Positions 1 through 64,000 of a DNA stretch of 64,000 nucleotides are shown in pieces (the first letter of the stretch is position 1; each line of letters starts with the position of its first letter). Below the pieces are notes generated by a model that saw only the letters and a program-made list of their open reading frames with translations, was not told where the DNA came from and made no database searches. Made by a program: the position numbers and the translations under genes. The stretch spans positions 5,146,001 through 5,210,000 of the forward strand of contig NZ_VFMJ01000001.1 of assembly GCF_006715005.1 (NCBI RefSeq), written 5' to 3'. The DNA comes from Serratia marcescens. GTDB taxonomy: Bacteria; Pseudomonadota; Gammaproteobacteria; Enterobacterales; Enterobacteriaceae.

Positions 1-125
1 TGTTTTTTCTCTTGCGCCGCCTGCTGCAGCCGACGGGGATTTACGATTTTGTCTGGCATCCGGCGCTGTTTAATACCGCGCTGTATTGCTGCTTGTTTTA
101 TCTGATTTCATGTCTTTTTGTTTGA
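1..125 (+). CDS. aaeX: AaeX, small membrane protein of the AaeAB efflux operon (3' part only)
   Basis: Only the last 40 codons are inside the window, read from position 3 to a TGA at 123-125. The tail contains the [19 protein letters not shown] stretch typical of AaeX (DUF1656) and ends in a hydrophobic segment. AaeX is a short inner-membrane protein of unknown role encoded first in the aaeXAB operon of enterobacteria. aaeA starts 7 bases after the stop, which supports co-transcription. The start codon, promoter and the regulator AaeR lie outside the window. Confidence 0.9.
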
Positions 126-132
126 GGTCGCT

Positions 133-1068
133 GTGAAAAATTTTTCGATAAAAATAACCCGAATCGCGATCACTTTGATTCTTGTGCTGCTGGGTATCGC
201 CGCGGTATTCAAAGCCTGGGTGTTCTACACCGAGTCGCCGTGGACGCGTGACGCCAAGTTCACCGCCGACGTGGTGGCGATCGCGCCGGACGTCAGCGGC
301 CTGCTGACCGACGTACCGGTGGTGGACAACCAACTGGTGAAGAAAGGGCAGGTGCTGTTCGTGGTCGATCGGCCGCGCTATGAGCAGGCGCTGGCGGAAG
401 CCGGTGCCGACGTCGCCTACTACCAAACGCTGGCGGCGGAAAAACGGCGTGAGGCCGGTCGCCGCGTGAAGCTGGGCGTGCAGGCGATGTCGCAGGAAGA
501 AATCGACCAGTCGAACAATTCGCTGCAGACCGTGCAGCATCAGCTGGCGAAGGCCGTCGCGGCGCGCGAGCTGGCGCAGCTCGATCTGGAACGCACCACG
601 GTGCGCGCCCCGGCCGATGGTTGGATCACTAACCTCAACGTCCATGCCGGTGAATACATCACCCGCGGGTCGGTGGCGGTGGCGCTGGTGAAAAAAGACT
701 CCTTCTACATCCTGGCGTATCTGGAAGAAACCAAGCTGAACGGCCTGAATAAGGGTGATCGCGCGGAAATCACCCCGCTCGGCAGCAACCGCATCATGCA
801 CGGCACCGTCGACAGCGTGGCGGCGGCGGTGAACAACAGCAGCAGCACGGTGAACAACAAAGGGTTGGCCTCGATCGACAGCAACCTGGAGTGGGTGCGC
901 CTGGCCCAGCGCGTGCCGGTGAAGATCCTGCTGGATGCCAAGGACCAACAGCATCCGTACCCGGCCGGCACTACCGCCACCGTGGTGATCGTCGGCAAGA
1001 ACGATCGCAATGCCGACAGCGGCTCGCCTTTTGTGCGCCTGATGCACCGGCTGCGTGAGTTCGGCTAA
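133..1068 (+). CDS. aaeA: AaeA, membrane fusion subunit of the aromatic carboxylic acid efflux pump
   Basis: A protein of 311 aa, close to the 310 aa of E. coli AaeA. It is an HlyD/EmrA-type periplasmic adaptor that works with AaeB to export hydroxylated aromatic acids such as p-hydroxybenzoate. One N-terminal membrane anchor (about residues 7-27) is followed by the [10 protein letters not shown] segment, a lipoyl/barrel-sandwich region with a helical hairpin, and the C-terminal HRLREFG. I chose the GTG at 133 because GAGG lies 5 bases upstream, overlapping the aaeX stop, and because it gives the family length; a TTG at 118 is in frame but unlikely. The TAA stop overlaps the aaeB ATG by one base (TAATG). 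Confidence 0.95.
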
Positions 1069-3035
1069 TGAATAGCCCAACCTTTATCCGGCTGAGATTT
1101 GCCTTCAAACTCAGCTTTGCGATTGTGTTTGCGCTGTTCGTCGGTTTCCATCTTAACCTGGAAACCCCGCGCTGGTCGGCGATGACCGCCGCCATCGTCG
1201 CCGCCGGCCCGGCCTTTGCCGCCGGTGGTGAGCCCTTCTCCGGCGCCATCCGCCACCGCGGCTGGCTGCGCATCATCGGCACCTTTATCGGCTGCTTCGT
1301 CGGCCTGATCATTATCATCACCACCGCCCGTGCGCCGGTGGTGATGCTGCTGCTGTGCTGCATCTGGGCCGGTTTCTGTACCTGGCTCTCTTCGCTGATC
1401 AAGGTCGAGAACTCCTACGCCTGGGGCCTGGCCGGGTATACCGCGCTGATCATCATCGTGACGGTCGCCACCAGCGAGTCTCATCTGCTGGAAGCGCCGC
1501 AGTTCGCCATCGAACGTTGCAGTGAGATCGTGCTGGGCATCGTCAGCGCCGTGTTGGCGGATCTGCTGTTCTCGCCGCGTTCGATCAAGCAGGACATCGA
1601 TCGGGCGGTGGATCAGCTGCTGGTGGATCAATACCGCCTGATGCAGATGTGTATCAGCAACGCCGACAAAGAAGACATCGATCGCGCCTGGAGCAATCTG
1701 GTCAAGAGCACCACGGCCCTGGACGGCATGCGCAACAACCTGATGATGGAGTCCTCGCGCTGGCAGAAGGTCAACCGTCGGGTGAAGGCGCTGCATACCC
1801 TGTCGCTGACGCTGATCACCCAGGCCTGCGAAACCTACCTGATCTTGTTGAATCACCCGGACGCGCTGAAAGAAAGCCTGCGGGAGCAGCTGATGGTCCC
1901 GGCGGAAACCCCGCAGGAGATCCACAAGCGCATGAAGCTGTTGCGCCAGGTGCTGACCACGCATCGCTCCGAGGAAACGCTGCCTACCATCACCGGCTGG
2001 GTCGGTGCGGCGACGCGCTACCTGTTGCTGTCGAAAGGCGTGCACGCCAACTGCAGCATCAGCGCGGTGGAAGAGGGGGTGTTGAGCAACGAAACCGTGG
2101 TTAAACCGACCTCGGCGGAAGGGCATCACGCAATGATCAACGGCCTGCGCACCTTTGTGGCGACGGCCTTCGGCAGCCTGCTGTGGCTGTGGACCGGTTG
2201 GACGTCCGGCAGCGGTTTTATGGTGATCATTGCGGTAATCACTTCGCTGGCGATGCGCACCCCGGCGCCGCGCATGGTGGCGATGGATTTCGTGCTGGGC
2301 ATGCTGGCGGCGATCCCGGTCGGTTCCCTGTTCTTCATGGTGATCCTGCCGGCGACGCAGCAGAGCATTTTGCTGCTGTGTCTCAGCCTCGGCCTGCTGG
2401 CGTTTTTCATCGGCATCGAGGTGCAGAAACGACGGCTCGGTTCGCTGGGGCTGCTGGCGGGGACCATCAACATTCTGGTGCTGAGCAACCCGATGGAGTT
2501 CAACGTCACCCAGTTTCTCGATGGGGCGCTCGGCCAGTTCCTCGGCAGCTGCGTCGGGCTGATGGTGTTGCTGCTGATCCGCGATAATTCGCGTGAGCGC
2601 ACCGGCCGCACGTTGCTCAACCAGTTCGTCAGCAGCGCGGTGTCGGCGCTGACCACCAAGGCGGCGCGCCGTCGGCAAAACCACCTGCCTGCGCTGTATC
2701 AGCAGCTTAACCAGCTGCTGATGATGTTCCCGAACGACATCGCCAAGTATCGTCTGGCGCTGAACCTGATCATCGCCCACCAGCGCATGCAACGGGCGGA
2801 AATTCCGGTCAGCGAAGAGCTGTCGGCCTTCCACCGCCAGATCCGCAGCACCGCCGATCGGGTGGTCTCCGCCAAAAACGACGTCAAGCGCGCCTATTAC
2901 TACGATCGCTTGCTGGGTGAAATGAACGAGTACCAGCAAAAATTGGTGGACAACCAGGCGCCGCTCAGCGTCACCGGGCCGGTGAAACGCCTGGCGGACA
3001 TGCTGCATCGCTATCGCCACGCCTTGATCGATTGA
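1068..3035 (+). CDS. aaeB: AaeB, inner-membrane subunit of the aromatic carboxylic acid efflux pump
   Basis: A protein of 655 aa, the same length as E. coli AaeB. It belongs to the fusaric-acid-resistance (FUSC) transporter family: two blocks of hydrophobic helices (about residues 10-170 and 350-500), each followed by a soluble helical region. With AaeA it exports excess aromatic carboxylic acids and acts as a metabolic relief valve. Translation is probably coupled to aaeA through the TAATG overlap. A hairpin resembling a terminator follows at 3107-3136. Confidence 0.95.
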
Positions 3036-3106
3036 TGCGTTCCCTCCTGTTGCGCCGCGTTGTGCGGCGCCTTCCCTGACTATACTGAAAGCAGTCTTTG
3101 GTACGG

Positions 3107-3136
3107 CGGGCCGTCTCATAAGAGGCGGCCCGTTTT
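3107..3136 (+). terminator. Probable terminator after aaeXAB
   Basis: CGGGCC and GGCCCG arms enclose an inner TCT/AGA pairing, followed by a short TTTTC run. It lies 70 bases after the aaeB stop. The rest of the 280-base gap before the barnase gene shows only a weak possible -10 (TATATA at 3254-3259) and no other gene. Confidence 0.5.
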
Positions 3137-3315
3137 CAGAGAGACTCCGAGTGCCAGAACGGCTGGAAAGTGGCATCATTGTCATGAATGGATGAAACCT
3201 TTGCCGCCGCGAAAACGTGACGTGCCGGTCATCTTAGTTTCATCCAGGTCGACTATATACCTAACTAGCCTGGGGGAGCTGCGGCGCCTTCGGGGGCATA
3301 ATTTCAGGGAATGTC

Positions 3316-3783
3316 ATGAACAAGCGGATTCTGTTGGCGATTGTCATCGCCGTGGTCATCGCCGTCTTCAGCGCGCTGCGCGGCAACGAGCACCGTGCGA
3401 TCGGCGGCAATCCGGCGGTAGTACAAGCGCAGACGGGGCAGCGGCAGAGCATCGACCGGCTCACGCAGCAGCAAACGGTGGTGAGTTACCTGCAGCAGCA
3501 TCAGCGGCTGCCGGATTATTACGTCACCAAGAAGCAGGCGCGCGAGCAGGGCTGGGATCCGCGTTCAGGCAACCTCTGTGCGGTATTGCCGGGCAAGGCG
3601 ATTGGCGGCGATCGATTCTCTAACCGTGAAGGGCAATTGCCGACCGCCGGCGGCCGGGTCTGGCGCGAAGCGGACATCAATTATCAGTGTGGCCGGCGCG
3701 GCGCCGATCGCCTGCTGTATTCGAGCGACGGTCTGATCTTCGTCACGCGCGACCATTACAAAAACTTCATTCGTGTGGAGTGA
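3316..3783 (+). CDS. Barnase-family guanyl-specific ribonuclease with N-terminal membrane/signal segment
   Basis: A protein of 155 aa: a hydrophobic N-terminus (residues 5-20, signal peptide or anchor), a linker, and a barnase domain from about residue 58. The domain keeps the barnase landmarks LPDYYVTK, GWDPRSGNL, IGGDRFSNREG, WREADINY, DRLLYSSD and DHY. Matching to barnase places the catalytic Glu73, Arg83, Arg87 and His102 at Glu118, Arg128, Arg132 and His147; all are present, so it is predicted to be active. Two cysteines (88 and 125), absent from Bacillus barnase, could form a disulfide if the domain is exported. The barstar gene starts 5 bases downstream. Whether it is secreted, periplasmic or delivered to rivals is not decided by the sequence. 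Confidence 0.9.
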   Translation: MNKRILLAIVIAVVIAVFSALRGNEHRAIGGNPAVVQAQTGQRQSIDRLTQQQTVVSYLQQHQRLPDYYVTKKQAREQGWDPRSGNLCAVLPGKAIGGDRFSNREGQLPTAGGRVWREADINYQCGRRGADRLLYSSDGLIFVTRDHYKNFIRVE

Positions 3784-3788
3784 GTTTG

Positions 3789-4088
3789 ATGGCAAAAGTA
3801 GAGTTTGATTTTGAACAGATCCAGGACGTGCCGGCCTTCTACCGCGATTTCGCGCACAAGTTTGCGCTGGGCGAGGGGTTTGGCGCCAACCTCGACGCGC
3901 TGTGGGACGTGGTGACCGGCGATATCGGCCTGCCGGTGGAAATCGAGTTCACCCACCTGAATGCCCGCAGCAAGCGTCGGTTCGGCGCGATCATTCTGCT
4001 GTTTGAAGAGGCGGAAGAAGAGCTGGAGGGCAGCCTGCGCTTCAATATCCGCGAAAGCAGCGGCGAACCGGCCCATCACCGGGGATGA
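3789..4088 (+). CDS. Barstar-family ribonuclease inhibitor
   Basis: A protein of 99 aa with the barstar core FGANLDALWDVVTG. Asp36 and Asp40 match barstar Asp35 and Asp39, which plug the barnase active site, and an acidic stretch lies near residues 73-79. It is a relative of E. coli YhcO, which sits near aaeB but without an adjacent barnase. Here the pair is intact, with the nuclease gene first and a 5-base gap, so the inhibitor probably protects the cytoplasm from its neighbour. I chose the ATG at 3789 for family length; an upstream in-frame start would overlap the nuclease gene. The C-terminus is slightly longer than in Bacillus barstar. Confidence 0.92.
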   Translation: MAKVEFDFEQIQDVPAFYRDFAHKFALGEGFGANLDALWDVVTGDIGLPVEIEFTHLNARSKRRFGAIILLFEEAEEELEGSLRFNIRESSGEPAHHRG

Positions 4089-4105
4089 AACGGCTTCATC
4101 CCGGG
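4079..4105. terminator. Hairpin between convergent barstar and darP genes
   Basis: Eleven-base arms (CCGGGGATGAA and TTCATCCCGGG) with one mismatch and a 5-base loop, beginning inside the last barstar codons. There is no T run, so it is more likely a 3'-end stabilising hairpin or a factor-assisted stop for the two convergent transcripts. Confidence 0.4.
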
Positions 4106-4118
4106 ATGGCGGCGGCGC

Positions 4119-4667
4119 TTAGTCGGCCGCTTCGGCCAGCTCGCGCAGGTATTGGAAGATCTGGCGGTAAGCCTTAGGCGGCTTGTTGGCGGCCTTCTCT
4201 TTCTGCGCGTTGCGCACCAGTGAACGCAGCTGTTGGCGATCGGCGGCCGGATACAGATCCAGGATCGATGGAATCACGTCATCGCCTTCTTCGACCAGAC
4301 GGTCGCGCAGCGCTTCCAGTTTATGGAACAGCGAAACCTGCTGGTTGTGGCGGTTTTTCAGCTTGTCGAGCGCGGTCTGAATCGGCTCGATATCGCGGGC
4401 GCGCAGCATTTTTCCGATCAGCTGCAGCTGACGGCGACGGCCCTCTTTCTTGATCTTCTGCGCCAGTTCGATGGCGGCGCGCAAATCTTCGTCCAACGGA
4501 ATGCGGTCCAGCGCGTTTTTGCCCAGATCGACCATTTCGGCCCCCAGGTCTTTCAGCGCTTCGGCATCACGTTTAATTTCACTTTTACTGACCCAGATAA
4601 TCTCGTCATCGTCCTCGTTTTCATTCTCCGGGACATCGTCGAGCCAGTCTTCAGGCTGTTTGTTCAT
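4119..4667 (-). CDS. darP: DarP (YjgA), 50S ribosome assembly factor
   Basis: A protein of 182 aa, the usual length of the YjgA/DUF615 family. The acidic N-terminus (ENENEDDDE) followed by [18 protein letters not shown] is characteristic, with all-helical, highly charged sequence after it. In E. coli the protein associates with late 50S precursors and promotes folding of the peptidyl transferase centre. It is divergent from pmbA across 179 bases, the same arrangement as in E. coli. Confidence 0.95.
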
Positions 4668-4846
4668 GGTAGGCTCCGTTAAAAAGAGGCTAATCCTAAC
4701 AGGTTGCCGGCTTTATGCGAAATTCAACGCGGTTCCTGTTAGACTCAACGACAGAGATCTCAGGATTTTTGCGCGCCGCTCCGCGTGCACAACTACGCCG
4801 CTCCGGCACTTTTCTCAACGATTTTCTGATTAATTATGGCAGATTG

Positions 4847-6187
4847 ATGAAAGTAGTCACTCAAGTTGCAGAACAGCGCAAGGCGCTGGAACAGGCCGTT
4901 TCTCAGGCGCTGGAGCTGGCCCGCGCCGGTTCCGACGCGGCGGAAGTGGCGGTCACCAAATCGACCGGCATCAGCGTCAGCACCCGCTTCGGCGAAGTGG
5001 AAAACGTCGAGTTCAACAGCGATGGCGCGCTGGGCATCACCGTGTATCACCGCCAGCGCAAAGGCAGCGCCTCTTCCACCGATCTCAGTCCGGACGCCAT
5101 CGCCCGCACCGTACAGGCGGCGCTGGACATCGCGCGCTACACCTCTGAAGATCCCTGCGCCGGCCCGGCGGAGAAAGATCTGCTGGCGTTCGAGGCGCCG
5201 GATCTCGATCTGTTCCACCCGACCGAGCTGGACGCCGAGCGCGGCATCGAGCTGGCGGCACGCGCCGAGCAGGCTTCGCTGGCGGCGGACAAGCGCATCA
5301 CCAACACCGAAGGCGGCAGCTTCAACAGCCACTACGGCATCAAAGTGTTCGGCAACAGCCACGGCATGCTGCAAAGCTACTGTTCCAGCCGCCACTCGCT
5401 GTCCAGCTGCGTCATTGCTGAGCAGGACGGCGATATGGAGCGGGATTACGCTTACACCATCGGCCGTGCGATGGGCGATCTGCAAAGCCCTGAGTGGGTG
5501 GGACAGGAGTGCGCCCGCCGCACGCTGGTGCGTCTCGCGCCGCGCAAACTGTCGACCATGAAGGCGCCGGTGCTGTTCGCCTCCGAAGTGGCCACCGGGC
5601 TGTTCGGCCATCTGGTGGGCGCCATCAGCGGCAGCAGCGTCTACCGTAAATCCACTTTCCTGCTGGACTCGCTCGGCAAGCAGATTCTGCCGGAGTGGCT
5701 GACCGTCGAGGAGCATCCGCACCTGCTGAAAGGGCTGGCGTCGACGCCGTTCGACAGCGAGGGCGTGCGCACCCAGCGGCGCGATATCATCAAGGACGGC
5801 GTGTTGCAGACCTGGCTGATGACCAGCTACTCGGCGCGCAAGCTGGGTCTGCACAGCACCGGCCATGCCGGCGGCATCCATAACTGGCGCATTGCCGGGC
5901 AGGGCGCGGACTTCGCCGGCATGTTGAAACAGCTTGGCACCGGCCTGGTGGTCACCGAGCTGATGGGCCAGGGCGTCAGCGGCGTTACCGGCGATTACTC
6001 GCGCGGCGCCGCCGGTTTTTGGGTGGAAAACGGCGAGATCCAATATCCGGTCAGCGAGATCACCATCGCCGGCAACCTGAAAGACATGCTGCGCAACATC
6101 GTCAGCGTCGGCAGCGATATCGAAACCCGCAGCAATATTCAGTGCGGTTCGGTGCTGCTGCCGGAAATGAAGATCGCCGGTCAATGA
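4847..6187 (+). CDS. pmbA: PmbA/TldE, metalloprotease subunit of TldD-TldE
   Basis: A protein of 446 aa, close to E. coli PmbA (450). With TldD it forms a heterodimeric protease that degrades unfolded peptides, matures microcin B17 and removes the CcdA antitoxin. The catalytic zinc site is on TldD; this subunit helps shape the chamber. Conserved segments include [44 protein letters not shown] and the C-terminal [15 protein letters not shown] chose the ATG at 4847 for family length; the reading frame is open further upstream. tldD is not in the window. Confidence 0.95.
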
Positions 6188-6192
6188 TCCTC

Positions 6193-6219
6193 TGCGCGGC
6201 CGGTGCCTGCCGGTCGCGC
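6193..6219 (+). terminator. Hairpin after pmbA
   Basis: GCGCGGCCGG and CCGGTCGCGC can pair across a short loop directly after the pmbA stop, with some imperfect pairs. There is no T run, so termination here would be weak or factor-dependent. Confidence 0.3.
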
Positions 6220-6325
6220 ATTATCCCGTCTCAACCTTGCTTACAAATCTCCGGTTTCGGTTTTGTCCGGCCTTGCCTATGGTAACGGTGGGTTAATTAA
6301 AACAATAACTGGAAGGTGAGCAAAC

Positions 6326-6712
6326 ATGCAGAATACCCTGAAAGCGCTGGCGGCGTTGACGCTGCTGGCGGCCAGTTCGCTGGCGGCCGCCGCCGATCTG
6401 GGCGACGATATGGACACTCTGGCGGAAAACTATAAAACGGTGCTGAATACCGATTCCGCCGCTACCCTCAAACAGAGCCTGCAAAACATGCGCGCCGCCG
6501 CGCAGGACGCGAAACAGGGCACCCCGCCGAAGCTGGAAGACAAAGCCGCCGACAGCCCGGAGATGAAAGATTTTCGCCGCGGGTTGGATACCCTGATCGG
6601 CCAAATCGATCAGGCGCTGGCGCTGGCCAATCAGGGCAAAGTCGCCGAAGCGAAGCAGCTGGCGCAGGGCTTCAAGCAAACCCGCGACGCCAACCACAAG
6701 AAATTCCGCTAA
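6326..6712 (+). CDS. cybC: Soluble cytochrome b562
   Basis: A protein of 128 aa, identical in length to E. coli CybC. A Sec signal peptide ends at residue 22 (ASSLAAA, then mature ADLGDD). The b-haem ligands are present: Met29 (mature Met7) and His124 (mature His102, in ANHKKFR). It folds as a four-helix periplasmic electron carrier of unclear partner. A good ribosome site (GGAAGGTGAG) precedes the ATG. cybC following pmbA matches E. coli. Confidence 0.95.
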   Translation: MQNTLKALAALTLLAASSLAAAADLGDDMDTLAENYKTVLNTDSAATLKQSLQNMRAAAQDAKQGTPPKLEDKAADSPEMKDFRRGLDTLIGQIDQALALANQGKVAEAKQLAQGFKQTRDANHKKFR

Positions 6713-6716
6713 TTCG

Positions 6717-7499
6717 TCAACCGTCGCGCCCATCTTCCGTCAGATAGGAGGAGGGTGCCTGCCCCAGCACGCGGCGAAACATGGTTGAAAACGCCGCGCT
6801 GCTGTCATATCCCATCTCCATCGCCACCTGCGTTACGCTGCGCCCTTCGGCCAGCAGCGCCAACGCCAGCACCACGCAGGCGCGCTGGCGCCATTGCGAA
6901 AACGGCAGGCCGGTCTGCGCGCGAAAGAAACGGCTGAAGGTGCGAATGCTCATGTACAGACGAGGTGCCCACCGCTGCGCGGAGTCGTGGGCGTCGGGGT
7001 GCTGCAAAAAGGCGTGGCACAGCTCACCCAGCCGAGGATCGGCGGGCAGCGGGATGTGCAACGGCAAGGGCTGCAGCCGGGCCAGCTCATGCAGCAGCAG
7101 CGTCGCCAGCGCTCCGTCGCGCCCCTCTTGTTCATACTCCAGCGGCATATCCACCGCCGCCATCAACAGCTGACGCATCAGCGGAGTGACGCTGACCACC
7201 TGGCAGACCTGCGGCCGCTCGGCGGGCAACGCGCCGGGTTCGAGGTACAGGCTGCGGGTGGTGACGCCGACCATCCTCACCGCGTGCGGCATCTGCGGTG
7301 GCAGCCACACCGCGTGCTGCGGCGGGACGACCCAGTTGCCTTGCTGCGTGAAAACGTGCATGACGCCGGTGGCGCCGTACAGCAACTGCGCGCGCCGGTG
7401 GCTGTGCATCGGCAGCAGGTGTCCCGGCGGATAATCGGTGCCGATGGCGATCACTGTGCGCGTTACGTGGTCGATGTCATCAATGCGGACGTTGCGCAT
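6717..7499 (-). CDS. AraC-family transcriptional regulator, NimR (YeaM)-like
   Basis: A protein of 260 aa. The N-terminal half is a cupin-type sensor domain with VIAIGTDYPPGHLLPMHSH, RRAQLLYGATGVM and WVVPPQHAVWLPPQMPH, which closely resembles E. coli NimR. The C-terminal half (about residues 160-255) has the two AraC helix-turn-helix motifs, including MSIRTFSRFFRAQTG and VTQVAMEMGYDSSAAFSTMFRR. I placed the start at 7499 because AAAGGAAA lies just upstream. It is divergent from the 7783-10896 operon, its most likely target; no nimT-like exporter gene is adjacent. The stop lies 4 bases from the cybC stop. Confidence 0.85.
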   Translation of the reverse strand: MRNVRIDDIDHVTRTVIAIGTDYPPGHLLPMHSHRRAQLLYGATGVMHVFTQQGNWVVPPQHAVWLPPQMPHAVRMVGVTTRSLYLEPGALPAERPQVCQVVSVTPLMRQLLMAAVDMPLEYEQEGRDGALATLLLHELARLQPLPLHIPLPADPRLGELCHAFLQHPDAHDSAQRWAPRLYMSIRTFSRFFRAQTGLPFSQWRQRACVVLALALLAEGRSVTQVAMEMGYDSSAAFSTMFRRVLGQAPSSYLTEDGRDG

Positions 7500-7782
7500 G
7501 TGTTTCCTTTGGCGGGCAGATTGGCCGAAACGCAATGATAGTTGGCCCTTCATATAAAGCAAGCCAGCAGCCGCCGCCCTACTATCGGGGCAGAAAAATA
7601 ATGCTTGTTCGGGGCGCCGTTATTTTATCGGCCATAAAGCCCGTGCAAGTTTTCACACCGGGGTGGGACGAAGGTTTTCGTTCTCGCAATACAAGAAGTT
7701 AATAAGGAATAAAGCGTCATTTTATTCCAACACCTGAAGCAATAGTTCTTAGCGCAGTTCAATGACTATAAGGTGATATTTC

Positions 7783-9237
7783 ATGTATAAGTTCGGTGTG
7801 GTTGGCGGCGGAGCCGCCGGGATCGCTTTTGCGTATAACTTTATAAAAAATAAGTCGGTTAATCATTGCAAAAGGCCGCTTTCCCTGACGGTGTTCGACA
7901 AGCAGGGCTTCAAGGGCGGAATGGCATACAGCAGCGATTTTGACAGCCATATATTAAATATGACGCCGGAAAATATGTCGGCGGATATTTTCGACGAAAC
8001 GCACTTCGTTGATTGGATCGCCATGCATTTCCCGCAGTTTTGCCAGGATCGTTATCCGCCGCGCTGGCTGTATCGGGAATATCTCGACTTTATTCGCGAC
8101 ATGACGATTTATATGGCGGCGGACAGCAACGTCGCGCTGAATTTCGTGACCGCCGAAGTGAATGCCATCGCGCCGCTAGAAGCCGGCTACCGGCTGACCA
8201 CCACCTGTGGCGGCGCCGAACAGATGAATGCGCTGGTGCTGTGTTCGGGGCACAACCCGCCGGAGTGTCTCTATCCGGTGGATGGCGTGATCGCTTATCA
8301 GGCCCACCAGGATCTGCCGCCGATCAACCCTTATTCGAGCATCGGCGTAATCGGCTGCAGCCTGACGGCGATCGATGCCATCGTTGAGCTGATGGAGCGC
8401 CTGGGGGCGACCGATATCTGCGCCCTGTCGCGCTCGGGCCTGTTCCCCAGCGTGCAGCCGGCGCTGATGCGTCCGCCGCCGGAGGCGTTTGTTGAGGCGC
8501 TACGGCGCTTTGTCGCCGGCAGCGATTTTATTGACGCGCATCAGCTGGTGCATGCGATCAATGCCGCGCTGGCGCGCCACTATCCGGGGCCGGAGCGGCT
8601 GACGGTGCTCTCGGCGCTGGGGGAAAGGCGCGATTGCTATCGCGATCTGGCAGACAGTCTCGATCGCGCGCGTTTTGCCCGGGAGCATATCTGCAGCTAT
8701 CTGGCGGCGATCCACCCGGCGGTGTGCGCCGCCTGGGTCAAGATGGATGCCAACAACCGGCAGGTCTTCATGCGCTTTTACAACTCCTCCTGGATGCGCA
8801 ATCGGCATGCCATGCCGCTCAAGAACGCCAGCAAGATCGTGGCGGCGCTGGAGAGCCAACGCCTGCGTGCCTGCGGCGGCCTGGTGGATATCAGTAAGGG
8901 GACGGACGGGTTTATTCTTCGTTGCCATGAGACGCGGGTGCATGCGCAGTATCTGTTCAACTGCACCACGCCTTCCTATCAACTGCCGCCCAACCGCCTG
9001 AGCCATCAGCTGCTGCAAGACGGGTTGGTGCAAGAGAACCTGTTCGGCGGTGTGAAGTGTAACCCGCACACGCTGAAAATCGCCGACCGACGCGGCCGTG
9101 AGCAGCATCTCTACTCGCTCGGCGCGCCCGCCAAGGGCGATCTGTTTTACACCTCGGCGATGGAATCCATCACGCGGGATATCAGCAAGATCGTGTTTAA
9201 CAACCCTATTTTCAACGCAAAGAAGGCTGAAGTATGA
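7783..9237 (+). CDS. FAD/NAD(P)-binding protein (PF13454-type), function unknown
   Basis: A protein of 484 aa. An N-terminal dinucleotide-binding fold has the glycine motif VGGGAAG at residues 7-13, then the GGMAYSSDFDSHILNMTPENM stretch typical of HI0933/PF13454-like flavoproteins. A second nucleotide-binding element (IGVIGCSLTAIDAI) lies near residues 186-199. The family is mostly uncharacterised, and some members belong to natural-product or amino-acid modification clusters. The ribosome site AAGGTGAT precedes the ATG. The stop overlaps the formyltransferase start by 4 bases (ATGA), so the two are probably translationally coupled and share a pathway. The first 200 bases are more AT-rich than the rest. 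The substrate cannot be assigned. Confidence 0.8.
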   Translation: MYKFGVVGGGAAGIAFAYNFIKNKSVNHCKRPLSLTVFDKQGFKGGMAYSSDFDSHILNMTPENMSADIFDETHFVDWIAMHFPQFCQDRYPPRWLYREYLDFIRDMTIYMAADSNVALNFVTAEVNAIAPLEAGYRLTTTCGGAEQMNALVLCSGHNPPECLYPVDGVIAYQAHQDLPPINPYSSIGVIGCSLTAIDAIVELMERLGATDICALSRSGLFPSVQPALMRPPPEAFVEALRRFVAGSDFIDAHQLVHAINAALARHYPGPERLTVLSALGERRDCYRDLADSLDRARFAREHICSYLAAIHPAVCAAWVKMDANNRQVFMRFYNSSWMRNRHAMPLKNASKIVAALESQRLRACGGLVDISKGTDGFILRCHETRVHAQYLFNCTTPSYQLPPNRLSHQLLQDGLVQENLFGGVKCNPHTLKIADRRGREQHLYSLGAPAKGDLFYTSAMESITRDISKIVFNNPIFNAKKAEV

Positions 9238-10115
9238 AAAACGTAGCGCTCTTTGTCGGCAACGACATTTTCTCCTGGCTGGTGTGTCAGGATCTGATCG
9301 CCGCTCTGAAGGACGAGTGTACCTTTACGGTGTATTTCCCCTTGGCGAAGAGCGCCGGGCGCACGCTGGAGCCGGCAGTTCGCCGCCTGGGGCTGTATGA
9401 GCGCGAAGTGCTGAACGATTTCGTGTTCCCGTTCGTGGGCCGCAACGCCGCCGCCTGCGACGGCGCCTATCAGTCGCCGGCCCTGTTCCTGGCCGCCGCC
9501 GGGGTAAAAGCACATCGCGTTCTCGACATCAACGACACCGCGTTTATCAGCAACCTGGGGCATATGGATGGGGTGATCTCCCTGCGCTGTTATCAGAAAT
9601 TCTCCGCCGACTATGTGCGCGCCTTCAGCCGACGCGGCAAGCTGCTGTGGAACCTGCATCCGGGGGATTTGCCGCGCTATCGCGGGGTGATGACGCTGTT
9701 CCGCGCGATGATGAACGGTGACAGAGACTGTGCGGTAACGCTGCATGAAATGGATGAACACTGGGACGCCGGCCCGGTGATCGCCCGTCTGCCCGCCGAG
9801 CTGCGTCACGACCTGTCGTTCCTGGAAAACATGATGCTGTTGGGCGTACAGAGCGGCGTTTTCCTGGCGCGTCAGCTGATGCGGGCGGAGCACAGCGAAG
9901 CGATAGCGGCGGAAAAGCAGGGCGATTCGCGCTATTGGGGCTTCCCGGACGCGCAGACGCTGGCGCAGGCGGAACAGGCGGGCATTGAGCTGGTGGATCA
10001 TGACGCCGTGCGCGAGCAGTATCTGGGGTTGTTCGTCGGCGATCGTTTCCACCCGCTGGCGGGGCAGTTCTGCGCCGGGTTCGACGACTTCGTGCGGGCG
10101 CACGGTCATGATTGA
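9234..10115 (+). CDS. N10-formyltetrahydrofolate-dependent-type formyltransferase domain protein
   Basis: A protein of 293 aa whose core carries the formyltransferase catalytic triad: Asn140 and His142 in LWNLHPGDLPRYRG, and Asp178 in HEMDEHWDAGPV. The triad spacing equals that of glycinamide ribonucleotide transformylase (Asn106, His108, Asp144). It should move a formyl group from 10-formyl-THF to an amine or hydroxylamine. It is not Fmt, PurN, PurU or ArnA, because the N-terminal ~100 residues and the C-terminus differ from those enzymes. It overlaps the flavoprotein gene by 4 bases and the exporter gene by 8 bases, a tight three-gene operon. Confidence 0.8.
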   Translation: MKNVALFVGNDIFSWLVCQDLIAALKDECTFTVYFPLAKSAGRTLEPAVRRLGLYEREVLNDFVFPFVGRNAAACDGAYQSPALFLAAAGVKAHRVLDINDTAFISNLGHMDGVISLRCYQKFSADYVRAFSRRGKLLWNLHPGDLPRYRGVMTLFRAMMNGDRDCAVTLHEMDEHWDAGPVIARLPAELRHDLSFLENMMLLGVQSGVFLARQLMRAEHSEAIAAEKQGDSRYWGFPDAQTLAQAEQAGIELVDHDAVREQYLGLFVGDRFHPLAGQFCAGFDDFVRAHGHD

Positions 10116-10896
10116 AACCTTGATTGTACTGGGTGCCGGTTTTCTGACCGGCATCACCACCATTCTGTTCGGCTTCGGCGGCGGCTTTGTGGTGGTGCCT
10201 TTCGTCTATCACCTGATCTCTGTGTCGGGCGAGCAGCCCGGCCAGGCGATGCATATCGCGGTGGCGACCTCGACGGCGGTGATGATCCTCAACGCGAGTT
10301 ACGCCACGCTGACTAACTGGCGCAGCGGCAACCTGCTGCGCGAAACCATCGTGCCGCTGATCTTTTTCATCGGCATCGGCGCGGCGCTGGGCGCTTTCGC
10401 CTCTTCGCTGCTGGCGGACGGCGTGATCCGCGGGCTGTTTGTGGTCTATATGGCAGTGACTATCGCCGACTGCCTGTTCCGCCGGGGTTTTTTGATCAAA
10501 CCGGCGCGCGCCGAACTGTCCCCCGTCACGCTGTGGGGCGGGGGGCCGCTGATCGGCGGCATCGCCACCCTGCTGGGAGTGGGCGGCAGCGTGATGACCG
10601 TACCGCTGCTGCGTCGCCATGGTTACGACATGAAATATTGCGTCAGCGCTGCCAACCCGCTGTCGATCCCGGTGGCGGTGATCGGGGCGCTGATGTATAT
10701 CGTGTTGGGGTGGCACGAGATGAGCGGGCCGCAGTATCTGGGCTACGTCAATCTGAACATTCTGGGGTTGTTGGTGGTCGCGGGGATTGCGGGGATCGTG
10801 TTTGCCAGGCGCTGTTTGCCTAAGGTGAGCGATGCGCTGCATGCCAAAATCTACGTACTGCTGCTGATCGCCGTGCTGATCGCTATCTGCCTCTGA
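10108..10896 (+). CDS. TauE/SafE-family membrane transporter
   Basis: A protein of 262 aa with about eight hydrophobic segments arranged as two related halves, each with a glycine-rich loop (FGFGGGFVVVPF near residue 20; LLGVGGSVMTVPLL near residue 155). This is the TauE/SafE (DUF81) signature. Family members are proposed to export small organic anions such as sulfonates or sulfite. Being last in this operon and overlapping the formyltransferase by 8 bases suggests it exports the product of the two enzymes. The ATG at 10108 is the first start that gives an intact first helix. Confidence 0.85.
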   Translation: MIETLIVLGAGFLTGITTILFGFGGGFVVVPFVYHLISVSGEQPGQAMHIAVATSTAVMILNASYATLTNWRSGNLLRETIVPLIFFIGIGAALGAFASSLLADGVIRGLFVVYMAVTIADCLFRRGFLIKPARAELSPVTLWGGGPLIGGIATLLGVGGSVMTVPLLRRHGYDMKYCVSAANPLSIPVAVIGALMYIVLGWHEMSGPQYLGYVNLNILGLLVVAGIAGIVFARRCLPKVSDALHAKIYVLLLIAVLIAICL

Positions 10897-10903
10897 GACA
10901 GAA

Positions 10904-10924
10904 AGGGCGGCCGGATGCCGCCCT
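10904..10924. terminator. Hairpin between convergent exporter gene and rnk
   Basis: A perfect 8-base stem (AGGGCGGC/GCCGCCCT) with a 5-base loop lies between the two stop codons. It lacks a T run on either strand, so it is probably an mRNA 3'-end structure rather than a strong terminator. Confidence 0.4.
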
Positions 10925-10933
10925 GAGAACCGC

Positions 10934-11344
10934 TTAACGGTGGTATTCGCCCGCCGCTTCCGGCTGGTACAGCAATTCCAGCACTTCAATCCGCGCTTCT
11001 TCACCGTTCGGCAATTGCCAGGAGATCTGCTTGCCGACGTGCATGCCGAGCAGCGCTGCACCCAGCGGCGCCATTACCGACAGCTGATCGTGGCTGTCTT
11101 TCAGCGATGCCGGGTAAACCAGCGTACGCACGTGCTCTTCATCGGTGTGCAGATCGCGAAAACGCACGCGGCTGTTCATGGTCACCACGTTGGCCGGCAT
11201 TTTCTCCGGCGGCAGGATTTCCGCGCGATCCAACTCGTCGTTCAGCGCGGCGGCGACGTCGGTGTTGGCAAAGGCCGGTTGTTCCAATAGCGCATCCAGG
11301 CGTTCCGCATCCAGCTCATTAATAGTAATGATGGGTTTGGTCAT
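10934..11344 (-). CDS. rnk: Rnk, nucleoside diphosphate kinase regulator (GreA/GreB C-domain family)
   Basis: A protein of 136 aa, the E. coli Rnk length. A short N-terminal coiled coil (residues 5-45) is followed by a FKBP-like GreA/B C-terminal domain with [10 protein letters not shown] and [14 protein letters not shown]. Rnk binds RNA polymerase without the tip acidic residues of GreA and influences nucleoside diphosphate kinase levels. It follows the structured leader described at 11345-11450. Confidence 0.93.
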
Positions 11345-11450
11345 TCCACTCTCCAGTCAAATCAAAGGGTGCCAGTCTGTGCACCCATAAATTCGGAAAA
11401 ACAACACAAAGCAACACCCCCGCGCCAGAGGAGCGGGGGTGTGGGTAATG
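11345..11450 (-). promoter_or_regulatory. Structured 5' leader of rnk
   Basis: On the minus strand the leader first forms a perfect 10-base stem (ACACCCCCGC/GCGGGGGTGT, 11414-11442) followed by a T-rich run, then a 6-base stem (GGGTGC/GCACCC, 11367-11386) just ahead of the rnk ribosome site. A conserved rnk leader with pseudoknot is described for gamma-proteobacteria; that this is a member is inferred from position and hairpins, not from alignment. The first hairpin plus T run could act as an attenuator. Confidence 0.5.
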
Positions 11451-11767
11451 TCGATTTGTCCTATTGATAGTAGGCGGTTGGGGCGAGAAAAGAAAGAGAT
11501 CCCGATCACGAAGGCTTTTATCGTCAATCGTGGCAAAAGAAACGGTTAGCCCGGTTATCTATTTGTTATCTCATTGACTTTTTCACCGCCACGCCGTTTT
11601 GCGAAATGGATCCCCGCGCGTCATTCGATTTCCACTTCGAACTGGAAAAAACCGGTCTACACAGAAAATCCTACCGGGGGTAGGGTAAAGACATCACAGA
11701 AAACGGGTTATTCAGGTGATGCGCTTTACGGCTTACTGATTAATGTAGGATCTAGGGGTACTGAAAA
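11451..11767. other. Intergenic region upstream of the PRD/SFCGS operon
   Basis: A 317-base AT-richer stretch with no convincing gene; a 65-codon frame from 11574 lacks a ribosome site and overlaps the next start. It must hold the rnk promoter (minus strand) and the promoter of the operon starting at 11768. A TTGACT lies near 11576 but has no good -10 partner. A CCTACC/GGTAGG inverted repeat is listed separately. Confidence 0.5.
11670..11684. promoter_or_regulatory. Inverted repeat, candidate operator or leader hairpin for the 11768 operon
   Basis: CCTACC and GGTAGG are perfect 6-base arms around a GGG centre, 84 bases upstream of the first gene. Position and symmetry fit a site for the locus regulator at 18685 or a small leader hairpin. 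No direct evidence of use is visible. Confidence 0.3.
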
Positions 11768-12115
11768 GTGAATGATGGATCTGCTTCGATAAAAGAAATT
11801 GAACAATCCGATGTCAGCGAAGCCGGAGCGATCGCCGCTCGGGTATTGGCGGATATTACCGCGATGCTGAATGCTGAGAATATTTATACCAATGCGGTGC
11901 AGCAACAGATGCTGGAATCGCATATTCGCGCCATGGTGCTGCGTTCAATAACCGGTGAGCCGTTGCCGGAGGTGGATAAATCGTTGTTCGACGAAATCTC
12001 TGCCGAATCCATGCAAATGGCGGAGCGCGTGGTGAATCAGTTTGACACATTGCCTATCGAAGAAGCCTATTTACTGTCAGTGCACTTCGAAGTGGCGAAA
12101 GATAATAACGCATAG
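11768..12115 (+). CDS. Stand-alone PRD (PTS regulation domain) protein
   Basis: A protein of 115 aa consisting of a single PRD-like helical domain. His52 in the LESHIRAMVLR segment and His106 in LLSVHFE sit where the two phosphorylatable histidines of PRDs normally lie. No DNA- or RNA-binding domain is present, so it cannot act alone as an antiterminator. It is first in an operon with the SFCGS and DUF4310-4312 genes, 36 bases before the next start. Inference: a phosphorylation-responsive partner of the transport proteins or of the PRD regulator at 18685. The first residues are acidic and poorly conserved-looking, so the start is uncertain. Confidence 0.75.
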   Translation: MNDGSASIKEIEQSDVSEAGAIAARVLADITAMLNAENIYTNAVQQQMLESHIRAMVLRSITGEPLPEVDKSLFDEISAESMQMAERVVNQFDTLPIEEAYLLSVHFEVAKDNNA

Positions 12116-12151
12116 CGGTTAACGCATCGATTTCAATCAGGAGAAAATACC

Positions 12152-12517
12152 ATGGGTCAAATTACCGTAGTGATCGGCGATCGTTTGGGCAAAGGGCAAA
12201 AAGTCGGCCAGGGCGTTGAAAACGCAGGCGGAAAAGCGGTGGTTATCCCCGGCGTGGCGGCAGATATGAAACTGGGCGACGTCATGAAAGCGGAAAACGC
12301 GCAGCTGGGCATCTCTTTTTGCGGCAGCGGCGGCGCCGGCGCGATTACCGCGCAAACCAAATACGGCTACAAAGCCAAATACGGCATGCGTTCGGTGGAA
12401 GAGGGCGTGACGGCAATTAACGAAGGCTGCAACGTGCTGGGTTTCGGCTTTATGGATAAGGAAGAGCTGGGCCAGAAACTGGTGGAAGCCTACGTCAAAA
12501 AACATGGCAATCCATAA
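12152..12517 (+). CDS. Glycine-rich SFCGS family protein, function unknown
   Basis: A protein of 121 aa named for its signature ISFCGSGGAGAITAQTKYG (Cys57). The N-terminus ITVVIGDRLGKGQKVGQGVENAGGKAVVIPG looks like a small alpha/beta domain. The Cys followed by a glycine/serine loop recalls the phosphocysteine loop of PTS EIIB domains; that is my inference, not an established assignment. It has a good ribosome site (CAGGAGAAAATACC). Its TAA overlaps the DUF4312 ATG by one base (TAATG), so the two are co-translated. Confidence 0.85.
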   Translation: MGQITVVIGDRLGKGQKVGQGVENAGGKAVVIPGVAADMKLGDVMKAENAQLGISFCGSGGAGAITAQTKYGYKAKYGMRSVEEGVTAINEGCNVLGFGFMDKEELGQKLVEAYVKKHGNP

Positions 12518-12813
12518 TGAAAGAGCAATATACCACATCGGTAAAGGTGGAGGGTAAAGGCGACAGCAAAGCGAAAGCTTTTGCTTCCGCCTTGGCTAAT
12601 GTGCAGGGTGCGGTATTAAAGTCCACCAACAATATTCTGCTGCGTATCGAGCCGCAGGACGTCAGCGTAGTGAAAGCGGAAGAGAAAATAACTAAAGAGA
12701 AATTTCTTTTCTTCTTTTTGCCGCGTGAAAGAAAGCGCTATGCCGTTTCTCTGGAAATAACCGTGAACGTAACCATTATCAATACCGAGAAGGTTGTCTT
12801 CGTCACGAAATAA
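12517..12813 (+). CDS. DUF4312 family protein, function unknown
   Basis: A small protein of 98 aa with no membrane segment. Alternating charged and hydrophobic residues (YTTSVKVEGKGDSKAKAFASALANVQ, and near the C-terminus YAVSLEITVNVTII) suggest a compact beta-alpha fold; a lysine- and phenylalanine-rich stretch (KEKFLFFFLPRERKR) lies around residues 59-74. It always appears to travel with the SFCGS, DUF4311 and DUF4310 genes (from memory of the family). It is translationally coupled to the SFCGS gene. The role is unknown; a cytoplasmic component of the transporter is likely. Confidence 0.82.
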   Translation: MKEQYTTSVKVEGKGDSKAKAFASALANVQGAVLKSTNNILLRIEPQDVSVVKAEEKITKEKFLFFFLPRERKRYAVSLEITVNVTIINTEKVVFVTK

Positions 12814-12843
12814 AAACGTTAGCATAAATGAAAGGGTATACTG

Positions 12844-13620
12844 ATGTTTTTAATCATCTTATTTAAATCGATTATTATCGGTGGGCTGGTGGGGGTCGGC
12901 GTAGGGGCCGGCGCCGCGCGCATGTTCCACGCACCGACAACACAGGGCATGGGGGCGTTTCGCACCCTGGGCGAGCTGAATTCCTGCGAGGGCGATCCGG
13001 CTTCCCACTTCTCATTCGGTCTGGGCTTCTTCTTCAACGCCTGGGCGTCTTCCGTGGCGGCGGGCTCCTTCACGCAGGACGTCGATCACCGCATCATCCC
13101 GCACTGGGGCGCGGCGGCCCTGATGGTCAAGAACCGCAATCTGGCGCAAACGCTGCACGATCCGAAAAAAATGGCCATCGCCTGCGGCATCATCGGCATG
13201 TTGGTAGTGGCGTTCCTCAATACCACCGCTTCCGCCGTGCCTGCCGCGCTGCAAGTCACCGCGATCAAGGTGCTGGTGCCGGCGGCCAACCTGCTGGTGA
13301 ACACCGTGATGCCGGTGATCTTCTGGCTGGCGGCGATCGACGCCGGGCGCCGCTCCGGCTTCTGGGGCACCATCTTCGGCGGCCTGGCGCAGCTGATCAT
13401 GGGCAACGCCGTACCGGGCCTGGTGCTGGGCATTCTGATCGGCAAAGGCGTGGAAGAGAGCGGCTGGAACAAGATCACCAAGATCATGATGGCGGTGATC
13501 GTGCTGCTGTTCGTGCTGAGCGGCTTCTTCCGCGGCTTCGACATGAAAGTTCTCGAGTCCTTCAGCCTCGGCGTGCCGGGCTGGCTGGACGCCATTCACA
13601 ACACCCTGAGCGGTAAATAA
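12844..13620 (+). CDS. DUF4311 family multi-pass membrane protein
   Basis: A protein of 258 aa with about five or six hydrophobic segments, starting at the N-terminus (FLIILFKSIIIGGLVGVGVG). Conserved-looking polar elements interrupt the membrane regions: FRTLGELNSCEGDPASHFSFG and the GNAVPGLVLGILIGKG re-entrant-like loop. The ribosome site AAAGGG precedes the ATG by 7 bases. With DUF4310 (11 bases downstream) it probably forms the membrane channel of an uncharacterised transporter. It has no motif of ABC permeases, MFS or standard PTS EIIC that I recognise. Confidence 0.85.
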   Translation: MFLIILFKSIIIGGLVGVGVGAGAARMFHAPTTQGMGAFRTLGELNSCEGDPASHFSFGLGFFFNAWASSVAAGSFTQDVDHRIIPHWGAAALMVKNRNLAQTLHDPKKMAIACGIIGMLVVAFLNTTASAVPAALQVTAIKVLVPAANLLVNTVMPVIFWLAAIDAGRRSGFWGTIFGGLAQLIMGNAVPGLVLGILIGKGVEESGWNKITKIMMAVIVLLFVLSGFFRGFDMKVLESFSLGVPGWLDAIHNTLSGK

Positions 13621-13631
13621 GGAGCGGGATG

Positions 13632-14282
13632 ATGGAAGAGCAAACCCAAAAAGGCTTCTGGTACGCCGACTGGTCATTCCCGATTTTTGTTGGCCTGCTG
13701 TCCTCCGGCGTGTTCGCCGGGACGCACATGTACTACCTGTACGGCATCGGCGCCTTTAACGAAGTGGCGTTCGTTTCCATGCTGCGGGCGGGGATGGATA
13801 CCGGCGTGTATGGCGCGGTGGCGGCGTTCGGCGCCAGCTTCCTGTTCGCGCGTATCATCGAAGGCTCGCTGGTGGGCATCCTGGACATCGGCGGCGCGAT
13901 CCAGACCGGCGTCGGGCTGGGCGTACCGGCGCTGCTTTTGGGGGCCGGCATCGTGTTCCCGGTTGCCAATTTCGCCGCTTCGCTGGCCACCGGCCTGATC
14001 ATCGGTCTGGCGATCGGTTACGTGATCATCCTGGCGCGCAAATTCACCATCAATCAAAGCAACTCCACCTATGGGGCGGACGTGATGATGGGGGCGGGCA
14101 ACTCCTCGGGCCGCTTCCTCGGGCCGTTGATCATCCTGTCGGCAATGACCGCCTCGATCCCGATCGGCATCGGTTCGCTGCTCGGCGCGCTGCTGTTCTA
14201 TATCTGGGGTAAACCGATCACCGGCGGAGCGATCCTCGGCGCGATGATCCTGGGGGCGATCTTCCCGGTAGCCATTTCTTAA
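13632..14282 (+). CDS. DUF4310 family multi-pass membrane protein
   Basis: A protein of 216 aa with about six hydrophobic segments rich in glycine and alanine, and a conserved-looking polar loop YGADVMMGAGNSSGRFLGP (residues about 150-168). An ATG at 13629 immediately precedes the ATG at 13632; the second has the better spacing (7 bases) to GGAG. It pairs with DUF4311 as the likely second membrane subunit. A GC-rich hairpin follows (14296-14322), separating the transport genes from the enzyme genes. Confidence 0.85.
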   Translation: MEEQTQKGFWYADWSFPIFVGLLSSGVFAGTHMYYLYGIGAFNEVAFVSMLRAGMDTGVYGAVAAFGASFLFARIIEGSLVGILDIGGAIQTGVGLGVPALLLGAGIVFPVANFAASLATGLIIGLAIGYVIILARKFTINQSNSTYGADVMMGAGNSSGRFLGPLIILSAMTASIPIGIGSLLGALLFYIWGKPITGGAILGAMILGAIFPVAIS

Positions 14283-14295
14283 GAGGCCTGCGCCA

Positions 14296-14322
14296 GGCGC
14301 CGCCCGATGCTGCGGCGGCGCC
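14296..14322 (+). promoter_or_regulatory. Intercistronic stem-loop between transport and enzyme genes
   Basis: A perfect 9-base stem (GGCGCCGCC/GGCGGCGCC) with a 9-base loop in the 63-base gap between DUF4310 and the amidohydrolase. There is no T run. It may stabilise the upstream mRNA or attenuate transcription, giving the membrane genes and the enzymes different expression. Confidence 0.45.
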
Positions 14323-14345
14323 CGGGCTAACAGGAGCAATGCGGT

Positions 14346-15485
14346 ATGTATGACTTAGTAATCAGAGGCGCCAAACTGGCGGACGATACGCTGATCGATC
14401 TGGCGGTGAAAGACGGCAAAATAGCCTCGGTGGGGCGGTTGGCGGCGGACGTCAGCGCCGTTCGCCAACTGGATCTGGCGGGCAACTGCCGCCTGAGTGC
14501 CGGTTGGATCGATGCGCACGTGCACTGCTATCCCGACTCGCCGATTTACCATGACGAGCCGGATCGGGTCGGCGTCGCCAGCGGCGTCACCAGCGTGGTC
14601 GATGCCGGCAGCACCGGCGCCGACGATATCGACGCTTTTTATCAACTGACGCGCAGCGCCAAAACCAACGTTTTCGCCTTCCTCAACATCTCGCGTATCG
14701 GCCTGCTGCGGCAGAACGAGCTGGCGGAGTTGACGGACATCGACAAGCGCGAGGCCGGCCAGGCCATCGCCAACCACCCCGGCTTTATCATCGGCATCAA
14801 GGCGCGCATGAGCAGCAGCGTAGTGGGCAAGAACGGCACCCGACCGCTGGTATTGGCCAAAGAGATCCAGCAGGAAAATCGCCAATTGCCGCTGATGGTG
14901 CATATCGGCAACAACCCGCCGAATCTGGACGAGATCGCCGATCTGCTGACCCGTGGCGACATCATCACCCACTGCTACAACGGTAAACCGAACCGCATTC
15001 TGACGCCGGCGGGCACGCTGCGCGAGTCTATCCAGCGCGCGCTGCGGCGCGGCGTGTTGCTCGACGTGGGGCACGGCACCGCCAGCTTCAGCTTCGAGGT
15101 GGCGCGCCAGGCGATCACGCTGGGTATTTTGCCGCACACCATCAGCTCCGATATTTACTGCCGCAACCGCATGAACGGGCCGGTGCATAGCCTGGCGACG
15201 GTGATGTCCAAATTCTTCAGCGTCGGCCTGACGCTGCCGCAGGTGATCGCCTGCGTGACGGAGAACGCCGCGTCGGCGCTGCAGCTGAGCGGAAAAGGGC
15301 GGCTGGAGCCGGGCTATGACGCCGACTTCACGCTGTTTGAACTGCGCCGGGAACCGCAGGTCTTCGCCGACGCCGAAGGGCAAACCGCCGAGGGCGAACA
15401 GCTGTTGGTGCCGCTGGCCGCCGTGGTGGCCGGGGAAATCCTATTAACCGAACAAGGGGGGGCAAGCCATGTCTTCGATTTATGA
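14346..15485 (+). CDS. Amidohydrolase/deacetylase family metallohydrolase (dihydroorotase-like)
   Basis: A protein of 379 aa. The amidohydrolase metal site is visible: His58 and His60 in DAHVH, the carboxylatable Lys152 in GIKARM, His186 in MVHIGN, His209 in ITHCYNG and Asp269 in ISSDIY. These predict a binuclear metal centre that hydrolyses an amide. Annotated relatives are called adenine deaminase or dihydroorotase, but the operon partners (DgaE, DgaF) suggest an N-deacylase acting on a modified amino-sugar acid. The ribosome site CAGGAGCAATGCGGT is near the start. Its 3' end overlaps dgaE by 17 bases. Confidence 0.85.
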   Translation: MYDLVIRGAKLADDTLIDLAVKDGKIASVGRLAADVSAVRQLDLAGNCRLSAGWIDAHVHCYPDSPIYHDEPDRVGVASGVTSVVDAGSTGADDIDAFYQLTRSAKTNVFAFLNISRIGLLRQNELAELTDIDKREAGQAIANHPGFIIGIKARMSSSVVGKNGTRPLVLAKEIQQENRQLPLMVHIGNNPPNLDEIADLLTRGDIITHCYNGKPNRILTPAGTLRESIQRALRRGVLLDVGHGTASFSFEVARQAITLGILPHTISSDIYCRNRMNGPVHSLATVMSKFFSVGLTLPQVIACVTENAASALQLSGKGRLEPGYDADFTLFELRREPQVFADAEGQTAEGEQLLVPLAAVVAGEILLTEQGGASHVFDL

Positions 15486-16587
15486 AAAATACGGTTTGAA
15501 GCAGGTGATCAACACCTCCGGCCGCATGACCATTCTCGGCGTTTCTACGCCGCGCCAGGACGTGATCGACGCCGTTGATTACGGTCTGAACCACTATTTC
15601 GAAATCAAGGATCTGGTCAATAAGACCGGCGCCTACATCGCCGATCTGCTCAACGTGGAGGACGCGGTGATCGTTTCCTGCGCCTCGGCGGGCATCGCCC
15701 AGTCGGTGGCTGCCGTGATCGTCAAAGATAACGCCAATCTGCTGGTGAACCTGCACTCGGCGCCGGTGACCGTGCCGCGCGAGATCGTGCTGCCGCGCGG
15801 CCACAACGTCAACTTCGGCGCGCCGGTGGACACCATGGTGGCGCTGGGCGGCGGCAAGGTGGTGGAGGCGGGTTACGCCAACGAATGTTCGCCGGAGCAG
15901 ATTGAAGCCTGCATCACGCCGCAGACCGCGGCGATCCTGTACGTCAAATCGCACCACTGCGTGCAGAAAAGCATTTTGTCCGTCGAACAGGCGGCGGTCG
16001 TGGCGCGCAAGCATAACCTGCCGCTGATCGTCGACGCCGCGGCGGAAGAAGATCTGATGTGTTACTACCAGATGGGGGCCGATCTGGTGATCTACAGCGG
16101 CGCTAAAGCCATCGAGGGGCCGACCAGCGGTCTCGTGATCGGCAAGAAACAGTACGTCGAGTGGGTGAAGCTGCAATCCGGCGGCATTGGCCGGGCGATG
16201 AAGGTCGGCAAAGAGGGCATCCTCGGCCTGACGCAGGCGATTGAAAGCTATCTGACGCTTGAGAAAACCACCGGGCAACAGATGGTGGCGCGGATGACGC
16301 CGTTCCTCGACAGCCTCAATACCCTGACCGGCGTCAGCGCCAAGACCGTCTGGGACAGCGCCGGCCGCGATATCGCCCGCGCCGAGATTACCTTCGACGA
16401 AGCGGTGTTGGGGCGGTCGACCTATGACATCGTCCAGGCGCTGAAAACCGGCGATATTGCCATCTACTTCCGCGGCTACAAGGCCAACGAGGGCAAGATT
16501 GAGGTTGATGTGCGCAGCGTCGACGAGCGGCAACTGATGACCGTCTTTACCTGTATCAAAAACCTGTTTACGGAGAAACAAGCATGA
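15469..16587 (+). CDS. dgaE: DgaE family PLP-dependent ammonia lyase
   Basis: A protein of 372 aa of the SelA-like PLP fold. In the known Salmonella pathway DgaE converts D-glucosaminate-6-phosphate to 2-keto-3-deoxygluconate-6-phosphate and ammonia. The PLP lysine is probably Lys213 in YSGAKAIEGPTSG, and the pocket Asp is in LIVDAAAEED. It starts inside the preceding gene (17-base overlap, with a run of G as ribosome site) and overlaps dgaF by 4 bases, so the three enzymes are co-translated. The true substrate may be a different amino acid sugar, since the dgaABCD PTS genes are absent. Confidence 0.85.
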   Translation: MSSIYEKYGLKQVINTSGRMTILGVSTPRQDVIDAVDYGLNHYFEIKDLVNKTGAYIADLLNVEDAVIVSCASAGIAQSVAAVIVKDNANLLVNLHSAPVTVPREIVLPRGHNVNFGAPVDTMVALGGGKVVEAGYANECSPEQIEACITPQTAAILYVKSHHCVQKSILSVEQAAVVARKHNLPLIVDAAAEEDLMCYYQMGADLVIYSGAKAIEGPTSGLVIGKKQYVEWVKLQSGGIGRAMKVGKEGILGLTQAIESYLTLEKTTGQQMVARMTPFLDSLNTLTGVSAKTVWDSAGRDIARAEITFDEAVLGRSTYDIVQALKTGDIAIYFRGYKANEGKIEVDVRSVDERQLMTVFTCIKNLFTEKQA

Positions 16588-17324
16588 AGCTGCAGCCTAA
16601 CTACTATCGCGACCGCGTCTGCCTGAACGTGCTGGCCGGCTCCAAAGCCAACGCGCAGGACATCTACGCCGCGGCGGAAGGCCATGTGCTGGTGGGCGTG
16701 CTCTCCAAGAACTACCCGGACGTCGACAGCGCGGTGACCGACATGCTGCGCTATGCGCGCCTGATCGAAAACGCACTGTCGGTTGGCCTGGGCGCCGGCG
16801 ATCCGAAACAGTCGGCGATGGTCAGCCTGATCGCTCAGCAGGTGCAGCCGCAGCACGTTAACCAGGTGTTTACCGGCGTCGGCGCCAGCCGCGCGCTGCT
16901 GGGCCAGAACGACAGCGTGGTCAACGGCCTGGTATCGCCGACCGGCCGCGTCGGCTGGGTGAAGATTTCTACCGGCCCCTTGAGCGCCGCGGCGCCTGAC
17001 GGCATCGTGCCGGTGGAAACCGCCATCGCTTTGCTGAAGGACATGGGCGGCAGCTCCATCAAGTATTTCCCGATGGGCGGCCTGAAATGCAAGGACGAAT
17101 ACCAGTACGTCGCCAAGGCCTGCGCCGAACATGACTTTATGCTGGAGCCGACCGGCGGCATCGATCTGGAGAACTACGAGCCGATCGTCGAGATCGCGCT
17201 GGCGGCCGGCGTGAAACGGGTGATCCCGCATATCTATAGCTCGATCATCGACGCCGCCAGCGGCGACACGCGTCCGCAGGACGTGAAAACCCTGCTGGCG
17301 ATGACCAAAAAGCTGGTGAGTTGA
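16584..17324 (+). CDS. dgaF: DgaF family 2-keto-3-deoxy-phosphogluconate-type aldolase
   Basis: A protein of 246 aa of the class I aldolase family annotated KDGP aldolase/DgaF. The segment SSIKYFPMGGLKCKDEY (about residues 153-169) contains the probable Schiff-base lysine, followed by EPTGGIDLENY. In the D-glucosaminate route it splits KDGP into pyruvate and glyceraldehyde-3-phosphate. The ATG overlaps the dgaE stop (ATGA). It ends the enzyme operon; 94 bases separate it from the lactonase gene. Confidence 0.85.
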   Translation: MKLQPNYYRDRVCLNVLAGSKANAQDIYAAAEGHVLVGVLSKNYPDVDSAVTDMLRYARLIENALSVGLGAGDPKQSAMVSLIAQQVQPQHVNQVFTGVGASRALLGQNDSVVNGLVSPTGRVGWVKISTGPLSAAAPDGIVPVETAIALLKDMGGSSIKYFPMGGLKCKDEYQYVAKACAEHDFMLEPTGGIDLENYEPIVEIALAAGVKRVIPHIYSSIIDAASGDTRPQDVKTLLAMTKKLVS

Positions 17325-17418
17325 GCGCACAATGGGATGAGGTAAACGCTGGGAGGCGAAGGTTTTCCCGTGGCGCGGCATGCCGCGCCGTTACCTATAC
17401 TCAGGTCTGAGGATTACT

Positions 17419-18633
17419 ATGCGAAACTGGCAGGCTCCAACCCGACGCACCGCGTTGTTCCTGGCGCTGCTGGCCGTGACCGGCCCGGCGCTGCATGCTG
17501 AGGATGCAATGAATTCCACGTCATCTCATTTCGCCTATATCGGCACCTACAATCCCAACGGCGAAGGCGTTTACCGGGTGCAGGTCGATCCGGCCAGCGG
17601 TGCGCTGAGCCACGCCACGCTGGTCAGCAACGTGCCGAATCCGGCGCAGCTGACGTTGGGCGCTGATGGCAAGACGCTGTATGTCGCCAGCGAAGTGGCC
17701 GATTTCAACGGCGGCAAACACGGCGGCATCACCGCTTACCGGGTCAATCCGGCCGACGGCGGCCTGACGCAGCTTAACCAGGTGGATTCGCAGGGGGCGG
17801 GGCCGGTGTATCTCTCCTCGACGCCGGACGGGCGGCATTTGCTGGTGGCCAACTACGTCAGCGGCAGCGTGGCGGCTTTCCCGATCGAAGCGGACGGCAG
17901 CCTGGGCGCCGCCAGCTCGGTGCAGCAACAGCAGGGCCCGGCGGGCGCGGCCAAACCGGCGGCGGCGGTGAACGGCAGCTTCGCCATCAGCGATCACAAT
18001 GGCCCGCATGCCCATATGATCGCCAGCGATCCGAGCGGCAAGTTCGTGTTCTCCACCGATCTGGGGTTGGATCGCATCTACCAATGGCGCTTTGACGCGG
18101 CGAGCGGCCGGCTGACGCCGAACGATCCGCCGTGGATCGCCGCCTCTTCCGCCGGCGCGGGTCCGCGTCACTTTGTGTTCCATCCGGACGGCGAAACCGT
18201 GCTGCTGGTGAACGAAGAGGCCTCGACGTTGACCAGCTACCGTTTTGATCGCCAAAAAGGTACTCTGAAACAACTGCATGCGGTTTCCGCGCTGCCCGCC
18301 GACTATCAGGGCACCAGCTTCGCTTCGGGGCTGGCGCTCAGCAAGAACGGCGACACGCTGTACGTCGCCAACCGGCTGCATAACAGCATTGCCCAGTTCA
18401 GCGTGGGCGCCGGCGGTGAGTTGAAACCGGTGGCGGAAACCTGGACGCGTGGCGATTATCCGCGTTCGCTGGCGCTGAGCCCGGATGGCCGCTATCTGTA
18501 TGCGTTGAACCAGCGCAGCGATAACGTCACCCGCTTCAGCGTAAACCCGACGGATGGCAAACTCAGCTTTGTGGGCGGCTATCTGCCGATCGGCAGCCCC
18601 TCGCAAATGGCGTTCCTGCCGCCGCCGAAGTAA
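17419..18633 (+). CDS. Seven-bladed beta-propeller lactonase (6-phosphogluconolactonase-like)
   Basis: A protein of 404 aa from the ATG at 17419 (GAGG 8 bases upstream). Repeated blade signatures such as GTYNPNGEGVYRV, NYVSGSVAAFPI, NGPHAHMI, PRHFVFHPDG and YPRSLALSPDGRYLYA match the YbhE/Pgl lactonase family. Unlike cytosolic Pgl, it has an N-terminal segment with twin arginines (PTRRTALFLALLAV) and a cleavage-like ALHA, suggesting export through Tat or Sec. A second ATG at 17509 with its own GAGG would give a cytosolic form. It probably opens a sugar lactone to the aldonic acid, in line with the neighbouring sugar-acid genes. Confidence 0.8.
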   Translation: MRNWQAPTRRTALFLALLAVTGPALHAEDAMNSTSSHFAYIGTYNPNGEGVYRVQVDPASGALSHATLVSNVPNPAQLTLGADGKTLYVASEVADFNGGKHGGITAYRVNPADGGLTQLNQVDSQGAGPVYLSSTPDGRHLLVANYVSGSVAAFPIEADGSLGAASSVQQQQGPAGAAKPAAAVNGSFAISDHNGPHAHMIASDPSGKFVFSTDLGLDRIYQWRFDAASGRLTPNDPPWIAASSAGAGPRHFVFHPDGETVLLVNEEASTLTSYRFDRQKGTLKQLHAVSALPADYQGTSFASGLALSKNGDTLYVANRLHNSIAQFSVGAGGELKPVAETWTRGDYPRSLALSPDGRYLYALNQRSDNVTRFSVNPTDGKLSFVGGYLPIGSPSQMAFLPPPK

Positions 18634-18640
18634 CCCGTGG

Positions 18641-18662
18641 CCCGCCCGGTTCACCGGGCGGG
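18641..18662 (+). terminator. Hairpin after the lactonase gene
   Basis: CCCGCCCGGT and the following ACCGGGCGGG form a near-perfect stem with a very small loop, 7 bases after the lactonase stop. Only TTG follows, so termination would be partial and read-through into the regulator gene is possible. Confidence 0.4.
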
Positions 18663-18684
18663 TTGCCTGATTGACGGACACAGA

Positions 18685-20601
18685 ATGGTGCGATTTCCTT
18701 ACCCGCGTTTGGCTTACTTGTTCGATGCTTTGCAAACCGAGACTTTGCCGCAGGATGAGCTGGCGAAGCGTTTCGCCGTGTCTACCCGCACGGTGCGGGC
18801 GGATATCACCGCGCTGAACGAGATCCTGGATAAATACGGCGCGCGTTTCGTGCATAACCGCGGGGCCGGCTATCGCCTGCAGGTCGATAACGCCGCGCTG
18901 TTCAGCGCCCTGCAGCATCAGGAGCGCCGCAAGCACGCCACCCCGCGCAGCGCGCAGGAGCGGGTGCATTATCTGCTGGTGCGTTTTTTGACCTCAGCCT
19001 TTTCCCTCAAACTGGAGGATCTGGCCGACGAGTGGTTCGTCAGCCGCGGCACGCTGCAAAACGACATGGCTGAGGTGAGAGAGCGCCTGGCGCACTATCA
19101 ATTGACGATCGAAACCAAGCCGCGCTACGGCATGAAGCTGTTCGGCGCCGAGATGGCGATCCGCGCCTGCCTCACCGATCTGCTGTTCCAGCTGCAGCTG
19201 GCCGATGCCGAGAACCCGCTGCTCAACAACGAGATCCTGCTGCAGCCGCAGGTAGCGGCGTTCGCCGGATTGCTGCACCCGCTGCTGTCGCAATATGCCA
19301 TTCGCCTGACCGACGAGGGCGAGCAGTACCTGATCTTCTACTGCGCGGTGGCGCTGCGGCGCATTAACGACGGCTATCCGCTGCCGGACTTCGAGGTGGA
19401 GGACGGCGACGACGCGGTGCGTCAGGTGTCGACCCGCCTGGCGTCGGAGCTGCGTGCGGCCTCCGGCAAAGAGATCTCGATGGCCGAAGAGGCCTATCTG
19501 CGGGTCAACATCGCCGCGCGGCGCGTGCAGGACGTGCAGCCGACCGAGATCAACGCCGACGATGAAGAAGCGCTGGTGGACTACATCCTGTCCTATATCA
19601 ACGCGCACTATAACTACAACCTGCAGGGCGACGAGCAGCTGCGGGCCGATCTGCTCACCCATATCAAGACCATGATTACGCGGGTGAAGTACCAGATCAA
19701 TATCCCCAATCCGCTGTTGGCCAATATCAAGCAGCACTATCCGATGGCTTACGACGTGACGCTGGCGGCGGTCTCCAGCTGGGGCAAATACACCCCCTAT
19801 ACCCTGAGCGAGAACGAGATAGGCTATCTGGTGCTGCACATCGGCGTGGGGCTGGAGCGGCATTACAACATCGGTTATGAACGCCACCCGCAGGTGATGC
19901 TGGTGTGCGATACCGGCAACTCGACGGTGCGCATGATCCAGGCGCAGATTGCGCGCAAGTATCCGCAGCTGGTGATGACGCGCATCGTCTCACTGCGCGA
20001 TTACGAGATGCTTGCACATATCGACGAAGACTTCGTGATTTCCAACGCCCGCATCGGCGAAAAGAACAAGCCGGTGGTGGTGATGTCGCCGTTCCCGACC
20101 GATTACCAACTGGAGCAATTGGGCAAGCTGGTGCTGGTGGATCGCACCCGACCGTACATGCTGGAGAAGTTCTTCGACGCCGAGCATTTCATGGTGCTCA
20201 ACGAGCCGCTGACGCAGGCGGAGCTGTTCAGCCGGGTGTGCGGCCAGCTGGAGCGGGAGGGGTATGTCGGCGCGGACTTTTATCCGTCGCTGGTCGAACG
20301 CGAGGCGATCGTCTCCACGCTGCTGGGCGAGGGCATCGCGCTGCCGCACTCGCTGGGGCTGCTGGCCAAAAAAACCGTGGTGGTGACGCTGCTGGCGCCG
20401 CAGGGCGTCGCCTGGGGTGAAGGCGAGGTCGCGCACGTGATTTTCCTGCTGGCGATCAGCAAGAGCGACTATGAAGAGGCGATGGCGATCTACGAGCTGT
20501 TCGTTACCTTCGTGCGTGAACGCTCAATGAGCCGCCTGTTGGGCAGCGACAGCTTCGACAGCTTTAAAGCGGTGGCGCTGGACTGCCTGAGCCGAAGTTG
20601 A
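18685..20601 (+). CDS. PRD- and PTS-domain transcriptional regulator (BglG/MtlR/LicR type)
   Basis: A protein of 638 aa: a DeoR-like HTH (residues about 10-60, AKRFAVSTRTVRADITALNE), a second HTH (90-150, ADEWFVSRGTLQNDM), two PRDs (about 185-400), an EIIB-like domain with Cys408 in VMLVCDTGNSTV, and an EIIA domain with His555 in GIALPHSLG. This layout defines the LicR/MtlR class of DNA-binding activators whose activity is set by PTS phosphorylation. I chose the ATG at 18685 because it begins the HTH domain; the longer frame from 18637 starts in the preceding hairpin. It probably controls the 11768-18633 genes in response to the transported sugar. Confidence 0.88.
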   Translation: MVRFPYPRLAYLFDALQTETLPQDELAKRFAVSTRTVRADITALNEILDKYGARFVHNRGAGYRLQVDNAALFSALQHQERRKHATPRSAQERVHYLLVRFLTSAFSLKLEDLADEWFVSRGTLQNDMAEVRERLAHYQLTIETKPRYGMKLFGAEMAIRACLTDLLFQLQLADAENPLLNNEILLQPQVAAFAGLLHPLLSQYAIRLTDEGEQYLIFYCAVALRRINDGYPLPDFEVEDGDDAVRQVSTRLASELRAASGKEISMAEEAYLRVNIAARRVQDVQPTEINADDEEALVDYILSYINAHYNYNLQGDEQLRADLLTHIKTMITRVKYQINIPNPLLANIKQHYPMAYDVTLAAVSSWGKYTPYTLSENEIGYLVLHIGVGLERHYNIGYERHPQVMLVCDTGNSTVRMIQAQIARKYPQLVMTRIVSLRDYEMLAHIDEDFVISNARIGEKNKPVVVMSPFPTDYQLEQLGKLVLVDRTRPYMLEKFFDAEHFMVLNEPLTQAELFSRVCGQLEREGYVGADFYPSLVEREAIVSTLLGEGIALPHSLGLLAKKTVVVTLLAPQGVAWGEGEVAHVIFLLAISKSDYEEAMAIYELFVTFVRERSMSRLLGSDSFDSFKAVALDCLSRS

Positions 20602-20644
20602 GTGGGAGATGATATGGGGAGGCGCAAGGGCGCGCCCTTAGCGG

Positions 20645-20917
20645 CTAATCTTCATCAAACCCGGAGTTGAACAGCTCGACCACCGCCGCCAGCGCGTTGA
20701 CTTCGTCGGGGCCGGTCGCTTCGACTTCGATATGCCGGCCCTGGGCAGAGTCCAGCATCAGCAGCGCGATGACGCTGCTGGCTTCGGCCTCGGTGCCGCT
20801 TTCGTTGCGCAGCATCACTTCGGCGTCGAAGCTTTGCACCAACTCGAACAGTTTCATCGCCGGGCGCGCGTGCATGCCCAGCTTGTTTTTGATTTCAACC
20901 GTCTGTTTGACCGTCAT
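20645..20917 (-). CDS. ptsO: NPr, HPr-like phosphocarrier of the nitrogen PTS
   Basis: A protein of 90 aa, as in E. coli NPr. The phosphorylated His16 lies in [14 protein letters not shown]. NPr passes phosphate from PtsP (EI-Ntr) to PtsN. The start overlaps the end of rapZ by 4 bases. It is the last gene of the rpoN cluster on the minus strand. Confidence 0.95.
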
Positions 20918-21768
20918 TGTTTACGCTTTTCCAGCGTGCGGTGGCGCGACTGCACGTTCTTGCCGCGCGAGCGGAAGTAATCGGCCAGCTGTTCCGCCAC
21001 GTACACCGAGCGGTGCTTACCGCCGGTACAGCCGATGGCGACCGTCAGGTAGCTGCGGTTGTTGGTTTCCAGCATCGGCAACCATTGTTCCAGGTAGCTG
21101 CGGGTCTGGTAGATGAAGTTGTGCACTTCGGTATGGCGATCGAGGAACGACGCGACCGGCTTGTCCAGACCGGTCATCGGCCGCAGCTTCGGATCCCAGT
21201 GCGGGTTCGGCAGGAAGCGCACGTCGAACACGTAGTCGGCGTCGATCGGAATGCCGTGCTTGAAGCCGAAGGATTCGAACACCATGGTCAGCTCACGCTC
21301 ACGTTTGCCCAGCAAGCGGGTGCGCAGCATTTCGGCCAGTTCGTGCACCGACATTTCCGAGGTATCGATAATCAGGTCAGCCCGCGAGCGTAGCGGTTCG
21401 AGCAGATCGCTCTCTTCGTCGATGGCGCTTTCCAGCGACAGGTTTTTGCTGGAGAGCGGGTGCAGGCGGCGGGTGTCGCTGTAACGGCGGATCAGCGTGT
21501 TGCGATCGGCGTCGAGGAACAGCAACTGCGGCGAGAAGCTGTCCGGCAGCTGAGTCATCGCGTATTCGAATACTTCCGGCGATTCCGGCATGTTGCGCAC
21601 GTCGATGCTGACCGCCGCGGAGATATTGCGTTCCGCCAGCGTGTTGGCGAGCTGCGGCAGCAGCACCACCGGCAGGTTGTCAACGCAGTAAAAACCCATG
21701 TCTTCCAGCGCCCGCAAGGCGACGGATTTTCCGGAACCGGAACGGCCGCTGACAATCATCAGCACCAT
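20914..21768 (-). CDS. rapZ: RapZ, RNase adapter protein controlling GlmZ decay
   Basis: A protein of 284 aa, the family length. Walker A is GRSGSGKS near the N-terminus, and the C-terminal domain has the [11 protein letters not shown] motif and a basic [19 protein letters not shown] tail used for RNA binding. In E. coli it senses glucosamine-6-phosphate and delivers the sRNA GlmZ to RNase E. It sits between ptsN (129-base gap) and ptsO (4-base overlap), as in other enterobacteria. Confidence 0.95.
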
Positions 21769-21897
21769 GTGGCAACTCCCCTGGCATCGCGGCGGCGTTC
21801 ATCGCCACCGGTGGAAACTTTGTTATTCCGGCCGCAGCCGGATCCATCATCGTGAAACAGTAGCGTTATCCGGGCTGGAAGTCACGCCGGCCGGGCA

Positions 21898-22359
21898 TCA
21901 CTCGGTGATGATTTGGTAAAGTTCTTCGTCGCTCTGCGCGGCTCGCAGGCGGCGGCATACGGTCTTGTCGGCCAGGCGTTTGGCGACCAGCGACAGGGTA
22001 TGCAAATGGGTTTTGCACTGATCGGCAGGCACCAGCAGCGCGAACAACAGGTCGACCGGCTGGTTGTCGATAGCGTCGAAAGCGATGGGTTGGTCGAGAC
22101 GGATAAACACGCCAACGGCCCGCAGTGTGTCCTCTTCCAGTTTGCCGTGGGGAATGGCGATACCGTTGCCGATACCGGTGCTGCCCATGCGCTCCCGGGT
22201 GAGAACCGCGTCAAACACCACCTGCGAAGGCAGATTGAGCTGTTTGGCGGCCAGTTCGCTGATAATTTCCAAAGCCCGCTTCTTGCTGGTGCAGTGTACC
22301 GAGCTTTTGGTGCACTCGATGTTTAACACCGAGCTTAATTGCATATATTCGTTGTTCAT
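21898..22359 (-). CDS. ptsN: PtsN, EIIA-Ntr of the nitrogen PTS
   Basis: A protein of 153 aa; the phospho-acceptor is His71 in GIGNGIAIPHGKLEED. In its unphosphorylated form it regulates potassium uptake and other targets. It is about 10 residues shorter than E. coli PtsN at the C-terminus, which ends at YQIITE. I chose the ATG at 22359 because it gives the family N-terminus (MQLSSVLNIEC soon after the start) and GAAG is upstream; the frame is open to 22401. Confidence 0.93.
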   Translation of the reverse strand: MNNEYMQLSSVLNIECTKSSVHCTSKKRALEIISELAAKQLNLPSQVVFDAVLTRERMGSTGIGNGIAIPHGKLEEDTLRAVGVFIRLDQPIAFDAIDNQPVDLLFALLVPADQCKTHLHTLSLVAKRLADKTVCRRLRAAQSDEELYQIITE

Positions 22360-22435
22360 CTCATCTTCACTTAAAACCGCGCCGCCGGGCGCACCCGGCA
22401 AGGCGGTTTTTCGTCGGTTTTAACCCTGATTACCG

Positions 22436-22469
22436 TTCGGCGCGTCACCCATGCGGGTCACGCGCCGAA
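22436..22469 (-). promoter_or_regulatory. Long intercistronic hairpin between hpf and ptsN
   Basis: TTCGGCGCGT and ACGCGCCGAA form perfect 10-base outer arms. Inside, after a single C/C mismatch, ACCC pairs with GGGT around a 4-base loop. It lies in the 155-base gap between the hpf stop and the ptsN start, with no T run. It may protect the upstream rpoN-hpf mRNA or tune ptsN expression. Confidence 0.5.
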
Positions 22470-22514
22470 GGGCGAGGCTGCGACGGCGGCAACCTCACGG
22501 AATGGGTTAGGGTG

Positions 22515-22802
22515 TCAGTGTTGCTTCAATTTGTCTTTATGTTTGTTCAATTGACGTGCCAATTTGTCGATCAGCGTATCAATTGCGGCATACATATTCT
22601 CGTCTTCCGAGGTGGCGTGCAACTCGCCTCCATTCACGTGCACCGTTGCTTCCGCAATTTGCTGCACTTTTTCCACACTTAATACAACATACACCTGATT
22701 GATGCGATCAAAATACTGTTCGAGTTTGGCGAACTTGTTGTTCACGAACTCGCGCAACGGATCGGTGATTTCGATGTGGTGTCCGGTAATGTTGAGCTGC
22801 AT
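22515..22802 (-). CDS. hpf: Hpf, short ribosome hibernation promoting factor
   Basis: A protein of 95 aa, the E. coli length (S30AE family, short form). It starts MQLNITGHHIEITDPLREFV and includes LHATSEDENMYAAIDTLIDKL. It binds the 30S decoding region and promotes 100S dimers in stationary phase. The ATG at 22802 has GAAGGAAGA upstream. It lies 23 bases after rpoN and is probably co-transcribed. Confidence 0.96.
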   Translation of the reverse strand: MQLNITGHHIEITDPLREFVNNKFAKLEQYFDRINQVYVVLSVEKVQQIAEATVHVNGGELHATSEDENMYAAIDTLIDKLARQLNKHKDKLKQH

Positions 22803-22825
22803 AGTGTCTTCCTTCTCAATAGAGG

Positions 22826-24259
22826 TCAAACCAACTGTTTGCGTTGGTTCGACGGCGGGATGGACAAAGACTCTCGGTACTTGGCGACGGTGCGCCGCGC
22901 CACGATGATCCCCTGATCGGAGAGCAGGGTGGCCAGCTTGCTGTCGCTGAGTGGTTTGGCGGGGTTTTCCGCCGCAATCAATTTCTTCACCAACGCGCGG
23001 ATCGCCGTCGAGGAGGCTTCGCCGCCGCTGTCGGTATTCACGTGGCTGGAGAAGAAATATTTCAATTCGAAAATGCCGCGCGGGCTGTGCAGAAACTTCT
23101 GCGTGGTGACGCGCGAGATCGTCGATTCATGCATCTCCACGGCCTGGGCGATATCCGCCAGCACCATGGGTTTCATAAACTCTTCGCCTTGCTCGAAGAA
23201 CGACTGCTGTTGGCTGACGATGCAGCGGGTGACCTTCAGCAGCGTTTCGTTGCGGCTCTCCAGGCTTTTAATCAACCACTTGGCTTCCTGCAGGTTGCTG
23301 CGGATGAATTGGCCGTCGGCTTCGCTGCGGGCGCTGTTGCCCAGCGCGGCGTACTGCTGATTGATCTTCAAACGCGGCACGCTGTCGCCGTTGAGCTCGA
23401 CCGTCCACGTGTTCTGCGTCTTGCGCACCAGCACGTCCGGGATCACGTATTCCGATTCGCCGGTATTGATCGACTGCCCCGGGCGCGGATCGAGCGACTG
23501 AATCAGCAGCATCGCTTCTTTCAGTGTATCTTCTTTTAGCCGGGTTGATCGCATCAGGCTGCGAAAGTCGTGGTTGGCCAACAGATCCAGATGGTCGCTG
23601 ATGATCAGCCGCGCTTCGGCCAGATAAGGGGTGTCTTTGGCGTATTGGGAGAGCTGCACCAGCAGGCAATCGCGCAGATCGCGCGCGGCGACGCCGATCG
23701 GGTCGAAACGCTGCACGCGCTTCAACACCGCCTCGACTTCATCGAGGGTCACGTTCTCGTCGCCCAGGCTTTCCAGAATGTCTTCCAGCGGCACGGTGAG
23801 ATAGCCGGTGTCGTCCACCGCATCGACGATGGAGGTGGCGATGGCGGCGTCGGTATCGGAGAACGGCGTTAGATCCACCTGCCACATCAGGTAATCCTGC
23901 AGCGTTTGGGTGGTCTCGCCCTGATAGACCGGCAGCTCGTCGTCGCTGTAGTCGGTGCCGGTGCCGGACGGCGTGCCGGCGGTGTAGATCTCATCCCAGG
24001 TGGCGTCCAGCGGCAGCTCTTCCGGCATGTCTTTCTGTTCCAGCGCCTCGCGGGTATCGAGCCCCTCGGTCTCCTGGGTTTCTTTGGCGTCGATTTCGTC
24101 GTGCAGATCGGTCTGTTCAAGCAGCGGATTGCTCTCCAGCGCCAGCTGGATCTCTTGCTGAAGCTCAAGCGTGGACAACTGCAGCAGGCGGATCGCCTGC
24201 TGGAGCTGAGGAGTCATGGCCAGCTGTTGGCTGAGCCTGAGTTGCAAACCTTGCTTCAT
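22826..24259 (-). CDS. rpoN: RpoN, sigma-54 factor
   Basis: A protein of 477 aa, the same as E. coli RpoN. Region I at the N-terminus is glutamine/leucine-rich ([21 protein letters not shown]), followed by the acidic region II, and the RpoN box [10 protein letters not shown] lies near the C-terminus (about residues 455-465). It directs RNA polymerase to -24/-12 promoters for nitrogen assimilation and other functions. It is downstream of lptB by 52 bases. Confidence 0.97.
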
Positions 24260-24311
24260 AGTCTTCTGTCTACTTCCGTTAACGGTGTCGCCCCGCGGGG
24301 CGCGCCGGCGT

Positions 24312-25037
24312 TCAGAGGCGGAACTCTTCGCCCAGATAAACGCGTTTTACCTGCTCGTCGGCCAGAATAGCATCCGGCGTGCCGTGGGCAATCAGTTTGC
24401 CCTGGCTGACGATGTAGGCGCGTTCACACACGTCCAGCGTTTCGCGCACGTTGTGGTCGGTGATCAGCACGCCCAGGCCGCTGTCACGCAGGTGCTCGAT
24501 GATTTTTTTGATGTCGATAACGGAAATCGGATCCACCCCGGCGAAGGGTTCGTCCAGCAGAATGAATTTCGGGTTGGCTGCCAGCGCGCGGGCGATTTCG
24601 ACGCGGCGGCGTTCGCCGCCGGACAGCGCCTGGCCGAGGCTGTCGCGCAGATGGGAGATATGGAACTCTTCCATCAGCTCTTTGGCGCGGTCTTCGCGTT
24701 GTTCGCTGGTGAGGTCGGGGCGAATCTCCAGCACCGCCATCAGGTTGTCGTACACGCTCAGGCGACGGAAGATCGACGCTTCCTGCGGCAGGTAACCGAT
24801 GCCGCGGCGCGCGCGGGCGTGCAGCGGCAGCAGGCTGATGTCTTCTTCGTCGATCACGATGCGCCCGGCGTCGCGTGGCACGATGCCGACCACCATGTAG
24901 AAGGTGGTGGTTTTACCGGCGCCGTTCGGCCCGAGCAGGCCGACGATCTCGCCGGATTTCACTTTCAGGCTGACGTCTTCGACAACTTTACGGCCCTTGT
25001 AGGCTTTCGCCAGGTTTTCTGCGATGAGTGTTGCCAT
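24312..25037 (-). CDS. lptB: LptB, ATPase of the LPS transporter
   Basis: A protein of 241 aa with Walker [10 protein letters not shown], signature [16 protein letters not shown], Walker [13 protein letters not shown] and the H-loop TDHNVRET. It powers LPS extraction by LptB2FG. The gene starts 6 bases after the lptA stop and belongs to the kdsD-kdsC-lptC-lptA-lptB run. Confidence 0.97.
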
Positions 25038-25043
25038 AAGTGA

Positions 25044-25583
25044 TTAGTTACTCTTTTTTTGCCCGTTTTTGTCTTGCAATTGCGACGGTACCAGAACCGT
25101 TGTCACGCGTTTGCCTTTGTCGCTGAACGCCTGCATTTGCTGCTGTTGCACCAGATAGGTGATGCGATCGCCTTTCACGTTGCTGTCGAGCTGCTCCAGA
25201 TAGGCGTTGCCCGTCAGGGTCACCAGCTGGGTCGCCACGTCGTAGCGCACTTTTTGCGCGTGGCCTTTGACCGGCTTGCCGCTGTCCTGCATCTGGTAGA
25301 AGGTTACCGGGTTGCCGAACGCTTCAATATAGGTCTTATTCTGATCTCCGCCCGGACGGGTGACCACCACCTTGTCGGCGCGAATATCGATGGTTCCCTG
25401 TTTGATCACCACGTTGTCGGTGAAGGTGCTGACGTTGCTTTGCATGTCCAACGACTGCTTGAGCGAGTCGATGCTGACCGGCTGGCTGGAGTCGGATTTC
25501 AGCGCCAGAGCGGGGGCGCTGGCGGCCAAAACTAAGCTGCCGAGCAACAGGTTACGGAGTTGTTTTTTGGTTCTGAATTTCAT
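25044..25583 (-). CDS. lptA: LptA, periplasmic LPS bridge protein
   Basis: A protein of 179 aa from the ATG at 25583, chosen because it matches the MKF start of E. coli LptA. The signal peptide ends at about ALA (residue 27). The jellyroll repeats include VVIKQGTIDIRADKVVVTRPGG and NPVTFYQMQDSGKPVKGHA. It forms the bridge carrying LPS across the periplasm. Its start lies within the end of lptC (overlap 32 bases). Confidence 0.95.
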   Translation of the reverse strand: MKFRTKKQLRNLLLGSLVLAASAPALALKSDSSQPVSIDSLKQSLDMQSNVSTFTDNVVIKQGTIDIRADKVVVTRPGGDQNKTYIEAFGNPVTFYQMQDSGKPVKGHAQKVRYDVATQLVTLTGNAYLEQLDSNVKGDRITYLVQQQQMQAFSDKGKRVTTVLVPSQLQDKNGQKKSN

Positions 25584-26130
25584 AGTTGGTCTTAACCTTA
25601 TCAATCAGCTCAGCGGTTTTGGTCCGCAGGTTCCCACGCATTTTCATGCCGTTAGAGGTAAAATTGGTCCCGTAAAGCGTGACTTCGTCATCGGAGGTGA
25701 CGTCTTGGGTGACCAGGTTTACCTGAGCGTTGTCCGTCTTAATTTTTTCCAGCTGCGAGGTGGTGGTCAGGCTGTTTACCTCGACGTGACCATACAGATA
25801 CAGCATCCGGTCTTTAGTCAGTTTGGCGCGATCGGCGCGAACTGACCAGGTGGCCACCGCATTCTCATCGAACAGCGTCATCACCGGCTGGGTGAACCAG
25901 CTCAGCTCGCCGGCGGTGTAATACTTCGCGTCTTCCGCCACCAGTTTGTAATTCAGCTTGCCGGCCGGGTTGTACACCACGGTGACCGTGTGCTGGCTCT
26001 GGTAGGTCGGATCCTGATCGTTGACCGGGCCAGGGGCCGTGTCGTCGCTGAAGTCCGTCATGTTCCAGCCGATCAGCGCCAGAACGATCACCGTCAACAG
26101 GATGGTGATCCACAGTTTGGTTTTACTCAT
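25552..26130 (-). CDS. lptC: LptC, inner-membrane LPS transport protein
   Basis: A protein of 192 aa: one N-terminal membrane helix (residues 7-25, LWITILLTVIVLALIGWNM) and a periplasmic jellyroll. It accepts LPS from LptB2FG and passes it to LptA. It overlaps kdsC by 4 bases and lptA by 32 bases. Confidence 0.95.
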   Translation of the reverse strand: MSKTKLWITILLTVIVLALIGWNMTDFSDDTAPGPVNDQDPTYQSQHTVTVVYNPAGKLNYKLVAEDAKYYTAGELSWFTQPVMTLFDENAVATWSVRADRAKLTKDRMLYLYGHVEVNSLTTTSQLEKIKTDNAQVNLVTQDVTSDDEVTLYGTNFTSNGMKMRGNLRTKTAELIDKVKTNYEIQNQKTTP

Positions 26131-26681
26131 ATCGACAGCCCTTTGGCGTCCTCCAGCTTATTTTGAGCCAAAAGAATGATGTCGCACAGTTCGCGCACCG
26201 CGCCGCGGCCGCCGGCAATGCGGGTGACGTAGTGGGCGCGCGGCGTCAGCAGCGGGTGGGCGTCCGCCACCGCGACCGCCAGGCCGACCTGCGCCATCAC
26301 CGGCCAGTCGATCAGGTCATCGCCGATATAGGCGACCTGATCCGCCGTTAACGACAGTTTATCCAACAGTTCGCGGAAGGCCAAAAGCTTATCGGATTGC
26401 CCCTGATACAGATGGGTGATGCCGAGCGTCTGCGCGCGGTCTTCCAGCAGCTTGGCGGAGCGCCCGGTGATGATCGCCACCTCGATATCCGAGGTTTTCA
26501 AGCAGCGGATGCCGTAACCGTCGCGCACGTTGAACGCCTTCAATTCTTCACCGTTGTTGCCCATGAAGATCAGGCCGTCCGACAGCACGCCGTCAACGTC
26601 GCAAATCAACAGGCGGATGTTCCCGGCACGCGCCATAACCTCTTGTTCTACCGGCCCGTAGCAGGTTTCTACCATACCCAT
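26127..26681 (-). CDS. kdsC: KdsC, Kdo-8-phosphate phosphatase
   Basis: A protein of 184 aa. HAD motif I is CDVDGVLSDG, motif II IITGRSAKL, and motif III/IV GDDLIDWPVM. It dephosphorylates Kdo-8-P in LPS core synthesis. An ATG (GTP ATG) two codons downstream is an alternative start. It lies 17 bases after kdsD. Confidence 0.96.
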   Translation of the reverse strand: MGMVETCYGPVEQEVMARAGNIRLLICDVDGVLSDGLIFMGNNGEELKAFNVRDGYGIRCLKTSDIEVAIITGRSAKLLEDRAQTLGITHLYQGQSDKLLAFRELLDKLSLTADQVAYIGDDLIDWPVMAQVGLAVAVADAHPLLTPRAHYVTRIAGGRGAVRELCDIILLAQNKLEDAKGLSI

Positions 26682-26698
26682 TCCGTTCTATTCCTTAA

Positions 26699-27685
26699 TT
26701 AAACGACGCCGGCGCGCAGCATGTCATGCATATGTACCACACCCAGCAACTGGTCGCCATCGGCAACCAGCAGCGCGGTGATGTGGCGTTGTTGCATCAG
26801 GTTCAATGCATCGACCGCCAGAATATTGGGGCGCACCCGCACGCCGCCCGGCGTCATGACGTCGGCGATCTTCGCCTCGTGCAGGTTGATGCCCATGTCG
26901 AACACCCGGCGAAGGTCACCGTCGGTGAAGATGCCGGCGATTTTCATCAGATCGTCGCAAATCACCGTCAGGCCCAGATTTTTTCGGGTAATTTCCAGCA
27001 GCGCATCGCGCAACGAGGCGTCGGCGCTGACGTGGGGCATTTCGTCGCCGCTGTGCATGATATCGCTAACCCGCAGCAGCAGTTTGCGGCCGAGTGCGCC
27101 GCCCGGATGCGACAGCGCGAAATCTTCCGGCGTGAAACCGCGCGCTTTCAGCAGCGCGACGGCCAGCGCATCGCCCATCACCAGCGTGGCGGTGGTGCTG
27201 GTGGTCGGTGCCAGCCCCAGCGGGCAGGCTTCCTGCGGCACCTTGATGCACAGGTGGATATCCGCCGCCTTGCCCATCGAGCTTTCTGGATTGTTCGTCA
27301 TACAGATGAGGGTGATCTGCTGACGTTTCAACACCGGGATCAGCGCCAGGATCTCGCTGGACTCACCGGAGTTGGAGATGGCGAGCACAATGTCCTGCGG
27401 GGTGACCATACCCAAATCGCCATGGCTGGCCTCCGCCGGATGAACGAAAAATGAGGGGGTGCCGGTGCTGGCGAAGGTCGCGGCGATCTTGCAGCCGATA
27501 TGGCCGGATTTGCCCATGCCCATCACCACCACTTTGCCGCCGCAGGCGGCGATCGTTTCGCAGGCGCGGGTGAAGTCTGCGTTGATGTAGCGGTCGAGCT
27601 GAGCCAGCCCTTCACGCTCTATCTGAAGCACTTCTTTGCCGGCCTGTTGAAAATCGAAGCCCGGTTGCAACTCAATGTTCGACAT
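26699..27685 (-). CDS. kdsD: KdsD, D-arabinose-5-phosphate isomerase
   Basis: A protein of 328 aa, the E. coli length. The N-terminal SIS domain has GMGKSGHIG, STGTPSFFVHPAEA and SNSGESSEI; the C-terminal half holds two CBS domains (about 205-325). It supplies arabinose-5-P for Kdo. I chose the ATG at 27685 because GGGA is well spaced and the N-terminus (MSNIELQPGFDFQQAGKEV) matches; the ATG two codons upstream is also possible. Confidence 0.96.
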   Translation of the reverse strand: MSNIELQPGFDFQQAGKEVLQIEREGLAQLDRYINADFTRACETIAACGGKVVVMGMGKSGHIGCKIAATFASTGTPSFFVHPAEASHGDLGMVTPQDIVLAISNSGESSEILALIPVLKRQQITLICMTNNPESSMGKAADIHLCIKVPQEACPLGLAPTTSTTATLVMGDALAVALLKARGFTPEDFALSHPGGALGRKLLLRVSDIMHSGDEMPHVSADASLRDALLEITRKNLGLTVICDDLMKIAGIFTDGDLRRVFDMGINLHEAKIADVMTPGGVRVRPNILAVDALNLMQQRHITALLVADGDQLLGVVHMHDMLRAGVV

Positions 27686-27701
27686 ACTCATTCCCGTCGG
27701 T

Positions 27702-28679
27702 TTAGCCGAAAGTACTGAAAGGGTTAAAGAACAGCACCGCAAGATACGCAATAAAGCCGCATAATAACAGCGCGCCCGCCAGGTGGCCGATGCGATGCTT
27801 GCGGCCGATGCACAGCACGCTCAGCAGGACGCTGGCCGCCAGCATCACCCAGTAATCGCGCTGGAAGGCGGCGGCATCCACGCTACCCGGCGACAGCAGG
27901 GCGGGTACGCCCAGCACGATCACCGTGTTGAAAATATTGGAGCCGATGATATTACCAATCGCCATATCATCCTCGCCCTTCAGCGCCCCGGCGATGGACG
28001 TGGCCAGTTCGGGCAGGCTGGTGCCGATGGCAATAATGGTCAAGCCGACCACCAGTTCGCTCAGGCCGAAATAGTGTGCAATCACCGTCGCGTTATCGAC
28101 CACCATTCTGGAAGAGAGCGGCAGAATGATAAACGCCAGCACCAGCCACAGCACCGCCACGGTATTGCTGCTGTCCTGCGGCAGTTCGGCGATCTGCTCC
28201 ATGGTCAGGCTGTCGCTGCCCTCGCGCTGCGCCAGCCGGGCGATTTTCAGCATCAGCAGGATGAAGCCCGCGGCGGCGGCCAGCAGCAGCACACCGTCCA
28301 GCCTGCTCAGCGTGCCGTCCATCAACACGAAACCGCACAATACTGTGACCGCTAACATCAGCGGCAGTTCGCGCCGCAGTATCTCGGAGCGCGCAGCCAG
28401 CGGGTGGATCAGCGCCGCCACGCCCAGGATCAATAAAATGTTGGTGATGTTGGAACCTAATACGTTGCCGACGGCCATATCTATCTGCCCGTTGAGCGCG
28501 GCGGTGGTCGACACAATCAGCTCCGGCAGCGACGTGCCGATACCGACGATGGTCATGCCGATGATCAACGGCGGCACGCCAAGCGAGCGGGAAATCACGG
28601 CAGCACCATAAACTAAGCGATCTGCACCGTACACCAGTAGAAATAAACCAACGATTAATAATGCTATCGCGAGAAACAT
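27702..28679 (-). CDS. yrbG: YrbG, sodium/calcium exchanger family protein
   Basis: A protein of 325 aa, the E. coli YrbG length. Two homologous halves carry the alpha-repeat motifs GIGTSLPELIVS (with GSNITNILLI) and AIGTSLPELATS (with GSNIFNTVIVLG), and about ten membrane segments. It is a K+-independent Na+/Ca2+ exchanger-type protein of unclear physiological role. The start at 28679 begins the first membrane helix. It is the first gene of the minus-strand cluster, divergent from mlaF. Confidence 0.95.
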   Translation of the reverse strand: MFLAIALLIVGLFLLVYGADRLVYGAAVISRSLGVPPLIIGMTIVGIGTSLPELIVSTTAALNGQIDMAVGNVLGSNITNILLILGVAALIHPLAARSEILRRELPLMLAVTVLCGFVLMDGTLSRLDGVLLLAAAAGFILLMLKIARLAQREGSDSLTMEQIAELPQDSSNTVAVLWLVLAFIILPLSSRMVVDNATVIAHYFGLSELVVGLTIIAIGTSLPELATSIAGALKGEDDMAIGNIIGSNIFNTVIVLGVPALLSPGSVDAAAFQRDYWVMLAASVLLSVLCIGRKHRIGHLAGALLLCGFIAYLAVLFFNPFSTFG

Positions 28680-28982
28680 GCAGGGTCCTTTGTCGGGTAT
28701 TATCCCGGTTCGTTGGTTAAAGCCGTCAATGCGGCGGTATTGCTTGCCCTCCGTTGCGCGCGTGAGAGCCACAGCAACGGTTTTTCCCGGCTAATAGTTG
28801 AACACTTTCGTTTTTTTTCGTTATGGCGCCAATTTTGACCGGGTGGCGCGAAAAAGTAAAACCAATGGCACCATTGGTTGCGAAATGGCAGTAAGTTTTT
28901 GTAAAGATGAGACGGATTGTGCCCATTGCTTTAACATCACGGGTAGATTCAGCAAAAGATGAGTCGTAAAGGGTCCATTAAC
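28680..28982. promoter_or_regulatory. yrbG/mlaF divergent control region
   Basis: A 303-base gap without genes. Toward mlaF there is a possible TTGACC (28835-28840) and TAAAAC (28857-28862) with 16 bases between them. An ACCAATGG/CCATTGGT inverted repeat with a 2-base centre (28861-28878) overlaps this -10, where a repressor would act. No regulator is assigned. Confidence 0.4.
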
Positions 28983-29798
28983 ATGCTCCAAAAGGCAGAT
29001 AATTTGGTCGAAGTGCGCGACATGAGCTTCTCGCGCGGCGACCGACGGATATTTGAAGACATCAACCTGACGGTGCCTCGCGGTAAGATCACGGCGATCA
29101 TGGGGCCATCGGGCATCGGCAAAACCACGCTGCTGCGTCTGATCGGTGGTCAGCTGGCCCCGGACCGCGGGGAAATTTGGTTTGACGGCGACAACATTCC
29201 CGCGTTGTCCCGCCGTCAGCTATACGACGCGCGCAAAAAGATGAGCATGCTGTTCCAGTCGGGCGCGCTGTTCACCGATTTGACCGTATTCGAAAACGTG
29301 GCCTACCCGCTGCGCGAGCACAGCAACCTGCCTGAACCCCTGCTGCGCAGCACGGTGCTGATGAAGCTGGAAGCGGTAGGGCTGCGCGGCGCGGCCCATC
29401 TGATGCCCAATGAGCTTTCCGGCGGCATGGCGCGCCGGGCGGCGTTGGCGCGTGCGATTGCGCTGGACCCTGACATGATCATGTTCGACGAACCTTTCGT
29501 CGGCCAGGATCCGATCACCATGGGCGTGCTGGTCAAGCTGATCGATGAGCTGAACCATGCTCTGGGCATTACCTGCATCGTGGTGTCGCACGACGTGCCG
29601 GAGGTGCTGAGCATCGCCGACTACGCCTACATCGTGGCCGATCACCGGGTGATTGCCGAAGGCACCACGCAGCAATTGCAGAACAATCCTGATGCGCGCG
29701 TGCGCCAGTTCCTGGATGGTATAGCGGATGGGCCGGTGCCGTTCCGCTATCCGGCCGGGGATTATCAGACCGAACTGCTAGGCTTAGGGAGTAAATAA
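28983..29798 (+). CDS. mlaF: MlaF, ATPase of the Mla phospholipid transporter
   Basis: A protein of 271 aa with Walker [10 protein letters not shown], signature [17 protein letters not shown], Walker [14 protein letters not shown] and H-loop VVSHDV. It powers the inner-membrane MlaFEDB complex that keeps outer-membrane lipid asymmetry. I chose the ATG at 28983 (AGGG upstream); an ATG at 28959 would add eight residues. mlaE starts 4 bases after its stop. Confidence 0.96.
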
Positions 29799-29802
29799 GC
29801 TC

Positions 29803-30585
29803 ATGTTATTAAGAGCGTTAGCGTCGTTGGGGCGCAGTGGCATCAACACCAGCGCCAGCTTCGGCCGCGCCGGGTTGATGCTGTTCAACGCGTTGATTGG
29901 CCGGCCGGAACCCGGCAAGCAGTGGCCGCTGTTGTTGAAACAGCTCTACAGCGTCGGCGTGCAGTCGCTGCTGATCATCATGGTTTCCGGGCTGTTCATC
30001 GGCATGGTGCTGGGCCTGCAGGGCTATATCGTGCTCACCACCTACAGCGCCGAGGCCAGCCTCGGCATGATGGTGGCGCTGTCGCTGCTGCGCGAACTGG
30101 GGCCGGTGGTCACGGCGCTGCTGTTCGCCGGCCGCGCCGGTTCCGCGCTCACGGCGGAAATCGGCCTGATGAAGGCGACGGAGCAGATCTCCAGCCTGGA
30201 AATGATGGCGGTCGATCCGCTGCGGCGCATCGTGGCGCCGCGCTTCTGGGCGGGGCTGATCAGCATGCCGCTGTTGACCATCATTTTCGTGGCGATCGGC
30301 ATTTGGGGCGGCTCGGTGGTCGGCGTGGACTGGAAGGGCATCGACAGCGGCTTCTTCTGGTCGGCGATGCAGGGCGCCGTGGAGTGGAAAAAAGATCTGC
30401 TCAACTGCCTGATCAAGAGCGTGGTATTCGCCATTACCGTAACCTGGATTGCCATTTTCAACGGGTACGACGCCGTGCCTACCTCTGAAGGGATTAGCCG
30501 GGCGACGACGCGTACCGTGGTGCATTCGTCACTGGCGGTGTTGGGATTGGATTTCGTGCTGACAGCACTGATGTTTGGGAATTGA
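29803..30585 (+). CDS. mlaE: MlaE, permease of the Mla phospholipid transporter
   Basis: A protein of 260 aa with an amphipathic N-terminus and about five membrane helices; conserved segments are [24 protein letters not shown] and the cytoplasmic coupling region around [18 protein letters not shown]. It pairs with MlaF and carries the MlaD hexamer. Confidence 0.97.
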
Positions 30586-30589
30586 TTCG

Positions 30590-31138
30590 ATGCAAACGAA
30601 GAAGAGTGAAATCTGGGTTGGGGCATTTATGCTGATCGCGCTGTGCGCCATCGTGTTTATCTGCCTGCAGGTGGCGAACCTTAAATCGATCGGCAGCGAG
30701 CCGACCTACCGCGTTTACGCAACGTTTGACAACATCGGCGGCCTGAAACCGCGTTCGCCGGTGAAGATCGGTGGCGTGGTGATCGGCCGCGTGGCGGACA
30801 TCGAGCTCGATCCGAAAACCTATACGCCGCGCGTGGCGCTGGATATCCAGAAAAAGTACGACCAAATCCCGGATACCAGCTCGCTGGCAATCCGCACCTC
30901 CGGCCTGCTGGGCGAGCAATATCTGGCGCTTAACGTGGGCTTCGAAGATCCTGACATGGGCACCACCATTCTGAAAGACGGCGGCACCATTCAGGACACC
31001 AAATCAGCCATGGTTCTGGAAGATCTGATCGGCCAGTTCCTGTATAAAAGCGGCGGTCAGGACAGCGCCAAACCGGGAGACGCGGCCGCTGAGCCGGCTG
31101 CCGGCGCCGCACCGCAACCCGCTGTTCCAAATCATTAA
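30590..31138 (+). CDS. mlaD: MlaD, MCE-domain lipid-binding subunit of the Mla transporter
   Basis: A protein of 182 aa: one membrane helix (residues 8-26), then an MCE domain ([24 protein letters not shown]), and a C-terminal alanine/proline-rich tail. It forms a periplasmic hexamer through which lipid passes. The ATG at 30590 sits 4 bases after the mlaE stop and gives the [11 protein letters not shown] start shared with E. coli. Confidence 0.97.
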
Positions 31139-31152
31139 GAGAGGATACCTGC

Positions 31153-31782
31153 ATGTTTAAACGTTTACTGATGGTGGCTCTGCTGGTGGTTGCACCGCTG
31201 GCGAGCGCAGCCGACCAAACCAATCCTTACAGCATGATGCAAGACGCGGCGCAGAAGACCTTCAGCCGTTTGAAGAACGAACAGCCGAAGATCAAGCAGG
31301 ACCCGAACTACCTGCGTGCCATCGTGCATCAGGAACTGATGCCGTTCGTGCAGGTGAAATACGCCGGTGCGCTGGTGCTGGGCCGTTACTACAAAGACGC
31401 GACGCCTGCGCAGCGCGAAGCTTACTTCACCGCCTTCCAGTCTTACCTGGAGCAGGCGTACGGCCAGGCGCTGGCGATGTACCACGGCCAGACTTACCAG
31501 ATCGCGCCTGAACAGCCGCTGGGCAATGCCGACATCGTGGCTATTCGCGTCACCATCATCGACAACGGCGGCCGCCCGCCGGTACGTCTGGATTTCCAAT
31601 GGCGCAAGAACAGCAAAACCGGCTACTGGCAGGCGTATGACATGATCGCCGAAGGCGTCAGCATGATCACCACCAAGCAGAACGAGTGGGCGTCCACGCT
31701 GCGTACTCAGGGCATCGACGGCCTGACCAAACAGCTGCAGGCCGCCGCGGCGCAGCCTATCACGCTGGACAAGAAAAACTGA
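31153..31782 (+). CDS. mlaC: MlaC, periplasmic phospholipid shuttle
   Basis: A protein of 209 aa with a cleavable signal peptide (ends at about ASA, residue 19). The mature part follows the MlaC family, with [28 protein letters not shown] and [12 protein letters not shown]. It carries phospholipid between MlaA in the outer membrane and MlaFEDB. Its TGA overlaps the mlaB ATG by one base. Confidence 0.97.
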
Positions 31783-32084
31783 TGTCGGCAGCGCTCAGCT
31801 TCGAATCAGAGCAGCAGACGCTGATCCTGCGCGGTGAATTGGACCGGGAAACGCTGCAGCCGCTGTGGCGGCAGCGCGACGCGCTGATGGCGGATAAAAC
31901 CGCGATCGACGTGGCGCAACTGCAGCGCGTGGACTCCGCCGGGCTGGCGCTGTTGCTGCATCTGCAGGAACAGCAGCGCCAACGCGGCGTCGCGCTGAAA
32001 ATTTTCGGTGCCACCGAGCGCCTGAAAACGCTGATCGCGCTCTACAACCTGCAGGCGATAATGCCTGTCGATACCGCCGGTTAG
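31782..32084 (+). CDS. mlaB: MlaB, STAS-domain subunit of the Mla transporter
   Basis: A protein of 100 aa made of one STAS domain; the conserved VDSAGLALLLHL lies near residues 46-57. It stabilises MlaF. The ATG is fused with the mlaC stop (TGATG), indicating coupled translation. It ends the mla operon; a strong terminator follows. Confidence 0.95.
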   Translation: MSAALSFESEQQTLILRGELDRETLQPLWRQRDALMADKTAIDVAQLQRVDSAGLALLLHLQEQQRQRGVALKIFGATERLKTLIALYNLQAIMPVDTAG

Positions 32085-32121
32085 CGGCGTTTTTCGCCGC
32101 CCTTGCGTGGTAAAACGATAC

Positions 32122-32153
32122 AAAGCCCCTGTTACGCAGGGGCTTTTTCTTTA
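32122..32153 (+). terminator. Intrinsic terminator of the mla operon
   Basis: A 9-base stem (AAAGCCCCT/AGGGGCTTT) with a 7-base loop is followed by TTTCTTT. It lies 38 bases after the mlaB stop and separates mlaFEDCB from ibaG-murA. Confidence 0.85.
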
Positions 32154-32224
32154 GTTTAAGAAAACATCGTATTCCACTAAGATACTAGGCTGTTTATGAT
32201 CCTTTAGCGGCAGAACTGGATACT

Positions 32225-32479
32225 ATGGAAACCAATGAGATTAAAGACGTGCTGATGCAGGCATTGGCACTGGATGAAGCACATGTGACGGGCGACGGCA
32301 GCCATTTTCAAGCGATCGTGGTCGGTGAACTGTTCGCCGGCATGAGCCGCGTCAAAAAACAGCAGACGGTTTATGCACCGCTGATGGAATACATTGCGGA
32401 CAACCGCATTCATGCCTTGTCTATCAAGGCGTACACCCCTGAAGAGTGGCAGCGAGACCGCAAACTCAACGGATTTTAA
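32225..32479 (+). CDS. ibaG: IbaG, BolA-family protein
   Basis: A protein of 84 aa with the BolA helix-turn signature ([33 protein letters not shown]); the invariant His of the family is in HFQAIVV and [13 protein letters not shown] closes it. It binds Fe-S clusters with Grx4 and affects acid tolerance. It precedes murA by 55 bases. Confidence 0.95.
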
Positions 32480-32516
32480 GGCTGTTTGCCCTGCCGGGCG
32501 GGCAGCTTCAGATTAG

Positions 32517-33794
<1,278 letters not shown>

Positions 33795-33835
33795 GTCATT
33801 AGCGCCGGCGCGGCTGCGTCGGCAGGATGAAAATC

Positions 33836-33868
33836 AAAGGGCCGGCTATCAATGCCGGCCCTTTTTTA
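33836..33868. terminator. Bidirectional terminator between murA and degS
   Basis: An 11-base stem (AAAGGGCCGGC with GCCGGCCCTTT, 7-base loop) followed by TTTTTT on the plus strand; on the minus strand a weaker T-rich run follows. It overlaps the degS stop by three bases and serves the two convergent genes. Confidence 0.9.
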
Positions 33869-34924
33869 ATTACTGTCTTCCGGGAATTCACCCACCGTCA
33901 TTTTCAGCGTAATGCGTTTGCCGTCGCGCAGTACGATAACCGGTATCTCGGTGCCCGGCCTGATCTCCGCTACCTGGTCCATGGTTTCCAGCACGGATAC
34001 CGCCGGTTTGTTATCCACGTTGATGATGATGTCATTGATCTGGAAACCGGCGCTGCTCGCCGGGCCGTTCGGCGTAATTTCGGTCACGATGATGCCCTGC
34101 AGGCGATCGATGCCGGAATTGGAGGAGCGCAGCGGAATGATCTCCTTGCCCTGAATGCCGAAATAGCCACGGATAACGCGGCCGTCGCGGATCAGCTTGT
34201 CCATGATTTTGGTGGCCAGTTCAATCGGAATGGCAAAGCCGAGACCCTCCGGCGTTTCACCGTCGGTGATTTTGTCATAGGTCAGGGTATTGATGCCGAT
34301 CAGCTCGCCCAGCGAGTTGACCAGCGCGCCGCCGGAGTTGCCGCGGTTGATTGAGGCGTCAGTCTGCAGGAACGTCTGGCGGCCGGTGGTGCTCATACTG
34401 ATGCGCCCGGTGGCGCTGAGGATGCCCTGAGTGACGGTCTGCCCTAGGTTATACGGGTTGCCGATTGCCAGCACCACGTCGCCGACGTGGGCAACGCGAT
34501 TTTTATTGGTCGGGATCACCGGTAAATTGCCGGGATCGATCTTCAGCACCGCCAAATCGGTCAGGCCGTCGGAGCCGACCAGCAGCGCTTCGTAGCGGCG
34601 GCCATCCTGCAATACCACGGTGATCTGCTGGGCGTCTTTGATCACGTGGCGGTTGGTGATGATATAGCCGCGTTCGTTCATGATCACGCCGGAACCGAGC
34701 GACAGCACGTTGGCGGCGCCGTTCAGGTTGCGGTTGTAGATGTTCACCACGGCGGGCGCGGCGCGGCGCACTGCCTTGTTGTAGCTCACAGGCGTTTCGT
34801 CGCTGGTATTCTCGGTTTTCTCTGCAAACAGGCCGTTGGAAGAGCGCAGCATGGGCAGGGCAGCCAACAGCAGGCCGGCAACGATGAGACCGATAACGAC
34901 AGAACGCAAGAGCTTAGCAAACAT
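33866..34924 (-). CDS. degS: DegS, sigma-E stress-sensing inner-membrane protease
   Basis: A protein of 352 aa with an N-terminal membrane anchor (residues 8-25), a trypsin-like domain with His93 (ITNRHVI), Asp123 (LTDLAVL) and Ser197 (NRGNSGGAL), and one PDZ domain. It cleaves RseA when outer-membrane protein C-termini bind the PDZ. I chose the ATG at 34924 for the membrane anchor and family length; the frame is open to 34966. Confidence 0.96.
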   Translation of the reverse strand: MFAKLLRSVVIGLIVAGLLLAALPMLRSSNGLFAEKTENTSDETPVSYNKAVRRAAPAVVNIYNRNLNGAANVLSLGSGVIMNERGYIITNRHVIKDAQQITVVLQDGRRYEALLVGSDGLTDLAVLKIDPGNLPVIPTNKNRVAHVGDVVLAIGNPYNLGQTVTQGILSATGRISMSTTGRQTFLQTDASINRGNSGGALVNSLGELIGINTLTYDKITDGETPEGLGFAIPIELATKIMDKLIRDGRVIRGYFGIQGKEIIPLRSSNSGIDRLQGIIVTEITPNGPASSAGFQINDIIINVDNKPAVSVLETMDQVAEIRPGTEIPVIVLRDGKRITLKMTVGEFPEDSN

Positions 34925-35012
34925 GGAGTTTTCGTGGTGTGGTGAACGATGCTCGGAGGATAGCATGAGTTAACCGGGCGCAGTATGTCACCGAGCCCGG
35001 TTTTTGCACAAA

Positions 35013-36383
35013 TTAACGCAGCAGCAGATAAATGGTTTCGTTACCGCGTACGATATTGAGCGCCATCACCGGTGGTTTGGCTTCCAGCACCTTGCGCAGC
35101 GCGGTGATGCTGTCCACGCGCTGACGGTTGACGCCGATGATCACGTCGCCTTTTTGCAGGCCGATTTGCGCCGCCGTCGAGCCTTTGTCCACGTTTTCCA
35201 CCTTCACGCCTTTGTCGCCAGTCGGCAGCGCACCGTTGCTGAGGGAAACGCCCTGCAGCGCCGGCGACAGCGTTTCGGCATTGGTCGAGGCGCTCTCGCT
35301 GTTGTCCAGCGTGACCGAGACTTCCTGCGGTTTGCCGTCGCGCAGCAGGCCCACTTTGAGGGTTTTGCCCGGCGCGGTGGTGCCCACCTTGGCGCGCAGC
35401 TCAGCGAAGCTGCTCACCGGTTTACCGTCGACGGAAACCAGAATATCGCCGGCCTTGATGCCGGCCTTGGCGGCGGCGGATTTCGGCAACACTTCGCTGA
35501 CGAAGGCGCCGCGCTGTGCGTCGGTGTTGAAGGCTTTGGCCATATCCGGAGTCATTTCGCTGCCCTTGATGCCCAGCAGGCCGCGTTTCACTTCGCCGAA
35601 TTCAATCAGCTGCTGGCTCAGGTTCTGCGCCATATTGCTCGGAATAGCGAAGCCGATGCCGACGTTGCCGCCGCTCGGCGCCAAAATGGCGGTATTGATG
35701 CCGATCAGCTCACCATTCAGATTAACCAGCGCGCCGCCGGAGTTACCGCGGTTGATCGAGGCGTCGGTCTGAATGAAGTTTTCCAGCCCTTCCAGATTCA
35801 GGCCGGAACGCCCCAGCGCCGAGATAATGCCGGAGGTAGCGGTTTGGCCCAGGCCGAACGGGTTGCCGACCGCGACGGCAAAGTCGCCGACGCGCAGCTG
35901 ATCGGAGTCGGCCATCTTGATGGCGGTCAGGTTTTTGGTGTCGCTGAGCTGCAGCAAGGCGATATCGGATTGCTCATCGCGGCCAACCAGCTTGGCGTCC
36001 AGCTCGCGCCCGTCGTTCAACTGCACGCGGATTTTATCGGCGTTGTTGATGACGTGGTTGTTGGTCAGCACATAGCCTTTGGTGGCGTCGATGATGACGC
36101 CAGAACCCAGCCCTTCAAACGGGCGGGAGCTCTGCTGTTGACCGGGGAAGTTAGGGCCGAAGAAGCGTTTGAACTCTTCCGGCAACTGTTGACGCTGCAC
36201 CTGAGTGCCAGCGACATGCACGCTCACTACGGCGGGCAGGACTTTTTCCAGCATCGGTGCCAGGCTCGGCAGCGGCTGCCCCTGAACGGCAACGGGCAGG
36301 GCCGCGTTGGCCACCGGTACGGAGCTGAGCGTCAGGCCGAGGCTAATTGCCAATGCACTAAGAATTAAAGACTTTTTCTTCAT
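35013..36383 (-). CDS. degQ: DegQ, periplasmic serine protease/chaperone
   Basis: A protein of 456 aa (E. coli 455) with a signal peptide ending at VANA (about residue 27), a trypsin-like domain (LTNNHVI, SDIALLQL, NRGNSGGALV) and two PDZ domains. It degrades misfolded envelope proteins. It lies 88 bases upstream of degS and may be co-transcribed. I chose the ATG at 36383 because it begins MKKKSLILSALAISLG; the longer frame has no support. Confidence 0.96.
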   Translation of the reverse strand: MKKKSLILSALAISLGLTLSSVPVANAALPVAVQGQPLPSLAPMLEKVLPAVVSVHVAGTQVQRQQLPEEFKRFFGPNFPGQQQSSRPFEGLGSGVIIDATKGYVLTNNHVINNADKIRVQLNDGRELDAKLVGRDEQSDIALLQLSDTKNLTAIKMADSDQLRVGDFAVAVGNPFGLGQTATSGIISALGRSGLNLEGLENFIQTDASINRGNSGGALVNLNGELIGINTAILAPSGGNVGIGFAIPSNMAQNLSQQLIEFGEVKRGLLGIKGSEMTPDMAKAFNTDAQRGAFVSEVLPKSAAAKAGIKAGDILVSVDGKPVSSFAELRAKVGTTAPGKTLKVGLLRDGKPQEVSVTLDNSESASTNAETLSPALQGVSLSNGALPTGDKGVKVENVDKGSTAAQIGLQKGDVIIGVNRQRVDSITALRKVLEAKPPVMALNIVRGNETIYLLLR

Positions 36384-36520
36384 TGATGATAACTCTCTCA
36401 ATACCTGCCGATGAAAATTTGATGATAAGGCAATCACCTTGTCATAGTGAAGGGTAAGACCGTGAATTTGCGTGCAAAGTTCAGTAAAGGTAATGCGAGG
36501 GAAGGTCAAGACGGTAAACG

Positions 36521-36550
36521 GGGGAAAACCCGCGGGTGGCCCCGCGGGCG
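36521..36550 (-). terminator. Terminator after zapG
   Basis: On the minus strand two CCCGCGGG arms (36541-36548 and 36529-36536) with a 4-base loop are followed by TTTTCCCC, 10 bases after the zapG stop. Each arm is itself a palindrome, so the structure may be polymorphic. Confidence 0.65.
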
Positions 36551-36558
36551 AAGGGATA

Positions 36559-36960
36559 TTAGTCGCGGCGCGCGCTTTGGCCGCGCAGCAGGCCGGAGGC
36601 GCCTTCCGAATAGTCGCGCGGCATTTCCACCGGCGCCTGATCGTTGTCTGCTTCCGCTTCGGTCAGGCGATAGCGGAACGGATTTTCCTGCATCGGCAGA
36701 TCCGGCAGCAGGTTGTTGGAGCTTTTCGCCATGTGCTGATACAGCTGACGATAATCGCGTGCCATGTTGTCCAGCAGCTCGGCGCTGCGGGCAAAGTGGC
36801 CGACCAGCTCCTGACGGTACTCTTCCAGCTCGGTTTTGCTCTTGTCCAATTCGTTCTGCAGGACTTGTTGTTGACGTAATTTACGGTTGCCAAAACGCAT
36901 CGCCACCGCACCAATCACGATACCGACGACCAAACCAATCAGCGCATACTCCCAGGTCAT
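36559..36960 (-). CDS. zapG: ZapG (YhcB, DUF1043), envelope division protein
   Basis: A protein of 133 aa with one N-terminal membrane helix (residues 4-22, YALIGLVVGIVIGAVAMRF) and a long coiled coil (residues 28-75, QQQVLQNELDKSKTELEEYRQ). It links peptidoglycan synthesis and cell division in E. coli. It is divergent from zapE across 231 bases. Confidence 0.94.
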   Translation of the reverse strand: MTWEYALIGLVVGIVIGAVAMRFGNRKLRQQQVLQNELDKSKTELEEYRQELVGHFARSAELLDNMARDYRQLYQHMAKSSNNLLPDLPMQENPFRYRLTEAEADNDQAPVEMPRDYSEGASGLLRGQSARRD

Positions 36961-37191
36961 GATGACTCCTATTTTGACTTCGTTGTTCCGCAGGGATTTT
37001 TCACTTAATAATATCCACTATAACCGTTAACCTTGTCCGAGTGGAATCCTGATGCGCTTCCACCTAATTTTTACAGGGTTTTCAGCGGCGCCCGCAGCGG
37101 GCATTTGTGGCGATAACGGTGCGAATCGGCATCAACTTGCCGCCAACGTTGGCTAAATAATTTCTAAGCGTTCTTAGGGAACATCGAACAG

Positions 37192-38319
37192 ATGCAGGCA
37201 CTATCACCGTTATCTCGCTACCAGCAGGCGCTGGACGCGGGGGAATATCAGGCCGATGAGGTTCAACGTCGGGCCGTTACTCAACTGGATCGCATTTATC
37301 AGGCCCTGCTGCAAAGGCCTGCGGCGAGCGCGCCGACCGGCGGGCTGCGCGGCAAGCTCAATCGCTTGCTGGGCAAGGGCGGCGAAACGGCGCCGCAGCG
37401 TCCGGTGCAGGGGCTGTATATGTGGGGCGGCGTCGGGCGCGGCAAAACCTGGTTGATGGACATGTTCTTCCACAGCCTGCCGGGCGATCGCAAAATGCGT
37501 CTGCACTTCCATCGCTTCATGCTGCGGGTGCATGAAGAGCTGACCGAGTTGCAAGGGCGGGAAAACCCGCTGGAAATCGTCGCCGATGGCTTCAAGGCCG
37601 AGACCGATGTGTTGTGCTTCGACGAATTCTTCGTGTCCGACATCACCGACGCCATGCTGCTGGCCACGCTGCTGCAGGCGCTGTTCGCGCGCGGCATCAC
37701 GCTGGTGGCCACGTCGAACATCCCGCCGGACGATCTGTACCACAACGGTCTGCAGCGGGCGCGTTTCCTGCCGGCTATCGATCTGATCAACGAGTACTGC
37801 GACGTGATGAACGTCGACGCCGGTATCGATTATCGTCTGCGTACTCTGACCCAGGCGCACCTCTACCTGACGCCGCTGAGCGACCAGACGCGCGAAACGC
37901 TGGACCGGATGTTCGTCAAGCTGGCGGGCAAGGCGGGGGAGGAGGCGCCGATGCTGCAGATCAACCATCGGCCGCTGCAGGCGATTCGTTCGGTGGACGG
38001 CGTGCTGGCGGTGGATTTCCACACGCTGTGCGAAGAGGCGCGCAGCCAACTGGACTACATTGCGCTGTCGCGGCTGTATCACAGCGTGATCCTGTATAAT
38101 GTGCAGGTGATGGGGCCGCTGAAAGAGAATACCGCGCGCCGTTTCCTGGCGCTGGTGGACGAATTCTACGAGCGTCACGTCAAGCTGGTGATCGGTGCCG
38201 AGGTGTCGATGTTCGAGATCTACCAGGGGGAGCGGCTGAAGTTCGAGTATCAGCGCTGCCTGTCGCGCCTGCAGGAAATGCAGAGCGAAGAGTACCTCAA
38301 GCTGCCGCATCTGCCCTGA
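37192..38319 (+). CDS. zapE: ZapE, AAA+ ATPase of the divisome
   Basis: A protein of 375 aa of the YhcM/AFG1 family. Walker A is GGVGRGKTWLMD, Walker B CFDEFFVSDITD, and sensor VATSNIPPDDLY. It binds FtsZ and alters Z-ring structure at low oxygen or high temperature. Genes zapG and zapE adjacent match E. coli. Confidence 0.95.
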   Translation: MQALSPLSRYQQALDAGEYQADEVQRRAVTQLDRIYQALLQRPAASAPTGGLRGKLNRLLGKGGETAPQRPVQGLYMWGGVGRGKTWLMDMFFHSLPGDRKMRLHFHRFMLRVHEELTELQGRENPLEIVADGFKAETDVLCFDEFFVSDITDAMLLATLLQALFARGITLVATSNIPPDDLYHNGLQRARFLPAIDLINEYCDVMNVDAGIDYRLRTLTQAHLYLTPLSDQTRETLDRMFVKLAGKAGEEAPMLQINHRPLQAIRSVDGVLAVDFHTLCEEARSQLDYIALSRLYHSVILYNVQVMGPLKENTARRFLALVDEFYERHVKLVIGAEVSMFEIYQGERLKFEYQRCLSRLQEMQSEEYLKLPHLP

Positions 38320-38383
38320 GCCCGTCGGGCCTATCGCCGGTTGCCCGCCGCCGGCGATAAATTTATTTTCCATTCAAAAACCG

Positions 38384-38413
38384 TTCGATCTTTGTGAGCG
38401 ACTTCTCTATAAT
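38384..38413 (+). promoter_or_regulatory. rplM-rpsI promoter
   Basis: TATAAT at 38408-38413 is a perfect -10; the best -35 is TTCGAT at 38384-38389 (18-base spacer). A GC-rich discriminator (CTTGCGACCCC) follows, as in stringently controlled ribosomal promoters. The leader of about 165 bases before the rplM ATG resembles the E. coli rplM leader, which L13 binds to repress its own operon. Confidence 0.65.
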
Positions 38414-38517
38414 CTTGCGACCCCACGTTACAACAAAGTTTTTTTTCCCAAAAACTTTATAGTGCCGGCAATGGCTATTCGAAGGGGTAGGTTTGCTGGA
38501 CTTGTATGGTCGTGTGA

Positions 38518-39420
<903 letters not shown>

Positions 39421-39450
39421 TTTTCGCTGCTTCGGCAGTGCGATTTACGC

Positions 39451-39480
39451 AAAAAACCCGGTGCTTCACCGGGTTTTTTT
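39451..39480 (+). terminator. Intrinsic terminator of rplM-rpsI
   Basis: An AAAAAACCCGGTG arm pairs with CACCGGGTTTTTT across a short loop, with a long T run. Very strong. The 265 bases from here to sspA carry the sspA promoter and leader and no gene. Confidence 0.95.
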
Positions 39481-39745
39481 ATGCCTGAAATCCGTCGTCC
39501 CCGACTAAAATCTGTGGCATATCAGACAATTCAACATGAATTCACCGCACCGTCCCCACAAAACAAGCAAAATCTGGTAAACTATCACCCACTTTTGCGC
39601 CTGTTCGCCGTGCAGTTGACCTCCTGGGCCGGTTTTTCATGGGCTCGGGTCGCGCTGCGTGCTGCCGGCCTGCGGCAAGATTATTCAGGATAGCAGCCTG
39701 TCAGTTGGCTATTCGCAGTATTTTCTAGATAACTTGGAGGTTTTC

Positions 39746-40387
39746 ATGGCTGTCGCTGCCAACAAACGTTCGGTAATGACGCTGTTCTCTGGCCCGACCG
39801 ACATTTTTAGCCATCAAGTACGTATCGTACTGGCGGAGAAAGGTGTCAGCGTCGAGATCGAGCAGGTCGAAATGGATAACCTGCCGCAAGATCTGATTGA
39901 CCTCAATCCTTACCAGACGGTGCCTACGCTGGTCGATCGCGAACTGACCCTGTATGAATCCCGCATCATCATGGAATACCTGGATGAGCGTTTCCCACAC
40001 CCGCCGCTGATGCCGGTTTACCCGGTTGCCCGTGGCGAGAGCCGTCTGATGATGCTGCGCATCGAGAAGAACTGGTACTCGCTGATGGACAAGATCGAGA
40101 AGAGCAGCGGTCAGGAAGCGGAATCCGCCCGTCGTCAGCTGCGTGAAGAGCTGTTGGCGATCGCGCCTATCTTCGGCCAGACGCCGTATTTCATGAGCGA
40201 AGAGTTCAGCCTGGTGGATTGCTACCTGGCACCGCTGTTGTGGCGTCTGCCGCAGCTGGGCATCGAATTGAGCGGCGCCGGCTCTAAAGAGCTGAAAGGC
40301 TACATGACCCGCGTCTTCGAACGTGACGCTTTCCTGGCTTCCCTGACCGAAGCCGAGCGTGAAATGCGCCTGCAAACCCGGGGCTAA
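39746..40387 (+). CDS. sspA: SspA, stringent starvation protein A
   Basis: A protein of 213 aa with a glutathione-S-transferase fold (thioredoxin-like N-terminus, NPYQTVPTLVDRELTLYESRIIMEYL). It binds RNA polymerase and sigma-70 and is needed for stationary-phase acid tolerance; it lacks glutathione transferase activity. The ATG at 39746 has a GGAGG ribosome site 7 bases upstream. sspB begins 5 bases after its stop. Confidence 0.97.
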   Translation: MAVAANKRSVMTLFSGPTDIFSHQVRIVLAEKGVSVEIEQVEMDNLPQDLIDLNPYQTVPTLVDRELTLYESRIIMEYLDERFPHPPLMPVYPVARGESRLMMLRIEKNWYSLMDKIEKSSGQEAESARRQLREELLAIAPIFGQTPYFMSEEFSLVDCYLAPLLWRLPQLGIELSGAGSKELKGYMTRVFERDAFLASLTEAEREMRLQTRG

Positions 40388-40392
40388 GCGCG

Positions 40393-40893
40393 ATGGACAT
40401 GTCTCAGATGACGCCGCGTCGCCCGTATCTGCTGCGGGCGTTCTACGACTGGCTGTTGGATAACCAGCTGACGCCGCACCTGGTGGTCGACGTGACTCGC
40501 CCGGATGTTCAGGTGCCGATGGAGTTCGCGCGTGATGGCCAGATCGTGCTGAATATCGCGCCGCGCGCGGTGGGCAACCTGGCGCTTGGCAACGAAGACG
40601 TGCAGTTTAACGCACGTTTCGGCGGCGTGCCGCGTCAGGTTTCGGTGCCGATGGCCGCCGTACTGGCGATTTATGCGCGTGAAAACGGCGCCGGCACGAT
40701 GTTCGAACCGGAAGCCGCCTACGACGAGAGCGAAGGCGTGTTTGAAGGTCTGGACAATGAGACGATCCCTTCGGAAACCTTGATGTCGGTGATCGACGGC
40801 GATCGCCCGGATACCGCAGAAGACAACGGTCCGGACGACGAACCGCCACAGCCGCCGCGCGGTGGCCGCCCGGCGCTGCGCGTGGTGAAATAA
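40393..40893 (+). CDS. sspB: SspB, ClpXP specificity adaptor
   Basis: A protein of 166 aa. The N-terminal domain (PRRPYLLRAFYDWLLDNQLTPHLVV) binds ssrA tags; after a variable acidic linker, the C-terminal RGGRPALRVVK docks to ClpX. It is probably co-transcribed with sspA. Confidence 0.97.
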   Translation: MDMSQMTPRRPYLLRAFYDWLLDNQLTPHLVVDVTRPDVQVPMEFARDGQIVLNIAPRAVGNLALGNEDVQFNARFGGVPRQVSVPMAAVLAIYARENGAGTMFEPEAAYDESEGVFEGLDNETIPSETLMSVIDGDRPDTAEDNGPDDEPPQPPRGGRPALRVVK

Positions 40894-40913
40894 TCCCGCG
40901 AGCACAAACGAAC

Positions 40914-40940
40914 AAGCACCCCATGGGGTGCTTTTTTTTT
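40914..40940 (+). terminator. Intrinsic terminator of sspAB
   Basis: An 18-base palindrome (AGCACCCCATGGGGTGCT) followed by ten T. It is also downstream of the minus-strand gene ending at 40957, for which the A-rich side offers a weaker stop. Confidence 0.95.
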
Positions 40941-40956
40941 GCCCGGTAGAAGCGGA

Positions 40957-41436
40957 TCAGCCTTTCAAGGCGGCAATGCAGGCATCGCGCGGCGCGCTGA
41001 GATCGCCTACGCGCACGGTAGAGAGGGCACGGGTTGCGCGCTGGCGGAAGCTGGTGATGGCGGTGTCGCCTTGCACTTCCGGCGGCGCGGTGCAAATGTC
41101 ATTGAGTGGCAGATCGTTGCCTTTGTTGAGCGCCTGCAACACCGCCGCCGGATTGTAGATCAGGGCGGCGGAGAGGGCCGATTTGATGCCGGCGGTAAAG
41201 CCGGGATTGCCGCCGCCGGCCAGCTTGGGGGCCAGGGCAATCCAGCTGTCGTCCCCCAGCCGGATGCTGTTTTCCACGGCGTTAAACTGCCCGGCCTTGC
41301 CCAACTGAGCCACGACCGGCCGCGCGCCGCGCGCTTCGATATTGTAACCGACCTCCTGCGAATCCGGCGCCATGGCTGAAGCGCTGAAACTGACGGCCAG
41401 CAGTGCGCCGGCCAACAGGGAAATGGAGCATTTCAT
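40957..41436 (-). CDS. Small secreted protein of unknown function
   Basis: A protein of 159 aa, not recognised. A signal peptide is clear (MKCSISLLAGALLAVSFSASA, cut near residue 21). The mature protein is soluble, alanine-rich and helical-looking, with two cysteines (in NDICTAPP and the C-terminal RDACIAALKG) that could form one disulfide in the periplasm. The ATG at 41436 has an AGGATAGCGAAC ribosome site. It stands alone between convergent sspB and the gltD terminator; E. coli has no equivalent here. Related proteins probably occur in other Serratia, but this was not tested. Confidence 0.7.
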   Translation of the reverse strand: MKCSISLLAGALLAVSFSASAMAPDSQEVGYNIEARGARPVVAQLGKAGQFNAVENSIRLGDDSWIALAPKLAGGGNPGFTAGIKSALSAALIYNPAAVLQALNKGNDLPLNDICTAPPEVQGDTAITSFRQRATRALSTVRVGDLSAPRDACIAALKG

Positions 41437-41555
41437 GTTCGCTATCCTTATCTCGGTATCAGGCGCAGCCGCGCCCCGCAATGGTGCTAACTCAATACTA
41501 TAGCGTGTTGAAGCGGTGAGGTGGGGGGAGGTTGTTACAAAGCGTGGCAGGCTAA

Positions 41556-41588
41556 AAACAAAGGCCCGGCAATGTGTCGGGCCTTTGG
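41556..41588 (-). terminator. Intrinsic terminator of gltBD
   Basis: On the minus strand AAAGGCCCGAC and the GCCGGGCCTTT arm pair around a short loop and are followed by GTTTTTAGCC, 13 bases after the gltD stop. Confidence 0.8.
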
Positions 41589-41601
41589 TGGTACGGGAGG
41601 T

Positions 41602-47495
<5,894 letters not shown>

Positions 47496-48186
47496 ATCGT
47501 GAACCTCCCCAGGCTCTGCGTGACTCTCACAACCTACTGCGAGGGGGCTTCCCAATTTCAGGCAGAAGTCCAATCAGCAAGTTAACCCCGCCAATCTGCT
47601 TTTCCGCCCTCCATCAATGGCCTCTCGTGACGGTCTCACAAGTGGTATAGGACTTGTTTTAAGAGGGAGTCTTCAATTACTGCATAAATATGACGAGACG
47701 TTTGCCCGTCCAGAAAGCTTCCAGCGGACTTCCAACTTAGCGAGAAAGAATTCGCAGGTCAAATGTGGGCTTAAGATAGATTCTTATCGAATTGATGATG
47801 TTTATTTATTTGAAATATAAAGAATTTAATGCATTTTTGCACTGTCATGGGGCAACGCCGATCCCCACAGAAGTGTGAGCTGTCTCACTATAGTGCAACC
47901 CCTTAATCTCTGCACCATGCTAGTGCGAGGGGTAATGGCAGAATTTTATTCTATAAGATATTTCTTTGTTGATGTTTGTCACTGTTTTTCACCGCATTGT
48001 CATATTGCCGTTAACGGTTGCGCGACGATTAGAATAATTCATCAGAATTATAGTGAATTGATTTGCGTTTATGATGAATAGTTATGCCTGGTGGCGCCTT
48101 GCGGGGAAAGCGTTGATCTCTGTCATCGCGGGAAAAGCCGTTTCTTATTAGCATCGCGGCTTTGAACACAGAGAATCACCAAGATT
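47496..48186. other. Long gltB/yhcC intergenic control region
   Basis: A 691-base, AT-richer stretch with no convincing gene; open frames at 47617-47820 and 47875-48081 lack ribosome sites and family features. It must contain the gltB promoter (minus strand) and the yhcC promoter. In E. coli the gltB control region binds Lrp, IHF and nitrogen regulators over a long distance, which fits the size. A TGCACC/AGTGC site is listed separately, and CACTATAGTG forms a palindrome near 47886-47895. Confidence 0.55.
47912..47926. promoter_or_regulatory. NtrC-like site upstream of gltB
   Basis: GCAC, seven bases, GTGC: the spacing of the NtrC consensus TGCACYNNNNTGGTGC. A weaker match (GCAC then GGGC) begins at 47839. 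Function is inferred from pattern and from the nitrogen role of gltBD; the sites lie about 420 bases from the gltB start. Confidence 0.35.
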
Positions 48187-49125
48187 ATGCAGTTGCCGCA
48201 ATTAGTCAATATGTTTGGCGCAGATCTCCAGCGCCGCTATGGCGAAAAGATCCATAAACTCACGCTGCACGGCGGATTCAGCTGCCCTAACCGCGACGGT
48301 ACGTTGGGGCGCGGCGGCTGTACGTTCTGCAACGTCGCTTCGTTCGCCGATGAGGCGATGCAGCGGCAGAGCATCGCCGAACAGCTGGCGCAGCAGGCCG
48401 CACGGGTCAACCGGGCGCGGCGCTATCTGGCCTATTTCCAGGCCTATACCAGCACCTATGCGGAGGTCGAACTGCTGGCCTCGATGTATCGGCAGGCGTT
48501 GGCGCAGAGCGAGATGGTCGGCCTGTGCGTCGGCACCCGGCCGGACTGCGTGCCGCCCGCCGCATTGGATCTGCTGACGGGGTACCGTGACGAGGGCTAT
48601 GAAGTGTGGCTGGAGCTGGGGCTGCAGACGGCGCACGATAAAACACTGAAGCGCATCAACCGCGGCCATGACTTCCGCTGCTATCAACAGACGGCGCAAC
48701 GGGCCCGACAGCGCGGACTGAAGGTGTGCTGCCATCTGATCGTCGGACTGCCGGGAGAAACCCGGCGCGATCATCTGCTCACGTTGCGGCGGGTGGTGGC
48801 GTCCGGCGTGGATGGCATCAAGCTGCATCCGCTGCACGTCGTTACCGGCAGTACCCTGGCCCGCGCGTGGCGCGCCGGGCGTTTGCCCGAACTGGCGCTG
48901 GAAGACTACGCCGCCAGCGCCGGGGAGATGATCCGCCACACGCCTGGCGAGGTGGTGTATCACCGCCTGTCCGCCAGCGCCCGCCGGCCCACGTTGCTGG
49001 CGCCGCTGTGGTGCGAAAACCGCTGGAGCGGCATGCAGGCGGTGGGCGCTTATCTGCAGCAATACGGCGGGCAGGGCAGCGCGCTGGATGAAAAGCGGCG
49101 CTACCGCCCTGGAATGCCGCTCTGA
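48187..49125 (+). CDS. yhcC: YhcC, radical SAM protein (TIGR01212 family)
   Basis: A protein of 312 aa with a cysteine motif CPNRDGTLGRGGCTFC in the Elp3-like CX8CX2C pattern, followed by a SAM-binding barrel (LGLQTAHDKTLKRINRGHDF, CCHLIVGLPGETRRDH). The reaction is not established. It precedes arcB by 92 bases, as in E. coli. Confidence 0.93.
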   Translation: MQLPQLVNMFGADLQRRYGEKIHKLTLHGGFSCPNRDGTLGRGGCTFCNVASFADEAMQRQSIAEQLAQQAARVNRARRYLAYFQAYTSTYAEVELLASMYRQALAQSEMVGLCVGTRPDCVPPAALDLLTGYRDEGYEVWLELGLQTAHDKTLKRINRGHDFRCYQQTAQRARQRGLKVCCHLIVGLPGETRRDHLLTLRRVVASGVDGIKLHPLHVVTGSTLARAWRAGRLPELALEDYAASAGEMIRHTPGEVVYHRLSASARRPTLLAPLWCENRWSGMQAVGAYLQQYGGQGSALDEKRRYRPGMPL

Positions 49126-49217
49126 AGTGCAATCTTTGCCACACTTCGGCGTTTGCCGCCTTATCTCACCGCGGTTTTACGGTATGATTCAAAAGATTGT
49201 GTCTGATGGGAGCCGCT

Positions 49218-51557
49218 ATGAAGCAAATCCGGGTGTTGGCCCAGTACTACGTCGATTTAATGGTGAAACTGGGGTTGGTGCGCTTCTCGCTGCTGCTGGC
49301 CTCGGCGCTGGTGGTGCTGGCGATGGTGGTGCAGATGGCGGTGACCATGCTGCTGCGCGGCGAAGTGGAAAGCATCGACGTGGTGCGTTCGATCTTCTTC
49401 GGCCTGTTGATCACCCCGTGGGCGGTCTACTTCCTCTCGGTGGTAGTGGAGCAGCTGGAGGAGTCGCGCCAGCGGCTGGCGCGGCTGGTGGACAAGCTGG
49501 AAGAGATGCGCCACCGCGATCTGGAGCTCAATCAGCAGCTCAAAGACAATATCAGCCAGCTGAACCAGGAGATCGCCGATCGCATCAAGGCGGAAGAAGA
49601 GCGCCTGCAGGTGATGGAGAAGCTGACGGAAGAGATGGAACAGCGTGAACTGGCGCAGATTGAGCTGGGCCAGCAATCGGCGCTGCTGCGTTCCTTCCTC
49701 GATGCCTCGCCGGATCTGGTCTACTACCGCAACGAAGACAAAGAATTTTCCGGCTGCAACCGCGCGATGGAGCTGCTGACCGGCAAGAGTGAGAAGCAGC
49801 TGATCGGCCTGACGCCGTTCGACGTCTACGGCCAGGAGATCGCCGAAAAGGTCATTGAGACCGATGAGAAGGTGTTCCGCCACAACGTCTCGCTGACCTA
49901 CGAACAGTGGCTGGTGTATCCCGACGGCCGCAAGGCCTGTTTCGAGCTGCGCAAGGTCCCGTTTTACGACCGGGTGGGCAAACGCCACGGGCTGATGGGC
50001 TTCGGCCGTGATATTACCGAGCGTAAGCGCTACCAGGACGCGCTGGAGAACGCCAGCAGGGAGAAGACTACCTTTATCTCCACGATCAGCCACGAGCTGC
50101 GTACGCCGCTTAATGGCATCGTCGGCCTGAGCCGCATTTTGCTCGATACTGAATTGAACGACGAGCAGCTGAAATACCTGAAGACCATTCACGTCAGCGC
50201 CATCACCCTTGGCAATATCTTCAACGACATTATCGAAATGGATAAGCTCGAGCGGCGCAAGGTGCAGCTCGACAACCAGCCGGTGGACTTTACCGGCTTC
50301 CTGGCGGATCTGGAGAACCTCTCCGGCCTGTTGGCACAGCCGAAAGGGCTGCAGTTCATCATGGAGCCGCAAACGCCGCTGCCGCAGCAGATCGTGACCG
50401 ACGGTACGCGCCTGCGGCAGATTCTGTGGAACCTGATCGGCAACGCGGTGAAATTCACCCAGCAGGGGCAAATCGTGGTGCGCGTGCGGCGCGAGGCGCA
50501 GGAGAAGCTGGTGTTCGAGGTGGAAGACTCGGGCATGGGCATCCCGCAGGACGAGCAGGACAAGATCTTTGCCATGTATTACCAGGTGAAAGATCAGCGC
50601 GGCGGCCGCCCGGCCACCGGCACCGGCATCGGGCTGGCGGTCTCCAAGCGACTGGCGCAGAGCATGGGCGGCGACATCACCGTACGCAGCGAACAAGGGC
50701 ACGGTTCTTGCTTCACCCTGACCATTCAGGCGCCGGCGGTGCAGGAAGCCGCCAGCGCGGCGCCGGAGGAAGAGGAGCTGCCGTTGCCGGCGCTGCACAT
50801 CCTGCTGGTGGAGGATATCGAGCTGAACGTGATCGTGGCGCGTTCGGTGCTGGAAAAGCTGGGCAACAGCGTCGAGGTGGCGATGAACGGCCACGACGCG
50901 CTGGCGATGTTCGACCCGGACGAGTTCGATCTGGTGCTGCTGGACATTCAGCTGCCGGACATGACCGGGCTGGACATCGCCCGGGTACTGCGCGAGCGCT
51001 ACGCCGGGCAGGCGCTGCCGCCGCTGGTGGCCCTGACCGCCAACGTGCTGAAAGACAAAAAAGAGTACCTCGAGGCGGGCATGGACGATGTGCTGAGCAA
51101 GCCGCTGTCGGTGCCGGCGTTGACCCAGGTCATCAAACACTATTGGGATCATCAACCTTCTCACACTTCAAAGAAAACGGAGCACAAGGCGATGCAGATT
51201 AATGAGTCGTTACTCGATACCGCGATGCTGGAACAGTACATGGACCTGGTTGGCCCGCAGCTGATCCACCAAAGCCTGGAGATGTTCGAACAGATGATGC
51301 CGGGCTATCTGGCGGTGCTGGATTCCAACATGACGGCGCGCGATCAGAAAGGCATCACCGAGGAAGGGCACAAGATCAAGGGTGCCGCCGGTTCGGTCGG
51401 TCTCCGTCACCTGCAGCAGCTGGCGCAACAGATTCAAACGCCGACGCTGCCGGCCTGGTGGGATAACGTGCAGGATTGGGTGGATGAGTTGAAGCAAGAG
51501 TGGCGCAACGACGTGCAGGTACTGCGGGCTTGGGTAGAGAACGCTGAAAAAAAATGA
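49218..51557 (+). CDS. arcB: ArcB, hybrid sensor kinase for anoxic redox control
   Basis: A protein of 779 aa (E. coli 778). Two N-terminal membrane helices (about residues 23-77), a coiled coil (80-150), a PAS domain (153-270), the histidine kinase with His292 (STISHELRTPLNG), a receiver with Asp576 (LVLLDIQLPDM) and an Hpt domain with His718 (GHKIKGAAGS). The phosphorelay passes to ArcA under low oxygen. The stop codon overlaps the ArcZ terminator on the other strand. I chose the ATG at 49218 (GGGAGCC upstream). Confidence 0.97.
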   Translation: MKQIRVLAQYYVDLMVKLGLVRFSLLLASALVVLAMVVQMAVTMLLRGEVESIDVVRSIFFGLLITPWAVYFLSVVVEQLEESRQRLARLVDKLEEMRHRDLELNQQLKDNISQLNQEIADRIKAEEERLQVMEKLTEEMEQRELAQIELGQQSALLRSFLDASPDLVYYRNEDKEFSGCNRAMELLTGKSEKQLIGLTPFDVYGQEIAEKVIETDEKVFRHNVSLTYEQWLVYPDGRKACFELRKVPFYDRVGKRHGLMGFGRDITERKRYQDALENASREKTTFISTISHELRTPLNGIVGLSRILLDTELNDEQLKYLKTIHVSAITLGNIFNDIIEMDKLERRKVQLDNQPVDFTGFLADLENLSGLLAQPKGLQFIMEPQTPLPQQIVTDGTRLRQILWNLIGNAVKFTQQGQIVVRVRREAQEKLVFEVEDSGMGIPQDEQDKIFAMYYQVKDQRGGRPATGTGIGLAVSKRLAQSMGGDITVRSEQGHGSCFTLTIQAPAVQEAASAAPEEEELPLPALHILLVEDIELNVIVARSVLEKLGNSVEVAMNGHDALAMFDPDEFDLVLLDIQLPDMTGLDIARVLRERYAGQALPPLVALTANVLKDKKEYLEAGMDDVLSKPLSVPALTQVIKHYWDHQPSHTSKKTEHKAMQINESLLDTAMLEQYMDLVGPQLIHQSLEMFEQMMPGYLAVLDSNMTARDQKGITEEGHKIKGAAGSVGLRHLQQLAQQIQTPTLPAWWDNVQDWVDELKQEWRNDVQVLRAWVENAEKK

Positions 51558-51660
51558 CCCCGACCTAAGCCGGGGTGCGCGAATATTGCGCCAACACCAG
51601 GGAAATTGTGAACCTGCGTATTGGTTTCAGTGTTCTGGTCGAGCAGGTTGTAGCGAATTC
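51547..51660 (-). ncRNA. arcZ: ArcZ, Hfq-dependent regulatory RNA
   Basis: On the minus strand, convergent with arcB as in E. coli. The conserved core is visible: ATTTCCCTGGTGTTGGCGCA, then ATATTCGCGCACCCCGG, which includes the seed that pairs with rpoS and other mRNAs. The 3' end is an intrinsic terminator (CCCCGGCTTAGGTCGGGG with a T run) that overlaps the arcB stop. The 5' end near 51660 is inferred from a TATGAT -10 at 51672-51667; the 5' half diverges from E. coli. Confidence 0.88.
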
Positions 51661-51794
51661 CTAAACATCATACAGCCAACAACATAGCAAATGTAAGCGC
51701 TCTTGTTAGAAGATTCATTAAAATGTGTGATGTAGATTAGTGTTTGTCAACTCCGAGCACGAACCAGTTGACAGCAGCGACAGGAGTAAGAGTG

Positions 51795-52448
51795 ATGAAA
51801 AAGGTGGGTGTCGTCCTCAGCGGCAGCGGCGTTTATGACGGTACGGAGATCCATGAAGCGGTGCTGACACTGCTGGCGTTGGACCGTGCCGGCGCGCAGG
51901 CGGTGTGCTTTGCGCCTGATAAGCCACAATGCCATGTTATTAATCACTTATCAGGTGAGGAGATGGCGGAATCGCGCAATGTCCTGATTGAATCGGCGCG
52001 CATTGCCCGCGGTGCGGTGCAGCCGCTGGCGCTGGCGGAGGCCGCGCAGCTGGATGCGCTGATCGTGCCCGGCGGCTTCGGTGCCGCCAAGAACCTCAGC
52101 AATTTCGCCGAAGCCGGCGCGGAATGTTGGGTCGATGAAGATTTGGCGCGTCTGACGCGCGAGATGCATAAGGCCAACAAACCAATTGGCCTGATGTGCA
52201 TCGCGCCGGCGCTGTTGCCGAAACTGCTGGATCAACAAGCGCGGCTGACCATTGGCAACGATCCGGACCTGGGAGAAGTGATTGACGCCATGGGCGGCGA
52301 GCCGGTGATTTGCCCGGTGGACGACATCGTGGTGGACAGCGAGCACAAGATCGTGACCACGCCGGCCTATATGCTGGCGCCGTCGATCGCGCAGGCGGCC
52401 CTCGGCATCGATAAGCTGGTGGCGCGGGTGCTGGAACTGGCTGAATGA
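51795..52448 (+). CDS. elbB: ElbB (GlxIII-type), isoprenoid-associated glyoxalase-like protein
   Basis: A protein of 217 aa of the DJ-1/PfpI superfamily; the nucleophile cysteine is in [17 protein letters not shown]. coli ElbB shows glyoxalase activity in vitro and its deletion alters isoprenoid yields. I chose the ATG at 51795 because ACAGGAGTAAGAGTG precedes it. It overlaps mtgA by 4 bases (ATGA). Confidence 0.93.
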
Positions 52449-53176
52449 GAAAATCGCTCGGCGGATGGCGTCGGCTGCGCCCGTGGTATTGGTTGAAGCG
52501 CGGCGTCATCGCGATTCTCGGCCTGTGGGTGTTGGGTATTGTGGCCTTCGCCTTCCTGCCGGTGCCGTTTTCCGCCGTGATGGTGGAGCGGCAAGTCAGC
52601 GCCTGGCTGAGCGGCGATTTCGGCTACGTCGCCCATTCGGACTGGGTGTCGATGGACGACATCTCGCCGCAAATGGCGCTGGCGGTGATGGCGGCGGAGG
52701 ATCAGAAGTTTCCAGACCATTGGGGCTTCGACGTGGCGGCCATTGAAAAGGCGCTCAGCCACAACGAGAAGCGCCCGACGCGTATCCGCGGTGCATCCAC
52801 GCTGTCGCAGCAAACCGCCAAGAACCTGTTTCTGTGGGATGGCCGCAGCTGGCTGCGCAAAGGGCTGGAGGCCGGATTGACGTCGGGCATCGAGCTGGTG
52901 TGGACCAAGCGGCGCATTCTGACGGTGTATTTGAACATCGTCGAGTTCGGCGACGGGGTGTTTGGCGTTGAAGAGGCTTCACAACGCTTTTTCCATAAGC
53001 CGGCCAAACGGCTCAGCGCGGCGGAAGCGGCGCTGTTGGCGGCGGTATTGCCGAATCCGCATCGCTTCAGGGCCGATGCGCCGTCCGGTTATGTGATACA
53101 GCGACAGCAGTGGATCATGCGCCAGATGCGGCAGCTGGGTGGGGAAACGTTTTTAAGCGAGAACAAGCTGGATTAA
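52445..53176 (+). CDS. mtgA: MtgA, monofunctional peptidoglycan glycosyltransferase
   Basis: A protein of 243 aa with one N-terminal membrane helix (residues 20-40) and a GT51 domain: [14 protein letters not shown] contains the catalytic Glu, and [17 protein letters not shown] the acceptor motif. It polymerises lipid II at the septum. Translation is coupled to elbB. Confidence 0.96.
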
Positions 53177-53179
53177 ACG

Positions 53180-53208
53180 GGCGGGAACGGCACGGCGCCG
53201 CTCCCGCC
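53180..53208. terminator. Hairpin between convergent mtgA and dolP
   Basis: GGCGGGA and TCCCGCC arms enclose a second GGCGCC palindrome. No T run follows, so it may only mark the 3' ends. Confidence 0.4.
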
Positions 53209-53216
53209 AGAGCGGA

Positions 53217-53792
53217 TTACTTCACATAGGTAAAGGCGGTAGTGACGTGTTTCACGCCGCTGACCTGGCTGGCGATCTGCGCCGCAGACTGCCCTTCCTG
53301 CTGCGTGACCAGGCCCAGCAAGAACACTTCGCCATTTTCGGTAGTCACTTTCACGTTGGACGATTTCACCGTATCGCTGGTGAGCAGCTGCGAACGCACT
53401 TTGGTGGTGATCCAGGTGTCGGAGGACGCGGTGCTCAGGCTGACCGGCGTGCCCTGACGGATCTCGTTATACACTTCGGTCGTGCCTTCCACGCCCATGG
53501 CGATCTGCTTGGCGCGCGCGGTGAGATCGGCGTTAGGCGACTGGCCGGTCAACAGCACCTTGCCCTGATAGGCGGTGGCGACCACCCGGGCATCTTTCTT
53601 CAACTGCTGGTCTTTGCTCAGGGCGCTTTCGACCCTGGCTTCCAGCGTGCCGTCATCCACCTGGGTCCCGACGCTGCGCGGGTCGGTGGCGGTTTTGGTC
53701 GCGACGGCCGCACTGCCGACGACGACGCCGGCGATACAGCCTTGCAACAGCAGGGCGCTGGACAGCACTGCAAATGTGGCTTTTAGCTTCAT
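53217..53792 (-). CDS. dolP: DolP (YraP), outer-membrane lipoprotein with two BON domains
   Basis: A protein of 191 aa with a lipoprotein signal (lipobox LLLQGC, lipid Cys about residue 19) and two BON domains (about 45-115 and 120-190). It binds anionic phospholipid at division sites and supports outer-membrane integrity. It is in the sigma-E regulon in E. coli. It lies 9 bases after diaA. Confidence 0.96.
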   Translation of the reverse strand: MKLKATFAVLSSALLLQGCIAGVVVGSAAVATKTATDPRSVGTQVDDGTLEARVESALSKDQQLKKDARVVATAYQGKVLLTGQSPNADLTARAKQIAMGVEGTTEVYNEIRQGTPVSLSTASSDTWITTKVRSQLLTSDTVKSSNVKVTTENGEVFLLGLVTQQEGQSAAQIASQVSGVKHVTTAFTYVK

Positions 53793-53801
53793 CTCAGTTC
53801 C

Positions 53802-54392
53802 TTAATCGTCCTGGTGGGGGAATAACGTATTGTCTATCAGGTCGCACAGGCAGTTTACGGTCAGCATATGCATTTCCTGAATGCGCGAGCTGCGGTGCGA
53901 CGGGATGCGGATCTCGACATCCTGCTGGCCGAGCAACCCGGCCAGCTCGCCGCCGTCGTAGCCGGTGAGCGCGACGATGGTCATATCGCGCGTGACGGCC
54001 GCCTCGACCGCTTTCACAATATCACGGCTGTTGCCGCGGGTGGAAATCGCCAGCAGCACGTCACCGGTGTGCCCGAGTGCGCGCACCTGCTTGGCGTACA
54101 CTTCGTCGTGCAGCCGATCGTTGCTGATCGCGGTCAGCACCACGTTGTCGGCGTTGAGCGCGATGGCCGGCAGGCTGGGGCGCTCGGTTTCAAAACGGTT
54201 GATCATGCTGGCGGCGAAGTGCTGCGCGTTGGCCGCCGAGGTGCCGTTGCCGCAGCACAGGATTTTGTTGCCGTTGAGTAAGGATTGAACCAGCGTCATC
54301 GCAGCGCGGGAAATGGCGTCCGGCAATGCTTCCGCCGCCGCGATCTGGGTTTGGATGCTTTCGGTAAAACAGACTTTAATTCTATCCAGCAC
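53802..54392 (-). CDS. diaA: DiaA, DnaA initiator-associating protein
   Basis: A protein of 196 aa, SIS fold, with [23 protein letters not shown] and the STRGNSRD loop. It forms tetramers that promote DnaA assembly at oriC. It lies 51 bases downstream of yraN. Confidence 0.96.
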
Positions 54393-54443
54393 GTTGTATT
54401 AATCCACTAAGTCAAAGGGCCGGTCTGCGCCGCAAAACCCCGA

Positions 54444-54836
54444 TTAATCCGCATTGAAGGCGTTGGGTATCCATTCTAACTGGCTACCGGTAATGGCCAA
54501 AACATCAAAACGGCAAGATGATGTGTCAAAACTGGCTCCGCTCCCCGCCAGCCAGACGGCGGCGGCATGCAGCAACCGCTGTTGTTTGCGAAAGGTGACG
54601 CTGGCGGCCGCGCCGCCGAAGGCGTCGTTGCGGCGGTAGCGCACTTCGACGAACACCCAGGTGGCGCCGTCGCGCATGATGAGGTCGAGCTCACCGCCGC
54701 GCACCGCGACGTTGGCGGCGCAGAAGGTGAGCCCGGCGTGTTCCAGGTGACGGCGGGCCAGTAACTCATAGCCCGCCCCGGAGGCGCGTGGGTTCAAGAG
54801 ACCGGAACGACCGTACCCTGACGGTATTGTAGCCAA
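54444..54836 (-). CDS. yraN: YraN, UPF0102 endonuclease-like protein
   Basis: A protein of 130 aa with the restriction-endonuclease-like core [22 protein letters not shown]. The cellular role is unknown. Its start lies 43 bases inside the end of lpoA, so the two are likely coupled. Confidence 0.93.
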
Positions 54837-56833
54837 GGCAGCTTGCGGTTGATCACGCAGTTCGGCGACGCGCTCAGCGTACCGGTGGTGCCGGAAACCT
54901 GGAAGCCCGGCAGCTGGCGCATTTCAGCAAAGTGGTTGGCCAATGTCCAGGCATCCATCCCCATCGCATACAGGCGCACCAGTGAGTAGTCGTTGCGGAA
55001 GCGCGCGCTGGCCTGCTGCAACAGCTGAGGGTTTGAACCGGCCAGCAGCGGGATGTCGCTGAACTGCAGGCCTTCCATTTCCAGACGGAAGTCCGGGCCG
55101 GCGCCGGCCTGGTAGCTGCGCGAGCTGGCGTACATCGCCGGCTTGCCGCGCGAGCTGGTGGCCATGTCGATCATCGGTTTGATCAGCGTCAGCTGAGACT
55201 GGGTGGCGACGATATACACCGCGTCGACGCTGCCGCCGGTCGCGGCGGGGATGTCGCTCGGCGGTGCCGGAATGGTCAGCCCGGCGATGGTCACGCTCTG
55301 CGGCGCCGGGGCGCTCGATATCGGCGTGCCGGTCATGCGGATGCCGCCGCTGTTGACCATCTGGCGCAGTTCGCCGGCGGAGCCGATGTCCTGACGCAGC
55401 ACAGTTTGCCCGCCTTGCTTCTGCCATTCCTGGTTAAAGGCCTTGGCGACGCGATCGCCGAAGGCGCCGCGCGGCACCAGCAGCAGCGGTTGACGCTTCT
55501 GCTGTTCCCAGATGTGGCGTGCGGCGTCGCGCGCTTCATCTTCCGGCGACAGGGCGAAGTAACAGATGTTCAGGTTGTCCTTCGGCGTTTCCGGCTGGTT
55601 GAGCGCCAGCACGTTCAGCGTGGTGGTGCTGGCGGACAGCTGATCGACGTTCTCTTTCAGCAGCGGCCCGACCACCAGAGTGGCGCCATCCTGCTGCGCC
55701 TGGCTCAGCAAGGCGGCCAGCGGCTGGCTGGTGGTGTCGTACACTTTGACCTGCGCGTTGGCGGCCTGCAGCGGCGTTACCGGCGCGCTGGACGGCGCTG
55801 CCGGCTGCGCGGCGGTCACTGCAGGCTGGCTCTCTTGCGCCGAAGGGCTGACCGCGCCGTTGGCGTTGATGTCACCCGCGGCAGCCTGATCGGCCGGCGC
55901 CGTTGGGGCCGGCACGCCGGCCGGTTGCGCGGCTTGCGGCTGCGGTGCCGGCATGGAACCGCCGTTTTTCGCCGCTTCGAAACCTTGCTGGATGGCGTCG
56001 GCGAACACTTTCGCCTGGCCGTTCAACGGCAGCAGCAGGGCGATTTTCGAGGTGGAGGCCTGGGTGAAGTTCAGCACCTGGTTCAGGCGAGCCGGCAGCG
56101 TTTTGGCCGCCGGGTTCTTCGGATAACGGTTCTGCCAGTCTTTGATGCCGGCCTTCAGCAGATCGGGATCCTGCTTGTTGTCCTGATAGACGCGCAGCAG
56201 ATCCAGCCAGCCTTGCAGCACGTTCTCATCGGCGTTGATCACCAGGCTGTTCATCTCCTGCGGCGTCAGTTGCAGCAGCGCCTGCCAGGTTTGATCCAGA
56301 TTGTCCTGGTGCGGTTTGCCGGTCAGCAACGGCTCCTGAGCGATATAGGCGCGGATCAATGGCAGCGACGCTTTGCCCTGATTGGCGGCGATCTGCGCCT
56401 GGTAGTAGCGCACCTTCTGATTCGGCGACAGCGAACCGCTGTCCAGGTGGCCCAGCGTGCTGCGGGCGCTGACGTAGCTCTTGTTGGCGATCTGCAGTTC
56501 GGCGGTCAGCAACTGGCGTTCAGTCTGCTGCGCACCGCTGAGGTTTTTCGGCAGCTGGTTCAACTGGTCGCCGGCCTGCGGCAGTTTTCCTTCACGCAGC
56601 AAGGCGCGAATAGCAAGTAATTGCCAGTCAGCCTTGTTATCATCGCTGCTTTGCTGCAACTGCTGCAGGTAGTAATCGGAGCTGGCGCTCGCTTCGTCCT
56701 GTATATTGGCGGGCGGCGTTTGCGGAGCCCGACTTGGACAGCCTGCCAGGAAAAGGGCGGCCGCGATGACTGCGGTAAGTCGGACAGGCTTGGAACGCCC
56801 TGCTTTGGTACGAACGAATGTTGAGGAAAGCAT
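54794..56833 (-). CDS. lpoA: LpoA, outer-membrane lipoprotein activator of PBP1a
   Basis: A protein of 679 aa with a lipoprotein signal (LFLAGC near residue 31). The N-terminal TPR-like domain is followed by an alanine/proline/glutamine-rich insert (about residues 290-350) and a C-terminal periplasmic-binding-protein-like domain ([20 protein letters not shown] onward). It activates PBP1a from the outer membrane. I chose the ATG at 56833 because it best places the lipobox; the longer frame to 56896 overlaps the rsmI start. Confidence 0.95.
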
Positions 56834-56895
56834 ACTGTATCCAGTGATGTTTTTTTCAAGATGCTCAATATTAAATCGGCAACCCGGATGAAACA

Positions 56896-57759
56896 ATGAA
56901 TCAACACCAACAATCAGTCATTTCTGCATCAACGCTGTATGTGGTGCCCACTCCAATCGGCAATCTGGGCGATATCACCCACCGCGCGTTAGAGGTACTG
57001 AAAAGCGTTGATCTGATCGCGGCGGAAGACACGCGCCATACCGGATTGCTGCTGCAACACTTCGCGATCAACGCGCGTCTGTTCGCGCTGCATGACCACA
57101 ACGAACAGCAAAAGGCCGATCAACTGCTGGCGAAACTGCAGGAAGGCCAGAGCATCGCGCTGGTGTCCGATGCCGGCACGCCGCTGATCAACGATCCCGG
57201 TTACCACCTGGTGCGCCGCTGCCGTGAGGCCGGCATTCGCGTGGTGCCGCTGCCGGGCGCCTGCGCCGCCACTACCGCGCTGTGCGCCGCGGGCGTCGCC
57301 TCCGACCGTTTCTGCTATGAAGGCTTCCTGCCGGCGAAAACCAAGGGGCGCAAGGATACGCTGATGGCGCTGGCGGAGGAACCGCGCACGCTGATTTTCT
57401 ACGAATCCACCCACCGCCTGCTGGAAAGTTTGCAGGACATGGTCACCGTCTGGGGCCCGCAGCGTTATGTGGTGCTGGCGCGCGAGCTGACCAAAACCTG
57501 GGAGTCTATCCACGGGGCGCCGGTGGGTGAGCTGCTGGCGTGGGTGCAGGAAGATGAAGTACGCCGCCGCGGTGAGATGGTGCTGATCGTCGAAGGCCAC
57601 AAGGCGCAGGAGGATGCGTTGCCGCTCGAGGCGCTGCGCACGCTGGCGCTGCTGCAAAAAGAGCTGCCGCTGAAAAAGGCGGCGGCGCTGGCGGCGGAAA
57701 TCCACGGCGTGAAGAAAAATGCGTTGTATAAGCACGCGCTGGAGCAACAACAGCCGTAA
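56896..57759 (+). CDS. rsmI: RsmI, 16S rRNA C1402 2'-O-ribose methyltransferase
   Basis: A protein of 287 aa, tetrapyrrole-methylase fold, with [18 protein letters not shown] near the N-terminus and [16 protein letters not shown] for SAM binding. It modifies the decoding centre. It is divergent from lpoA across 62 bases. Confidence 0.97.
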
Positions 57760-57764
57760 AGCGG

Positions 57765-57793
57765 TTGACCTGCCGCCGCCGCGACGCTACTAT
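57765..57793 (+). promoter_or_regulatory. rnpB promoter
   Basis: TTGACC (57765-57770), a 17-base spacer, and TACTAT (57788-57793), with a GC-only discriminator (CCGCGCC). The start falls 8 bases later at 57801, matching the mature 5' end of RNase P RNA. Confidence 0.85.
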
Positions 57794-57800
57794 CCGCGCC

Positions 57801-58178
<378 letters not shown>

Positions 58179-58185
58179 ACAAAAG

Positions 58186-58220
58186 AAAACCCCGCGCAAC
58201 GCCAGTTGCGCGGGGTTTTT
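58186..58220. terminator. Bidirectional terminator between rnpB and yhaK
   Basis: AAAACCCCGCGCAAC pairs with GTTGCGCGGGGTTTT across a short loop; T runs exist on both sides, so it stops both rnpB and the convergent yhaK. Confidence 0.93.
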
Positions 58221-58235
58221 CGTTTTCCGGCCGGC

Positions 58236-58937
58236 TTACACCGGCAGGTCTATCAGCAGCGCGCGCAGCGGCGTCTCGGCGCGGATCGTCAGGCGATTCT
58301 CCTCGCGCACGAAGGCGCCGTCGCCGCAGGTCAGACGCTGTTCGTCGTGGCGCTCGCCGGTGGCGGCGATGGTGCCGTGAATCGACTGCAAATAGGCGCG
58401 CGGTCCGTTAATCGTCAGCGTGTGTTCTTCGCCCGGCTGCAGATCGAGATGGTGGATCCAGACCTGCTGTCGCAGCTGCAGGCTGCCCTGCGCGCCGTCC
58501 GGCGAGGCCAGCAGCAGGTTGCCCGCCGCCGGCAGCGCCAGGCGCTGCACGCGCTCGTTGTTGCGTTCCGGGCAGGCATCCAGCCACAGCTGCAGGCGGG
58601 TCAGCGGCGTATCGCTGCTGACGTTCTGTTCGCTGTAGCTCAGGCCTGGCTGGGTGGCCAGCAGCAGCGCTTCGCCGGCTTTGGCGCGCACGGCGTTGCC
58701 GTCGCTGTCGCGGTATTCCGCCTCGCCCTGCAGGATCAGGTTCAGGATATCCACGCTGGGATAGGTGCGCGGCTGGAACGATGCGCCCGGCGCCAGCACC
58801 TCCTGATTCAGCACCCGCAGCGACGCGTAGCCCATCAGTTTGGGATCGAAGTAGTGACCAAAGGAAAAGGTGTAGCGAGCCTGCAGCCAACCAAAGTCAG
58901 CTTGCCCGCATTGTTGTGCTGTTCTGCATGTAATCAT
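58236..58937 (-). CDS. yhaK: YhaK, pirin-family bicupin
   Basis: A protein of 233 aa, the E. coli YhaK length. The N-terminal cupin has GYASLRVLNQEVLAPGASFQPRTYPSVD; the C-terminal half is a second cupin with GPRAYLQSIHG. E. coli YhaK is a redox-sensitive protein without the usual pirin metal site. I chose the ATG at 58937 for family length. It is divergent from yhaJ. Confidence 0.95.
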   Translation of the reverse strand: MITCRTAQQCGQADFGWLQARYTFSFGHYFDPKLMGYASLRVLNQEVLAPGASFQPRTYPSVDILNLILQGEAEYRDSDGNAVRAKAGEALLLATQPGLSYSEQNVSSDTPLTRLQLWLDACPERNNERVQRLALPAAGNLLLASPDGAQGSLQLRQQVWIHHLDLQPGEEHTLTINGPRAYLQSIHGTIAATGERHDEQRLTCGDGAFVREENRLTIRAETPLRALLIDLPV

Positions 58938-59044
58938 GGCAATCGGCTCTCTAAATTCATTATCCAAATGGTAAGCATCTGGACGTCGGATTGTTAGCCA
59001 GTTAATCTGGTCGGCATATTCAAATTTCCTGACAGAGGGATGTG

Positions 59045-59941
59045 ATGGCCAGAGATCGGGCGCTCACGCTTGAAGCGCTGAGAGTGATGGACGCGATCGA
59101 CCGGCGCGGCAGCTTCGCCGCGGCCGCCGACGAATTGGGCCGGGTGCCGTCGGCGCTCAGCTACACCATGCAAAAATTGGAAGAAGAATTGGACGTGGTG
59201 CTGTTCGACCGTTCGGGCCACCGCACCAAGTTCACCAATGTGGGGCGGATGTTGCTGGAGCGCGGGCGGGTGTTGCTGGAGGCGGCCGACAAGCTGACCA
59301 CCGACGCCGAGGCGTTGGCGCGCGGTTGGGAAACTCACCTGACTATCGTCAGCGAAGCGCTGTCGCCGCCGAGCCTGCTGTTCCCGCTGGTGGACAAACT
59401 GGCGCTGAAGGCCAACACCCAGGTGTCGATTTTCACCGAGGTGCTGGCGGGCGCCTGGGAACGGCTGGAGCAGGGGCGCGCCGACATCGTGATCGCGCCG
59501 GACATGCATTTTCGCGCGTCGTCGGAGATCAACACCCGCAAACTGTACAAGGTGATGAGTGTCTACGTTGCCGCGCCGGATCACCCGATCCACCAGGAGC
59601 CGGAGCCATTATCCGAGGTGACCCGCGTGAAGTACCGCGGCATCGCGGTGGCGGATACCGCCCGCGAGCGCCCGGTGTTGACCGTACAGCTGCTGGATAA
59701 GCAGCAGCGTCTGACGGTGAGCACCATTGAAGACAAACGTCTGGCGCTGCTGGCCGGGTTGGGGGTGGCGACCATGCCGTACCCGATGGTGGAGAAAGAT
59801 ATCGAAGCCGGACGGCTGCGCGTGGTGGGGCCGGAATACAGCCGCGAAGCTGACATCATCATGGCCTGGCGGCGCGACAGCATGGGGGAGGCGAAAGCCT
59901 GGTTCCTGCGCGAAATTCCGCGCCTGTTCGCACAGCGTTAA
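59045..59941 (+). CDS. yhaJ: YhaJ, LysR-family regulator
   Basis: A protein of 298 aa, the E. coli YhaJ length. The N-terminal winged helix includes RRGSFAAAADELGRVPSALSYT, followed by a periplasmic-binding-protein-like effector domain. In E. coli YhaJ activates genes for quinone and nitroaromatic stress, including yhaK and the yqjF genes. yhaK is divergent across 107 bases and yqjG/yqjF are close, consistent with local targets. The ATG at 59045 follows a GTG at 59042. Confidence 0.95.
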   Translation: MARDRALTLEALRVMDAIDRRGSFAAAADELGRVPSALSYTMQKLEEELDVVLFDRSGHRTKFTNVGRMLLERGRVLLEAADKLTTDAEALARGWETHLTIVSEALSPPSLLFPLVDKLALKANTQVSIFTEVLAGAWERLEQGRADIVIAPDMHFRASSEINTRKLYKVMSVYVAAPDHPIHQEPEPLSEVTRVKYRGIAVADTARERPVLTVQLLDKQQRLTVSTIEDKRLALLAGLGVATMPYPMVEKDIEAGRLRVVGPEYSREADIIMAWRRDSMGEAKAWFLREIPRLFAQR

Positions 59942-59957
59942 CGTTGGTGGGATGACA

Positions 59958-59989
59958 TCCCCTTGCCGGGCGGCAAGGGGATTTTTTTT
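59958..59989 (+). terminator. Intrinsic terminator of yhaJ
   Basis: TCCCCTTGCC and GGCAAGGGGA arms around a 4-base loop, then eight T. The convergent yqjG stop lies just beyond. Confidence 0.92.
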
Positions 59990-59992
59990 GCC

Positions 59993-60979
59993 TTAGCCGA
60001 AGCGCTGGTCGCGGCCGTGCGGCTCGTCCAGATCCTGCGCCGGCCCGATGGAAATGATGCCGTGCGGGTTGATGGTGGCGTGGCTGCGGTAGTAGTGGTT
60101 GCGAATGTGCGGCAGGCTGACCGTTTCGGCGATGCCCGGCATCTGGTAGATGTCGCGCAGGAAACCGTACAGGTTCAGATAGTCGCTGATGCGGTGTTTG
60201 TCGCACTTGAAGTGGGTGACGTACACCGGATCGAAACGCACCAGCGTGGTCCACAGACGCAGGTCGGCTTCGGTCAGCCGATCGCCGGTCAGGTAGCGAT
60301 GCTGCCCCAGGATCTGCTCCAGGCGCTCCAGCGCGTTGAAGACCCCATTGACCGCTTCGTCATAGGCTTCCTGGCTGGTGGCGAAACCGGCCTTGTACAC
60401 GCCGTTGTTCACCTGATCGTAAATCCAACCGTTCAGCTCATCGATCTTGCCGCGCAGCGCGGTCGGGTAGTAGTCCCCCGCCCGAGCGCCCACGCCGTCA
60501 AACGCGCTGTTGAACATGCGAATGATATCGGCGGATTCGTTGCTGACGATGGTTTGCCGCTGTTTATCCCACAGTACCGGCACGGTCACGCGCCCGCTGT
60601 AGTGCGGATCGGCCCGCAGGTAGATTTGGTACAGGAAGTCGGCGTGATACAGCGGATCGCCGGTGGTTTCAGGAAAATCCTGGCCGAAGGTCCAGCCGTT
60701 TTCCAGCATCAGCGGGTGCACTACCGAGACCGGAATGATCTGCTCCAGCCCTTTCAGTTTGCGCATCAGCAGCGTGCGGTGCGCCCAGGGGCAGGCGAGG
60801 GAAACGTACAGGTGATAACGGCCCGCTTCGGCCTGGAAGCCGCCCGCGCCGTGTTCGCCCGGCTGACCGTCGGCGGTCACCCAATTGCGAAACTGAGCGG
60901 TTGAACGTTTGAAACGGCCGCCGGTAGATTTCGTGTCATACCAGATGTCTTGCCAAACGCCATCGACGAGTTGTCCCAT
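59993..60979 (-). CDS. yqjG: YqjG, glutathionyl-hydroquinone reductase
   Basis: A protein of 328 aa, the E. coli length. The Xi-class glutathione transferase motif is YVSLACPWAHRTLLM, with the catalytic cysteine. It reduces glutathionyl-hydroquinones. I chose the ATG at 60979 because AAGGAGATTCCC is upstream. It is separated from yqjF by 70 bases that contain a 24-base perfect palindrome. Confidence 0.95.
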   Translation of the reverse strand: MGQLVDGVWQDIWYDTKSTGGRFKRSTAQFRNWVTADGQPGEHGAGGFQAEAGRYHLYVSLACPWAHRTLLMRKLKGLEQIIPVSVVHPLMLENGWTFGQDFPETTGDPLYHADFLYQIYLRADPHYSGRVTVPVLWDKQRQTIVSNESADIIRMFNSAFDGVGARAGDYYPTALRGKIDELNGWIYDQVNNGVYKAGFATSQEAYDEAVNGVFNALERLEQILGQHRYLTGDRLTEADLRLWTTLVRFDPVYVTHFKCDKHRISDYLNLYGFLRDIYQMPGIAETVSLPHIRNHYYRSHATINPHGIISIGPAQDLDEPHGRDQRFG

Positions 60980-61011
60980 GGGAATCTCCTTGGTGTCCGA
61001 GTGAAAAGCGA

Positions 61012-61035
61012 CAGGGCCCGGCATGCCGGGCCCTG
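61012..61035 (-). repeat. Perfect 24-base palindrome between yqjF and yqjG
   Basis: CAGGGCCCGGCATGCCGGGCCCTG is fully self-complementary, so RNA would form a 10-base stem with a small loop. No T run follows directly (TCGCTTTTCAC). It may attenuate yqjG or end the yqjF transcript. Confidence 0.6.
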
Positions 61036-61049
61036 AATGACAGTTTAGA

Positions 61050-61445
61050 TTACCATTTCTTGTTCAGAAGACGGTCGATGCTGAAGCCGCCTGGGCCTGC
61101 GACCGCCAACACGATGAAGCCGCCGGCGATGGTCAGGTTTTTCATGAACATCAGCTGGTTTACGCCTTCCGCAAAGTCAGTGTGGAACAGCAGCGCGGTC
61201 AGAATGGTGAAACCGGCAGTGAACAGCGCCACGGTGCGGGTCAGGAAACCGAACAGGATCGCCAGACCGCCGCCAAATTCCAGCAGGATGGTCAGCGGCA
61301 GCAAGAAGCCAGGCACGCCCATCGATTGCATGTACTGTTGGGTACCGGCATAAGCGTCACCCATTTTGCCGTAGCCTGCCACGATAAACAGGATTGGCAT
61401 CAGAATACGAGCAACCAGCAAACCTGTATCTTCTAATTTTTTCAT
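61050..61445 (-). CDS. yqjF: YqjF, DoxX-family membrane protein
   Basis: A protein of 131 aa with four hydrophobic segments and the DoxX signature LLVARILMPILFIVAGYGK. In E. coli it responds to aromatic degradation products through YhaJ. I chose the second of two tandem ATGs (61445) for its spacing to GGAG. The 294-base gap upstream to yqjK shows no gene. Confidence 0.92.
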   Translation of the reverse strand: MKKLEDTGLLVARILMPILFIVAGYGKMGDAYAGTQQYMQSMGVPGFLLPLTILLEFGGGLAILFGFLTRTVALFTAGFTILTALLFHTDFAEGVNQLMFMKNLTIAGGFIVLAVAGPGGFSIDRLLNKKW

Positions 61446-61739
61446 CATCTACTCCAAAGTGTTTTTGTGCGCCTGTTCGGCGGTAGTCATATCAACGGGC
61501 GGTGTAGCGGGTTTCTTACCCTGTCCGCTCCGTCTCGAATTGATGGAGTGAATGTTAAGCGGGAAGTGCTCAGGTTGTTAGCAAGTAAAACTGTCGTAAT
61601 TTTTCAAAAAATCTGAATCTTTAGCGTGCTAATAAATTGCCGCCAGTCAGCAGGTTGCCCGGCCCTCGGGATAAGCGGCGCTGTTTTAGGGGGAAAACGA
61701 GGGCGGAGCAACAGGATGTTTGAAGGAAAAACGTGGGGC

Positions 61740-62027
61740 TTACTTGGCGGAGAAGGTCTTTTTAAACAGACGGATAGCGCTCCAGGCGCCGAAAGCGCGA
61801 CGCGACCAGCGAATCATCTTGCTGGGGTGGCGGATGCCGTACAACGCCATGACGCTGGAACCGAGCACCAGATAGCGGCGCAGGCCAAACACCGTCTGCC
61901 AGCCGCGGTCGATGCGTTCGGTCTTCTCCAACCACAGAGACTTGTGTTCGGCCAGATCCAAGCGTTGCTGCTGGATCTGGCGAATCAGCCTCTCTTTTTT
62001 CCATTCCAGGTAGCGGCGGCGGCTCAT
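61740..62027 (-). CDS. yqjK: YqjK-like small protein
   Basis: A protein of 95 aa, rich in arginine and lysine at the N-terminus (MSRRRYLEWKKERLIRQIQQQR) with a weak hydrophobic region (VFGLRRYLVLGSSVMALYGI). The function is unknown. It overlaps yqjE by 4 bases. Confidence 0.88.
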   Translation of the reverse strand: MSRRRYLEWKKERLIRQIQQQRLDLAEHKSLWLEKTERIDRGWQTVFGLRRYLVLGSSVMALYGIRHPSKMIRWSRRAFGAWSAIRLFKKTFSAK

Positions 62028-62425
62028 GGCTCGCGCTCCAGTTCGGCGCGGTCGAGTTCCAGCTGCTTGCGCGTGGCGCCGAGCAGCGTGGTGCGACGGG
62101 CCTTGACCAGCGTCCAGATGGTGCCGACCACGGCCAGGAACAGCAGCACGCCGGTCGTGGCGCCCAGCGCCACCAGCCGGTAGACCGGATCGATGGCCCA
62201 GAAGATCAGGATCAGCAGGCTCATCAAACCGAAGGCGGTGAACAGCAGCGTCATACCGGCCATGATCAGCAGCTGAATGAGGTTGGCTTTCTCCTCTTCC
62301 AGCTCGACCACCGCCAGCCGGACACGGGTTTCCACCATGCCGACCAGGATCGTGATGATGCGCTGACCGATATCCAGGACCCCTTTAGCGGGGCCCTGCG
62401 CGCGCACTTGCGGTTGTTCAGCCAT
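62024..62425 (-). CDS. yqjE: YqjE, inner-membrane protein (phage holin family-like)
   Basis: A protein of 133 aa with two membrane helices (about residues 50-72 and 80-105) between charged ends. It belongs to the stress-induced yqjCDEK group. The ATG at 62425 sits 2 bases after the yqjD stop and gives the family length. Confidence 0.92.
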   Translation of the reverse strand: MAEQPQVRAQGPAKGVLDIGQRIITILVGMVETRVRLAVVELEEEKANLIQLLIMAGMTLLFTAFGLMSLLILIFWAIDPVYRLVALGATTGVLLFLAVVGTIWTLVKARRTTLLGATRKQLELDRAELEREP

Positions 62426-62427
62426 GA

Positions 62428-62733
62428 TTAACGACGCGCGAGCAGCACGCCCAGCACGACGCCGACCGCCGCGCCGATACCGATGCCGGTCCACGGGTTG
62501 TCGCGCACGTAGTCGTCGGCCTGACCGGCGATCTGTTTGGTTTGCGAAGCCAGCTTGTCACCGGCGTCGCTCAGGCGAGCGCGGCTCTCTTTCAGCGCGC
62601 CTTCCGCTTTCGAACGCAGCTTCTCCAACTCGGCTTTCGGCTTATCGGTGGAGGAGTTCAGCACTTCCTCCAGCGTATCGGCTAAGGACTTCAGTTCAGC
62701 GCGTAAGTTTTCTGCATTTGAATCATGTGCCAT
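62428..62733 (-). CDS. yqjD: YqjD, membrane-anchored ribosome-binding protein (DUF883)
   Basis: A protein of 101 aa, the E. coli length: a long amphipathic helix (residues 5-75) and a C-terminal glycine/valine-rich membrane anchor (GIGIGAAVGVVLGVLLARR). In E. coli it tethers ribosomes to the inner membrane in stationary phase. First gene of yqjDEK, 164 bases downstream of yqjC. Confidence 0.94.
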   Translation of the reverse strand: MAHDSNAENLRAELKSLADTLEEVLNSSTDKPKAELEKLRSKAEGALKESRARLSDAGDKLASQTKQIAGQADDYVRDNPWTGIGIGAAVGVVLGVLLARR

Positions 62734-62897
62734 GTGATTATTCCTTAACGTTTATTTCGACAGACTTTTAACATAGCGGATTTTTTCGCCGGAGCAAAGG
62801 GGTGATGGCCAGCAGATAACACCAGACATCAATTCCATATGCTTAAGAAATCCCGTGTGATGGGGCTCTCATCGATAAATCCGCTGGTGTAAAAAAA

Positions 62898-63269
62898 TTA
62901 TTCCGCCTGGGCGCGTTTCAGCTCAGCCTGCGCTTCTGCCAGCTTTTGCTGCTTCTTGGCGACCTTGTCCAGCTTGCCGGTTTGCTGCGCTTCTTTCAGC
63001 TCCTGTCGGCGCTCGTCGACCTTGCGCTGCTTCTCCGCGATATTTTTCTGGCGTTCGGCCTGCAGGCCGGCTTCGGTACAGTGAGTCTGTACTTCGCTCA
63101 GCGCTTTTTTCAGCCCGTCCACGCGGTGGGTGTTGCCGTGTTGGGTGGCGTAGTCGATTTGCTGCTGGATGTCTTGCGCTTTGGCGGCGCAGCCGCCCTC
63201 AGCGGCCGAAGCGAGCGACGGCAGCGTGCAGAGTGGCAACAGCAGTAACAGTGAATGGCGTAATTTCAT
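62898..63269 (-). CDS. yqjC: YqjC, periplasmic DUF1090 protein
   Basis: A protein of 123 aa with a signal peptide (ends at about ASA, residue 22) and a charged coiled coil (EAGLQAERQKNIAEKQRKVDE, about residues 70-123). The two cysteines in GGCAAKAQ and VQTHCTEA may pair. The function is unknown. Confidence 0.92.
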   Translation of the reverse strand: MKLRHSLLLLLPLCTLPSLASAAEGGCAAKAQDIQQQIDYATQHGNTHRVDGLKKALSEVQTHCTEAGLQAERQKNIAEKQRKVDERRQELKEAQQTGKLDKVAKKQQKLAEAQAELKRAQAE

Positions 63270-63491
63270 CTTTCAGTTCCTTTTCATGGGATGCCTGAAC
63301 AGGCATCCGCTTTCCTGACTGCCGAAGGCGGCAGCGCGAGAGGAGGGCGTTCATCGCCGGCTGAAGTTACCCTTCAGCATAGTCATGAAACCGGCGTGCC
63401 CCCAAAGAATCAGCCGTGACTTAGTGCCGACTGATTGATTTTTGAGCTAATCGATGCGAATGAAAATGAAGATAATGGCAATGAAAGGAAA

Positions 63492-63509
63492 CCCCTTCAT
63501 ATGAAGGGG
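63492..63509 (-). terminator. Terminator-like palindrome after mzrA
   Basis: CCCCTTCATATGAAGGGG is a perfect 18-base palindrome just after the mzrA stop; on the minus strand it is followed by TTTCCTTTC. Confidence 0.65.
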
Positions 63510-63510
63510 A

Positions 63511-63885
63511 TTATCCCAGATTGAGTGGGGAACGCGCAAATTCGCGTACCCAGTGCGACGGCACGGGGGACTCGCTCAACGCGATGTGGTAACCGGGCGG
63601 CAGGATGGTTTGCAGCGCTTCGCGCGCCAGCAATTGCTGCTCCGGCGAATCCAGACGGATGACCAGGCCATCGCCTTCCGGCGTAATGCTTTTGATGCGG
63701 ATGCCGCGCTCATCCAGGCGCTGATAGACGTAAAAACCGTCGGGCAGCGACAGCCCTTGCTGGCTGGCGCGAATGCGCAGCTCGCTCTCGGTGCGCACCA
63801 TGCAGGGCACCAACAGCGTCGCCAACGCCAGCAGGGCGAGCGCGATCATCAAGACGTATTGCCAGCGCGGGCGCTTTGCTGTCAC
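63511..63885 (-). CDS. mzrA: MzrA, EnvZ/OmpR modulator
   Basis: A protein of 124 aa: one membrane helix (residues 9-28, YVLMIALALLALATLLVP) and a small periplasmic domain (DGFYVYQRLDERGIRIKSITPEGDGL). In E. coli it binds EnvZ and links Cpx with EnvZ/OmpR. I chose the GTG at 63885 because it overlaps the yqjA stop (GTGA) and has AAAGGGGC upstream; a longer frame from 63930 would run inside yqjA. Confidence 0.9.
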   Translation of the reverse strand: MTAKRPRWQYVLMIALALLALATLLVPCMVRTESELRIRASQQGLSLPDGFYVYQRLDERGIRIKSITPEGDGLVIRLDSPEQQLLAREALQTILPPGYHIALSESPVPSHWVREFARSPLNLG

Positions 63886-64000
63886 GCCCCTTTCCCCGGA
63901 TTCTGGCTGCCGGCGCGTTTTTTGCGCCACAGCACGATCAGCGAGCCGACCAGCCCGACCACCAGCAACACCAGCGGCAACATCATCAGGCAGAACATCA
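63882..64000 (-). CDS. yqjA: YqjA, DedA-family membrane protein (3' part only)
   Basis: The last 39 codons are in the window: a membrane helix (MMLPLVLLVVGLVGSLIVLW) and the tail KKRAGSQNPGKGA, matching the C-terminus of E. coli YqjA. DedA proteins flip or traffic lipid carriers and support the proton gradient. Its stop overlaps the mzrA start. Confidence 0.88.
   Translation of the reverse strand, partial: MFCLMMLPLVLLVVGLVGSLIVLWRKKRAGSQNPGKGA

Follow-up and report, generated by a model that had tools for sequence, protein, structure and literature searches.

A conserved operon of Serratia marcescens with a candidate uptake module for an N-acylated amino-sugar acid

An operon in the analysed window (the whole 64,000-nucleotide stretch of the Serratia marcescens genome considered here) may serve the import and degradation of an N-acyl-2-amino-2-deoxy-aldonic acid, the likeliest candidate being N-acetyl-D-glucosaminate (GlcNAc1A), an oxidised sugar of chitin, with four DUF proteins (SFCGS, DUF4312, DUF4311 and DUF4310) and a lone PRD protein as the uptake module. 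This reading is judged to have an even chance of being correct. We infer transport, substrate and acyl group from the rigid linkage of the module to genes for a deacylase, a DgaE-type lyase and a DgaF-type aldolase, and from known transporters that take the place of the module in two Bacillota records.

Organization of the gene cluster

The genes for the PRD, SFCGS, DUF4312, DUF4311, DUF4310, amidohydrolase, DgaE and DgaF proteins (Table 1) form one tight operon, in which neighbouring genes from PRD to DgaF either overlap, by 1, 17 or 4 bases, or lie 8–63 bases apart. Pfam and NCBIfam scans recovered all genes named in an initial annotation of this DNA, on the plus strand and in the order claimed, and the measured distances agree with the tight spacing and overlaps described there. 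Its count of seven genes has to be corrected, since eight stand ahead of the lactonase gene. The interval it assigned to the system encloses the operon genes, but also the lactonase gene, which it left unnamed, whereas the PTS-responsive regulator said to end the locus is present (HTH_11, Mga, PRD and EIIA) but encoded beyond that interval. Likewise, the operon lacks a separate PTS EII or kinase gene, as claimed, although an EIIA domain and a Cys loop resembling that of EIIB are part of the regulator. ORFs just downstream of the regulator gene (20645–22401) presumably represent npr, rapZ and ptsN, judging from resemblance. An Rfam scan of positions 11300–20700 yielded no match at gathering scores.

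Table 1 Genes of the operon and of the adjoining lactonase and regulator (positions within the window)
Predicted product	Position	Strand	Basis
Lone PRD protein, EF_0829 family, 115 aa	11768..12115	+	TIGR03582, 131 bits (cut-off 69)
SFCGS protein, 121 aa, possible soluble partner, invariant Cys57	12152..12517	+	PF14272, TIGR03577
DUF4312 protein, 98 aa, soluble	12517..12813	+	PF14189, TIGR03578
DUF4311 membrane protein, 258 aa	12844..13620	+	PF14188, TIGR03580; hydropathy
DUF4310 membrane protein, 217 aa	13629..14282	+	PF14187, TIGR03579; hydropathy
Amidohydrolase/deacetylase-family metallohydrolase, EF_0837 family	14346..15485	+	TIGR03583, 538 bits
DgaE-family PLP ammonia lyase	15469..16587	+	TIGR01437, 593 bits
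DgaF-family KDPG-type aldolase	16584..17324	+	PF07071, TIGR03581, NF047796
7-bladed lactonase, signal-peptide-like N-terminus	17380..18633	+	PF10282
PTS-type transcriptional regulator (HTH, PRD, EIIB-like loop, EIIA)	18637..20601	+	Pfam HTH_11, Mga, PRD, PTS_EIIA_2

Occurrence and variant loci

The full gene set recurs in 80 of 80 relatives, all of them Enterobacterales loci kept as the best 80 of 469 by DUF4310 similarity, and this repetition marks the set as more than a chance assembly. It is also complete in 12 of 12 divergent loci, so that the co-occurrence of the four DUF families with DgaE and DgaF, proposed as a check in the initial annotation, holds throughout both groups; Klebsiella and Bartonella records contain the full set as well. 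Every copy comprises two membrane and two soluble module partners, as judged from hydropathy. Among 246 genomes sampled from the bacterial family of Serratia, 115 possess the module; in a class-level sample of 274 genomes only the Serratia genome itself matched, viral contigs contained no relatives of the locus, and E. coli genomes gave no near DNA match. Genes for LPMOs occur in 29 of the 115 module-positive and in 20 of the 131 module-negative genomes, a weak association (p=0.056) that ignores kinship.

The lactonase gene is located between dgaF and the regulator gene in many loci and absent from many others. A full-length version is found in 51 of the 80 loci, 47 being signal-like by a simple pattern devised for this analysis; a scripted count (52 loci with and 27 without, among 79 with a regulator) includes the remnant in L058 and misses L027. 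The lactonase is probably periplasmic, and translation may actually begin at an ATG further downstream. Across 81 aligned regulator sequences, H342, H401 and C424 are invariant and H571 is conserved in 99 %, the conservation alignments having left out translations with stops (2 lactonases, 3 regulators).

Variant loci are known from one plasmid-collection record each of Priestia, Niallia and Enterococcus faecalis: (i) Priestia has the same enzymes without the DUF module, together with a gluconate:H+ symporter and a kinase, (ii) Niallia has them, also without the module, together with an EIIC, a MupG-type protein, a kinase and a regulator that we take to be of GntR type, and (iii) E. faecalis combines the DUF module with EIIC, MupG-type protein and kinase, so that the swap of the module for known transporters is not clean. 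The E. faecalis copy also gave no match to the lactonase, and its regulator none to EIIA. Neither the kinases nor the EIIC, MupG-type protein and symporter of Priestia and Niallia have a homologue in the 80 + 12 loci, with flanks of up to 10 kb per side. In Bartonella, the regulator gene is followed by an HPr-EI fusion with the His motifs of both HPr and EI, which hints at phosphotransfer; one examined relative of this fusion adjoins ptsG. A canonical KdgK scores above the cut-off in 67 of the 70 genomes tested among the 115 module-positive ones, this Serratia genome included. Within the same 70, G754 and G796 have the full operon and no recognisable KdgK, the G796 assembly being only 94 % complete.

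The cluster was termed undescribed in the initial annotation, which applies to its function only: literature searches retrieved no functional paper on families TIGR03577–03583, but NCBIfam already lists these seven families as adjacent conserved hypotheticals (EF_0829–EF_0839/AHA_3910–3917) under placeholder names. All seven exceed their cut-offs in Serratia, and the E. faecalis cluster differs from that of Serratia in the additional and missing components given above.

Proposed pathway and related systems

In the proposed pathway, the periplasmic lactonase, where present, would open the lactone, and the acid would enter via the membrane proteins DUF4311 and DUF4310 together with the soluble proteins SFCGS and DUF4312 and the lone PRD. 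The amidohydrolase would then strip the acyl group, the DgaE-type lyase would convert (6-phospho)glucosaminate to 2-keto-3-deoxygluconate(-6-P) with release of ammonia, and cleavage by the DgaF-type aldolase would yield pyruvate and glyceraldehyde-3-P. The PRD/EIIB/EIIA regulator would couple expression to the PTS. Cell location of the lactonase and point of phosphorylation are steps that we infer, and phosphorylation during uptake itself appears rather doubtful.

The initial annotation listed catalytic residues among its observations, and the motif residues of amidohydrolase (H58/H60, K152, H186, H209 and D269) and DgaE-type lyase (H162/H163 and K213) are in place. The amidohydrolase is akin to the solved structures 8wzy, 2ics, 2ogj and 8je0, the lyase to 7lc0/7lce and the aldolase to 3m0z and 3lm7. 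The reactions of DgaE and DgaF are established in Salmonella, where D-glucosaminate is imported by the DgaABCD PTS (PMC9529869). Lyase and aldolase of the Serratia operon are homologous to these enzymes, and the last two reactions are probably alike; the aldolase exceeds the cut-off of NF047796 (385.6 vs. 300 bits), whereas the lyase remains below that of the D-glucosaminate-6-P ammonia lyase equivalog NF047797 (373.7 vs. 600 bits). The lyase retains the His pair as well as residues corresponding to Arg301/332/346, for which a role in phosphate binding has been proposed in the Salmonella enzyme. These Arg residues were considered as a test for a phosphorylated substrate, but they are also kept in kinase-bearing Priestia and Niallia and thus do not tell the timing of phosphorylation. 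A DgaABCD-type PTS was not found in the ten scanned ORFs of the Serratia locus, which has deacylase, lactonase and DUF module instead.

The logic of the operon matches that of the marine ong pathway for GlcNAc1A, which proceeds via deacylation and deamination to KDG(-6-P) and employs a D-aminoacylase-like OngB, a fold-type III PLP enzyme (OngC), KdgK and an SSS symporter (PMC9537276, PMC12017989). With symporter and kinase, the ong system resembles the Priestia variant; the Serratia operon differs by its EF_0837-type deacylase, SelA-like lyase and DUF module, with no kinase or symporter in the scanned ORFs.

The yhf operon of E. coli (yhfY-yhfU-yhfT, php and yhfS) provides a further parallel, examined by means of profiles built from three sequences. 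It encodes a homologue of the lone PRD (E 1.6e-6, short of the family cut-off; hhalign p 9e-7), a DUF2620 protein with a Cys loop similar to that of SFCGS, and, as neighbours, a membrane protein, an amidohydrolase-superfamily enzyme and a PLP enzyme. However, YhfT is unlike DUF4310/DUF4311, DUF4312 is missing and the enzymes are others. The idea that YhfT is a fused DUF4311-DUF4310 found no support, the score being reached by 24/100 (DUF4310) and 22/100 (DUF4311) shuffles.

Mode of uptake and implications

Among the soluble partners, the lone PRD has His52 and His106 identical in 85/85 aligned sequences (near-duplicates included), and SFCGS keeps Cys57 in 96/96. DUF4312 shows no conserved His or Cys in the alignment of its relatives, and its best match among solved structures reaches only E 0.059. 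SFCGS appears weakly RpiB-like and DUF2620-like, and not EIIB-like across three EIIB families (PF02302, PF03612 and PF03830): its scores with PTS_IIB, glucitol and sorbose EIIB profiles are reached by 179, 128 and 25 of 200 shuffles. With DUF2620, none of 200 shuffles reaches the hhalign score (p 0.0015, probability 16.9 %), and the Pfam profile matches 7/18 SFCGS members (best E 0.0024). With RpiB, 1/200 does (p 0.0026, probability 11.5 %). LacAB_rpiB matches 16/18 members (best E 0.0027; 15.9 bits, cut-off 24.7) and RPI_actino scores 19.9 bits (E 5e-4; cut-off 168), i.e., below every curated cut-off, and E-values similar to those of LacAB_rpiB were obtained in that Pfam scan for implausible families (Cecropin, E 0.0032; DUF1685, E 0.0049). 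The order of strands and helices, as read from sequence, is alike in SFCGS and the RpiB/LacAB isomerases, and the SFCGS Cys aligns with their common C-G-[ST]-G loop, presumably the active-site loop of RpiB. As to the membrane partners, Pfam scans with 18 members each (E up to 5) retrieved no EIIC family for DUF4311 or DUF4310, and neither a solved relative nor a Pfam family supports a transporter fold. An AlphaFold2 model of DUF4311 from 49 sequences is unusable as fold evidence (mean pLDDT 50.6, pTM 0.40). The idea that DUF4310 and DUF4311 are mutual duplicates is not supported (12/100 shuffles reach the score).

The initial annotation regarded the module as a transporter and possibly as a new phosphotransfer system. 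Linkage and module swaps speak for the former, whereas the lack of any family supporting a transporter fold and the E. faecalis copy with its own EIIC and kinase speak against it. A phosphotransferase-type importer, passing phosphate from HPr via the lone PRD or the EIIA of the regulator to SFCGS Cys57 and on to the substrate in DUF4311/DUF4310, would yield the 6-phospho acid directly. The Bartonella fusion, the PTS-type regulator, the invariant His and Cys residues, the 80 + 12 loci without kinase homologue and the full operons of G754 and G796 agree with it. However, 67 of the 70 genomes tested encode KdgK, G796 is incomplete, SFCGS is unlike three EIIB families and DUF4312 has no conserved His; moreover, the searches gave no similarity to EIIC, the E. 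faecalis copy includes EIIC and kinase besides a regulator without EIIA match, and the regulator might be the sole target of the HPr-EI fusion. We hold this mode of uptake to be rather doubtful. The same tentative standing is given to a non-phosphorylating (e.g., ion-coupled) transporter, with SFCGS as RpiB-fold isomerase/epimerase of the pathway and KdgK or another housekeeping kinase phosphorylating an intermediate further along the route, as in marine GlcNAc1A degradation. The RpiB-like scores and Cys loop, the frequency of KdgK and the pairing of symporter and kinase in Priestia and in P. prydzensis (PMC9537276) are consistent with it, but these scores are shared by implausible families, the known pathway requires no isomerase step, and the operon has its own aldolase and no kinase.

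It is improbable that DUF4310/DUF4311 represent a membrane sensor or enzyme complex feeding PRD and regulator while the substrate enters by another system. It would fit that one unit comprises both the lone PRD and the PTS-type regulator, that E. faecalis has a separate EIIC and that no transporter fold was recognised, but the enzymes in Enterobacterales would otherwise be left without a transporter, and other bacteria place known transporters where the module would be. Somewhat more credit, though less than an even chance, is due to another N-acyl amino-sugar acid, or a glycoside containing one, as substrate in place of N-acetyl-D-glucosaminate: in E. faecalis and Niallia, the lactose-type EIIC and MupG-family protein next to the enzymes point to a glycoside in phosphorylated form, the LPMO link is weak, and DgaE scores under the glucosaminate-6-P lyase cut-off. 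Conversely, the DgaE and DgaF families indicate a glucosaminate-type skeleton and the lactonase an aldonic acid.

One may speculate, as a rather unlikely extension, on a new class of PEP-dependent importers, in which the lone PRD (devoid of a DNA-binding domain) would replace EIIA as phosphohistidine carrier between HPr and Cys57 of an RpiB-like SFCGS, with the N-acyl sugar acid brought in by DUF4311/DUF4310 as acceptor; E. coli yhfY-yhfU-yhfT would then be a second branch with another membrane protein and substrate.

If import and degradation of an N-acyl sugar acid hold true, four families without known function, present in nearly half of the genomes sampled from the bacterial family of Serratia, could be assigned a role, and the marine GlcNAc1A pathway would no longer be the single route for amino sugars in oxidised form. 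A study of chitin in Aeromonas that sought OngB and OngC reports only distant matches or none (PMC11653859), and Aeromonas genes (AHA) are cited in the NCBIfam family names of the present cluster. The notion of a PRD acting as phosphocarrier would be novel in PTS biology, and its likeness to the yhf operon of E. coli opens the system to testing in a laboratory strain.

Operon architecture and distribution

Within the eight-gene run (see table), neighboring genes either overlap, by 1, 17 and 4 bases, or lie 8 to 63 bases apart. A scan of genome contigs for DUF4310 yielded 469 relatives, and the best 80, among which Serratia are the closest named relatives of the window, were retained. The initial annotation had tied the DUF module (soluble SFCGS and DUF4312, membrane proteins DUF4311 and DUF4310) to sugar-acid enzymes, and this association held in the loci compared: deacylase, DgaE and DgaF accompany the four families in 80/80 retained loci, all with the complete eight-gene set, and in 12/12 further divergent loci (DUF4310 74 to 89 % identical to that of the window), again with the eight genes complete and followed in every case by the regulator. 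The latter is also found in 79 of the 80 loci, the sequence of the remaining one (L064) stopping short of it. In the window's own genome, the only deacylase above cut-off is that of the operon, and the SelA model matched two proteins, i.e., the operon DgaE and one far closer to SelA itself. A short HPr-like match was observed downstream in five loci besides the window and the Aeromonas record.

Features of the window and of related loci (positions within the respective sequence)
Sequence	Position	Feature	Remark
Window	11768-17324	PRD, SFCGS, DUF4312, DUF4311, DUF4310, amidohydrolase (deacylase), DgaE, DgaF	eight-gene run
Window	17380-18633	lactonase	55 bases after DgaF
Window	18637-20601	regulator	3 bases after lactonase
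Window	20645-22401	ORFs adjoining regulator	presumably npr, rapZ, ptsN
Aeromonas caviae NZ_AP026896 (L015)	8950-9561	one open frame, DUF4310 start to DgaF end	deacylase and DgaE gone
Aeromonas caviae (L015)	11585-12744	ORFs adjoining regulator	presumably npr, rapZ
Bartonella plasmid (L013)	8047-10062	HPr-EI fusion	after regulator
E. faecalis (L014)	10791-13523	lactose-type EIIC, MupG-type protein	together with DUF module
Niallia (L108)	4308-6998	lactose-type EIIC, MupG-type protein	beside the same enzymes
E. coli K-12 (L176)	5936-13345	yhf operon	

Within the genus sample, 11 of 13 genomes (the window's own counted) encode DUF4310, the two others being reduced (1.9 and 1.5 Mb). It also occurs in 115 of 246 family-sample genomes and in 12 of 398 phylum-sample genomes, all 12 belonging to the window's family. 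The plasmid collection contributed records from Klebsiella (2), Bartonella (2), E. faecalis (1) and A. caviae (1, truncated). The A. caviae copy is decayed and carries an internal deletion. In two sampled genomes (G822 and G696) DUF4310 is split into pieces, with an internal stop in one; these are probably decayed copies.

Position of the DUF module relative to known transporters

The same enzymes occur with known transporters in two plasmid-collection records, both devoid of the DUF module. In Priestia, genes for a sugar kinase, a GntR regulator and a gluconate:H+ symporter lie downstream of those for amidohydrolase, DgaE and DgaF. In Niallia, the enzymes are joined by an EIIC (59 % identity to its E. 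faecalis counterpart), a MupG-type protein (57 %, likewise) and a kinase (75 % identity to that of Priestia). Homologs of these kinases, EIIC, MupG and symporter are absent from the 80 and 12 loci within flanks of up to 10 kb per side; thus, the DUF module occupies the position expected of a transporter. However, replacement by the module is not clean, since E. faecalis possesses the module as well as EIIC, MupG-type protein and kinase. Among the papers listed by searches of mostly open-access literature, none dealt with what the module does.

Distant likenesses and possible phosphotransfer

SFCGS weakly resembles RpiB (hhalign p 0.0026, probability 11.5 %, 1/200 column shuffles), missing every curated cut-off, and DUF2620 (p 0.0015, 16.9 %, 0/200). 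In a Pfam scan of 18 SFCGS members implausible families scored equally well (DUF1685 at best 0.0049, Cecropin 0.0032); RpiB and DUF2620 are set apart by the repeatedly aligned Cys loop C-[GN]-[ST]-G and the shuffle test. DUF2620 leads to the yhf operon of E. coli K-12, a similar set without assigned function, which encodes a lone PRD, DUF2620, YhfT and amidohydrolase-superfamily and PLP enzymes; a Cetobacterium copy reads YhfZ, PRD, DUF2620, YhfT, amidase, phosphotriesterase-related protein and PLP enzyme. YhfY is a homolog of the operon's lone PRD (E 1.6e-6, under the family cut-off; hhalign p 9e-7), but has the first PRD His and not the second in the three aligned sequences. YhfT lacks similarity to DUF4310 or DUF4311. 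Each of the yhf profiles comprises three sequences.

That uptake by the DUF module involves phosphotransfer appears rather unlikely, even though several residues suit it: His52 and His106 of the lone PRD (85/85 aligned sequences) and Cys57 of SFCGS (96/96) are invariant, near-duplicates counted, and in an alignment of 81 regulator sequences, PRD His342 and His401, Cys424 of the EIIB-like loop and EIIA His571 are each 99 to 100 % conserved. However, neither a His nor a Cys is conserved in the DUF4312 alignment, no EIIA was matched in the regulator of E. faecalis, and SFCGS lacks similarity to three EIIB families, its scores being reached by 179, 128 and 25 of 200 column shuffles. Neither DUF4310 nor DUF4311 gave a convincing match to a solved chain or to another Pfam family (best Pfam match, the membrane family DUF2232 against DUF4311, E 0.0069).

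The Bartonella HPr-EI fusion, retaining both phospho-His motifs, would favor phosphotransfer; its one examined relative (Caballeronia, 55 % identity) adjoins ptsG. A type VI secretion gene adjoins the Bartonella fusion. Canonical KdgK, in turn, argues against it, exceeding the cut-off in 67 of 70 module-positive genomes, including the window's own; G777 has a 349-bit match below cut-off. No KdgK was recognizable in the other two, G754 and G796 (the latter 94 % complete), which would therefore need another phosphorylation step if the pathway proceeds via KDPG.

Enzymes and candidate substrate

In the operon DgaE, the His pair is retained, as are residues equivalent to Arg301, 332 and 346, proposed phosphate binders of D-glucosaminate-6-phosphate ammonia lyase (PMC9529869). 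Solved relatives of the deacylase family are labelled dihydroorotase, adenine deaminase and amidase, labels which need not reflect function. Two reports describe E. faecalis EF0839 as a divergent eda-like enzyme perhaps linked to amino-sugar metabolism (PMC7701990) and dgaEF as duplicated in this species (PMC7396535).

The lactonase is variably present in otherwise similar operons: full-length in 51 of the 80 loci (signal-like start by a simple pattern in 47) and present in 1 of the 12 divergent ones. It fits an aldonic acid first arising as a lactone. N-Acetyl-D-glucosaminate is released from chitin by LPMOs (PMC9537276, PMC12017989). Of 115 module-positive genomes, 29 carry LPMO genes, compared with 20 of the 131 that are module-negative (odds ratio 1.87, p=0.056, kinship uncorrected), so that such an origin of the substrate is not established. 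EIIC and the MupG-family protein in E. faecalis and Niallia suggest that the substrate further upstream may be a phosphorylated glycoside. For the operon itself, N-acetyl-D-glucosaminate would be the simplest substrate.
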